From Blepharisma japonicum (Eukaryota; Ciliophora; Heterotrichea; Heterotrichida; Blepharismidae), in NCBI GenBank assembly GCA_949751835.1, contig CATKHK010000096.1:91536-155535 (forward strand): 64,000 nucleotides of DNA. Reading direction: 5' to 3'. The position numbers and the translations under genes were made by a program. The notes under the pieces were generated by a model. That model was not told the DNA's origin. It was given only the letters and a program-made list of their open reading frames with translations, and ran no database searches. Each line of letters starts with the position of its first letter. Within the stretch, counting starts at the first letter, position 1. This document shows, piece by piece, positions 1 through 64,000 of this stretch.

Positions 1-3000
1 TTTTACTAAGGCTAAATATTCTTTTTCGTCTGACCCATGCATTCCTAGTCTTTTTGGTCTTCTGAGAGAATTTAGAATAAGCAAGTTTTGGTTAAATGAA
101 ACAATGCTGACTTCACCTCCTTTATAAGGCTCGTGAAGACCTGTATGCTGGCCTGGGATATAAATAGGATGACCTTTGTGTTCTGTTATATCATAGTCAG
201 CGAGCCATTCAGAGAAAGCATTAAGTTTTTCGTTACCATGGCTAAGCTGCCTTTGAGTTTCTAGAATTTTTTTGTGGGAAGCCCCAATTACGACGTTAAA
301 TTGGTCGAAGTTCATTTGAGAAATTTTGGTGCCGGATTTTCCGAAATATTTGATGAAGACATTTCTTCAGTCATTGGCGAATTTTCGGTTATAGGCACCA
401 AGAGATCTGCCAAGTAATGGATGCTCTTCGTCAAAGACGGATTCAAACATTTGGCTAGATAAATATTCAATGTAAGCTCGGTTAGGGTCAGTGTCTTCTA
501 AGGCTTCTTTTATGTTATCATAGAAGTATTTATAACGATGTTCAGGGTGGGAAAGACATTCTAAGGCAGCTATGAAGGCATCTAAGTGGTTATAATTTTG
601 ATATGCTGCTTCTAGTAACAAATATGTTGCATTTTTCTTAACCGTCCTATTTTTTTCAAATTGGCTTGCACAATCAGCAGATGTAAAACACTTAAAAGGA
701 TAAAACACCGTCTGTGGATACTGCTGTACTAACTTATGTACCGCCTCTGCAAGTGCGCTTGATTCTTCCTTATCTAAAATTGCCAAAATCTGTGAAATCC
801 ACCTAATCAGCATCCATGCAGGCACCTGTGCAATCAAATTGCTAAAAGTTTCCATCAAATTCCTATACTTCAGCAGTTCCAAAAGTCTTGGAAACAAGTC
901 ATGAGCCCTTGAACTTCCAAGTGCCATTGCTTCTAGCACCGCAACTACTATATTTCTAGCCAGCATTTCAGGTTGTATCCCCATCCTATTAAAGCAGACT
1001 CCCAAAATATTCTTTTTTTCATCATTTTCATGCTCAAAATCGCGCAATAGCATGTCACAAAATTGGGCGAATTTCATTTTATTTTTTATAGTATTTTGTG
1101 ATTGGGATAAGAAATCGTAGGCGGATTTTGCAGAAACCGGAAGGGTTGCAGCGATTTCTGGTGATCCTTTTTCGAGGAGAATACGAGTTTGGATACGATA
1201 AAGCTGGCCTTTAAGGAAAGAAAAGGAGGCTTGCTGAGCTTGGTCAATTTGTTGGGCGTCAGCAGTGTTTATGAGTTTTTTGAATTCTTCAGAGATGAAA
1301 GGGACGTCCATTGCAAAGGCAGATTTTTCAAGCTGCTTAGCTTTAAGGCGGAGGACTGGGGAAAATAAAGAAAGGTCAGTGACTCTCTTGTTTTCACGTT
1401 TTCTCATGCCTTCTCTGAGGTAGCGCTCAGCGATATCAAACCAGCCGAGTCTTAAAGGACATTCAGCAGTATCTGCGTATAGAACTGATTTAAACTCTTT
1501 CAGCTCCTGATTTTCTATTTGCTGCTTAGTTTTAATTTTATCAAAAAACAGCACTCTAGAGTACAAAATATCATCCCACACATTTAATTCATCATAATAA
1601 ACTGACGGCTTCCTTTCTTTCCATCCCATAAACGTCGCTTGTATCCTCTCCACATACTCATCGGCGGTTTCTTCTTTTTTCTCCCCAAAAATCTGTACAA
1701 ATTCAAAGCACTCATAGATTTTCTGGACTTTTTGTATCAATTTATGCTTCGCAGAGCTAGAAAGTGCATTTAAGCCTTGCCAGCTTTCTACAAATCTAGA
1801 GAATTCTTCATCAAGATAATACCTTGTCCTATCAGCGTCATCTTGTGTGATGCTAAGAACTGCCATTTCATAAGCATAAGCATTATAAAGAGAAGCTGGA
1901 GGGGCATTATTCATTAAGTCAGTAAGTTCTCCGAAATCGTCTAGTCTTAATAGAGACCTTATTTTTAGGGTTGATACATCGCCTGGGACGTTGTTTTTAA
2001 GTTCTTCCCATTTCCCTAAAAGGGCTAAGGAGTCTAGATATTCTTTTTTGACCTCTTCTAATAAGTCGGCGTCAAGTCCTCCATCGTGGGCTAAAATATT
2101 CGCGAAGTCTCGAGCTGCAGGGTTTATTTCTCCTCTGATTTTCAAGCCTAAAGTGTCTCTGAACAGTGCTGATAGCTGAGAACCTTCTTGCTGAGTTATT
2201 TGTAGCCATATTCCTCTGACTGCGTCTAAATCTCCCATAGACTCATAAACCTTTGTAAGGGCAATTCATAGTCTTCTTGTCTGCTGGGAAATTGCTGGTT
2301 TTTCTGTTCCACTAATCGCTTGAATCACTTTTCTTCTTTTTGGCTGAACTGGCTCTTCATTCCTTAATATGCATTCCTGCAGCAGCATTATAGCGCTTTG
2401 ATAGCAAAACCCTTTGATCCCACTATTAGAAATGCTTTGCGAATTTAATTCCTGGACAAGTTCTCCATTAACTGACACTATATCTCTTAACGTCCTGTGG
2501 ACACAAGAAATTACTGATGGCTCAAACTTTTCGCTGGATTCTAGAACCCTGCCAAGGCCCCTAACAATTCGATGTTTTGAATCATTGCTGATTCCTTCAT
2601 TACAAAGTCCTGCACATAGAGCCGTCCATACATGCCCAGAGACCTCAGAGTCTAGCCTTGATAAAGTCACTAATGGTAAAATCAAGTCTTTTGCTGTAAT
2701 TTGTATATCGGGGAAATCGCCTGTCCTGTATTTTCTCATTGTGTTTACTACCCTTGCTCTTTGCTCTTTACTACGCTGCTCAATTCTTTCCATTTGCTTT
2801 TTCCTGATCGAAACCCTCAATTCTTCTTGACTGGCTTGTGAACCATCTATAAAGTGCCTGATTCTTCTAGGAACAGCCCTTGGAACTGCGAAATTTGTAC
2901 TTTGGCTTGACTGAGTCTGCAATTTTTGGGAAAATTTCCTTTCTTCTTCATATTGAAAATAACTAGGAGAAAATATCGGAGTCATAGGAAAAGAAGCTTG

Positions 3001-6000
3001 GCTTTCAGACCTGATATCAGCATCCTCAAAATCAATATTCGCTAATGGTTGGTCAAATAGCACTTTATCATAATCTGTGCTTAGCTCGCTTAGTTTAAGG
3101 GCTAAATGAGAAGATGCTAGCAGCCATAACTCTTCATAGCTTGGGCTATAAAGATCCCATAAGCACTGTGTGACTCTGACTGATAAATCTAGACCAAGCC
3201 TTTCTTGCTGATTCCAAAATTCCACTATATAATCAGAAAGCTCTGGAGAAAGCTCCCCAAGCGCTCGAACTAAAATTTCTTTAGCTTTTAAGCGAATCCT
3301 CCCAGCATCTTCTAGATTTGGAGCTTCATCATATGCTTTTCTCATTAGTGTATATAATCCTTTGCGGATATCAAAATTAGGAGAAGCTGAATATGCGCTT
3401 AGCAAAGGGACAAACCCAGTCACAGCCTTTTTTACGCTTGGGTTGAAATGGAGGTCAATAAGGCAGGACAAAAGTTGAAGCAAGGCAAGTCTATGGGAAT
3501 CTTCGTTGTCGTTAGAAATTTTGGCACGATCTCTATATAAATATTCTGCAAGGTCAGGGAGGTTCATAAAGTCTGGAGAAGTTTTTATATGTTCGGCATA
3601 TTTTCAGACACATTTTAGCAGCTGGGCTCTAGAATTTCCTGATAAAGTCCCGAAAAATTCGCTAAGTTTTCTTGCGAGATTTTTTTGGTTTAGAATTTGT
3701 GGATAGGCAATTGTAACTTTTTCTAATATAGCGACCATGAGTCCTATATCTTTGGCTTCTTTTTTAGCTAAGACAGCTAACAGCTCATTTTCAAGCTCCC
3801 CTGCATTTCCATTTGCAAGCTTTTTCCCAATCACTTCAGAAGCAGCCAGAATAATCTGCTTTCTATTAAATTCTAAACATTTAATTAAGCCTTCTATAAT
3901 CATGAATTCTTTGTTTTCAAGCCCATCTAAAACCCCAACCTTTTCGCCTACAGCATACCCATATATCAAGATCCCTGCCATTTTCCACGCAATAACCCTT
4001 TTTTCTTCATCAGGCTGAGGATCTTTGTTCATTTGTTTTTTTATCATTCCATCTATATATTTATGCTCCAAGGTTACTTGTGCTTTTCATTTTTTTATAA
4101 GGTTATAAATGATATCTAAATTTGACTCTAAAACAGATTTGGAGGTATCTGCAGCTACACGAATTAAATAATTTACAAATTTTGTAGCTGATCTTTCTTT
4201 GCCAACAGGGATTAGTTTTTCCCATTCGTATAGAAGTAAGCAAGCGATATCTCTTAAGAAATAGTGAAAACCTGTGCCGCCGTTGTTAGGGAGAGTCATT
4301 GTATTGCAGATAGGCTCAAACCACTGGTCAGCCCATTTTTCAAAAGTCTTGGGTCTGTTGAGAATGACTTTTATCAAGAACAGTTTGACTGATAAAGAGT
4401 TATTGGGGTTGCAGAGGTCGCCATGGAGGCATTGCATTCATTGGGGCATGTCGTTTCCTCAGGTTTCACTGAAGAGCTGTTCCATCTTTTCAATGACTTC
4501 TAGGAGCGGCTTCATAATAGGTAAAGAGTTGATTTCGTCGAGCTCTAAGTCGACTTCAGGCTCAATTTCTGGGATTTCGATGATTTTTTTCTTAGGTGGC
4601 TTTAAATAACTGATATCTTGAGATTGAGAAAATAAAGAAGAAGTAATATATCCTGCTGCTATGCTAGTCGTTTCTTTCTTTTCTAGTTCTTTTTTATTAG
4701 TTTTATCTTGAATTTTGGTCCTAAAATCAGTCTGAGGCGTAAACCCATAATTCTCTTTTTCTTCTACAACTGCATTCCAAACTTGATCTTTAAAAAGAAA
4801 ATTAAAGAAAATCTTTTCTTGGCTTTGTGTTTTTCTTATAGTTGTCATTAAACATGCATAACAAGCTGAGCTGAACTCTCTTAGCGCTTGATTTCCATTA
4901 TCAAAATTCCCTAGCAGCTCAAACCTCTCAGGTTTTTCTTTTCTATATTTTCCACAGAAATTAATTAGCTGCTTAGTCAGCTCATTTCCTTGTGATGCAG
5001 CCCCAAAAAGTGCCTTGTGAGTGTTATCTTTCAACCTCTGGGATGGCAGCCTTGCATAAGTTTTTTCAAAAAACAGCAAAACAAAGCGTTTTTCCATCAG
5101 TTTAAAAAAATAATCCAAAGCATCATGGGCATCCCCTGGCTTTTCATTTAATTTTCCTAATAACTGATGTGTATGGGCAATTACAAGATTTTCAAGCATT
5201 TCTTCATCACAAATATCCATCATTGGCAGAAGTATCCTTCTAGCCAGTCCCCATCTTAAATTATGCTTGATATTTCTATCAATATTTGGATTAAAAAAAT
5301 GCGTTAAAAAGTCTCTAAAACTGTCTTGAAAAGTCCCTAAAGGCTCTTTCGTGATTTGGTCATCAATAAAAGTATTCAAAACATGGGTAAGTTCAGCTTC
5401 ATATCCTGACTCTTCTTCTCTAATAAGAGAAAATATTAATGTTACTGCATCAATATGATGGGTTGCCTTAATCAGCTCGAAAAATCCTTTTATTAAAGAT
5501 TCAAACTCATAAGTCTCTTTTCCTGGGCGCAAGTTTTGAGTCCCTGTCAAAAAGTGCTGTGACTGGACTTCCATTAGCAAAGGCTTTATTTCATTCCAAT
5601 AGTTAGGAATCACCATTCTATAATCCCACATCATAGCAATTAAATTAATTGCTTCCCTTTTAATAGATGCTGCTCTATCTGCGCTTAATAAATTCTTTAT
5701 TATCACCTGTATATGTTGCAAAAACTGAGGCATTTTTTTCACAATTTCTATTCCCTCCCCAAAAATTCCTAAACTTTTACAAAAATCAAGAAAAACACAG
5801 TAAACTTTTACAATGATTTGGCAGTGCTCAATGCTTGGGATTACAGAAATCATGCCCATTAAAGGCATAGCACACTCTACAAACTCATTAATAAAGTCTT
5901 TTAGAGGTAAAATTTTGGAGTCTTTGACGGCATAGGCTCCTTTTTGGAGAATCGGGATAAGAATAGGGAATAGTAAATCAGCGCGGACTGAGAGGCATTT

Positions 6001-9000
6001 AAAGGTAAGTTTTAAGGCAGGGATTCAATGAGAAGAAATATAGTCAAGAAGAAGCTCGCTGCAATTTTGGAAGACTTTTTGGGTAGTTAAAAGAATGCTA
6101 AAATCGTCATCTGATAGCTTGGTTTCTTTGAAAAAGTTAAATAATGCTTTTCCTTTGCGTAGCTGAGATTGGGTGTCTTGTGAAAGGGATTCTACCATGA
6201 CTGGAAAAATAGTTTGCTGGATTGCTTTGTATACAGCTTGACCTCTATTTCCAAGAAGTTTTATAATGAGTGAAAAGCCATATAATGATACTTTTAACAG
6301 TCTTTCTGATGTATAAATGCTGAAATTGTTCCAGATTTCTATTATTTGTTGAGCTGTCACAGCATTAATATTCAATATTTCCATAGCTGACTCCCTTAAT
6401 TGTTCATATAATTTGCTGATTTCAGGAGTCTCCACCTGTGGAAAAATCCCAAGCTGATTCGGACTGACTATAATTTTTATTAAAAATTCTGAATTTATGC
6501 CAGCATTTGGATAAAGTTTGCAATAATCCATAGTAGCTTTTAAGGAATACAGCTTTTTCACGATATTTTCTTCAGCACATTCTCCTAATGCAAAATCAGT
6601 AAGACTTTGCTCAATAAGTCTTGGATTGTGCTCTATTAAGCCTTCTTTCGAAAGCCAAGTTATACAGTCAATAATCCCTTCATATTCTTCATAATTGTCT
6701 CTATTCCCAATATCCAGCTGATTTTGTCTACTTCAGGCTACTTTGTCAATCCCTATAACTTCTGCTAATCTTCACCAAATTTTTTTAGAATTTTCTCTGC
6801 AGGCTCTTTCTGGTCGTAAACATTGTTCCCAAATCCATTTAAGAAAACTAGTAATTTCTAAAGAATGGGCTCTTTTTGGATTGGTTTTTAGCAGAATATT
6901 GATTTTTAAAGCACAGATATTGAGGAATTCATATATAATTCCTTCACATAAATTGATAATTTCTAGTGATTCTTTGTCATAATGAGAAAGACGGATAGTT
7001 ATCATGACTACGTGCCCAATTTCTAATAAAAATCTGTCTACAAGTTCGTCATTATTCCCCATGTGGGGCAGGATATTTCCGATACAAAGAACAGCGCCAA
7101 GCCTTTTGGTGGAGTCTGGATGGTTAGAATAAGTCTCAATTCTTCTTAAAATTGACTTGAAATAGGCTACAGGGGATGCTGGCTGAGAAATCACAGAGCT
7201 TGCGAACTCTCCCATACAGCTCCCTGCAAGATTTCTTAAAGCAGCATTATTAGGGTTAGATACAGCTTGCATTAAGGCATCTAGAAGGGCCATGGTCTCA
7301 GGATGTTCATATCCTCTAGATTTTGCAAACCATCTGACAAGTTGTCTGCTTAGTGGCTCAAAAACTTGTCGACTTACAGCTTCTACATCAGTAGCCAGAT
7401 TATAAATAACAGGGAATAATTTTTCATAAACTTTAGCAAAAGGGTTGGACTCTTTAGACCTTGCTCCTATTTGTGAGTTTTTTCCAAGCATATAAATGAT
7501 TATAGAATGCAATAACTCACAAGCTGCGACTCTTGTTTTTCGATCTGTAGCATTTTCTGCTAAATGCAGAATTCTAGGCAGTGCTGGGTCCAAAAACACC
7601 TCAAGCTTCATCTGATGTAAAGGGATCGCAAATTTAACCCTAGGCTCTGCGTCCCAAGCTATATGAATGTCCTCTACTTTTTTAGGGACAATATAATGAG
7701 AAAACCCACCTAAAGACCCTAATAGTTTTACTACCCTAAAAGCGACTGTTTTTCGCTTTTTCCGAATCAAAGCTTCTTCTGTATCCCCCCCTTGAATTTC
7801 TTGGCTGATTTTATCAACTGTTAAGTAGCTTGATAGGCATGGTAAAATTTCAGGTAAAAATGGCTCTAAAGCACTCATTGGAATTTTTTTAGTTCAGTCA
7901 TTTAAAGCAGAAATCGTACTATGGGCTAATGGCAAATGGGCTAAGCCTAATGATAAAGCTTGGACTATAACAGGGACTCATATAGGCAAATTGTTTTCTT
8001 CTGGGGAGTAAATTAAACTTACAGGACAAGCTAAGCAGACCTCAAGGCAGCTGCCTAGTAAAGCGTCATGAAAGCCTTGCATTCTTTTAATTAAGCTTTT
8101 AATTGTTTCTGAAATAATCCTTCTATCATGTGGCAAAGTGTCTAAGAAGTCTGTTTTACTGCACACAGTCATTATAACAGTTAAAAAACTATATAGAGAT
8201 GGCAATAAAGGTAATTCAGATGATTTTTTATTGAGTAAGTCTACATAAGGCATGACCCACCCTGTCAGTCTTGGAGCCATAACTTTAAAAAAATGTTTAG
8301 CAAAGTCGCTTGCCTGATAAAAAAACTGCTGCTCCTCAGGACTATTTGCTACAATTTCAGTATCTACCAAATTTCCTTTAATTGAGTATTGTAAATCCAA
8401 CGTCTGCAGAATATTTAAAAAAAACTGTCCAATCTCATCAACAATATGTTGGATCAATATTTCTGTCAAACATTCTTGGCTTAAAATTCCAGCCCACAGC
8501 TGACTTGCTAGCTTAATCCTTTCTTCTGGGTTCTCAATTTCTTCAGGAATCGTCAATAACTCATTCATCGCCCTGGTCACAAAAATTTTAATCCAAGGCC
8601 CAAACTGTCCTCCTTGTAGATATAAAGACGAAAAAAGCTGGGCAATAGACTGATATAGCAAAAACCTATATTTTTTTATTAAAGTCATATTTCGCTTAAA
8701 AATCTCTAAAGTTACCTTGGAAAAATGCATCAAAATATGCTCGGGGATTATAGTAAGTGATCTTGCTATGTCAGCATAGGATAGTAAAAAGGAGGCTAAG
8801 GATTTTTGTTTGAGCATAACAGCTTTAAAGGTTTCTTCTTCTATTTCTTCTTGGGAAAACAAATAATTTTCGCTGAGCTCTACAAGTTTGTCTAAAAGGT
8901 CTTTTAAATAGTCTTCACCTCGGAATTTTACTATAGCTTGAGAAAAAACTCCAAGAGCTCTTAAGGTATTAGGGTAACCTTGGGTGCCTTGAGGGGTTTC

Positions 9001-10011
9001 TACTTGCTTTCTTAAAATTTTTAATATATATTCAAAAGTGTGCATGTGAGCTTGGGCTTCTCTCGACAAAGTGTCAGCTAAAACCATCAAGGATTGTTCG
9101 CAGCAGTCCTGGGCTAGATATTTTATAGTGTAAGCTCCTGTTTTAGCTAAATCATTCAGCGTATTAAACAGTTGTATCGCATTTTCTGTTATAAGCTGTG
9201 CAAAAACATTCGAGTTCATTGCAATTATTTTCATTGCTGCCTTGGGTATCATATATCTTGACTCAATTGGCTGCATTAAAGCTTTTGCATACCCAAAAAG
9301 CTCAGTTAGAATTTCTTGTGGGTAATTAAAGCTTTTTAGTCCATATGCCAAGCCTTTCATCATTCCCGCTAATGCGCGTTCTTCAGTCTTTTGGCCTTTA
9401 TTGATTTCTGTTCTTATTCTTATGTGGATAAGCTGCTGGATTTCAGGTATACGGTGCTGTAGCTCTCCTTCGAAATGCGAAACTAAAAGGCCAAGCATGT
9501 TATAAATTGCACCTCTGAGGGTGGATCCCATGGTTTTTTCTTCTGTTTTTAGCTTGTTGTCAAGCAAAATTGTGATCATACCTTCAGGATCGAGAATATC
9601 TTTAAGCTTGGTGGCTACAAAAGTCTCGAGGAGCTTAATTAGAGGCCTGAGGGCAGCTTCTTTGACCATGCTTGACTTGGTGGATTTTGCCATCAATTGG
9701 ATGCAGACTTCTTTGATTTCGGGGATATATTCATTAATTGTATTTGACCGAGTCTTTATATAGTCTGAGACTAAATCAAGAGAGTTACTCATGGTTTTTC
9801 ATATCAGTCTGTCAGGCTCTTCACGATGGGTTTTGATGAAGTTTAATAGAGAAATATCGGAATTCAATAGTTTGGAAGAACAAAAAGCTACTTGAGCTGA
9901 GGTGAGATTTGGATTTAAAACCAAACTGCGAAGTTCTCCAAGGATGCTGTCAGCATCTGTAAAAGATAAGGCATGTAATGCTCTGAGCAACTCTTCAACG
10001 CGCCTTTCCAT
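1..10011 (-). CDS. PRKDC: DNA-dependent protein kinase catalytic subunit (DNA-PKcs), N-terminal 3337 codons, 3' end outside window
   Basis: Giant PIKK-family kinase that is recruited by Ku to DNA double-strand ends in non-homologous end joining. The ATG is at 10009-10011; the frame runs to base 1 with TGA read as Trp (checked at 367, 2266, 3604, 4438, 4459, 6025, 6733, 6772, 7894, 7978 and 9799). HEAT-rich N-terminus carries DNA-PKcs signatures: RVVKLLGSLGG and TRVAACELLHSIIIYMLGK near 7500-7760, and NNGGTGFHY near 4275. The linker with RTGDFPDIQI (about 2715-2745) and the FAT-region motif RWISQILAILDKEESSALA (about 740-820) follow. The end reads SLRRPKR then LVK, the start of the kinase N-lobe; the last lysine probably matches the ATP-contacting lysine of LVKGGEDLRQD. 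SQ/TQ clusters sit at two regions homologous to human autophosphorylation sites. The catalytic loop is outside the window. Divergent neighbour 93 bp away. Family assignment is very secure. Confidence 0.95.
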
Positions 10012-10104
10012 TTTATAAATTAATTGATAGAAAATATTTCAGCTACCAAGAGATATAAAGGATTAAAAACTCAGAAAAATACAAAAGGTGAACAATGATA
10101 ATAA
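10012..10104. promoter_or_regulatory. 93-bp bidirectional intergenic region between PRKDC and the RibD-like gene
   Basis: This is the whole space between two divergent start codons, so it must hold both promoters and 5' leaders. It is AT-rich with no motif I can name. The inference of a shared promoter rests only on geometry. Confidence 0.5.
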
Positions 10105-10626
10105 ATGAATAAAGTAATTTTGTATGTTGCCGCATCTTTGGATGGATTTATCGCAGATATTAATGGAAAAGTGGATTGGCTATGGATGCCAAATGACCCT
10201 GATGATATTTTAGGATATCGAAAGTTAAAGAGCAGGATTGGGACAATTGTCATGGGGAGTAGAAGCTATCAGCAAACACTTACGTTTGGGCCGTGGGAGT
10301 GGCCTGACAAGCACACTTATGTATTTACTTCTCAGCCTTTTAGGACAGACCTAACGTGTGTGGAATTCATATCTCAGTCACCTCAAGAGTTCATTGAAAA
10401 TTTCAGAAGATTAGGAAAAAGCAAAGATATTTGGCTTCTAGGAGGAGCTGCTCTGGCTGCTTCTTTTTCACAAGTGAAGCTAATTGATGAAATTATTTTA
10501 ACAAGTGTCCCAATTACCCTCGGAAATGGAATTTTATTAAATTTGCCTTGGCATGATTTTATACTGCAGAGTGAAATTCAATGTATGGAAGGGCTTATTC
10601 AAAAAACGTACTTTCTTAAACAATAA
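10105..10626 (+). CDS. RibD C-terminal / dihydrofolate-reductase-like family protein
   Basis: A 173-residue single-domain protein. Near the N-terminus VAASLDGFIAD (residues 8-18) matches the vSlDGfiA signature of the RibD_C/DHFR-like reductase fold; IVMGSRSYQQ (about residues 48-57) and WLLGGAALA (about 112-120) match the conserved MGr.TYe and GGa.l NADPH-binding elements. The order and total length fit stand-alone bacterial members such as the YwjB/YyaP type. Members are NADPH-dependent pyrimidine or folate reductases or are uncharacterised, so the substrate here is unknown. No signal peptide or membrane segment is seen. The ATG follows the 93-bp gap to PRKDC; the stop is TAA. The family looks bacterial in character, so old horizontal transfer is possible but unproven. 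Confidence 0.85.
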   Translation: MNKVILYVAASLDGFIADINGKVDWLWMPNDPDDILGYRKLKSRIGTIVMGSRSYQQTLTFGPWEWPDKHTYVFTSQPFRTDLTCVEFISQSPQEFIENFRRLGKSKDIWLLGGAALAASFSQVKLIDEIILTSVPITLGNGILLNLPWHDFILQSEIQCMEGLIQKTYFLKQ

Positions 10627-10850
10627 AACACTTATCATTGCTCCTAAGCAGTCATCAAATCAAAATTACATTAATTTTTATTGCTTAAATATGCTTAAAT
10701 CTCAAACTCTTTGCAATAAAAATATTTTTAAATGCTATTTAGCCTTGAAAATAATTTATTCAGTTTTTTATAATTTCTTGTTAGAAAGCTCTCATAAATT
10801 AAATTTGTAAATTTACTAATTAAAAATAAACAGAATTCTTCAAAAATAAT

Positions 10851-12467
10851 CTATTTTCCATTTTTATTCCTAGAAAGCACCTCTTCAACTACATCTGCGT
10901 TAGTCTCAAAATAACACAGCTGAGAAGAAATGAAATTCTTATGTGTCATTCCTCCTAAAATTAGTAGTTTCGATCCATATGAAGCCATACAGTGGCCCCA
11001 TCTACCTTCTGGCTCACTTCCTTTGATATCAACTCTTTCCCATTTGAGGTTTTCCACATTAAACATATGTAAATCATTTAGTTCTGAACCTCCTTGGCCA
11101 TATAAATCGTCATTCCTGCCTCCAAAAATGTAAAGCCTATAATTTGCTGTGCAGGCAGAATGGGAATATCTTGGGGGAGGAGTGTTTTCAGATTTAATTT
11201 CTATTCAGTTAAAGCTATCATTTACTATATGAAGGCAGTGAAATCAGTTGCAAGGCTTATACTCGAAGTTTAGGCCTCCAAATAAGTAGAAGCCTACGTT
11301 TGAGATATGAAAAGGGTTTTTAGCTTGGATTTCAAATAAATTGCTTCGATAGTCTAAAAGCTGCTCATTGGAAAAAATTCCTGTCAAAGTTGCATGTGAT
11401 CGAAAGCCAGGATCATCAAAGACATTTATTTCTGGAATAGACCATTCTTTAGATTTAGAGTCATATATGTATAAACAATTTGTTGTGTGGCTTCTTTGGT
11501 TCATCCCTCCATAGACCACCATAAATCGGCCTACTTTGCTTGCAGCATGATTTCTTAAGGCTTGAGGCAATTGGCCTGAGCCTGTAAAGATTTGCCATTT
11601 TTGGTCTTTTAGAGAAAGAATATTAAGCTTAGCTGTGCACCTTCTTGTCCCGTCATGCGTATGAGACGCATATCCTCCAAAAACTACCAATTTGTTCTTA
11701 AAAGCTACCATAGAATGCCCCGCCCTCCCTTGAGGACAATACTGGGTACTCAAAATATTCCATTTCCAGCTAATCAAGTCTAGCTCTCTCACATCAGGAT
11801 GTAAAATCCTGCTTTCTCCTGCATATATATACATCTTTTCTGCTAGAATTACAACTTGACATCCTTCTCGGCTGTTGGGCATAGATCCTGCTGTACATTT
11901 TGTATCAAAAATTGCAATGCTGGGCTTAGAAAAGTCTTTTATTAGCGGGCTTTCTTCTTTAGGCGGCTCTTTTTTAGCTAAATTCCTATTGAAGTATGGG
12001 ATGTGTGAAATCTCTGTGGATATAAATTCAGTTAAGAAAGGAACCAAAAATTTTTTGGAGGGTTTTATTGAGTCCTTGCTTTTGATTGTGGAGTTTTTTC
12101 TTATTTTTATAAGGCTAATGGGAGAATTTACCATTTTTGCATGCCTCACAGTTGAATTTTTTCAGTTTAATTGTTTCATTCTTATCCAGTTATTTTGATT
12201 GTTTGTATTTTCAAATACATTTGTGGGTGATTTATATACAAAATTGTCAAGAGAAAAGTCTTTTAATACTTGAGAGTCACTTAAATTGGCTTTTCTTCTA
12301 TGTGTCATGCTCCCTTTTATATCGATTTTTTTTGTAATTTCGATTCTACTGCTGACAACAACTTGAGATTCCAGACTTGGGCTATAGCGAATAATTTTGA
12401 AGGGAGCGATGATCTTCTTTTGGGGCTTTTGGCTAAGATTTTTCAAAGATTCATGTCTGGAGTGCAT
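10851..12467 (-). CDS. Kelch-repeat beta-propeller protein
   Basis: A 538-residue protein starting at ATG 12465-12467 (in-frame TAA two codons upstream) and ending at TAG 10851-10853. TGA is read as Trp at 12162, 11244 and 11205. The first 180 or so residues are basic and low complexity, probably disordered. After that come Kelch repeats with the double-glycine strand motif: VVFGGY preceded by RAGHSMVAF, MVVYGGM preceded by RNHAAS, YLFGGLNF, LYIFGGR preceded by RYSHSACTA, and LLILGGM preceded by RWGHCMASYG. Kelch propellers bind partner proteins; no BTB or other effector domain is visible, so the partner is unknown. It is convergent with the RibD-like gene (224 bp apart) and divergent from surface gene A. 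Confidence 0.88.
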
Positions 12468-13164
12468 ATTTTATTTTTCTTTTAAATGTTTATGTTATAA
12501 ATTCTTTTATAATTGTTTGAGTAATTTAAAGTGATTTCTTTATGGTAGTTTATTAAATTTTTTAATCACAATTATAATTTCATAAATTTTCGAACATAAT
12601 TCCAGGTTTATAAAAATATTAATTTTATAAAGACAATAAATAAATCTAACTAATGCAAAGTTGAGAATTTAATTAATACTTAGTTAAAAGGCTTTCAGGT
12701 TATTGTGTATTTAAATTTATGAAACAAAATGACAAAATTCGCTCAAATTTTGATATCGTATAAAAGAATGCTATCCTTAGCAAATTCATTTAATATTTAT
12801 AATAATCATCATCTTATTTTGATTAATAGAAAATAATTTATAAATTATTATCAAAAAAATATTTATCTCAAACATATATACATTATATACTTCTTCTGAC
12901 AACATTATAATAGACTTTCTACACAAGTTCTTTTTAACAAATTTTACTTTTGAGGCTTATATTTCCTTTAGATCGATTAAAATAAAAATTATTCCAAAGC
13001 AAGATTATAATTATTATCAAATTTATAGCCAATCTTGGCCTCGTTTTGATAAATATTTAAATATAATCGCTTTTCAATATATATTCTTCTTTTAAACTCA
13101 TAAAGGAGAATTTTTAAATAGTATTTTATATTCTTTCTATAATTTTTTTTAAATAGGGTTTACA
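12468..13164. promoter_or_regulatory. Divergent 5' flank of the Kelch gene and surface gene A; repeated upstream of gene B
   Basis: About 700 bp of very AT-rich non-coding DNA. From about 12491 onward it is nearly identical to 21969-22647, the flank of gene B. The stretch just before both ATGs is closely shared (…AATAGGGTTTACA then ATG). Retention of the full flank suggests both copies can be transcribed alike; specific promoter elements cannot be named. Confidence 0.5.
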
Positions 13165-16100
13165 ATGAAAAGCCTTATAAGCTTATTTGTCCTCATTGTA
13201 ATTGCAAACTGCATAAAATTTGGAACTTATGATCCATATCTTGATCCTGGCAGAATATTCTGAGCAAAAGACACTTGATTTAACAACCCTATAGAACTCA
13301 GCCAAACTAATGCTGGCTCGTCAGTCACCTTGACAATTCATTTTAGACCTTTTACATCAGTGATGTCAGGGACTGTCCAAATCATTTTCCCGAGATCCTT
13401 TTCAACAGAAACAAATAAAATGGCTACTCTTCCTAATACTTATAATTTACAGGCTGGGAAAGACATTACTGCTAACTATAATACAATCCTTCCTAACTCT
13501 GAAGGAATTTATGGGCCAATTGGAATTATCACTAGGCACAGCGCTGGTGGGCAAATTGTAGACGCGAATTTCAATTTTGGGTTCATTGCTGTAACCAGCT
13601 CAGCTCTTAATGCTAATCTTTATGTCTCTAGAACGAGTAGCAGCACTGTAACAAAAATAAATACCGATAACGCCCTTAAATTCTCATTCCAATTGACTTT
13701 TAGCCTTTGGGCTCATGATATCATTGAGATTGTTCCAGATTCCTATTGGACTCCAAAATCTGTTATTGCCTGTAAATCAGTGGGAAGCCCAAACCTTCTT
13801 TTTAACTCAAATAATGCTAATTCTTTGCCTTGTGCACTCGGAGTCAAAAGCTCACAAGCTGGAGTTGCAGTTGGGGCTGATAACTCCAATAATTACTGAG
13901 ATAGTGTTTATATTTATGGGATTGCTAAAGAGGTTTATGTGTCATCTGGATCTAGTTCAAATTCTTATACCGTCGAGCTTGATGTTAACACTTTTGTGTC
14001 GCCTAAATTTGTTACAAGCTCAAGCAGCTGGACTATTAATATTTGAAGATGGGGAACCAATAACTTGCTTGCTAAATATACCACGACTACAGGACCTGGA
14101 TCAACAGCAGGGTCAGCTACTTTTATCAGCTGGAAAAATCAGAATAATCCGTCTATTAATGTGATGCAGAATCAAGCTATATTTACTAAAGTTACAGTTG
14201 GAACTGATAGTCCACTTCCTGCTGGGAGTTCTTTGACTGTTACTTTTAGTGGTGTTGATATATATAATACAGTTTGATGGTCAGATTTAGATGGCTCCAC
14301 TGAAAAAGCTGATAAACTATGTCATGTTACTCCAGCTATTGATGGAGCAAGCTGCAAAGCAACCTCTGAGACCACTGCAACTATAGCATTTGAAAAAGAG
14401 CAGGCTAAAGGATCAGTATCGTTCGTGGTATTAAGCAAATTTATTGGACCAGCTTCATATGTTTCTAAAATTACTACTTATTATAGCTCGCCTCAAAATG
14501 TTGTAGATGAAAGTGAAGCCAATCCTGGTGAATTCATGGTTATCCCAAGTTCGTCACCTAATTATAAGATTCCTGATGTGGCATTGCATGCTCTTCCTGC
14601 TTCAACTACGACATATCCTCAACTTGATTCTGGAAGGGGTTATACTCCATATCCCCTGTATAACTCCAATACTCTGAATCAAGGAGGAGTAAAAGGTCAA
14701 TATATCTTTTTACGTGCTACTCCAGGAAGCACAAATTCATGGGGTGGAGCTTCTGGTGTTGCAGCTAGTTTAACATTTTACTTCAACTGAGCATCTTCAT
14801 TAGGGTTTGATACTTTTAACTCTGTCTATATAAGCAGCGGGAGTACACTTAGTGACTATATTAATTCTGCTACAAGTTTAGGATCATCAACAGCAGAAGA
14901 TCGCACCTTAGCAGCAGCAAGACCTGCAACTTCTCCTAAATTAACTAGCAGCAATCAAATTTCTGTATCCTTCGACGCCTCTTCAAGTTCTCCATCTGTT
15001 GCGTATGGAAGCTACTATATTTTAAGATTTTCTGAGTCAAGCTTGCCATTCATATCATCCAACAAAGCAACCTTTTATGAAATCTGGGCAATAGCAACCT
15101 ATACAGTATCAACAGTCTCTACAATTGAAATCGGCAGCTCAGTTATATCAGTGCTTCCTCAGAAAACTTCTTCAAAGCTTTATACATTGTTAGTTTGCAA
15201 TGACCAGCTTGATGGAATTCCTATGGTGAACTACTTTGAGCCAATAAACACAGACTTTGACTTTACTGGCCAGTTATACGCAATTGATATTGAAATTGAT
15301 TCAGGATATGACTATATTAAAGGATTTATGGGTACTGGCATCATGGAATATGATAATGCAGGGATTTTGACCATTAACAACAAATTTTTATCTTCTGCTT
15401 CTACTGCTACTGCTAGCTTTATAACTTCTGGGGCAAAACTAACTATCACACTTAAAAATTTTGGAGCTATATCTGTGAATACGCCAACAAAGGTGACTAC
15501 TTATCTACCAAGTGCAATTGCTACGCTAGGGATAACGCATTTTTCAGTATGAACAAATTTTTATATCGTCAAGCCATCTGATCCTTCAGTCAAACAAATC
15601 CTTTATCAATCTTCGTATGTCTCTTGGGACATTCAAAAAACTCTTAAACCTTTTGACTCTTCTTCAACAGGAGCAAAAACCTCAGATTCCTCAGACTGGT
15701 ATATTGGAGATTCAAAAGGTGTTACAATATCCAACAAGCTTAAAAGCAGTACCTCAGCAACTGCAATACTGTCTAACTATATCATTGGGATCGGGCTATC
15801 ACCAGGCTTTACTTTTTATTCAGTTCCTTCCTATTCTGTAGTAGTCAATACAGCAGCTGCTGCAACTTCTCCTGCCTCTACGACATATTATTTAAGCTCT
15901 TCAGGTGATTATGGTGCAGGTGGGTTTATTATGGCTTATGGATCATCATGGGGCACTGCAACGCCCACATCTGATGGAATTAATTATAATCTAGCAGTTG
16001 CCAATCTTCAAAGTCCGAACCACTCTACCTCAAGTACTTGGAATGTATGGATCGCAGCTGCTACACCAGGATTAGATTGTAAATATTCCAATTCTTATTC

Positions 16101-19100
16101 TAAGTCTATCACTATTCAAGAAAAATCTTTGAACAGCCCTAAATGCTATGCTGATACAAATACAATTATGGGGGCTAGTGCAGACTCAGTTAATCTGTCA
16201 ATAACTTTTGAGTTCTCTATTAATATTAAGGTACCTGCAGGAGGTTCCCTTGAATTTTTATTAGACAGCAGCTGATCATGATCGTCATCAGACTACTCCT
16301 CGCCCTCAATATCAGCATCTTATTCAATTTTTGGAAATACTTTGACAGCTAGCCTATATTCTGGACTTTCAATTGGAACATATACTATTGTGGTAAAAGG
16401 AGTTCAACCTCCGTGGAATAGGGGATCTTATTCCATTTGAACAAGTTGCTTTTATTCATTATCAACTAAAACTAAGTCAGGCGATAATATTGAGTCAGGT
16501 AGTTCATGATCCCCAATAGAAATTACCTCTTCTGCTTCTGTAATACCTGGAAATTCTTATTTAACAATCAATTCATATCCAAGCTCTCCATATGCAGTAG
16601 TTGATATCTTGCTAGATTTTTATTTCGATAAAAAAGTCCCTGCTGGTAGCTATATTGAAATTTCAACTCCTAATGATCTACCCTGGTCTTATTCTGAATT
16701 ATCAAGTTCCATTAAAGACTACTGCTGAGCTAACATTATATATAGCAGCTGCGCTATTACTGATAGTTCTACAATTATTATGTACTTAGCTGAATCTATA
16801 ATTTCAGGAACCAAAATCAATATTTATCTGGAAAATGCAATAAAATTTGAAGACCCAAGTAAAACAGGTGATTTTTTAATTTCTGCTTATTGGGGGCCTG
16901 ATTCAATTCAAATTATAGATGGATCATCAGGTATAGGCAAAAATTCAGTCAAGTTTTTAGAATATGATACGTACCCGATAGATTTTTATGGCTCTTATGA
17001 TATTACAACTGCTGGAGAATTCTCATCTTATACTCTTTTTTTTGGCATGTGGCATTGAGTTGGAGTTGTTTATGAAGATTATTTTTACATTCAATTTCCA
17101 AGAGATTTTGACCCTTATATCGGAGATGCTAAGCAATCCAATCCTAATGATCCAAATAGCTGATTTCTTGAATGCAGCTCAAAAACGCTTGGCAATCCCA
17201 TAATTTGCACTGTAGATCATTGGTTTGTCATTGTGAAAAGCTTAAAGAGCACATACACATATAATATATATATAGATTTAACTATTAGAGGCGTAAGAAA
17301 TCCAGGCCCTTTTGAAGTTGGCTATTTTAAAGTATGGCACTATGGCCCTGCTGGCAATCTTAGAGGTTTGACTTATGGACCTCTTAAATCAAAAATCCCT
17401 ACTTCGCCTGCAAACAACATGAATCTTAAGCCTATTTCTATTGCAGACAGTACCTTAGCAGCTTCAACCGATTATAATTTTGATTTCTACCTAGCAATGA
17501 ATACAGCTTCCAGTTTTAGTACTGCCAATTCCTTCAACATTACGTTCCCTCAGCAGTTTGTTGGCATATTATACACAGCTTGCAAATTAATGGCATTTGA
17601 CGAAACATCAGCCACAGCGCTGACTGAAGCAACTTGGGCAAGCAATTGCACTTGTAAAGTATTAGGAAATATGATAAGCCTAAGTCCAACAAGTACAACT
17701 CCTATAGTCAAAACAACAGATAGGATTCGTATTTCACTAACTAATGTCACCAACCCCTCTTCTGGCTTGACAAGAAATACAGGCTGGGATATCACTGGCT
17801 TATCCTTCGGCCCTTCATACATGTACTGGTCTAACAAGTTTGAAATAATTGTAGTTGACTGAACCACTAATATCATTACTGGAAGGACTTATGGAAATCT
17901 CAACTCAGGGTATGTAGGATACGGCCAGTACATTAAGACTCCTAACTCTACGGATGATACGAATAATACGAATAATACGAATCCTACTGATCCTACTACT
18001 GACTCTGATCCTTGATGATGAGTCCGCATTTGAGGAAATTATAATTCCAAAGTCATCAAGCTTTTTCCTGGTCAACAAAGTTGAAATTATTATATCGTGC
18101 TCACCTCTGGATCATCTAATTTTGGCTTGAGATCGCAAAAATTAATCCTCACGCCAAAAGTGACCTCTATTAACCAAAATATAGTAGATGGAATAAAACT
18201 CACTTCAGTTTATCACCAATGAACTGCGTTTCAGTTAGATGAAGAAATAGCGTTCAGGATTTCAGTAGCGACTGGAACTCCCAGTGGCACGTGCTATATA
18301 GAATGAATTTTAACTGAGTATTGCCATGATGGAGTCTATTCAAACATCTATAATGCTTCTCAGGTCGTTACTGTTGAAATTGGTACTCAAACTGAAAAAA
18401 TTTGAATTACTGTTGACCCTATTCCCACCATTTATGTGGGCTACACTAGTATTCCAATTGGTGTAAGGCTTGGATATGCTCCAGCATCTGATTTGACTGT
18501 TACTCCAATACTTGGTGCCACAGTTTCAGGGATTTTTATGAATCCAACCAGCCTTACATTTGGAAGAGACACCCAAATTCTTTTCTTTGAGCTAAAAGTT
18601 CTTAACAGCTATGACCTAACCCAGAAGCCTGTACTTAGTTTCTATCTGGCTGGAACTGATGTAAACTCTTTCATTATACCTTTTTCTCAATCCCTAACTG
18701 TCGGATCTATTCCGTCTATATCATCGACAAATTTAGTTCTTGTACCTAGCGGAATTTCAGGTACTTCAATTACAATGAATGTAAAATATAGCCAAAACGC
18801 TATCATCTATTGAGGACTTACATGCGAAGGCGCTCCTATGCTTAACTTTACTAATCTCCAAAAACAAACCCAAAATCTTGTATCTCCAAACTCTGACACG
18901 CTAAGTCTTTTAGATCAGCTTGCAGCTGATCGTCAAGATACTGAGACCCATATTGACTATGCTAAAGATACTGATATTGCTTCTTTCTTCAGAAGAATTC
19001 ACAGGAACCACTGCCAAAACCTATGGGCTGATGCATCCATCAATAGAGCTAATTATGGCTCAATATCAATTACTTTAAATTGGCTTATGGATAGCACTTC

Positions 19101-19944
19101 ATATCAGTTTTACGCATACGCTGACAATAAAATTGGCACCCCATCATTTGCATCTATTGCATTTAAAACATCAGCTACCAATTTCGCTTATTCTACATCA
19201 GTTACTTTTCCAGGAGCACTTCCAACAAGCACAGATGATATCGTTAGAAAATGCTTGGCGAAGAATATGGGAGTTAACCCTGATTGATTGATTTCTACAG
19301 GCCGAACAGAGCCATCATCATCATCTTCAGGATCTTTAAGACTACTAGAGAACTCAGAAACGATTTCATATTCAAGGTTCAATTACATAGTCGTTTATGA
19401 TAGAAGCAATCTAAAATATTCACCACTCTTTATTCTCAATAATCTTGACCAAAATGGAGCAACTAGTGATCTGACTGCATTGATTGGTGTTCCCCCAGCA
19501 GCATATGGAGTTCCTACTCCTCTATCACCTGGCACAATACCGAGTTGGACATATGCCCCATCTTTAAGTTCAAAATCTTCATCAAATGCCATATTTAGTG
19601 CAGCCTCATCACAATCAGGCCTTGCATGCGTATCTTGTCGCGATTACGCTTCAGACAATATTACTTATGCTTGGCAAGTTGTTGATAGGCTAGATTGTGA
19701 GTCTAATATTGCATATGGAGTATGCGTCAATACTACAGCAGCAACAACTTTTCAACTAATAGTTAATGGCCTTACCCAAGATACAACGTACTTTTGTTAC
19801 TTCACAGTTTGCAATAGCCACCCAATTAATCCCAATTGTACTGACTACACTGCAACTGCTCCTATGGCAAGCATAGATATTAAGACTGATGATGAAGCAG
19901 TTTTGATTGGTCTTTTATCTGCTTTCTTCTTAATCTTTAGCTAA
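13165..19944 (+). CDS. Giant surface protein gene A (2259 aa, signal peptide, putative GPI tail)
   Basis: Family not recognised. A single frame from ATG 13165 to TAA 19942-19944 with about 25 TGA codons read as Trp. Residues 1-16 form a hydrophobic signal peptide, followed by LDPGRIFW. The ectodomain is Ser/Thr/Asn-rich with short beta-strand-like blocks: WWSDLD near residue 371, GFMGTGI near 720, FPRDFDPYIGD near 1310, FNITFPQQF near 1458, LFPGQQS near 1633, a DTNNTNNTNPTDP microrepeat near 1600, and AWQVVD near 2169. Paired cysteines recur in the modules. The last 14 residues (VLIGLLSAFFLIFS) follow a short acidic spacer and fit a GPI-anchor signal or terminal membrane helix. Probably a cell-surface coat protein. 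Near-identical to gene B; related to C and E-G. No intron. Confidence 0.9.
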
Positions 19945-20301
19945 AAAATTAATTCAAACTTTTCCCAGTATGATTATTAATATATAGTAAAAATAAAAAT
20001 AAAGATTTTGCAATTGATATTGTGAATAACTAATAATTATACTCTTTTAACCTAAAGGATTGCTTGCTTTAAAATTCAACGTTTTGTTTTGGAGATAATA
20101 AAGTTTTTACTATTTTAATAGTTCAAGTTTTATGTGCAAATATATTTCATATAAATAAATTAAATATTTCCTATGTGGACATATGACCCTTATTGGTGTC
20201 AGAAAAACAGCAAATCTTCATAGAAAAGTTCCAAAAAATGGTAATCATTCTAGAGAAGTCAATTTATAAAAGCTATAATAAGATATACAATGATTAGTTA
20301 G

Positions 20302-20522
20302 TTTTTAAAGATCGACTGAAACTGGGAAAAGCTCAAGGCAGGAACAATTCTTGAGAGAATATATGAGTTAAATGAAGAAAAGATCTATCGTGAGCAAGCA
20401 TAAATGTGAAATGTGTAAGAGTGGTAAATCACTAATACATCAGAAATTTATTTCCTGGATAAAAAATCGAAGGAATAATAATTTTGAATATATAGGTCAG
20501 TTATTTATTAAGTCTTCTTAGA
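20302..20522 (+). pseudogene. Decayed copy of a small KCEMC-motif gene, downstream of gene A
   Basis: Counterpart of 29638-29898. A deletion has removed the start codon and several small indels break the first half. The second half still reads KCEMCKSGKSL then HQKFISWIKNRRNNNFEYI. Function unknown; the CxxC pair hints at a metal site at most. Confidence 0.4.
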
Positions 20523-20926
20523 AAACTATAATTTTAGCATCAATTCGTAAAAATTACTCGGTATTGTCATTATTGCTAATAGGATGTGTTTCTAAAAATG
20601 CAGCATCTGCTGTATATAAACTTTGATTTTATTTTTGGAATTTTTGAGTTAAAATTATTGCACTATCAGCACTAAACTCCAAGATGATTTGAATAGTAGA
20701 ATCTATAATTAGGGTACTCCTGAATAAAGTGAAGCATACTTTTTAGTACTAATTTTGCGTCATTAAAATAATAAAACAATTTAAAAATAAAATAAGTACA
20801 ACTAAAAAGAGTACAAGCAATATTGAAAAAGGGTTCTAAAACCGTCATATATCAACCTTAGAATAGAACATAGTTAAAAAAATGCTCATAAAAATAAATA
20901 ATAATTAGCAAAAAACTTAGCATTTA

Positions 20927-21440
20927 TTGACGAAAAAACTTACGACGTCTGATGATGAATCTTGCAACGAAAAATGCACATGTGACGCTCAGCTCGGAAA
21001 CAATAAATGCGACTCAGAATGTGACACTTGCGGATGTAATTATGACCATGGTAACTGTTATCATTTTTCTTTTAAAGATGCAATGATCATTGGGTTTGCA
21101 ATAGGTGGAGCAATACTTTTAGTAGTTTGCTGCATTCTTATATTCAAATTTTACAAATTATTTTCCAAAAGAAATTCTAGAATAATATCAAAGCAATATT
21201 TGCCTTGGAATTGAGCTTAAAGGAAAATTCCATTTGCACAATCTGCTTCGATTCCTTTGATGATAATCAGCCTATTCGAAAAACAGTTTGTGGTCATATA
21301 TTTCATGTAACATCTTTTGATTCATGAATCAATCATTCAAAAGAGTTAAGATGTTCAAATTGTAATAAAAAATTTAAATTTTATGCTGTAGGGCATAAGA
21401 TCCCAAGAGTACGTGAAATTCAGAATATCTCAGCCATTTA
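20927..21440 (+). pseudogene. Fragment of an LNR / transmembrane / RING-H2-type protein, frameshifted
   Basis: The first part (20927-21220) encodes a Lin-12/Notch-repeat-like cysteine cluster, CDAQLGNNKCDSEC then GCNYDHGNC, followed by a membrane helix (MIIGFAIGGAILLVVCCILI). It ends at TAA 21218-21220. A second frame overlapping it (about 21181-21440) encodes a RING-type finger: CTICFDSF, CGHIFH, SWI and CSNC, then stops at TAA after QNISAI. The two frames differ by one step and no short GT-AG intron fits, so a frameshift has split one gene. The fourth expected ligand Cys after CGHIFH is Ser (HVTSFDSW). The 5' end lacks an ATG and runs into a TAG. Intact relatives would be membrane-anchored ubiquitin ligases; here it is probably dead. 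Confidence 0.65.
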
Positions 21441-21589
21441 AATCTTCCAAAGTGAAGACTGTTTATAAATACTTTAATATTGAAGAAATATTTGCAAGCG
21501 GAACTGAAAGCAGCAAAAATTGGAGGCGAATAGCAGATTCAACAATAAATTAGGATAGGGTTAATTAAATTTTCTTCTTCTTTATATTC

Positions 21590-21955
21590 ACACCAGACAC
21601 CCAAACTCTTTACTTTGAACTCACTGTAGCTTCAACATATTCCACATTCCAGACACCTAAACTGACTTTTACTGTAAGTGGAACCGATAATAATATTTTT
21701 ATTGCCCCTGCTTCTCAAACTCTTTCAATTTCTTCTGATATTCCTACATCATCAGCCACTTTGACTTTATCCCCTAGCACTCTTACTGGTACTTCAGTAA
21801 TGATTACAGCCAAATTCAGCCAAGACGCGGCTATATATTGGAGACTTACCTGCTATGAGACTCCAGCACTTACTTATTCTAAGCTTAAGTCACAAACCCA
21901 AAGTCCCATATCTCTTAACTCTAATTTGGCAAGCCCTGATCAAAAGCTCGCTTGC
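21590..21955 (+). pseudogene. Orphan fragment of a gene C-like surface protein
   Basis: About 122 codons in one open frame match gene C near 38215-38570 (DTQTLYFELTV, SSDIPTSSA, LTLSPSTLTGTSV, ALTYSKLKSQTQS). Resemblance to C is greater than to A or B. Homology stops at CAAAAGCTCGCT, just before the left edge of duplication copy 2. There is no start, signal peptide or C-terminus. Confidence 0.75.
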
Positions 21956-22647
21956 TTACTTAGATATATATGTTATAAATTCTTTTATAATTGTTTAGTA
22001 ATTTAAAATGTGATTTCTTTATGGTGGTTTATTAAATTTTTTATCAAAATTATAATTTCATAAATTTTTGAGCATAATTCTAGGTTTATAAAAATATTAA
22101 TTTTATAAAGACAATAAATAAATCTAACAAATGGAAAGTTGAGAATTTAATTAATATGTAGTTAAAAGTCTTTTAGGTTAATGTGTATTTAAATTTATGA
22201 AACAAAATACCAAAAAATTCGCTCAAATTTTGATATCATATAAAAGAATGCTATCCTTCGCGAATAAATTTAATATTCATAATAATCATCATTCAGCTGT
22301 GACTTACTTTGATTATTAATTATTATCAAAAAAATATTTATCTCAAGCATATATACATTATATACTTCTTCTGTACACATTATAGTAGACTTTCTAGACA
22401 AGTGCTTTTTAACAAATTTTACTTTTGAGGCTTAATTTCTTATATTTTCTTTATATCGATTAAAATAAAAATTATTCCAAAGCACGATTATAATTATTAG
22501 CAAATTTATAGCTAATCTTGGCCTATTTTTGATAAATATTTAAATATAATAGCTTTTCAGTATATATTCTTCTTTTAAACTCATAAAGGAGAATTTTTTA
22601 ATAGTTTTGCATATTCCTTCTATAATTTTTTCTAAATAGGGTTTACA

Positions 22648-25600
22648 ATGAAAAGCCTTATAAGCTTATTTGCCCTTATTGTAATTGCAAATTGCATAAA
22701 ATTTGGAACTTATGATCCATATCTTGATCCTGGCAGGATATTCTGAGCAAAAGACACTTGATTTAACAACCCTATAGAACTCAGCCAAACTAATGCTGGC
22801 TCGTCAGTCACCTTGAAAATTCATTTCAGACCATTTACATCAGTGACTTCAGGGACTGTCCAAATCATTTTCCCGAGATCCTTTTCAACAGAACCAAATA
22901 AAATGGCTACTCTTCCTAATACTTATAATTTGCAGGCTGGGAAAGACATTACTGCTGACTATTATACAATCCTTCCTAACTCTGAAGGAATTTATGGGCC
23001 AATTGGAATTATCACTAGGCACAGCGCTGGTGGGCAAATTGTAGACGCGAATTTCAATTTTGGTTTCATTGCTGTAACCAGCTTAGCGCTTAATGCTAAT
23101 CTTAATGTCACTAGAACGAGTGTAAGCACTGTAACAAAAATAAATACCGATAACGCCCTTAAATTCTCATTCCAATTGACTTTTAGCCTTTGGGCTCATG
23201 ATATCATTGAGATTATTCCAGATTCCAATTGGACTCCAAAATCTGGTATTGCCTGTAAATCAGTGGGAAACCCAAACCTTCTTTTTAACTCAAATAATGC
23301 TAACTCTTTGCCTTGTGCACTTGGAGTCAAGAGCTCACAAGCTGGAGTTGCAGTTGGGGCTGATTACTACAATAATTACCGAGATAGTGTTTATATTTAT
23401 GGGATTGCTAAAGAGGTTTATGTATCATCTGGATCTAGTTCAAATTATTATACCGTTGAGCTTGATGTTAACACTTTTGTGTCGCCTAAATTTGCTACAA
23501 ACTCAAGCAGCTGGACTATCAATATTTGAAGATGGGGAACCAATAACTTGCTTGCTAAATATACCACGACTACAGGGCCTGGATCAACACCAGGGTTAGC
23601 TACTTTTATCAGCTGGAAAAATCAGAATAATCCGTCTCTTAATGTGACGGTGGATCAAACTATATTTACTAAAGTTACAGTTGGCACTGATAGTCCACTT
23701 CCTGCTTGGAGTTCTTTGACTGTTACTTTTAGTGGTGTTGATATAGGAAGTACAGTTTGATGGTCAGATTTAGATGGCTCCACTGAAAAAGCTGATAGAC
23801 TATGTCATGTTACTCCAGCAATTTATGGGGCAAGCTGCGAAGTATACTCTTCGACGATGGTAACTATAAGATTTGAAAAAGAGCAGGCTAAAGGATCAGT
23901 ATCGTTCGTGGTATTAAGCAAATTTTTTTCAGGATATGCAGCAGTTACCAGTATTACTACTTATTATGGCTGAACTAGCAATGCTGTAGATAAAAGTGTA
24001 AGTGTGCCTGGTATATTCTCGCCCATCTTACGTTCGCCATCTAATTATAACATTCCTGATGTGGCCTTGCATGCTCTTCCTGCTTTAACTACGACATATC
24101 CTCAACTTTATATTTGAAGAGGTTATACTCCATATCCCCTGCATGACTCCAATACTCTGAATCAAGGAGGAGTAAAAGGTCAAGATATCTTTATACGTGT
24201 TACTCCAGGCAGCACAAATTCATGGGGTGGAGCTTCTGGTGTTGCAGCTAGTTTAACATTTTACTTCAACTGAGCATCTTCATTAGAGGTTGATACTCTT
24301 AACTCCGTCTATATAAGCGGCTGGCCTGCACTTAGTGAATATATTAATTCTGCTGAAAGTTTAGGTTCATGAACAGCAGGGGATCGCGCCTTAGCAGCAA
24401 CAAGAGCTGCAACTTCTCTTACATTAGCTAGCCCCAATCAAATTTCTGTATCCTTCGCCGCCATTTCAAATACTCCATCTGTTGCATATGGAAGCTACTA
24501 TATTTTAAGATTTTCTGAGTCAAGCTTACCATTCATATCCTCCAACAAAGCAACCTTTTATGAAATCTGGGCAATAGCAACCTATAAAGTATCAACAGTA
24601 TCTACAATTGAAACAGGCAGCTCAGTTATATCAGTGCTTCCTCAGAAAACTTCTTCAAAGCTCTATACATTGTTAGTTTGCAATGACCAGCTTGATGGAA
24701 TTCCTATCGTGAACTACTTTGAGCCAATAAACACAGACTTTGACTTTACTGGCCAGTCATATGCAATTGATATTGAAATTGATTCAGGATATGACTATAC
24801 GAAAGGATTTATGGGTACTGGTATCACGAAATATGATAATGCAGGGATTTTGACCATTAATAACGAATTTTTATCTTCTGCTTCTAATGCTACTGCTAGC
24901 TTTACAACTTCTGGAACAAACCTAACTATTACACTTAAAAATCTTGGAACTATATCTGTGAATACACCAACAAATGTTACTACTTATCTACCAAGTGCGG
25001 TTGCTACGCTAGGGATAACGCATTTTTCAGTATGAACATATTTTTATGTCGTCAAGCCATCTGATCCTTCAGTCAAACAAATCCTTTATCAATCTTCGTA
25101 TATCTCTTGGGACATTCAAACAGCTCTTAAACCTTTTGACTCTTCTTCAGAAGGAGCAAAAGCCGGATATTCCTCAGTCTGGTATATTGGAGATTCAAAA
25201 GGTGTTACAATATCCAACAAGCTTAATAGCGGTACTTCAGCAACTGCAATACTATCTAACTATATCATTGGGATCGGGTTATCACCAGGCTTTACTTTTT
25301 ATTCAGTTCCTTCCTATTCTGTAGTAGTCAATACAGCAGCTGCTGCAACTTCTCCTACCTCTACGACATATTATTTAAGCTCTTCAGGTGATTATGGTGC
25401 AGGTGGGTTTATTATGGCTTATGGATCATCATGGGGCACCGCAACGCCCACATATGATGGAATTAATTATAATCTAGCAGTTACCAGTCTTCACAGTCCA
25501 AACCACTCTACCTCAAGTACTTGGAATGTATGGATCGCAGCAGCTTCACCAGGATTAGATTGTGAATATTCCAATTCTTATTCTAATTCTATCAAGATTC

Positions 25601-28600
25601 AAGAAAAATCTTTGAACAGCTCTAAATGCTATGCTGATACAAATACAATTATGGGGGCTAGTGCAGACTCGGTTAATCTGTCAATAACTTTTGAGTTCTC
25701 TATTAATATTAATGTACCTGAAGGAGGTTTCCTTGAATTTTTATTAGACAAAAACTGATCATGACCGTCATCAGGCTTCTCGCCCTCAATATCAGCATCT
25801 TATTCAATTTTTGAAAATACTTTGACAGCTATCCTATATTCTGGCCTTTCAATTGGAACATATACTATTGTAGTAAAAGGAGTCCAACCTCCATATAATA
25901 GGGAATCTTTTTCCATTTGAACAGGATGCTTTTATTCATTATCAACTAAAACCAAGTCAGGTGATAAAATTGAGTCAGGTAGTTCAGGATCCTTAATAGA
26001 AATTACCTCTTCTGCTTCTATAATACCTGGAAATTCTTATTTAACAATTAATTCATATCCAAGCTCCCCACATGCAATAGTTGATATCTTGCTAGATTTT
26101 TATTTCGATAAAAATGTCACTGCTGGCAGCTATATTGAAATTTCAACTCCTAATGATCTACCCTGGTCTTATCCTGAATTATCAAGTTCCATTAAAGACT
26201 ACTGCTGAGCTAACATTATATATAGCAGCTGCGCTATTACTGATAGTTCTACAATCATAATTTACTTAGCTGAATCTATAATTTCAAGAACCAAAATCAA
26301 TATTTATCTGGAGAATGCAATGAAATTTAAAGACCCAAGAAAAACAGGTGATTTTTTAATTTCTGCTTATTGGGGGCCTGATTCAATTCAAATTATAGAT
26401 GGTTCATCAGGTATAGGCAAAAATTCAGTCAAGTTTTTAGATTATGATACGAATTCGATAGACTTTTATGGCTCTTATGATATTACAACTGCTGGAGAAC
26501 TTTCATCTTATACTCTTTTTTTCGGCATTAGTTACTGAATTGGAGTTGATTTTGGAGATTATTTTTACATTCAATTTCCAAGAGATTTTGACCCTTATAT
26601 CGGAGATGCTAAACAATCCAATCATGATGATCCAAATAGCTGATTTCTTGAATGCAGCTCAAAAACGCTGGGAAATCCCATAACTTGCACTGTAGATCAT
26701 TGGTTTGTCATTGTGCAAAGTTTATACTCTATAGGTACACATAATTTATACATAGATTTAACTATTAGAGGCGTAAGAAATCCAGGCCCCTTTGAAGTTG
26801 GCTATTTTAAAATATGGCACTATGGCAATGCTGATAATCTTAAAGGTTTTACTTATGGACCTCTTAAATCAGAAATCCCTACTTCGCCTGCAAACAATAT
26901 GAATCTTAAGCCTATTTCTATTGCAAACAGTAATTTAGCCGCTTCAACTGATTATAATTTTGATTTCTACCTACCAATGAATACAACTGCCAGTTTTAGT
27001 CCTGCCAATTCCTTCAACATTACGTTCCCTCAGCAGTTTGATGGCATATTATACACAGCTTGCAAACTAATGGCATTTGATGAAACATCAGCTACAGCTC
27101 TGACTGAAGCAACTTGGGCAAGCACTTGCACTTGTAAAGTAGTAGGAAATATGATAAGCCTAAGTCCAACAGATACCACTCCTATAGTCAAAACAACAGA
27201 CAGGATTCGTATTTCACTGACTAACGTTATCAACCTTTATTCTGGCTTGGCAAGAAATACAGGCTGGGATATCACTGGCTTATCATTCGGCCCTTCATAC
27301 ATATACTGGTCTAACAAGTTTGAAATAATTGTAGTTGACTGAACCACTAATATAGTTACTGGAAGGACTTATGGAAATCTCAACTCAGGATATGTAGGAT
27401 ACGGCCAGTACATTAAGAATCCTAACTCTACGGATGATGCGAATCCTATTATTAACTATGATCCTTGATCAGTCCATATTTGAGGAACTTTTGATTTCCA
27501 AGCCATCGAGCTTTTTCCTGGTCAACAAAGTAGAGATATTTATATCATGCTCACCTCTGGATCATCTAATTTTGGCTTGAGATCGCAAAAATTAATCCTC
27601 ACGCCAAAAGTGAACTCTAATAACCAAAATATAATCGATGGAATAAAACTCACTTCAGTTTATCACCAATGAACTGCGTTTCAATTAGATGAAGAAATAG
27701 TGTTCAGAATTTCAGTAGCAACTGGAACTCCCAGCGGCATGTGCTATATAGAATGAAATTTAACTGAATATTGCCATGATGGAGTCTATTCAAACATCTA
27801 TAATGCTTCTCATGTCGTTATTGTTAAAATTGGTACTCAAACTGAAAAAATTTCAATTACTGTTGACACTGTTCCCACCATTTATGTGGGCTACACTAGT
27901 ATTCCAATTGCTGTAAAGCTTGATAATGCTCCAGCATCTGATTTGACTGTTACTCCAATACTTGATGACACAGTTTCAGGAATTTTTGTGAATCCAACCA
28001 GCCTTACATTTGGAAGAGACACCCAAATTCTTTACTTTGAGCTAAAAGTTCTTAACAGCTATGACCTAACCCAGAAGCCTGTACTTAGTTTCTATCTGGC
28101 TGGAACTGATGTAAACTCTTTCATTATACCTTTTTCTCAATCCCTATCTATCGAATCTTTACCGTCTATATCATCGACAAGTTTAGTTCTTATACCTAGC
28201 AGAATTACAGGTACTTCAATTACAATGAATGTAAAATATAGCCAAAACGCTGTCATCTATTGAGGACTTACATGCGAAGGCGTTCCTATGCTTAACTTTA
28301 CTAAGCTCCAAAAACAAACCCAAAATCTTGTATCTCCAAACTCTGACACGCTAAGTCTTTTAAATCAACTTGCAGCTGATCGTCAAGATACTGAGACCCA
28401 TATTGACTATGCTAAAGATACTGATATTACTTCTTTCTTCAGAAGAATTCACAGGAATCACTGCCAAAGCTTATGGACTGATGCAGTTATCAATAGAGAT
28501 AAGAGTGGCAAAACAACAATTTATTTAGATTGGCTTATGGATAGCACTTCATATCAGTTTTACGCATACGCTGACAATAAAATTGGCACCCCATCATTTG

Positions 28601-29352
28601 CATCTTATGCATTTAAAACTTCAGCAATCAGTTTGGCTTATTCTACATCAGTTACTTTTCCAGGAGTATCTTCAGCAAGCAAAATTGATAGCGTTAGAAA
28701 ATGCTTGGCGAAGAATATGGGAGTTAACCCTGATTGATTGATTTCTAAAGTCCCAATAATACTGTCACCTTCAGAATCTTTAATGTTCAATTACATAGTC
28801 GTTTATGATAGAAGCAAACTCAAATATTCACCACTCTTTATTCTCAATAATCTTGACCAAAATGGAGCAACTAGTGATCTGACTGCATTGATTGGTGTTG
28901 CCCCAGCAGCATATGGAGTTCCGACTCCTCTATCACCTGGCACACCACCAATTTGGGTAAATGCCCCATCTTTAAGTTCAAAATCTTCATCAATTGCCAT
29001 ATTTAGTGCAGTCTCATCACAATTAGGACTTGCATGTGTATCTTGTCGCGACTACACTTCAGACAAGATTACTTATGCCTGGCAAGTTGTTGATAGTCTA
29101 GATTGTGAGTCTAACATTGCATATGGAGTATGCGTCAATACTACATCAGAGACAACTTTTCAACTAATAGTTGATGGTCTTACCCAAGATACAAGGTACT
29201 TTTGTTACTTCACAGCTTGCAATAGCCACCCAATTAATCCCAATTGTACTGACTACACTGCAACTGCTCCTATGGCAAGCATAGATATTAAGACTGATGA
29301 TGAAGCAGTTTTGATTGGTCTTTTATCTGCTTTCTTCTTAATCTTTAGCTAA
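22648..29352 (+). CDS. Giant surface protein gene B (2234 aa), tandem duplicate of A
   Basis: Single frame from ATG 22648 to the TAA at 29350-29352 with TGA as Trp; I read through the 23760-24634 interval codon by codon and found no TAA or TAG. Same layout as A: MKSLISLFALIVIANC signal peptide, WWSDLD, GFMGTGI, FNITFPQQF, AWQVVDSLD and a terminal VLIGLLSAFFLIFS tail. It differs by clustered substitutions (for example around 23830-24080) and by shorter linkers: the Asn/Thr microrepeat of A is reduced and the segment after GVNPDW is about 14 residues shorter. Both copies look functional. The role is unknown; a surface coat or recognition protein is inferred from the signal peptide and tail. Confidence 0.9.
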
Positions 29353-29637
29353 AAAATTAATTCAAACTTTTCCCAGTATGATTATTAATATATAGTAAAA
29401 ATAAAAATAAAAATTTTGCAATTGATATTGTGAATAACTAATAATTATACTCTTTTAACCTAAATGATTGCTTGCTTTAAAATTCAACGTTTTGTTTTGG
29501 AGATAATAAAGTTTTTACTATTTTAATAGTTCAAGTTTTATGTGCAAACATATTTCATATAAATAAATTAAATATATTTCTTATATTTATAAAAGCTATA
29601 ATAAGATATAAAATGATTAGTTAGATCAAGAGTTATA

Positions 29638-29898
29638 ATGCCAAATAAGGAGATGAAGCTAGATGTGAGAGCTTTTAAAGATCGACTGGAACTGGAAAAA
29701 AGCAAGGCAGAAATAATTCTTGAGGGAATATATGAGCAAATGAAGAAAAGATCTATCGTGAGCAAGTATAAATGCGAAATGTGTTAGAGTGGTAAATCAT
29801 TAAACCATCAGAAATTTATTTTCTGGATAAAAAGTCGAAGGAATAATAATTTTGAATATATAGTCAGTTATTTATTAAGTCTTCTTAGAAACTTATAA
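29638..29898 (+). pseudogene. Small KCEMC-motif gene with an in-frame TAG
   Basis: ATG 29638 opens a 49-codon frame (MPNKEMKLDVRAFKDRLELE…) that is charged and probably helical, ending YKCEMC at TAG 29785-29787. The same frame continues after the TAG as SGKSLNHQKFIFWIKSRR to TAA 29896-29898. In the copy after gene A the TAG position is AAG (Lys), so this looks like a nonsense mutation in a formerly 86-codon gene. Family not recognised. It may still make the 49-residue form. Confidence 0.4.
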
Positions 29899-30396
29899 TT
29901 TTAGCATCAATTCGTAAAAATTACTCGGTATTGTCATTATTGCTAATAGGAAGTGTTTCTAAAAATGCGGCATCTGCTGTATATAATCTTTGATCTTATT
30001 TTTGGAATTTTTAAGTTAAAATTATTGCGCTATCAGCACTAAACTCCAAGATAATTTGAACAGTAGAATCTACAAACTATATTGAAAAAAGGGTTCTAAA
30101 ACCGTCATATATCAACCTGAGAATAGAGCATAGTTAAAAAAAATGCTCATAAAAATAAATGACTCGTTCTTCCTCGCCTGGAACTTCCAGTGATATGAAT
30201 TTTATATTTTAGAGTATTATAGAAAACTAATAATATAAATCCTTAATAGAACCATCAAATAATTAAATACTAAAAATGAGCACCGTTAGCAGGAATTGTG
30301 ATTAGCATAAAGGTTCCCAACAATCAATAGACTCAGAAAACCGCCAATTTAATTGAAAAGAGCATCACATTGAGCTCCTTCCGACTGAGCGTCTAA

Positions 30397-30708
30397 AGCT
30401 CAGCAAGAAATGATGCTTTGTTCATCTCAAACTCCCACTTTTTCCTTTCCTCTAATTTCAACTCATTCCGTCCTCATCTTCAATATCTCCTTATAAATGA
30501 ATTTTGCATCGAAATGCTAAAAAATAGCTGAATGCTGACTAAGAATTGGGCTATTAGTCAACGTCAATTGCTATCAGTAGAAACTATGATGAATTTGCTG
30601 AAAATTGTATATGATGGAAAGCTTGCTATTTCAACTCCAGCTGATTGGCTAGTTCTTAATTTGGCAAATCTTCTGTTTTGCGAATCTTCCAAAATAATGG
30701 CTGGCTAA
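30397..30708 (+). pseudogene. Unassigned open frame of 103 codons without a clear start
   Basis: Open from the TAA at 30394 to TAA 30706-30708, with TGA read as Trp. Residues such as ALFISNSHFFLSSNF and STPADWLVLNLANLLF give an ordinary protein-like composition. The first ATG is internal. I do not recognise it; it may be a remnant of a gene or chance. Confidence 0.25.
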
Positions 30709-31854
30709 TTTTTAAATATAATGGCTCATTCCTAATTAGATACAACTATTATGTTTCCATCATAACTAAAATTATATTATTAAGAAATTGTTTCATCTGA
30801 TTGATAGAATTAAAAAAACCCTCAAGCAGTTTTTACATATAAAAAAATAAAGGAAAATTGTTTCTATCTAGATTTTATTTAAGATAGGCCATGTGCCATT
30901 AGTATAACTTTAAACAGAAGGATATTAACTTGAATTTAACAAAATATAAAAATAATTTATAGAACATCAGTAAGAAGATTAAAATATTGAAATTTACTTT
31001 ATTAATAAAAATGAAATATAATTATCAATTAAAAGTTTATGGAAATTCTTACTAGCAAAATTTTTGTTTTCTTTGACATCTTTTGTTATTTTACCTCATA
31101 TACCAGAGTAAGTTATCACCATATCTCTGAATTCAATAAAAGAATGTGAGAAAAATCTAATATATTTTTACTGGGGAGCGTAAAAGCTTGAAAAATTTTA
31201 AAGAGTATTGCATTTTTATGCTTCCAGATCAATCAGATTTTAGAATGGAAAATACATAATTCTGCACTAATCAAGAGCCTTTACTGATAAATATTCAGAA
31301 AATTATTTGAAATATCACTCAAGCATTTTTATTTTAAAAAAGCGATTTATATATAGCAAAGTTTGTATCGGACGTCTGTTTAAGATTTAGCATGAGACAA
31401 TAATTGGATTTTATACTAGAAGAGAGTTTATGGCTAAATTATTTTGAAATCATATGCTGAAAAATTAGATGCTAACTGACAAGACCATAAGATTGCTTAT
31501 AATTGAGTTCGTCCGTCCAGCCAATTTTCTCAAAGAAAATTAATAAATTGATATTCTGAAAAGCTTCCTTTTGCTAACTTCAAGATAAGGGAATGCGTAC
31601 ATTTTTTGAAATCTGAAAAAAAAAGCTGATTGAAATTACATCAAAAATAACTTCATCTATAAGGGTCTTACACTTGACTGCATACTTTACGCTTATGCAT
31701 TCTTATTGGAATATTTCAAGCTTTGAATGGGACCATAAATCATTTCAGATTAAATAGTTAAAAATATCAGCTATTTTTTTCAAAAGTATTAGCAAATATT
31801 TCTTTTAATAAAAACAAGATAGATGCTTTGCGTCATCTTATAATCTATTCTGGG

Positions 31855-32330
31855 CAGGCATCTTCTTTTTTTTCTTTGCTTTTCATGAAACTTTTATCCT
31901 TTAGTCGATCGATGATATTTTTGATAAATAAATTAAGATTTATTTTTTCTTTTACTCTTGTTCTTCTAAAATTTTTTTTGCCGCATCCTCATTGAGTCAC
32001 TTTCCTAATTTTAGTTTTTAACTGAATCACAATTCGCACAATACTCATCTGAAATCGGCCAATTAAAAACTCCACCAGTTCATGTTGTTTTAAATTCGCG
32101 ACAAAAATCAAGCATCCAATTCATCTTCGAAAACTGCAACTTCAAATAGTTCGCCATGAAGAACTCCAAATGAATCTTCATGTCTACTACACAATCTCCA
32201 ATACAAGATCCAGCCATTAATGCACCATCTATTCGATCCTCCGAAATAGGCCACAGTAGCAGGACGCATCTCCACAGTTCCCACAGAGTCTCCATCACCT
32301 TCAGCACTTTCAATTTCACTTGGTTCTTTC
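31855..32330 (-). pseudogene. Possible decayed zinc-ribbon gene, perhaps a transposase N-terminus
   Basis: The minus strand reads MNWMLDFCREFKTTW, then CANCDSVK, then TAA at 32011-32013. Dropping one A from an A-run restores a frame with WGCGKKNFRRTRV that stays open to a TAG near 31855. A CxxC followed by a basic WxCG segment is reminiscent of the zinc ribbon of ISXO2/IS1595-like transposases found in ciliates, but the second CxxC is incomplete and no DDE domain is present. Weak call. Confidence 0.25.
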
Positions 32331-32842
32331 TTTCTTTTTGGCGCGAAAAGCGCCTTCTAGTAAAAATTAAAAGTTTAATTTTTGTATTAATATACGTTAA
32401 GAAATATTTATTTCAAAAATTTTACCGCTCTAGTTTAGAAGATGAAGGAAGAAAAACGTCAAAGATTATTAAAGGAAACTATTCAACACATAAAAACAGT
32501 TAAAACTAGCTTAATAAACTCGCCAGAAAAAATATACCAAAATTAGGCCTTTGGCATCGCTAAATATTTTATCAAATATAATCCAAAGTTATTTTGCTAG
32601 ACAAGTGCTTTAACAATCACTTAAATATAAATAAATATTAGGGCAAATGCAGTAAATGAAGAAAATTTCAATAAAATAAAGATTCCTGTAAGATCAATAT
32701 CAGAGGTGAGACAAACAGAAGCCACCTGCGCTAGCGCTCGGATCTGCAGGAGCCATCAGATATGCCTTGAGGTGTTCTTCTGTGCATGCTTCCTCCAAGA
32801 TGATGAAAATTGTCCCATACTCTCTACATAATTCCTAATAAT

Positions 32843-35800
32843 ATGGAACAAATAAGGTACACTACGAAGAATCTTATAAGCTTTATCATCCTTTTTCAGC
32901 TTGTTACTTGTCTAAAATTTGGATCATACGATTCCTTTTTCGATCCAGGGAGAATTGTTTGGCCTAAGGAGAAATGATACAACAATCCAATTGAACTTAG
33001 TCAAACTAACGCTGGATCAAGCTCAGTTACTATTACTTTCAACTTTAGACCTTCCACTACTTTAAATTCAGCATTAGTCCAGATTATTTTCCCATCCTCT
33101 TTCTCAGCTGAATCTAATAAAATAGTTGCAGCTAGTTATACAGAAACTACTCTTAATCTTCAAGCTAATACAGATTCCTCTGTTTATTATGTTACTTCAA
33201 GCCTCCCAACATCCGTAGGTGCTTATGGACCATTTGGAATTCTCACTAGACATAGCGCAACCGGGCAAATTGTAGACGTAAACTACATTTTTGGTTGTAT
33301 CGCAACTACAGCCCTAGTGACTTCTTCTGCTGGACTTACTGTAACCAGAGCAGGAACTGTTACTACGATTAACACTGACAATGTCCTGAAATTCTCTTTT
33401 ACTCTTTCTCAAAGCCTTTGGGCTCATGATATCATTGAAATTGTTCCAGACTCTGCTTGGACTCCAAAGAGCAGAATTTCATGCAAGTCAACTTCTACTC
33501 AAAATTTGCTTATTGGGCCTGATTCTACTTACACTGCATTTTTACCTTGCGCTCTTGCAACAAAAAGCAGCTCTACTAATGGAATTTCAAGCTCAACTAC
33601 TGCCAATTTAGCCAACAGTGTATACATTTATGGAATTTCTCAAGATGTTTATTTAGCTTCTGGGGCATCCACTACATATACAGCTCAACTTGAGATTTCA
33701 TCATTTACAGCACCTGGATATGCTACTAGCACAAGCTTTTGGACAATTAATATTTGAAGATTTGGCACAAATAGCTTAATAGCACAATATACAACATCTA
33801 GTGGTGTAGGAACTACTTCAGGAGCACCTAGTGCTTCCAGTTGGGTTAGATTGAATACCATTTTAGCATCAGATATAATGCAAGGAATGACATTATTTAC
33901 CAAAGTTACAGTTACTACAGCTAATCCTTTAGTTGCAGGGAGTACTTTATCCGTAATTTTTAGTAGCCAAGTTAATATTAGAGATACTATTTGATGGTCA
34001 GATATAGACACTACTACAAATGCTGCTTCTGGGTTATGTCATGTTTCTCCATACATTGAAGGAGCATATTGCTCAGTTCTTGATGCTACAAGTGTAATGA
34101 TAACATTCAAAAATGCTCAAGCTAAGGGATCAGTATCATTTGTGATTTTAAGCTATTTTTCTGGGTCTAATCCACAAATTACTGGTGTTAAAACAAATTG
34201 GGGTAGCTCATCAGGTGCAGTAGTAGATCAATCCTCAAGTCTTGCATTTGCATTTACAGTTAAAAGTTCATCTTCAACTAACTATTATCTGTTTTCTGAC
34301 TTGGGTCTTCATGCTCTTAACCAAGGATCTACAACATATCCACAATTATTATCTTCAAATGCTCCTGCTCCATATATCTTAACTGGATTTAATGGTCAAA
34401 ATCAAGGAGGAGTGCTAGGCTCAGACCTCTTCTTCCGTGTTAAATCAGCCTCAGGAAATACATGGGGTGGAGCAAGTGGCAAAGCTACAGTATTATCATT
34501 TAATTTCAAAAAAACTAATTCATTTACCTTTGATTCATTTGGTAAAGTTTATATTGGAGATAATCCAACAGCAGCTGACTATATTACTACTGCTGATAAC
34601 CTCCAAGCCTGAGGCGGAACTACTTTATCAACATATGCAGCTAGTCCTTCTCTTACTCCAACTACCTCTGGAACTGATTCGATTTCTATTTCATTTACTT
34701 CTTCATCTTCCTCTCCAGCTATAGCACCAGGAAGTTATTATATTTTGAGACTTTCATCAGCATCAACTACTAGTTTGCCTTACATAGCATCTAATAAAGC
34801 AACCAACTACGAAATGTGGGCAAAAGTAACATATTCATCAGGGTCATCAACTGTAACTGAAATTGGTACTTCGGTTTTTTCAGTCCTTCCACAAATTACT
34901 ACTACCAAGCTTTATACTGCTCAAGTATGCACAGATTGAATTGATGGAATTCCAATAGTTAACTATTTTGAGCCACTGAACTATAACTTTGACTTTTCAT
35001 CATATGCCCTTGCAATTGATATTGTTATTACAGGAGGATATAGTACTACTTATGGCTTTATGGGTACAGGCATTAAGGTCGATTCAAATACTCAAAAACT
35101 CACTTTAACTAATTCGCACTTTACTTCATCGTCTACAGATGCTGCTGCAACTCTAAAAGTTTCAGGAACTGATGCTACAATTACACTTAATGGCTTCAAA
35201 TCCACTGTAGCAGGCACAACAAAGATTACTACTTATTTCCCAAGCGCAATTGCTACTTTAGGATCATCAGCATTAACAGCTATTACAACATTTTATTACA
35301 TAGAAACTGATCCAAACGTCAAATTTAAATTTTATGAAACTGAATATATAACATGGTCATATTCATATTCAAGTACAGCATTTGATACTGAAACCTCAGC
35401 TTCAATAGGAAGTGGGTCATCGTGATTTATTGGAACTACTGGAAGTGTTGCTACAACTCAAAGAGTTTCACCTTCGACAAATGTAGTCTCAACTGACTAT
35501 GTTGGAATTAGTCTTTCAGCAGGATTCACCTTTTCAGGAATTCCTGGGCTTACTGCAACTGTTGACAGTACAATTGAGAGCGCATCTTCGACAATATATC
35601 TTCCTTCCTCAAGCAGTACAAGCATAGGTGGATTTATTTTAGCTACTGCAGGAACATGAGCAGATTTTGGATCTTGAGGATATGTTGAATATAATGTAAA
35701 AGCTACCAACATTATGCCTCCAAACTATGCAATTTCTTCTGGAAACAGCGCATGAAGTCTATGGATTGCGCCATCATCATGGGGAGCAGCTTGCAAAAAC

Positions 35801-38800
35801 TCTGTATCTTATACTTACGGAAGATCAACAGTTGCTATTACAGAACTAACTCTATCTCCTGCTCCTTCTTGCACCACTTCTAGTGTTTCAGCAGCAGGAC
35901 CAGACTCTGTAAATATATCAGGAACCTTCTTCTTTACCACATCAGTTATAATTCCTGCAAATGGACTAATTTTATTCACTATGAACAATCTTTGGACATG
36001 GCCTTCCTCGAGCTATACTTGTAATGGGTTTGCATGCTCTTCTGCAGCATTCTCTAGTTCAACTTTGACAATTATTGTTTCGGAAGATATTCCCGCAGGA
36101 TCTTATAATGTAGGATTCTCTGGAGCTCTACCACCAATTTATAATGGAGCTACAAATTGCTTTACAGCTCTGAGAACTCAAACAAGTAATTCGAATACAA
36201 TTGAGTCTTGAATTTCTGATGGCAGTTATCAAATATATTTAAGTCCTGCTTCCTCACTTGGAGCTTCCAATGGTCTCACTATTTCTGCCTATCCTAATGT
36301 TGCAGGCTTATTAGCTGATCTTTTGCTTTCATTTAGGGTAACCAAGAAAGTTCCAGCATCTGGAATTATAACTATTACTTCTCCTTCTTCTCTTACTTGG
36401 TCTTATTCAACATATTCCAATATTCAGGACTATTGCTGGACAAATATTGTTTACACTTCCTGCCAGATTACTTCATCATCTACTATCGCTATTACTTTAT
36501 CAGCTGATTTAGATACTACAACAACCATTCAAATTTACTTGGACCGTGCAATCACTTTTTCTGTTTCAGGAAGCTCAGGCAATTTCTTTATAGCTGCCTC
36601 TTGGTCATCTATTATAATTATTGATGATACATCTACTATCTTTGGAGGAGCAAGTCTTAATGTTGGTGCCTCTGTTGCTGCTCTTATGACACTGAGTTCA
36701 ATTACAGCTGATCTCTTAATAGCTGGAGAAAAGGCTACTTATACATTTACTTTCACCTCTGGAGTCGCCGTTGCAAGTGGAGATTACTTTTATATTCAAT
36801 TCCCAAGGCAATTTGATGCATATATTGGCGATGCTGATAATACTTACAGTGATTGCTTGCCAAATAATTACTATCTTCCTTGCAGCTCTAGTATTCTTGG
36901 CAATCATATTACTTGTATGGCAGACCACTGGTATCTTGTAGTATCTGGAATAAGCTCAGATTTGGCAGCTTTTAATGTAATAACTCTTACTGTTAGCGGT
37001 GTAAGAAACGCTCCTGTTGGTCAAACTGATTACTTTAATATGTGGCATTACAATTCAAATGACTCACTAGAGGCTTCAGTTTATTCATCTGTTTTTATAA
37101 CTACTGCTCTTCCTGTTAGCAATATTGGCCTAAGGCCTATTTTAGTTACAAACCATACATTAGCCGCCCTTACAACCTACAGCTTTGATTTCTATCCAGC
37201 TATAAGCTTATCTACCAGTTTCAATTCAGATAAAACCTTCAACATAGTGTTCCCTCAACAGTTTAATCTCAATTTATACACTTCAGGATCGGTGTCTTGC
37301 ACCGCAATGATTTATGATGAAACTTCAACCACATCTCCAGCAGGAGCAAGCTGGGCTAGTGGTGCTACTTGTTCTGCAAATAGAAACCTAGTCACTTTTA
37401 GTATCCCAAATGGTTTAAATCTTTATGTAAAAACAACTGATAGAATCCGCATTTCACTGTTGAACGTTAACAACCCACAATTTGGATTAACAAGAAGTAC
37501 AGGTTGGGACATTGCACAAACCAATTATGGATCTTCATACTCTTACTGGTCTAATAAGTTTGATTTGTATGTGGTAGACACAGCCAATAAAGTTCTTTAT
37601 GGAAAAACTTATGGAGTCCTTAACTCTGGCTATCTAGGGTATATCCAAAGCGTTGCTACAACAATTGATGTTAATGGATACAATGGAATAACCAAGGCTC
37701 GCCACATTCAACTCTTACCTGGCCAACAAAGTGGAGATATTCCAATTAGTATCATCTCAGGGTCAAATAACATTGGCTTAAAATCACAAAAATTGGTGCT
37801 GACTCCAAAAATAAATTCAAATTATCCAGACACAGGCAACTATATTAAATTCACCTCAATCTACCACAAATTCGTTGCATTCCAACTGGATGCAGAAATC
37901 ATGTTCAGAGTATCAGCTGCAACAGGAAGTGCTCTTGGCATTTATTATATTGACTGGACCACAGAAGAAACACACCAAGATGGAGTTATTAAAGATATTT
38001 ACAGTTCTCCTCTTAGCGTTATGGTGGAAGTTTGCAATATTCCAACTACTGGATCAATCGCAATCACAGTTGATACTCTCCCAACCCTCTATCCAGGATA
38101 CACTAGTATTCCAATCTCAGTATACCTTGAAAGTGCCCCAGCCACCAATCTTATTGTTACTCCATCCATTTCCGCTTTTAACATTACCGCCAACCCTACA
38201 AGCCTTACATTTGCACCAGATACCCAAACTCTTTACTTTGAACTGACTGTCACTTCAACATATTCCATAACTCAGTCTCCTATACTATCTTTCAATATAA
38301 GTGGAACTGATTCAGCTGTTTTTATTGCCCCTGCTTCTGTAACTCTTATAGTTTCTTCTGATATTCCTACATCATCAGCCGCTTTGACTTTATCCCCTAG
38401 CACTCCTACTGGTACTTCAGTAACGATAACAGTTAATTTCAGCCAAGACGCAGTCATTTATTGGGGACTTACCTGCTATGGGACTCCAGCTCTTACTTAT
38501 TCTAAGCTTAAGTCACAAACCCAAAGTCTCATATCTCCTAATTCTAATTTGATAAGCCTTGATCAGCAGCTTGCTGCTGAATATCAGTCTACAGAAACCC
38601 ACATTGATTATACTCAAGACACTGATATTACTTCATTCTTTAAGAGAATACATCAGAAGCACTGTAATACTTTATGAACCAATGCAGTCGTGAGCAGATA
38701 TAAGTATGGACGAGTAAGTATAACTTTAAATTGGCTTATGGATGGCACTCACTATAATTTCTATGCATATGCTGACAATAAAATCAGCAGCTATCAACCT

Positions 38801-39616
38801 GCTGCAACTATCGACTTTACCACCTCAGCTGTTCAATCAGTCTATTCCACATCAGTTACTTTCACAAGAGATATTTCAGCAAGTCTTGATGATAGCATCA
38901 GAAGAAGTTTAGCAAAGAACATTGGAGTTAACCCTGATTGGCTTATTTCTAAAGGACGCACAACCCCTTCAACATCTAATGAATCCTCAAGATTCCTTCC
39001 AACCTCAACCATAGTTTACTCAAGATTTAACTACATAATGATTTATGACAGAAGAAAGCCAAGCTATTCACCTTCTTATATTCTGAATCAGCTTGACCAA
39101 ACTGGAGCCACTAATGATTTGACAGAGATAACTAATGTACCTCCAACAGCTTTTGGAACCCCAGCTTTAGTGTCAACTGGTACAGTCCCAACCTGGAAAG
39201 CTGGCCCATTTCAGACCGAATTAGGGGACACAAATGCCACTTTCAACGCCACCTCTTCTCAAGATGGTATTGTTTGTGTCTCTTGCACTGAACTTAGCTC
39301 AACTGAAATTACTTATGCTTGGCAGGTTGTTGATGGATTAGATGCTAAATCTAATAAAGCATATGGAGCATGCGTCAATGCTACAGCAGCCGCGACAGTA
39401 TCTCTTACAGTTTCAGGTTTAACTCAAGCTACAATTTATACTTGCTATTTTACTGCTTGCAATAGCTACCCAACTCATTCTTATTGTATTGATGTCAGCT
39501 CTAATGATACAACAGTCACATATTTGAGAAATATTTCGCTTAAAACGATTGAATCAAAAACAGATGCAGCGATTTGTCTTAGCTTTTTGGCAGCTATCTT
39601 TTTAATCTTTTATTAA
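32843..39616 (+). CDS. Giant surface protein gene C (2257 aa, signal peptide, putative GPI tail)
   Basis: Single frame from ATG 32843 to TAA 39614-39616; TGA is Trp at many conserved positions. The start gives MEQIRYTTK before a hydrophobic NLISFIILFQLVTCLKFG signal peptide. In A and B the ATG lies where C has ACG, so the longer N-terminus is needed here. Then FDPGRIVW, WWSDID, GFMGTGI, repeated VPASGIITI / YIQFPRQFD / FNIVFPQQF strand motifs, LLPGQQSGD, FAPDTQTLYFELTV, AWQVVDGLD and a terminal hydrophobic AAICLSFLAAIFLIFY. More of its Trp codons are TGG than in A and B, giving a 784-codon stretch without any TGA (36323-38677). It is a diverged third member, downstream in the same orientation. 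Function unknown; a surface location is inferred. Confidence 0.9.
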
Positions 39617-40468
39617 GATTTTATTCAAACCTTGTTAAATAGATTTTAAATATAAATAACTCATCTAAACTTAAATGGTTTACACAAAAATCATTAATTA
39701 TAATAGTTTTTCCTAAATAGTTTAAATTAAAATCTGTTATGTTCGCTAACAAAGGAATATTCCGATTAATTTAATTTATAGAGAAATCGAGGTCACTCCA
39801 CCCAAAAATTAACTCCAAAATCTTTCAATATCTTAAAAATAATCATAGCATATCAGAAAGGTTAAATAATACCAATATACCCAATCACGAGAAGAAAATA
39901 TGTGAATGAAAACGATCAGTTAATAGAAATTATCAATGCATCCCTACAATTACTTAGATAAGAAATTTCCTGAAATTTCATCTGTATGCTTTTGAAGTGG
40001 GCTGATGGTGGCTTGGTAGTGGGTAGGTGGTGGATTGGTAGTTGGCTTGTAGTGGGTTGGTAGTGGGTTGGTATTAGGTTGGTAGTGGGTTGCTAATGGG
40101 TTGCTAATGGGCTGGTAGTGGGTTTGAAGTGGGTTATAGTTGCCTATATTTTTTAATTTTTACTCTTTATCGGGATATGGTCTGACAGTAGTGCTGCTAG
40201 TCTGGCTATGTACCAGTAGTCTGGTTGATCTGTTACTTATCGGTTGGTTATCTTAAGCTAGTGTGCCATTAGTCTGCTTGATATGCTCGCTATGGTCGGT
40301 TATGGTTACTAGTGGACCATTTGTCTGGCTAAAATCTTCCTACAGTAGATCTATAAAAGGGTAGCTCCCTTGCTTCATGTTCAGCTTCGCTCGAGCTTTT
40401 AGCTTTCAAGCTGAAGCATAAAGAGTCATAAAAATATTTTAAACAATATATTTGATTTTATGAATATT
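39617..40468. other. Intergenic region between gene C and D1
   Basis: Convergent 3' regions of gene C (plus) and D1 (minus). It holds the G-rich repeat at 39998-40143, a looser continuation to about 40340 (CTGGCT and TAGTCTGG-like units) and one 8-bp stem TTCAGCTT/AAGCTGAA at 40380-40415. No gene seen. Confidence 0.5.
39998..40143 (+). repeat. G-rich minisatellite, unit near GTAGTGGGTTG
   Basis: About 13 imperfect units of 10-11 bp, with GGTAGTGGGTT and GCTAATGGGTT variants. The plus strand has many GGG/GG runs and could form G-quadruplexes; the cytosines are nearly all on the other strand. This contrasts strongly with the AT-rich surroundings. Not a telomeric array: the units vary and genes lie on both sides. 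Confidence 0.8.
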
Positions 40469-41785
40469 TTAGAGTTCACTGATTAACTTTTTATTCAAAT
40501 CGAACTTTCAGTATTCAGGATTTAAATACTCTCCGCAGCCAATATATATTCCTCCTTTATTATATGAGCAATACACTTGAGAAGGATAGCTCGTGATTGC
40601 TGATTTTTCTATTCGGCTTCAATTTGTGTAACTTCCAATTTCGCATTCATAGATTGATCCCCTATGGCATTCAATCAAATACAGTCTCTCTGCATTTATC
40701 AGGATCTTTCTTTTATTAGCTACAAACTCGTAGGAAATTTTTGAGAAAGAGTTAATATCAATTGAGTATAATAAAAGATTTCTATTTCTAAATCCAGAAA
40801 TCAAAATATTCCCCTTAAATGCTATACTGCTACACCGTTCATCATTTATTGGCATTGGCGTTAATTGAATTCATCGATTTTGATCCAAATCAAATCTATT
40901 AGATAGAGTTAAAGGTTTACCATCTATACATCCTCCAAAGCAATAGACGCTGTTGTTAAAATAGATACATGATGAGTCACAACAAGGAATTCCAGATGGC
41001 AGCAGTACTTCGGCTCCGCCATTCACATCAACTAGTGCTGTAACCCCTGAGTCTTCATCATCACCAAAACAGAATAGCTTGCCATTTGGAAGTTGAGTTA
41101 TGCAAGTGCCAAAGTCCAGTGATTCTGGCCTTTCTATGATTTTGAATTCTCGGGTTTCACTTTCAGTGTTGTAAATAAATAATTTAGCTTTGATGTTGTG
41201 TTTTCTAAAGTTATAAAGAGATGTCTTTGTCTGATAAGCATTAAGATAATCTTGGTAAGCTTTTATTAACGGTGGATCATGAAGAATAGAATTTGCCTGG
41301 TAAGCTGAGCTAGTTACTCTGAAATCCATCTCTAATTCTGGATTTATTGGTCTACTCAAGATTTCAGCTGTTTTATTTTTTAAGGTGTCTATTGCGTTTA
41401 AAGCATTTTCTGTTTCTTTGAGTTTAGTGTTAAAATCATTAATAATGCTTACTTGATAATTAAGCAAGCTTGCCTTGGTTTTATGTTCCAATTTTGCAGG
41501 CTCGTTTAAGTGCTTAGCTTTTCTTACTAATTGCTTATGATGGCTGTCATATGGATGCATCTGTTCACTTTGGCCGGTTTCGAAATTGAAATAATAAATA
41601 TCACCTTTATTAGTTTTGCATCGCTTTCATTGCTGAGGAAGAGGAGCTTTCAAACTTTCTCGAGCTATGTATAGCAAATCTTCATCATCTGGAAGAGTTA
41701 GGCCAAGCCATATGGCATAATTAATAATTTCATCTGCTGTTGGCTCGTAATTTTCGTTGATCTTTTCTCCTAATATTTTTTCCAT
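40469..41785 (-). CDS. CEP164-type WW domain plus Kelch-like protein D1
   Basis: 438 residues, ATG 41783-41785 to TAA 40469-40471, with TGA as Trp at 41630, 40871, 40619 and 40508. Residues 1-55 (NENYEPTADEIINYAIWLGL, DDEDLLYIA) and the following PLPQQWKRC, GDIYYFNFETGQS, HPYDSHHKQLV closely follow the N-terminus of CEP164, whose WW domain binds TTBK2 at centriole appendages. The second Trp of the WW is lost (SEQMHP). Residues about 85-145 look like a coiled coil. The C-terminal half has Kelch-like repeats (GKLFCFGDD, SVYCFGG, RWIQLTPMP, NILISGF). Basal-body function is an inference from the WW only. Paralogue of D2. Confidence 0.85.
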
Positions 41786-41824
41786 TCCTAATAATTATTA
41801 ATAGCTTATCTGATTTTAAGTAAA
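41786..41824 (-). promoter_or_regulatory. Conserved upstream block of D1
   Basis: Read on the minus strand, ACTTAAAATCAG followed by TAAGCTA and an AT-rich run lies directly upstream of the D1 ATG. The same block, with small changes, precedes D2 and D3, so it is a likely core promoter or 5' leader. Confidence 0.5.
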
Positions 41825-42084
41825 GACAATTAATAAAGATGCATATTCTAAAAACAATTGTTTAATCAATCATAAATTGCTTTTAAGTATAGATTGATTT
41901 ATTAGAAGTGTCGTTCCATTATTTTTATATATTAGAAATTCTGAAATAATTATGCTATTAATGAAGGAAATTTTTTGAAATTGATGATCTTCTTTTTTGA
42001 CGAATATACACTTTTATAATTCAAATTATTTGGTATTTAATTATAATTAATGACTTTTATAACTAAGTTAAATTGAATGTAAGT
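41825..42084. other. AT-rich spacer, nothing recognised
   Basis: Short spacer between the D1 upstream block and surface-gene fragment P1. No frame or repeat was seen that adds information. Confidence 0.4.
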
Positions 42085-43440
42085 AAGATATCGGAAAGCT
42101 GGATTGGAATGTTAGGATATGCGTTGATGGTCAAAGTAGAAGTGCCAGTTGTTACAGAAGCAGAAAAAGTAATGGATGTTTGATATGAGACTCCGTTAGA
42201 TGTACTCCAGGTCTCAACTCTATTGCTACCCCTTGTTTTGATTGAAAGCGCTGCTAAAAAGTCTTTATCAATACTAGTAGACCCAATGTATGTTGGTTGC
42301 CTAACTTACATCAAAGTTACAGTCTGTGACCTGACTTAAGAACTGTAGTCATTGTGTCTGCTAAAGTTGAGCGAAGAAGGAATAGTTGCCGATAATGATG
42401 ATAATTTCATCGGCAGGTCCATGAACTATCAATCGTAAATTCCTGAACCACCTTTAGGCTCTGCTATAGTCGTGTAAACAAAAATTATTGAAAGGTTAAA
42501 AGATTCTGAACTAGCTCCAATAATAGCTCCTGACTTGAAATTAATGTAGGGGCAGCTAACGTGATTGCAGCTACTCTAACGGTAAATAGAATAGAGTTAA
42601 AGAAAGCTTCAGAATAAGAGTAAACACCTCCCAGTACTGATGATGTAACCCTCACTCCCCAATTGCTTTCTCTATCTGCAAAAAACAACTTGCGCCAAAG
42701 ATTGGTGGCTTTTAAGTTACAAGCAATTCCAGTAATAGGATATATAACTCCTTATATGACATAGGCCATAATAAATACACCGACTCCAGTATCACTTAGC
42801 CCAGATAATATGCCATAGAAACAGAAGAAATCAAATCAGAGGCTGTATTAAATACAACAGAATATGAAAGAACTGACGAAAATGTAAATCATAATGAAAG
42901 GCCAATTCCAATAATATCATTTATGGATATTACAGCTGTATAGTTTCGTTATCAAGTTTATTAGAAATAGTAATATCTTCGGGAAATTCCAATAGCCCAT
43001 GTGAGGCTGAGGCTTTTACAGAAAGTGGTGATGCAAAATCAAAATTTATAGCGTTTGAGACCATCCAGGTTTGAATAATGGTAGAGAATTTGTCTAAATG
43101 AAGTATCAAATAATTTTGGAACGTAAGATTTAATATTTAAACTTGTTTCTGCTAAGAAAGTAATTCCACTATGGAAATCAGTATTTATTTTTGACAGCTA
43201 TTCTTAGATCTTCAAGAGTAATGTTAATATGGTTGTTGAGACTGTAAAATTAGCATTAGCGTAGAGATAGAAGATAAATAGCGGTGCCAAGGGTGAGAGT
43301 TTCAGGATTGTTAGTTGTCATAATGCCATTCACATAAATCCTGACGTCGAGCTGTATCAAGCTTCAATTTCAATATCAATTGCTTATGATTGAAAGAAAA
43401 GTCAACCGCTTGATTAGAATATGAGAGATATGCAGAATAT
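42085..43440 (-). pseudogene. Surface-protein pseudogene fragment P1
   Basis: Reverse-strand remnant that corresponds roughly to residues 720-1160 of gene E-like proteins. Visible pieces include AIDIEI near 43370, a degenerate SNFD region near 43040, GGVYSYSEA near 42620 and TINAYPN at about 42110. Many frameshifts and stops. The Tyr codon that is TAA in E, F and G is still TAT here, so it derives from a longer-form ancestor. Confidence 0.75.
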
Positions 43441-43489
43441 GCTAACCTTTCAATAATTTTGGTTTCGCCATGTCTTTTGTAGTGTCTAA

Positions 43490-43770
43490 AGGCAGGCTCA
43501 TTACTGTGTTAGCAACTGAAGTTACTTCACCAACAAACTTGGGTCTACTAGTATTGATAAAGACTGCTTCACAGCGCTTTCAATCAAAATAAGTGGTGGT
43601 AATACAATTGAGGCTGGAGTACATCTAATGAAGCCTCATATCAAACATCCATTACTTCTTCTGCTTCTGTAACAACTGGCACTTCTTCTTTGACCATCAA
43701 CGCATATCCTAAAGTTCCAATCCAGCTTTCTGATATTTTGCTTACATTTTCTTTAACTTAGTCAAGTCAT
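43490..43770 (+). pseudogene. Surface-protein pseudogene fragment P2
   Basis: Plus-strand remnant matching gene E near 49909-50170: STDKDCF-like segment, SYQTSITSSASVTTGTSS, TINAYPKVP and SDILLTFSLT, then TAG. It is the inverted counterpart of the end of P1 (42090-42230), forming an inverted repeat with a loop of about 1.4 kb. Confidence 0.75.
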
Positions 43771-44277
43771 TAATTATAATTAAAGAATAGCTTTATATTA
43801 AAATAATTAAACTTGAAAAAGTTATGAATTTCATGTCCTCAGGGCTTGCACAATCTTCCACTCATTCTTCAAATGTTCCCACTTACCCAAGACTCTGTTC
43901 CTCCTCTAATGTTTAGTGCAAATTCAAAAAAAACTGCTTTAAGAGGCATATATACAATTATCGTAATAACATAAGTAAGAGCTTTAGTAGGTTCCTAAGA
44001 AAAGCTGTCTTATGGACTTATTGTGGTTATGAATAAAGGCTTGACCTGCAAACAATATTAATAATCGTTCTCTCATCCTAAAAATTATCAGAAATTTGAA
44101 TTAAATCTGATCTAATGCTTCTGCATCCGAGCCATAAATTTATATTTTTTGAGATATAGATTTTGCACAAAAAGATTGCATCGAAAATAATTAGATTCTA
44201 AAATATATTGAATAGCCCCAAGTCTAAAATCTCCGTATTATTGAATTTATCATATTAATAATAAATATAATGAATTT
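43771..44277. repeat. Intergenic region with a short copy of the dispersed upstream repeat
   Basis: About 43900-44090 resembles the dispersed block seen at 46140, 55070, 58200 and 63050: GGCATATATACAATTATCGT, then CTTATGGACTTATT and AATAAAGGCTT. No gene follows it directly; D2 ends at 44278 on the other strand. Confidence 0.5.
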
Positions 44278-45588
44278 TTAAAGTTCAACGATTAACTTTT
44301 TATTCAAATCGAACTTGAAGTATTGAACCTCTAAATACTCGCCACAGCCAATGTATATTCCTCCTTTATTATATGAACAACATACTTGAGAAGGAAAACC
44401 ATTGATTGTTGATTTCTTTATCCAGCTTCAATTTGTGCAACTTCCAACTTCACATTCATAGATTGATCCTTTATAGCATTCAATCAAATACAATCTATCT
44501 GCATTTATCAGGATCTTTCTTTTATTACCAACAAACTCATAAGGAATTGTTGAAAAAGAGTCAATATCAATTGAATATAATAAAAGATTTCTACTTCAAA
44601 GTCCAGAAATCAAAATATCCCTATTAAATACTATACTACTGCACTGATGATCTTCTATTGGCATTGGCGTTAATTGAATTCATTGATTTTGATCCAAATC
44701 AAATCTACTAGATAGAGTTAATAATTCACCATATATATTTCCTCCAAAACAATAGACGCTGTTGTTGAAATAAATACATGATGAGCTACTACAAGGAGTT
44801 CCAGATGGCAGCACTTCGACTTCACCATTCACATCAATTAGCACTGAAATCCCAGAATCTCTATTATTGCCAAAACAAAATAGCTTGCCATTTGGAAGAT
44901 GATATATGCAAGTATCGAAGTCCAATGGCTCTGGGGTTTTTAAGATTTTGACTTCTTGGGTTTTGCTTTCAGTGTTATAAATAATTAATTCAGTTCTATT
45001 GTTATATTCTCTAATGCTATAAAGAGATGTCTTTTGCTGATAAGCTTTAAAATAATCTTGATGAGTTTGCATTAGCTGTAGATTAAAAGCTGAATTTGTT
45101 AGTCAAGTTGAGCGTATTGATCTAAGATATAAAGCTGCTGAGATCTTGAGTAGACCAAATAACTGAAAATTAGAGATGGATTTCAAAGATCCTATTACAC
45201 TTAAAGAATTTTCTGTTTCTTTGAGATTAGTATTGAAGTCATTAGTAATGCTTACTTGATAATTAAATAAGCTTGTATTGGTTTTATATTTTACTTTTTT
45301 CAGCTCGTTTAAGTGCTTAGCTTCTCTTACAAGTTGCTTATAATGACTGCCACATGGATGCTCCCATTTACTTTGGCTGGTTTCGGAGTTGAAATAATAA
45401 ATATCGCCTTCACGAGTTTTGTATCGCTTTCATAGAGGAGGAAGAGGAGCTTTCAAACCTTCACAAGCTATATATAGCAAATCTTCATCGTCGGGAAGAG
45501 TTAGACCAAGCCATATACCGTACTTAATAATTTCTTCTACTGTTGGCTCATAATTTTCGTCAATCTCTTCTTCTAATATTTTCTCCAT
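44278..45588 (-). CDS. CEP164-type WW domain plus Kelch-like protein D2
   Basis: 436 residues, ATG 45586-45588 to TAA 44278-44280, TGA as Trp at 45430, 45103 and 44680. The N-terminus EIDENYEPTVEEIIKYGIWL, then LPPLWKRYKTREGDIYYFN and QSKWEHPCGSHYKQLV is a full WW domain with both tryptophans and matches CEP164 better than D1 does. A Lys/Glu-rich helical linker follows (about residues 85-160), then Kelch-like strands (GKLFCFGNN, SVYCFGGN, QWIQLTPMP, GIYIGCGEYL). About 70 percent similar to D1 by eye. Centriole or basal-body targeting is inferred from the WW family; the propeller partner is unknown. Confidence 0.87.
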
Positions 45589-45731
45589 TTCAAATAATAC
45601 TAGCTTAGCTGATTTTAAGTAAAATGATATTAAAAACAAATTTATAATTAATTAAATAATATTTTTAGAATTATTATAGCTTTATAATCATCTTTATTTA
45701 AAATCAGTTTAGCTAGTAATAATTATTTGTA
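45589..45731. promoter_or_regulatory. Inverted-repeat intergenic region between D2 and D3
   Basis: The D2 upstream block (45600-45626, TAGCTTAGCTGATTTTAAGT) recurs inverted at 45693-45720 (ATTTAAAATCAG then TTTAGCTAGTA) before D3. The symmetry continues into both coding sequences, so this is the centre of an inverted duplication as well as a divergent promoter pair. Confidence 0.7.
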
Positions 45732-46020
45732 ATGGAGAAAATTTTAGAAGAAGAGATAGATGAAAATTATGAGTTAACAGTAGAAGAAATTATCAAGCTC
45801 GGCGTATGGATTGATTTAACTCTTCCCGATGATGAAGATTTGCTATATATAACTCATGATGGTTTGAAAGCTCTTCTTCCTCCACTATGAAAGCGATGCA
45901 AAACTCGTGAAGGCGATAATTTATTATTTCAACTTCGAAACCAGCCAAAGAAAAATGAGAGCATCCATGTGAAAGCCATTATAAGCAACTAGAAAGAGAA
46001 GCTAAGAATTTGTAAGATAA
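45732..46020 (+). pseudogene. Decayed WW-Kelch copy D3
   Basis: ATG 45732 begins MEKILEEEIDENYEL and continues through LPPLWKRCKTREGD, then one extra A in the GATAATTTATTATTT run shifts the frame and destroys the second half of the WW. The disrupted frame ends at TAG after AIISN; coiled-coil-like traces persist for about 100 bp. No Kelch part is present. It is oriented head to head with D2. Confidence 0.8.
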
Positions 46021-46673
46021 ATTTAGGCAAGAGAAATCGATTTTCAAAAATTATGAGCTGATCCTGCTCTAAGTAGAGTTTGAAAGATTTTCAGAAAATA
46101 TTATTGATTATACGCTTTATTAGATCTCACTTAAGCTTTTTGATTTGCCTGCTTCTATGTTGCATTTTAGTGATATTAGTCTGAATGTCCTTAAATGCAC
46201 AAATCATCATAATAAGTTTAACAAAGGCTTCGTGTTGGAATTCTTCTTCAATATACTTTTCATGGACTTATTTCTATCGATAATAAGTCTTTATCTAAGA
46301 AAGAGGATGATCTATTCTAGAATCATAGCCTTAATAAAATTAAGTTGAGCAATTAACGAATAAATACAGCTGCAAACTAGTATATGAGGACTTAATTGCT
46401 ACTTTGAGGTCATTTCTTTATTTCAAGTAAATAACTCATTTTAATCTTCTTTTATATATATGAGCTTATGTCTTTCAGATTTTTAAGACTTTGTTTTCTT
46501 TATAATCCATTTAGCAGCTTGTTTTTAAATGCTTTCAGGTTGCAATAATTGAGCAAAATTCTTGATAATTGAGGAATATCAGTATGCTTTCAAATAAGTT
46601 AAATGATAAAGAAACCAAGCAAAGTTTCTTACATTTTAATTAATTAAGAAAAAATAATTTGATAAATCGTAAT
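46021..46673 (+). promoter_or_regulatory. Upstream repeat block and 5' flank of gene E
   Basis: 46140-46440 belongs to the dispersed repeat shared with 55070 and 58200. 46450-46660 (TGAGCTTATGTCTTTCAG … AAAGAAACCAAGCAAAG) is closely shared with 58750-58945 upstream of gene G. Conservation next to two start codons suggests a promoter or leader. Confidence 0.55.
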
Positions 46674-49600
46674 ATGAAAAGCCTTGTAAGCTTTATAGCT
46701 CTTATTGGGCTGGCTTCTTGCTTTGCATTCGGATCATACGGTTCAAGCTTAGACCCAGGCAGAATAGTTTGGCCTAAAGATACTTGGTATAGCAACCCTA
46801 TTGAGCTTACCCAAACTAACACTGGACTAACAGTTATTTTGACAATTCACTTCAGACCTACCACTACTTTGACTGGAGCAACAGTTCAGATTATTTTCCC
46901 ATCAGCTTATTCTACAGAGCCAACAAAAACTGTTGTTGCTTCAAGTTGATCCAATTTACAGTCTGGCCAAGATACTAGCATTACCTATACTACAACTCTT
47001 CCAAGCGCAGGCATATATGGTCCATTTGGAATAGTCACTAGAAAAGGTCCAACAGGTCAGATTGCTGATGCAAACTACAATTTTGGATGTATTGTTGTCA
47101 CCAGCTCAGTATCATCAAGAAGTCTTGCTGTCTCTAGAGCATCAAACAGCATTATCACTACAATCAATACTGACAACACCCTTGAATTTCAGTTCTCCTT
47201 ATCCTTTAGTCTTTGGGCTCATGATTTGATTGAAATTGTTCCAGATACAGATTGGGTTTTAAAAACAGGCCCAACATGCAAATCAGTAGGAGACTCAAAC
47301 CCTATCTTAGGTCCTAACAGCACAAATACCAGGAACTTACCTTGCTCGTTAGGACTAAAAAGCTCAACAACAGCTGGGGTGGCAACTGGAGCTGACACTA
47401 CTGTTGCTTCAGACAGTATTTATATTTATGGAATTGCTTCAGATACTTATGTATCTCCTGCCTTAAATTCATATACAATTAAACTTGAAGTTAGCTACAT
47501 TATTTCACCACCATTTGTTACTAGCTCAAGTAGCTGGACAGTTAATATTTGGAGATACGGAACCAATAATTTGCTTGCTAAATACACCACAAGCTTTGGT
47601 CCAGGATCTACTGCAGGATTAGCTACCTTCATAAGCTGGCAAAGTTATAACTTCCCTTCAAACATTGTAATGCAAAATCAAGTTATATTCACAAAGGTTG
47701 CAGTTGGTTTTAATAATCCTCTGCCTACTTTAAGCACTTTGACTGTTACTTTCAGTGGTGTTAATATATATGATACTATTTGGTGGTCTGATCTTGATAC
47801 TATCACTGAAATTTCTAATAGTGGATTATGCTATGTTACCCCAGCTATTGATGGAGCAAGCTGTGCAGCACCTGACGCAACAACTGCAACTGTGAAATTT
47901 GTTAAGGCACAAGTTAAAGGATCAGTATCTTTTGTGGTATTAAGCTACTTATCAGGAACAACTCCACAAGTTACTAAAATTACTACATACTACGGCTCAG
48001 GCACTAATGTTGTAGATCAAAGTGCAAGCTATCCAGGCTCACTTACAGTTAGAGCAGCCTCATCATCTGCTTATAAGATTCCTGATGTCGCTTTGCATGC
48101 TCTTGCAGCCGATTCTACAAGCTATCCAAAAATTGCCGCTGGAACTGCTCCAGCTCCATATACCATAGGTTCCTCAGGTAATGCAAATGGGCAAAACCAA
48201 GGAGGTGTCAAAGGCCAAGATATTTTTATTCGTATTACTCCTGGCAGTTCAAACACTTGGGGTGGTGATTCTGGTGTTGCAGCAAATGTCGTTTTATATT
48301 TCAACAGGGCAACTTCATTTGAATTTAATAATTTTGGCTCTGTTTATTTTGATAGCGGTCTTACTAAACATGATTACATTAATACTGCTTCTATATTTTC
48401 CTCAGCAGCTGCCGCCATGACAGCAACTACCAATGGTATTACTCCTGGACTCTCAACAAGCAATCAAATATCTTTGTCATTCTCTACTTTAACTGATGGC
48501 GTTGCAAGTGGATCCTACTACTTTTTAAGGTACTCTGATTCATCCAAAACAAGCTTACCTTTTATAGCATCCAATTTAGCGACCTTTTATGAAATTTGGG
48601 CTGTTGCATCCTATACTGTGGATCAAATAGTCACAACTGAAATTGGTAGCTCAGTAATTTCAGTACTTCCTCAAATGACTTCAACGAACTCTTATATTTC
48701 AAAATTCTATACGATGCCTCTTTGTAAGGATAATCTCAATGGAATTCCAATAGTTAACCATTTTGAATCAATAAATACAGACTTTGACTTTTCTGCTCAA
48801 TCATATGCAATTGATATTGAAATTAATGCTGGATACAGCTCTACGACTGGATTCATGGGTACTGGTATTATGGGAACTAACAATGCTGGAACTCTTACTC
48901 TTGGTACAAGCCTTTGATCTTCTATCATTACCGCAACTGCTACTTTTGTAGTCAAAGAAACCAAGCTAACAATTACTCTTAAAGGTCTTGGAGCAATTTC
49001 TATGTCATCGCAAAAAATAGATACTTATTTCCCAAGTGCAATAGCTTCTTTAGCAGAAACAACTTTAACTATTAATTCTTATTTTTACTTTGCAAAACCA
49101 TCTGATACTACACTTAGACAAGTTCTCTACCAAAATGCATTTGCCTGGGCGGTCTCATCTGTTTCAAATTTTGATGTTGTATCAACTGGTGTGGCACAAA
49201 CATCAGGCTCAACATGGGCTATTGGAACTTCTGCAGGTGTTACTATTTCTAATATACTTGATAGCGATACTATAGCAACTGAAATATTAAATGGTGATAT
49301 TGTTGGAATTAGCCTTCCATCAGGATTTATATTCTCATCAGCACCTTCATACAGTGTTGTTGTTGATACTGCTGCTGCTGTAACTTCCCCTGCTTCTACA
49401 ACATTTTATCTGGGCTCTTCAAGTGATACTGGAGTAGGCGGATTTATTATGGCCTATGGCACATGGGGCGCTGCAACCCCTACTATTTATGGAATTGCAT
49501 ATAACTTAGCAGTTACAAATCTTCAACCACCAAGCTACTCTTTTGCAGCTGGAGGAAGCGCATGGGGCATGTGGGTGGCATCATCATGATTGGGAATTGC

Positions 49601-50129
49601 TTGCTCTTATTCTGAAGTTTATTCTAGCTCTATTCTATCTGCCGTTGCAGTGGCTGCAACAACGTTAGCCACCCCTACATGCACTTCAAGCTCTGGCACT
49701 ATTATTGGGGCTTGTGCAGACTCTGTTAGCCTTTCAATGAATTTTGGTTTCACCACGACTATTGCAGTGCCTAAAGGTGGCTCAATAGAATTTACTATGG
49801 ATGGTTCATGAACTTGGCCTTTATCATCTTCAAGCTACTCATCATCATTTCCAGCAACTTATTCCCTTGCTGGCTCAGCCTTAACAATCATACTGATTGC
49901 TGACCTTCAGGCAGGCTCATATACTGTTGTAGCAACTGGAGTTACCCCACCAGCAAATGCTGGATCTAATAGTATTGATAAAAACTGTTTCTCAACGCTT
50001 TCAACCAAGACAATTTTCGGTAATACAATTGAGACTTGGAATACTGCCAACGAGGTATCATATCAAACATCTATTGCTTCTTCTGCTTCTGTAACAACTG
50101 GCACTTCTACTTTGACAATCAATGCCTAA
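46674..50129 (+). CDS. Short-form surface protein gene E (1151 aa, no C-terminal anchor)
   Basis: Single frame from ATG 46674 to TAA 50127-50129. The start is chosen because MKSLVSFIALIGLASC is the signal peptide aligned with A and B. Then LDPGRIVW, WWSDLD near residue 369, GFMGTGIMG near 724, and a final SVTTGTSTLTINA. It corresponds to residues 1-1137 of A; the next codon, Tyr in A, is TAA here. After the TAA the frame still resembles the family for about 15 codons, so the stop is a mutation of a longer ancestor. With no hydrophobic tail the product would be secreted rather than anchored. Most Trp codons are TGG, with TGA at 46947, 48915, 49587 and 49809. About 90 percent similar to G. Confidence 0.88.
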
Positions 50130-50442
50130 CCTAATATTTTAAATCAGTTTCCTAATATTTTTTTTCCATTTACTTTAAACATTATCCTTGCACTTGAGGG
50201 GTATGATTAAATATTTATTACATTAAAATAATTTGATTTTTTGACATTCCGTATTAACTTTTAAAGCCACTATAAGCTCAAGCATCTATTCTATAAATTT
50301 CTATGAGATTTTAACCACATTCACGTATTTTATGATCAATAATTGAACTAAATTGAATTCTTGCATCCTACGTCCATCTATCAAAGTAGCTAACAATTCA
50401 TCTTTAATAGAAATTTTATATTTCAGCAAGAATCTTAGACAT
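50130..50442. other. Spacer between genes E and F
   Basis: The first 60 bp or so are decayed coding sequence beyond the TAA of gene E. The rest is AT-rich and does not share the upstream block of E and G. Nothing else seen. Confidence 0.4.
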
Positions 50443-51351
50443 ATGAAAAGTCTTGTAAGTTTTATCGCTTTTATGGAGCTTACTTCTTGCTTAGCATTTT
50501 GATCATATGATTCAAACTTAAATCCAGGCAGGATAACTTGGCCTAAAAAGACTTGGTATAGCAACCCTATTGAACTCACTTACACAAACACTGGATCTAC
50601 AGTCACCTTGACAGTTAATTTCAGACCTACTACTACTTTGACTCGAGCAACAGTTCAGATCATTTTCCCTTCAACTTATTCTACAGAATCAACAAAAACT
50701 GTAACTGCTTCAAGTTCGTTCAATTTACAGTCAGGCCAAGATACTAGCGTAACCTATATAACAACCCTTCCAAGCGCAGGCATATATGGTCCATTTGGAA
50801 TAGTCACTAGGCATCAAACTACTGGTAAAATTGTTGATGCAAACTACAATTTCGGCTGCATAGCAGTTACCAGTTCAGTATCATCAAATTCTCTTACAGT
50901 TACTAGAGCGTCAGAGAGCATTGTCACTACGATTAATACTGACAACACCCTTATATTCACGTTCTCCTTATTCTTCAGTCTCTGGGCTCATGACATTATT
51001 GAAATTATCCCAGATGCAAATTGGATTCTAAAAACAGGCCCAATCTGCAAATCATTAGGAGCCTCAAACCCTCTCTTAGGCCCAGACAGTAAAAATGCCA
51101 GCAACTTGCCTTGCTCACTTGGGCTAAAAAGCTCATCAACAGCTGGGGTGGCAACTGGGCCTGACACTAATGTTGCTTCAGACAGCATTTATATTTATGG
51201 GATTGCTTCTGATACTTACGTATCTGGATCGTCTTCATATGTCATTAAGATTAATATTAGTTCTATTACCTCACCAGCATTTGTTACTAGTACAAGCAGC
51301 TGGGTTGTTAACATTTGGAGATTCGGAACCAACAGTTTGTTTGCTAAGTAA
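50443..51351 (+). pseudogene. Surface gene F, 5' segment (302 codons), cut by an inversion
   Basis: ATG 50443 opens with MKSLVSFIAFMELTSC and runs through LNPGRITW and SLWAHDIIEIIPD to VVNIWRFGTNSLFAK and TAA 51349-51351. In E and G the next residues are YTTSFGPGS. Those residues are instead found at 54354 on the opposite strand, starting the other half of the gene. The segment is otherwise intact, with TGA as Trp near 50500. The product, if made, would be a secreted 302-residue fragment. Confidence 0.85.
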
Positions 51352-51885
51352 AGATTGCAAGAACGTTATTGGAATCATAAATCAGGAAGTAAGAAAGTTT
51401 GCTCGAGAAATTGTAAGAATTAGAAGAAAATTGACTCCTTCATGTGATAACCATAAATAATAGAAATAATAATAATAATAATAAATAATAATTCCTGTGT
51501 CGGCATGTTGCCCCTTTTGAAATTCCAATTTTTCACTTAACAAGTGCTATGGCTCCATCATTATATGACAGAAGTCCGTACTCTAAAGGAGATTTTTAAT
51601 GATCCTGTAACTGGAGCATTGAAACTTGAGACCTACCAATCCATCTATCGGCATGCCGCTCCTTTGCAATGTCAAATTTTTATTTAGTACGTACTGTTTC
51701 GTCCAATGAAAAATTGATTATAAAATCATTAAACTTTCCACCTCTATGAACGATATATGAGTCTTTTAAAATATATAAGTTAAATTAAATATATGCAAGA
51801 TATCGGCAAGCTGTTTTTAAAAGCTAGCTTATGCTTTGATAGTCAATGTAGAACTGCCAATTGTTACAGAAGCAGAAGAAGTAAT
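51352..51885. other. Former 3' flank of gene F inside the inverted segment
   Basis: Not related to the surface family from 51352 to about 51790. A short open stretch up to 51460 (GIINQEVRKFAREIVRIRRK in one frame) is of unknown origin. There is an AAT microsatellite at 51465-51492. Two imperfect copies of TCGGCATG followed by CC and TTTG occur near 51500 and 51650. 51800-51885 is decayed coding sequence after the gene F stop. Confidence 0.45.
51465..51492 (+). repeat. AAT microsatellite
   Basis: About nine AAT units with one interruption. Confidence 0.8.
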
Positions 51886-54378
51886 TTACGTTTGGTATGA
51901 AGCCTCGCTAGAAGTACTCCAGGTCTCAATTGTATTACCGTTGCTTGCCTTGGTTAAAAGTTCTGAGAAACAGTCTTTATCAATACTATTAGACCCATTG
52001 TTTATTGGTGGCGCAACTCCAGCTGCTACCACAGTGTATGAACCTGCAATAAGATCTGCAGTCAGTGTGGCTGTTAAGGTTGAGCCAGAGAGTGCCCAAG
52101 TTGCTGAAATTGAAGGTGATGAATAACTTTCTGGTGAGGATGGCCAGTTCCATGAACTATCCATCACAAATACGATTGAACCACCTTTAGGTACTGTAAT
52201 AGTAGTGATGAAGCCAAAAGTCATTGAAAGGTTAACAGAGTCTGCACTTACTCCAATAATGGTTCCAGAGCTAGAAGTGCATGTAGGGGTAACTAAAGCG
52301 ATTGCAGATATTGTAGCAGTTGACATCGAGTTAACATACAATTGAGAATACTTGCAATTTGCTCCAAAACCTGCTATATCCGCAACTCATACACCAAATT
52401 TGCTACTTCCACTTGGAATAGCGTAGTTTGGAGGCATAAGATTAGTAACTGTAAGGTCAAAAGCAACAGTATCTGAGGGACTAGAAGTTACAGCACCCCA
52501 TGTGTGACCAGAAGTGCCAAAAGCCATAATGAATCCACCTGTGCCAGTGTCACTTGAAGAATTAATAAAATATGTTGAAGGACTAGGAGAAGCTCATGCA
52601 CCATTAATTGTTTCAATAAATGTAGGGATTGTTGAAAAAGTATATCCTGTTGGGAGACTGATTCCGATATAGTCGCCATTAACTATAGAAGCTCCACTCT
52701 GTTTAAGGGCTTGAGAAATGGTTACACTTTGAGCAGTGCCAATATACCAGGATGATCCTGAAGTTTGTGCAGCTCCTGTTGATGTAACATCAAAAGATGT
52801 CGGTCATGTGTTTACAGTTCATACTTCTGTATTTTGGTAAAGAACATGCCTAATCGATGGATCTGTTTTAGTGTAATAAAAGTAAGTATTAACGATTAGA
52901 GATGTTTGAGTTAAAGTAGCAATGGCGCTTGGCAAGTAAGTGGTAACCTTTGATATTCCATATATCGTAGTTCCAAGATTTTTAAGAGTTATTGTTAGCA
53001 AGGAAGTTGAAACTTTAAAAGTTGCTTTTGCAGAAGAAGCAGTTGACGAAAAGTGGGTGCCAATAGTCAAAGTTCCAGCGTTGTCTGTTGCCATAATGCC
53101 AGTGCCCATAAATCCTTTATTAAAGTCATATCCTTCATCAATTTCTATGTCAATTGCATATGATTGAACATAAAAGTCATAGTCAAAGTTTAATGGTTCA
53201 AAGTAGTTAACAATAGGAATTCCATCTAATTGATCATTGCATACGAGTAATGAATAGAGTTTACTTCTAGTAGTTTGAGGAAGCACAGATATGACTGAGC
53301 TGCCAATTTCAGTCGCAGATGAATAGGTTGCAATTGCCCAGATTTCATAAAAAGTGCCTATGTTGGATGCTACATAAGGTAAGCTTGTTTTTTGTGATCC
53401 AGCATATTTTATGATGAGATAGTTGCCAGGAGCACATTCGTCAGAGGAGGATAAGAATGTTACAGATACTTGATTGCTAATATAGGTTGAAGAATATATT
53501 GTAGGACTACTATTAACTATATCACGATCAGATGCTGTTGATGATTCTAAATTTGTAGCAGATTTGATATAGCAAGTTGCTATAACTTCATAGTCAATAT
53601 AAACAGAGTTAAAAGTATCAAATGAAACTGAAGATGCTTTGTTGAAGTAAAAAGCTAAGTTTGCTTCAACACCACCTGCTCCCCCTCATGCATTTGAGCT
53701 ACCTGGAGTAACACGGATAAAGATATCTTGACCTCTTTTTCCTGCTTGGTTCTGATTAGTTGCTGAAGTTAGATAATATGGATCAGGAGTATTCCCAATA
53801 TTAAGTTGAGGATATTGTGTGGTCTCAGAAGCAAGAGCGTGTAAAGAAAGATCAGGAATCTTATACAGAGAAGATGAAGCAGCTTGAATTGTAATGAAGC
53901 CTGGATTGCTCACACTTTGATCTGCAACTGATAAATCATAATAATAATAATAAGTAGTAATTTTCGTAACTTTTGGAGATGATCCATAGAAATAGCTTAA
54001 TACCACAAATGAGACTGATCCTTTAGCTTGGGCTTTTGTGAATGTTACAGTAGCAGTAGTCGTGTCAGATGCTACACAGCTTGCACCACTAATAGTTGGA
54101 GTCACATAGCATAGTCCTCTAGCTTTCCCAGTTGTATTATCAGTATCTGATCACCAAATCGTGTTATATATATCTACAGAGCTGAAAGTAACGACCAAAG
54201 TGCTACCTGTGGGTAGAGGATTGCTTATTTTTACTGTAACCTTTGTAAATAAGACCTGGCCTACAACAATAGAATTTGAAGGATAATTTTGACTTTGCCA
54301 GCTTGTAAAAGTAGCTAATCCTGCTGTAGATCCTGGGCCAAAGCTTGTTGTGTATAGATTTTTATAAGCTTTAGTCAA
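51886..54378 (-). pseudogene. Surface gene F, 3' segment, inverted
   Basis: Open minus-strand frame with TGA as Trp, from the unrelated sequence near 54378 to TAA at 51886-51888. Homology starts at YTTSFGPGSTAGLATF (54354), exactly the residue after the end of the 5' segment. It then shows SSVDIYNTIWW, GFMGTGIMATD and SASWVI-type C-terminal blocks ending SSEASYQT. Upstream of 54354 there is no ATG and no family homology. The frame is fully intact for about 820 codons, so the break is recent. It has a TAA 20 or so codons earlier than E, and also a TAA at the Tyr codon that is TAA in E and G. Confidence 0.85.
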
Positions 54379-54499
54379 ATTTGGATATTTTATGATATCT
54401 AATCCAATATTTCTGCATTATTTTAATATTCTTCATTGTAAAATTTATTGATTTCCTTTCTTTCTAATAATTAATGCAATCGTATAAAACATATTGTTA

Positions 54500-55620
54500 A
54501 TTAAAATCTTTATTATTACCAATAAAATTATGCTTGATTTTCCAGCTAATATTAAAATCTTGGATGCTCTATTAAAATATTAATCTCAGAAGACACTTAC
54601 TCAATGTTTTATCTTTGAGATTAAATTCTGCTATCTCATTCTGTGTTCAAGTGAAATAAATCTTATCTTTGAATCTGACTATATCTGATGTCACAATGTG
54701 CCTTCCAGAAATTCTTCCAACCTTTTATCATCATCTAATGCTATTGATTTCGCATTGATAAATATCTCCATCTCTCAATAATTTATATGATAATTTTTAT
54801 TAGTTTCTATCATAAATAGCTATAATTCTAGGTTTAAATCAGAATTTTGTAGAGCAATTATGCAATAAAAGATTATTTTTAACTAAAAAAAATACTCTAT
54901 TGCCAGTAAAAAGAATAGTTTTATTCTTGATAATTCATTGCGAAACCTAAAATTTTTCGAATCAATTTTTTGTGAGATCATAATAAAGCTTTTTGATTAT
55001 GAATTTTGGAAAAAAGCAGAGAAAAAGTAATTGAAACTCTCAACAAATAGAGGGGCTAGACTTACTCATTAATTTGTTTCTATATTGCATTTAAAGAGAT
55101 ACTGAGTTTAAATGTCTTCCAAAGGCAGATATAATTATCATAATAAAGCCAAACAAGGGTTTCGTATTGAAATTTCTGATGTAATTTGTTTTATTGACTT
55201 ATTTTTATCAATAATAAAGGCTTCACCTATAGAAGGATGAATATTCCAGGATCATAACCTCCTTAAAAGAAGGTTGAGTGATTAACTGGAATAAATGCAG
55301 AAGCACAACCCATTAATAATCGAGGGAGTTTAATTACTTCTGATAAAGTTATTTCTTCTAAATTTCAAGTAAATAGCTGAATCTCCTTTAATATATATGA
55401 GTTTATGATTGCGAGATTTGTATGATTTTGTTCCTTTACAATCGATTCAGCAGCTTTCTTCAAATGCTTTCAGGTCGTAAATAAAGCACAAATATTTGCG
55501 ATTACTGAGGAATATCAGTATGCTTTTTAATAAGTTAAGCCATAAAGAAATCAAACAAGTTTCTTGCATTTTAATTATTTAAAAGAATTTCAAACGATTC
55601 AAAAACTTACGAAATGAGAG
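54500..55620 (+). repeat. Segmental repeat X, copy 1
   Basis: Matches 57781-58727 in order: CAATAAAATTATG, AATGTGCCTTCCA, ATTGAAACTCTCA, TTTCTATATTGCATTT, ATTCCAGGATCATA, TTTCAAGTAAATA and TTTCTTGCAT. Its right half is the dispersed block that lies upstream of gene E. No surface gene follows this copy. Confidence 0.7.
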
Positions 55621-57780
55621 ATGGAGAACCAAGCCATATAACTCAGCACGCTTATAGCGAGTGAAAATTGCACAACAGGTGAGGCTATGGCTTGCCAAAT
55701 TCTATTGACAAGCTAGCAAAGTCAAGCAGTTGGGTCTGAATTTGCCACTTAAAGAGTTAGCTCATTACCCAGAAATCGGTAAGCCAAATGATTTAGCTTC
55801 TGTTCAAGTTCGGTTCAAACTTCACACAATAGTATATCTAAGACCTAATTTCGAACTTAATAAAAGTTGTGTTTATCTATTAGTCATTTAATGCTAATCT
55901 TTAATTATTTGCATTTATTACTTTTAGAAAGATGCAAAAAGAAGAATGAAAGCTGAAAGAGAGTTTTCAAATATAAAGCAGAGACAGAGCATAAACAATA
56001 AAAAGAATAAAAATTACGAATAGAGTTAGAATAAAATATCAAGAATGAAAATCAAAACGTTTGAAGCGAATTAAAAGGAATATTGGGATCGATTTTTATA
56101 GGGAAACAAATTTTTATTATTCCAACTTTTAGAAATAGTAATGGATAACATTGATATCATTACTGGAATCAAAAAACAGTTTATCTTGAAGTTCCAAAAA
56201 ATCAAAAATTTGATTAGGAAGTTTAGTGAATTTTTAATACATCGATATTAATTCCCATTATGGTCTTTGACATAAGCAAGAATCCTAACTGTGTGCTAAA
56301 ATTCTAAAATGTTTAAATCAAGGTAGATGAAGACTTCTAAGATTCTTAGTAGCAAGCTTTATATGATAGATATCTACTCTTTCATATGAATTGTGCTATC
56401 TATGATTGAGCTACCATTCAGCTCATATAGGATTTGAAATACTTCAAGCCATATGCACTATAGATCATAAAGGCCAAATTAATCGATGAAATATATGTAC
56501 AGCTTTTAGTTTTAGAGGAGTATCAAGATTTTAAAAGAAAAGTCTAGCTAAACTGGGAATAAGTAGAATTTATTTATTGTGATTACATATTTTGCACATG
56601 AAGGCTGAGTTATAGAATATATTAAATTTCCTATTAAAAGGGGAACGATTTATGATACAAAAGTCATATAAAACCGAAAGCTGACTATTTTGAGAAAGAC
56701 TAGTAATTATAAAGAAAAAATTTTTATCTTGATAATATCTCAGGTTATAAAATATTACAAAGAATGCAGGCTTCTAAAGTAAATCTCGTCTATAGAACTT
56801 AGTATCTCCTAATAAGAGAGTTGAACAAAATTTATTACTACTTGTTTTGCCTTTATTTCCCATATTTGTGAGTGATCAAAATCATAGTAAAGATTTAATA
56901 GAGGTCTTTCCTTCTGTATTGAATTCAATAGAATGGAAATATTCAAATTTATTAAATTTTTTAAACAATAAAGCAAAATGAATTTTATCAATTGTATTAA
57001 ATAAGAAATGATATAAAATTATTAATCAACGTTTTCAGCGCTTAGATTAGTCCTCTGCTTTTATATCTGATCTTGCCTCCTTATTGCAACCCTATATGCA
57101 TTGATTAGTATTCCCATTAGCCTTTTTTGTTGCATTGCTCTCTCTCCATTTTTCTCAAGATTCTGCTCTCAAAGGCTCTTTTTTTATATTAAATTTTTTA
57201 TTAAAAAATTCACTCTTTTCAAATAAAAAGGACTCTCAAAAGCCTTTTGCTCGACATAAGTATCAACAAGAAGGGAATTATTTTAAATTATCTTGAATTT
57301 TTACTTTGCATTCTCTCTTGTAGCTTTAATCGTGATAAACTTAAGCTCGACCAATATTGAGGGATTTGACTATTTTCAGCTAAAAATTAATTTCTTATTG
57401 AATCTTCTCATCTTCTTTATCTTCAGCCTTTACTATCCCTCAAATTTATTTATCAGTCTTTCGCATAAAAGTTAAAAGACCTCGATATTGGGCTTTAAGA
57501 TATTTCAATTTCTGTATTATTTTTTCTTCCTTATTGCAATTATTACATAATCTTCTACCTTGGTCTGTTTTTATCCTCAGCCTTATTCTTTATTTAGAAT
57601 TAGCTATGGCTTTTTCTTTTGCTTTTGCTTTGAAAGGCTTTCTTAGTGATTTTAAAATCAATTTTTCATTTTCTAAATTTCCTTTATTGATAATCCAAAT
57701 CAAATTAAAAATATTTAACTTGATTTCAAAATTAAATTTCAACTGTTTCAAAAATTTGATTTTTTGGACCTAAATTTATA

Positions 57781-58727
57781 ATTGATAGTTAAAAATCATT
57801 ATTATTCCCAATAAAATTATGACAATTTCAATCTAATATTAAAAATCTTGATTTTTCTATTGAAAATGCTAATCAGACTCAAACTTTTAACTCTGCGATA
57901 AAATAAATCATCTCATTCTATGTCAACTGAAATATCTTACTCTGATCCTAACTAACTATATAAGATACCAAAATGTGCCTTCCAACAGCTATCCAACTTT
58001 TTGTCATCATCTGATGCTGTTGATTTTCGCTTTCATAAATATTTCTCAGTAATATATTATGAAGCAGGTAATCTTTCAAAAGCAATCTATTGAGATGAAG
58101 AGATAATAAAATTTTGTGTTTTAGTTTTGAACAAATAATAAGTAACCTTGGAAATAAACAGAGTGAGGATAATTGAAACTCTCAGCGGTGAGAGAGGCTT
58201 GACTTGCACATCTGTTTCTATATTGCATTTTATCGATACTTGGTCCAAATGCATTCGAAAGGCATATACATGATTATCATAGTGACTAAACAAGAAATTC
58301 CCTTATGTAAATTGCTTTATGGACTTATTTCATCAATAATAAAGGCTTTACCTATATGAGGGCAATATATTCCAGGATCATAGTCTCTATAAATGAAGAT
58401 TGAGGATTAATTAATAAATACAGAACACAGCTTCTTAATAATTGCTATTGATAAGGTCATTTCCTTCTAAATTTCAAGTAAATACTCATCTGCATCTTCT
58501 TCTATATTTATTAGTTCATGACTGCCAGATTCGTATACTTTTTCTCTTTATAATCGATTCAGTAGCTTTCTTCAAATGCTTGCAGATCTTAATAATTTCA
58601 CAAAGTTCTCGGTGATTGAAAAATACCAATGAGCTTTCTAATAACTAATAAATTGTTTGATAAAAAAGTCAAACAAATTTCTTGCATATTAATTACTTTA
58701 AAGAATTTCAAAAAATTCAAAAACTAT
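57781..58727 (+). repeat. Segmental repeat X, copy 2
   Basis: Diverged and slightly shorter copy of 54500-55620, directly upstream of the gene G flank. It carries no convincing coding frame. Confidence 0.7.
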
Positions 58728-58741
58728 TGAGCGGGCAATTT

Positions 58742-58761
58742 GTATATATATATATATATAT
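58742..58761 (+). repeat. TA microsatellite
   Basis: Ten perfect TA units in the flank of gene G; the matching place before gene E has only about four. Confidence 0.8.
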
Positions 58762-59009
58762 GAGTTCATGTCTTTCTGATTTTTAAGACTTTCTTTTAAT
58801 CCATTCAGCAACTTGTTTTTAAATGCTTGTAGGATGCAATAATTGATCGAAGTTCTCGACAATTGAGAAATATCAGTATGTATATTTTCAATAAAGTTAA
58901 ATGATAAAGAAACCAAGCAAAGTTTCTTGCATTTTAATTAATTAGACAAAAAATATAGAATAAAATAATAGGATCAAATTTAAACAAAATAATTTGAATA
59001 AATTGTAAA
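58745..59009 (+). promoter_or_regulatory. Proximal 5' flank of gene G, shared with gene E
   Basis: Closely matches 46450-46673, including AAAGAAACCAAGCAAAG and a TTTTAATTAATTA run. An insertion of about 40 bp lies just before the start codon. Confidence 0.5.
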
Positions 59010-62000
59010 ATGAAAAGCCTTGCAAGCTTTATAGCTCTTATTGTGCTTTCTTCTTGCTTTGAATTTGGATTATATAATTCAAGCTTAGACCCAGGCAGAA
59101 TACTTTGGCCTAAAGATACTTGGCATAGCAACCCTATTGAGCTTACCCAAACTAGCACTGGACTAACAGTTATTTTGACAGTTCACTTCAGGCCTACCAC
59201 TACTTTGACTGGAGCAACAGTTCAGATTATTTTCCCATCAGCTTATTCCACAGAGCTAGCAAAAACTGTTGTTGCTTCAAGTTGATCCAATTTACAGTCT
59301 GGCCAAGATACTAGAATTACCTATACTACAACACTTCCAAGTGCAGGCATATATGGTCCATTTGGAATAGTCACTAGAAACGGTCAAAGAGGCCAGATTG
59401 TTGATGCAAACTACAATTTTGGATGTATTGTGGTTGCCAGCTCAGTATTATCAAGAACTCTTACTGTCTCTAGAGCTGCAAGCAGCATTATCACTACAAT
59501 CAATACTGACAACACCCTTGAATTTCAGTTCTCCTTATCCTTTAGTCTTTGGGCTCATGATATCATAGAAATTGTTCCAGATACAAATTGGGTTCTAAAA
59601 ACTGGCCCTGTCTGCAAATCAGCTGGAGACTCAAACCCTGTCTTAGGTCCTAACAGCACAAATACCAGAAACTTACCTTGCTCGCTAGGACTAAAAAGCT
59701 CAACAACAGCTGGGGTGGCAACTGGAGCTGACAATACTGTTGCTTCAGACAGTATTTATATTTATGGAATTGCTTCAGATACTTATGTATCTCCTGCCTT
59801 AAATTCATATACAATTAAACTTGAAGTTAGCTACATTATTTCACCAGCATTTGTTACTAGCTCAAGTAGCTGGACAGTTAATATTTGGAGATACGGAACC
59901 AATAATTTGCTTGCTAAATACACCACAAGCTTTGGTCCAGGATCTACTGCAGGATTAGCTACCTTCATAAGCTGGCAAAGTTATAACTTCCCTTCAAACA
60001 TTGTAATACAAAATCAAGTTATATTCACAAAGCTTACAGTTGGTTTTAATAATCCTTTGCCTGCTGGAAGCACCTTGATTGTTACTTTCAGTGGTGTTAA
60101 TGTATATGATACTATCTGGTGGTCTGATCTTGATACTACCACTGGAATTTATAATAGCGGATTATGCTATATTACCCCAGCTATTGATGGAGCAAGTTGT
60201 GCAGTATCTGACGCAACAACTGCAACTGTGGCATTTGCTAAGGCACAAGTTAAAAGATCAGTATCTTTTGTGGTATTAAGCTACTTATCAGGAACAACTC
60301 CACAAGTTACTAAAATTATCACATACTACAGCTCAGGCACTAATGTTGTAGATCAAAGCGCAAGCAATCCAGGCTCATTTACAGTTAAAGCAGCCTCATC
60401 ATCTGCTTATAAGATTCCTGATGTCGCTTTGCATGCTCTTGCAGCCGGTTCTACAAGCTATCCAAAAATTGCTGCTGGAACTGCTCCAGCTCCATATGTC
60501 ATAGGTTCCTCAGGTTCTGCAAATGGGTACAACCAAGGAGGTGTCAAAGGCCAAGATATTTTCATTCGTATTACTCCTGGCAGTTCAAACACTTGGGGTG
60601 GTTTTTCAGGTGTTAGCAAATGTAGTCTTATATTTTAACAGAACAGCTTCATTTGAATTTAATAATTTTGGCTCTGTTTATCTTGATAGCAGCCTTACTA
60701 AAACTGATTACATTAATACTGCTTCTACATTTTCCTCAGCAGATACCTTCTTGACATCCACTACCAATGGTATTACTCCTGGACTCTCTACAAGCAACCA
60801 AATTTCTTTGTCATTCACTACTTCAACTGATGGTGTTGCAAGTGGATCCTACTACTTTTTAAGATTTTCTGATCCATCCAAAACAAGCTTACCTTTTATA
60901 GCATCCAATTTAGCGACCTTTTATGAAATTTGGGCTGTTGCATCCTATACTGTGGCTGGAATAAGCACAACTGAAATTGGTAGCTCAGTAATTTCAGTAC
61001 TTCCTCAAACGACTTCAACGAGCTCTTATAGTTCAAAATTCTATACGATGCCTCTTTGTAAGGATAACCTCAATGGAATTCCAATAGTTAACCATTTTGA
61101 ATCAATAAATACAGACTTTGACTTTTCTGCTCAATCATATGCAATTGATATTGAAATTGATGGTGGATACAGCTATACGACTGGATTCATGGGTACTGGC
61201 ATTATGAGAACTAACAATGCTGGAACTCTTACTCTTGGCACAAGCTTTTGATCTTCTATCCCTACCGCAACTGCTACTTTTGTAGTCAATGGAACCAAGC
61301 TAACAATTACTCTTAAAGATCTTGGAGCAATTTCTATGTGATCGCAAAAAATAGATACTTATTTCCCAAGTGCAATAGCTTCTTTAGCAGAAGCAAGTTT
61401 AAGTATTAATTCTTATTTTTACTTTACAAAACCATCTGATACTACAGTTAGACAAATTCTCTACCAAAATAAATTTGCCTGGACGGTCTCATCTGTTTCA
61501 AATTTTGATCCTAAATCAACTGGTGCGGCACAAACATCAGGCTCAACATGGGGTATTGGAACTTCTGCAAGTGTTACTATTTCTAATATACTTGATAGCG
61601 ATACTATGACAATTGTAATATCCAATAATGATATTATTGGAATTAGCCTTTCACCAGGATTTACATTTTCATCGACTCCTTCATACACTGTTATAGTTGA
61701 TACAGCTGCTCCTTTGGCTTCTCCTGCTTCTACAACATTTTATCTGGGTTCTTCAAGTGATACTGGAGTCGGTGGATTTATTATGGCTTACGGCTCATGA
61801 GGCTCTGCAACCCCTACTGCTACTGGAATTGCATATAACTTAGCAGTTACAAATCTTAAACCACCAAGCTACTCTTTTGCAGTTGGAGAAAGCACATGGG
61901 GGATGTGAGTGGCATCATCAACATTGGGAGGTATTTGCTCTTATTCTGAGGCTTACTCTAGCTCTTCTCTTTCTACTGTTGCAGTCGTTTCAACCACTTT

Positions 62001-62463
62001 AACTACCCCTACATGCACATCCAGTTCCGGTACTATTATTGGAGCTAGTGCAGACTCTGTTAACCTTTCAATGAATTTTGGTTTCACCACCACTATTGCA
62101 GTGCCTAAAGGTGGCTATATAGAATTTACTATGGATGGTTCATGAACTTGGCCTTTATCATCTTCAAGCTACTCATCATCATTTTCAGCAACTTATTCCC
62201 TTACTGGCTCAGTCTTAGCAAGCACACTGACTGCTGATCTTCAGGCAGGCTCATATACTGTTATAGTAACTGGAGTTACACCACCAGCAAATACTGGATC
62301 ATATAGTATTGCTAAAGACTGTTTCTCAATGCTTTCAACCAAGACAATTTCCGGGAATACAATTGAGACTTGGAATACTGCCAACGAGGTATCATTTCAA
62401 ACATCTGTTGCTTCTTCTGCTTCTGTAACAACTGGCACTTCTACTTCGACAATCAATGCCTAA
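59010..62463 (+). pseudogene. Short-form surface protein gene G, one 2-nt frameshift
   Basis: ATG 59010 gives MKSLASFIALIVLSSC, LDPGRILW, WWSDLD and so on, almost identical to E. At about 60614-60618 the sequence GTTAGCAAATG stands where E has GTTGCAGCAAATG, so two bases are missing. The original frame then ends at TAA 60636-60638 (503 or so residues in 542 codons of frame), while the family sequence continues in the next frame, open to TAA 62461-62463. The total length is 3454 bp against 3456 bp for E, so the 2-nt loss explains the whole difference. The downstream 1.8 kb keeps its frame and TGA-Trp codons, so the lesion is recent, a sequencing error, or a programmed shift. The final stop is the same TAA as in E. 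Confidence 0.85.
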
Positions 62464-63775
62464 CCTAATATTTTAAACCAGTTTGCTAATATCTTTTTCC
62501 ATTTACTTTATCTTAAGTGTAATTGAAAGTTTCATCTGAAAGACTGATCCAGCTTCCTTATTTGTCTATATATATTTTATTTAAGCGATAAAGATACTAG
62601 AGATCCTCAAGAGGTATTCTTCAAATTAATATTATTTTAGGTGCTTTGCACCAAAGAACATAAAGAGGGAAGAAGTGCGGGAACTCCGCACAGTTGCAAG
62701 AAGGTATGAAGGATCAGGTAGGAGCCTGCAGAGTGTTTGTGGAGTATGTTGCAATCATTGCGACAAGAAATGAGCATGAACTTTGTTAAGTTTTTGATTG
62801 GCCGATCTCGGTGGATGCGAATCGGTGATTGAATTAAAAATTCGAAATGGAAAAGAATTAGAATGACGTGCAACTTGGGTTTGCATCATGAGGATTGGAG
62901 TAGGTTTGAGTTTTTTGAGTGGATTTGAAAGATTAGAATTTTTTTTGAATTTGTGATTTAAAAAGAGAGAAGCAGGGCAAGATCCGCAGTAAAATTAAGA
63001 TTAAGAATATTATTCTTCAAAAAATTCACTGATCCTACTACTGTTCCTTCTCTAAATTTTGGCTCGAATTGCTAAAAAATGCCTTAAGCGGCATATACAT
63101 AATTATGACAATAATCTAAGTAGAACTTTCATAGGTTTCACTCAGAAAACTGTTTTATAGACTTATTTTAGTTATTAGTAAAGACTTCACCTGTAGTTAA
63201 TGTCAGTAATCGTGGTCTCGTAATCAAAAAAATTATTTACTTAGGAGTTTAATAATAGTTTTTATATTAAAAATATTTTTGCTTGCCCATGATGGTGTTT
63301 TTTTTTATAATAATTATTAAATATTGCTTAAAGACTGGTTTTTTAACGAAATTTTGAATGATAAACCTCATTTTTATATAGCTTTATTTTATAAAATTAA
63401 TTTGATTTTGGCAAATTCTCAAGAAAATTATTAAAAAGATATTGACAAGCTGATGCCCTTAAGGTAAATAAAGAAAAAATAAAGCTTTAGTCTACATTTC
63501 TTCCAGAAATAGAAAATCCCATCAAATAGTTTAGTGCTGAAATTAATTAAGGAATATGTGATTTCTGATGAATTGCAATTTATAAACCTATTAAACCTAT
63601 TAAATTGTGGCCATGAGACTATTTCAGTCTGACCTTTCCCGATTGAAACTAAACTTTTTCCTTATCTTCCATGCTTGTGTTGATCCCATCTTGCTTGCAT
63701 TGTTCATATTCTTTTTGGCTTTATTTTTATTTGTAATTGATAATTTTTTTCCGTTTTTCTTTTTAATTAATGTTT
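62464..63775. other. Intergenic region after gene G
   Basis: The first 60 bp are decayed coding sequence past the TAA. 62636-62990 is a patch clearly richer in G and C with short perfect hairpins. 63045-63240 is a copy of the dispersed block (GGCATATACATAATTATGAC, TTATAGACTTATT, GTAAAGACTTCACCTGTA). No gene is supported. Confidence 0.5.
62640..62691 (+). other. Two perfect short hairpins in a GC-richer patch
   Basis: GGTGC-TTT-GCACC at 62640-62652 and GTGCGG-GAACT-CCGCAC at 62675-62691. A third small stem CCGA-TC-TCGG lies near 62803. Could be a structured RNA or chance. Confidence 0.35.
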
Positions 63776-64000
63776 CTAACAGAGTATTATTAATATAACA
63801 TCTTGTATGGCACTGTGATTCATTACAGTTTGGATATATTCAGAAACTTCCAAAATTTTTAGAGTTATTTCTTCTTTCTGATCTGAAATTTCATCCTTTT
63901 TTTCTTCTTGTTTGATTTTATCTTTATGCCATGAATTTTCATCGCAGCATCCTATCATTAGATTTGAGCTATTATCTTCTAGTTTTTCAGTTGAATGCTT
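63776..64000 (-). CDS. C-terminal end of an unidentified gene entering from the right
   Basis: A minus-strand frame is open from base 64000 to TAG 63776-63778, 74 codons. It is rich in Lys, Glu and Asp (KQEEKKDEISDQKEEITLK) and ends VILIILC. The composition differs from shadow frames nearby. No family recognised and the start lies outside the window. Confidence 0.45.
   Translation of the reverse strand, partial: KHSTEKLEDNSSNLMIGCCDENSWHKDKIKQEEKKDEISDQKEEITLKILEVSEYIQTVMNHSAIQDVILIILC

Follow-up and report, generated by a model that had tools for sequence, protein, structure and literature searches.

A 3.0-kb inversion with TA at both break ends most likely splits one gene of a tandem secreted-protein family in a Blepharisma-like ciliate

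The window: The analysed window comprises 64,000 nucleotides (contig C96, positions 91536-155535) and lies at the right-hand end of a contig of 155,535 bp in a 45.2-Mb assembly of 224 contigs. It contains tandem members of one gene family. Gene E (46674..50129, + strand) is an intact paralogue of 1151 residues and serves as the reference, gene F follows it in two parts, and gene G lies at 59010..62463 on the + strand. G is 94 and 92% identical to E in nucleotides and carries a frameshifting 2-nt deletion near 60615, which is either an assembly error or the mark of a pseudogene. Long family forms of about 2250 residues occur at 13165-19941, 22648-29349, and 32843-39613, and on contig C162 at 26400-19609; their N-terminal half is shared with E, F, and G, which are short genes. 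C21, C37, C144, C77, C99, C4, and other contigs carry members that differ in length, with at least 41 matches including fragments. A Pfam search with four family proteins gave nothing significant, and a PDB search gave one weak match (E-value of 1). The AlphaFold model of residues 1-536 of E has a mean pLDDT of 58.7, too poor for a fold search, and consists mostly of beta strands following a signal-like helix.

Family fragments and a dispersed repeat are also found. The fragment pair at 42057-43760 is palindromic, with an antisense 3' half (42057-43405) and then a sense 3' end (43485-43760), and the stretches 42036-42297 and 43529-43784 are inverted repeats at 88%. An isolated fragment of 371 bp (21582-21952) is 85% identical to gene D. 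The dispersed repeat occupies contig ends, namely 63602-64000 of the window, C162:1-267, and C162:38374-38690, and has relatives on C113, C3, C104, C45, C168, and others. About 820 bp of it are common to C113 and C3 at 86%, and the C113 and C162 copies have a frame starting MKRRKHFTG. The repeat may link C96 and C162 as neighbours.

Gene F is in two parts on opposite strands. The 5' part (50443..51348, + strand) has a signal-like N-terminus and comprises 302 E-like codons with no stop in frame; tblastn with E gives 76.9% protein identity over residues 1-303 of E. The 3' part (51832..54354, - strand) was delimited by tblastn and codon scans and comprises 841 codons that correspond to residues 304-1151 of E, at 57.0% identity. 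The inverted segment runs from 51349 to 54354 and measures 3006 bp. AAG (51346-51348) is the final codon ahead of the break, and the reversed part opens with TAC, the reverse complement of 54352-54354. The counterpart in E reads AAA/TAC (slashes mark joins), and no residue is lost or gained in F. The initial annotation had placed the end of the 5' part at FAK and the next residue on the other strand with nothing missing; closer alignment agrees, with no junction residue absent. The dinucleotide TA stands at both break ends as it had described, at 51349-51350 on the left and at 54353-54354 on the right, where it forms bases 1-2 of the TAC codon on the - strand. Because the left TA is followed by A, the present order has a TAA stop directly after FAK.

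The present joins are GCTAAG/TAAAGA and GTGTA/TAGATT. Turning the segment back gives GCTAAG/TACACA and CTTTA/TAGATT, and E has GCTAAA TACACC. Positions 1-3483 of the re-inverted string align to 46672-50178 of E at 71.8% nucleotide identity, collinear over the full length, and the string is also collinear with G along the whole gene. Re-inversion thus restores one continuous homologous gene with an exact codon join. The expectation that it would restore the frame is borne out as far as an in-frame TAA at 51886-51888, a stop absent from the initial annotation, which lies 18 codons ahead of the stop position of E; up to that point the restored frame is collinear with E. The indels between F and E are all multiples of three, except for one gap of 5 nt in F and one of 2 nt in E, whose net effect is 3 nt. 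In the 3' part the first ATG comes only at codon 416 of that part. An open stretch of 36 residues at 51350-51457 has weak matches on C38 (E-value 4.5e-4) and C5 (0.008). No inverted repeat was seen up to 300 nt from the breaks, the score of 23 being matched or surpassed in 143 of 279 random pairs, which makes a repeat-driven inversion at the macronuclear level unlikely. The meeting of two unrelated truncations at one codon and in opposite orientation is judged to be far beyond chance. By these alignments, gene F is most likely a single gene broken by a genuine inversion of 3.0 kb.

The assembly is macronuclear, i.e., post-development. Large open reading frames on both strands are continuous if TGA is read as an amino acid, and opposite in-frame TGA tryptophan stands at 89 of 180 aligned non-TGA codons from seven family sequences, against about 2% tryptophan overall. 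Three tandem CCCTAACA repeats occur in at least 168 places (77 forward and 91 reverse) and in none of the reversed control; among the matches listed, many lie within 421 bases of a contig start and others form one high-coordinate cluster per contig. The account of Blepharisma stoltei in PMC9942806 gives TGA as tryptophan and CCCTAACA as the telomere repeat. Reading frames without any insertion extend over at least 3354 residues (10 kb) and over 2293, 2263, and 2238 residues, and B. stoltei is described as having 39,799 IESs on 41 Mb, about one per kb (PMC9942856). The tryptophan code, the telomere repeats, and the long insertion-free frames together indicate a Blepharisma-like macronuclear assembly that is already rearranged. 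An uninverted copy of F was not found in it among the best-scoring matches. The proposal that the segment awaits developmental rearrangement is therefore unsupported, since the DNA is the product of development, uninverted F was not found among those matches, and an in-frame stop lies inside the inverted part.

Gene F is mosaic in its similarity to E, being 82.0% identical before the join and 69.5% after it. The pairs E-G, E-H, A-B, and E-A have nearly even identities along the gene; A-D is less even (63.2 and 55.8%). The change point in F lies about 63 columns into the reversed part, with a 2-LLR support range of +40 to +82 against E and +43 to +82 against G, but of +53 to +535 against H. At the start of the reversed part, 47 of the initial 50 nt match E, G, or H, followed by 32 of 47 in the next window, and E-like similarity spans about 60 nt across the restored join. 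Since the step in identity falls inside the reversed part, the similarity to E continues across the restored join, and both halves would derive from one gene that was already mosaic. Judged from the alignments, F was most likely one such mosaic gene at the time of the flip, and its continuity before the inversion is well supported.

The downstream side of the inversion comprises intergenic sequence. About 430 nt of former downstream flank of F (51349..51778, - strand) moved with the segment, and in this flank 51705-51732 has matches at C162:33506-33533 and in the intergenic repeat at 57643-57670. The sequence now adjoining the inverted end is intergenic repeat b (54353..55600, + strand), delimited by blastn and a profile, with other copies at 57768-58725 and at C162 31316-30233 and 33371-32704. 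The reverse complement of 51705-51732 matches C162 33533-33506, which precedes repeat b there, over 28 nt at 93%. The local score of this match is 46 in the restored orientation versus 26-27 in the present one, the best shuffle scores 35-37, and none of 400 shuffles reaches 46 for either of two mutually homologous targets. Against C162 31700-31317 and the E-F intergenic region, the downstream match is equalled by 145 and 258 of 400 shuffles, respectively. The two downstream matches are 352 nt apart in the restored order versus 132 nt on C162, so that collinearity here is loose. The 30 nt to the left of the restored right-hand join resemble the paralogous contexts no better than random TA-ending 30-mers do, of which 595, 244, and 822 of 1500 are equally good. 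The 28-nt match supports the restored order, and the flip appears well supported on the gene side and moderately on the far side.

TA makes up 8.9% of the dinucleotides. Its presence at both ends of the F inversion has a probability of about 0.024 for random blunt breaks and of 0.10 given any 2-bp inverted microhomology; the chance microhomology inversion put forward in the initial annotation remains a good explanation at these values. A scripted survey took in ten more breaks in fragments of the family, from the window and from C162, where a random boundary touches TA in 25% of cases. Such broken copies lie at 42057-43760 and 21582-21952 of the window and at C162 35101-38299; the vicinities of window positions 42060 and 43760 are natural family ends. 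TA touches four of the ten break points (the end of fragment F', described below, C162 36447, C162 36453, and window 43431). In two it depends on the alignment end chosen (C162 35100-35106 and window 43485-43503), and in the remaining four it does not touch (C162 37468-37472 and window 43405, 21582, at a distance of 1, and 21935-21952). A binomial calculation by hand gives about 0.22 for four of ten, which is not significant, and about 0.02 for six of ten. The enrichment of TA at other family breaks is suggestive at most.

Fragment F': The second family copy that ends at the same TA is F' (C162:37471-38299, - strand; C162 measures 38,690 bp). It shares 91% identity with roughly the first 830 nt of the F 3' part, and its similarity stops within 0-2 nt of the TA of the F inversion. 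Beyond this end there are about 70 bp without a match and then the dispersed repeat up to the contig end at 38690; relatives of this terminal repeat occur on C113, C3, C132, C104, C87, C71, C39, C15, and C140. F' has gaps of 2, 1, and 3 nt relative to F, and F has one of 1 nt. The flank at C162 38300-38373 was compared with repeat b; four of the five pairwise targets are at chance level (475, 694, 696, and 975 of 1000 shuffles), and the fifth, C162b2, is equalled by 7 of 1000 shuffles. A profile of the four b copies reported nothing over this flank, which is not recognisable as repeat b. A second break at one site within about 2.5 kb is estimated to arise by chance in the order of 1 in 1000. 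Either the shared TA would be a hot spot, which a germline IES at that place would explain, or F' would derive from the inverted form, its flank lost at the join. Repeated breakage at the site would fit a germline IES or MITE.

The codon changes since the split of F and F' comprise 20 non-synonymous and 8 synonymous on the F branch, and 26 and 9 on the F' branch. The neutral opportunities are 3.16 to 1, and 9 of the 72 mismatches are not polarisable. Young family pairs have similarly high dN/dS values, 0.89 for A-B and 0.71 and 0.73 for two parts of G compared with E. The selection on F and F' thus gives no date for the inversion and was discarded as a clock.

The explanation favoured here, and held to be rather probable, is that one member of a tandem and rapidly changing secreted-protein gene family of a Blepharisma-like ciliate was broken by a heritable inversion of 3.0 kb. 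One break would have fallen in codon 304 of F and the other about 480 bp beyond the end of the gene, and both would have been rejoined with the DNA between them flipped. The product of F would now be an N-terminal fragment of 302 residues at most, and the 3' two thirds would be antisense with no ATG near the beginning. The event is ordinary in kind and probably inherited, and the germline order is presumably the same as the macronuclear one. For the joining chemistry, ordinary end joining with a 2-bp TA microhomology is put at about even. Small inversions with 1-3 bp of microhomology create pseudogenes in tandem gene families. A chance microhomology, however, leaves the end of F' at the same TA unaccounted for. 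That coincidence is covered by a possible but clearly less probable explanation, in which IESs of one family (e.g., MITEs) lay in opposite orientations at both TAs of the germline. One IES would have stood at the codon-304 TA and its relative at the downstream TA; recombination in the micronucleus would have flipped the 3 kb, and the hybrid IESs would still have been excised at TA, leaving a scarless macronuclear join. The same ancestral IES would account for the break of F'. The TA at both ends of F with nothing gained or lost fits this explanation, as do the loss of homology of F' at that TA with no flank relationship seen and the four clear and two alignment-dependent TA contacts among the ten further breaks over a base rate of 25%. 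It also fits the traits reported for B. stoltei in PMC9942856: TA bounds about three quarters of the IESs, about 70% lie within genes and are considered to be excised with precision, and both MITE IESs and palindromic IESs are plentiful. On the other hand, the gene-side site is TAC/GTA and not the TAA/TTA of the commonest MITE, four of the ten further breaks have no touching TA and the four that do are not significant, and one shared breakpoint is a single coincidence. The link to PiggyBac-type excision at TA ends made in the initial annotation thus survives only as a germline IES at these TAs as a possible site of rearrangement, and not as a pending excision. The broader proposition that germline IESs act as hidden recombination sites for scarless TA inversions and translocations, with the codon-304 TA of the F lineage used at least twice (F on C96 and F' on C162), is slightly more doubtful still.

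Three other explanations are far less probable. An error of development, with both TAs cut by the excisase, the segment rejoined in flipped orientation, and this form then fixed in the sequenced macronuclear population, is considered very unlikely. For B. stoltei, macronuclear-destined DNA is described as being erroneously excised at a low level with TA-type ends of the same kind (PMC9942856), but such a form would be expected to be a minority among many macronuclear copies, and uninverted F is missing from the best-scoring matches; the in-frame TAA of F and the end of F' at the same place also speak against it. Marginally lower still is the probability that there was no inversion and that two separate fragments of different family members now lie tail to tail. 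The drop in the identity of F to E, beside the nearly even E-G, E-H, A-B, and E-A pairs, and the mosaics of fragments in mixed orientation at C162 35101-38299 would suit this arrangement, but the fragments meet at one codon with neither overlap nor gap, and the identity drops some 60 nt into the reversed part and not at the join. An assembly error is just as improbable. The array is repetitive, with tandem paralogues E, F, and G and a right flank that is itself an intergenic repeat, and a dispersed repeat terminates the contig about 9.6 kb beyond. Against such an error, the 300 nt around the breaks contain no inverted repeat to mislead an assembler, copies of the right flank at other places have diverged from it (63 nt at 94% at best), and nothing elsewhere gives a long match to the left flank inside the flipped segment.

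The inversion of F documents the decay and reshuffling of a large gene family of secreted proteins in a ciliate. If germline IESs were indeed involved, "eliminated" DNA would shape the working genome and leave no trace there, and a new reading would be due for scarless rearrangements at TA in the macronuclear genomes of ciliates. A literature search by title and abstract opening found no report of macronuclear inversions at TA in Blepharisma, and the word "inversion" is absent from the main text of PMC9942856.

Comparison with known systems: The F inversion, preferred here as a heritable and ordinary one, resembles ordinary small microhomology inversions in its clean flip, its 2-bp microhomology, and the decaying family members nearby. 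It differs from them in that the same TA also terminates another family copy, which lies on a different contig. The TA-bound IESs of Blepharisma, as described in PMC9942856, are similar in their TA ends, base precision, and position inside a coding region; in contrast, the segment of F is flipped and kept, whereas IESs are removed. Scrambled, inverted macronuclear-destined segments of Oxytricha and its relatives, by the account in PMC7586852, share with F the reverse orientation and a short common bounding sequence. In those ciliates, however, the scrambled order belongs to the germline and the macronucleus carries the restored one, while in F the macronuclear order is the broken one.
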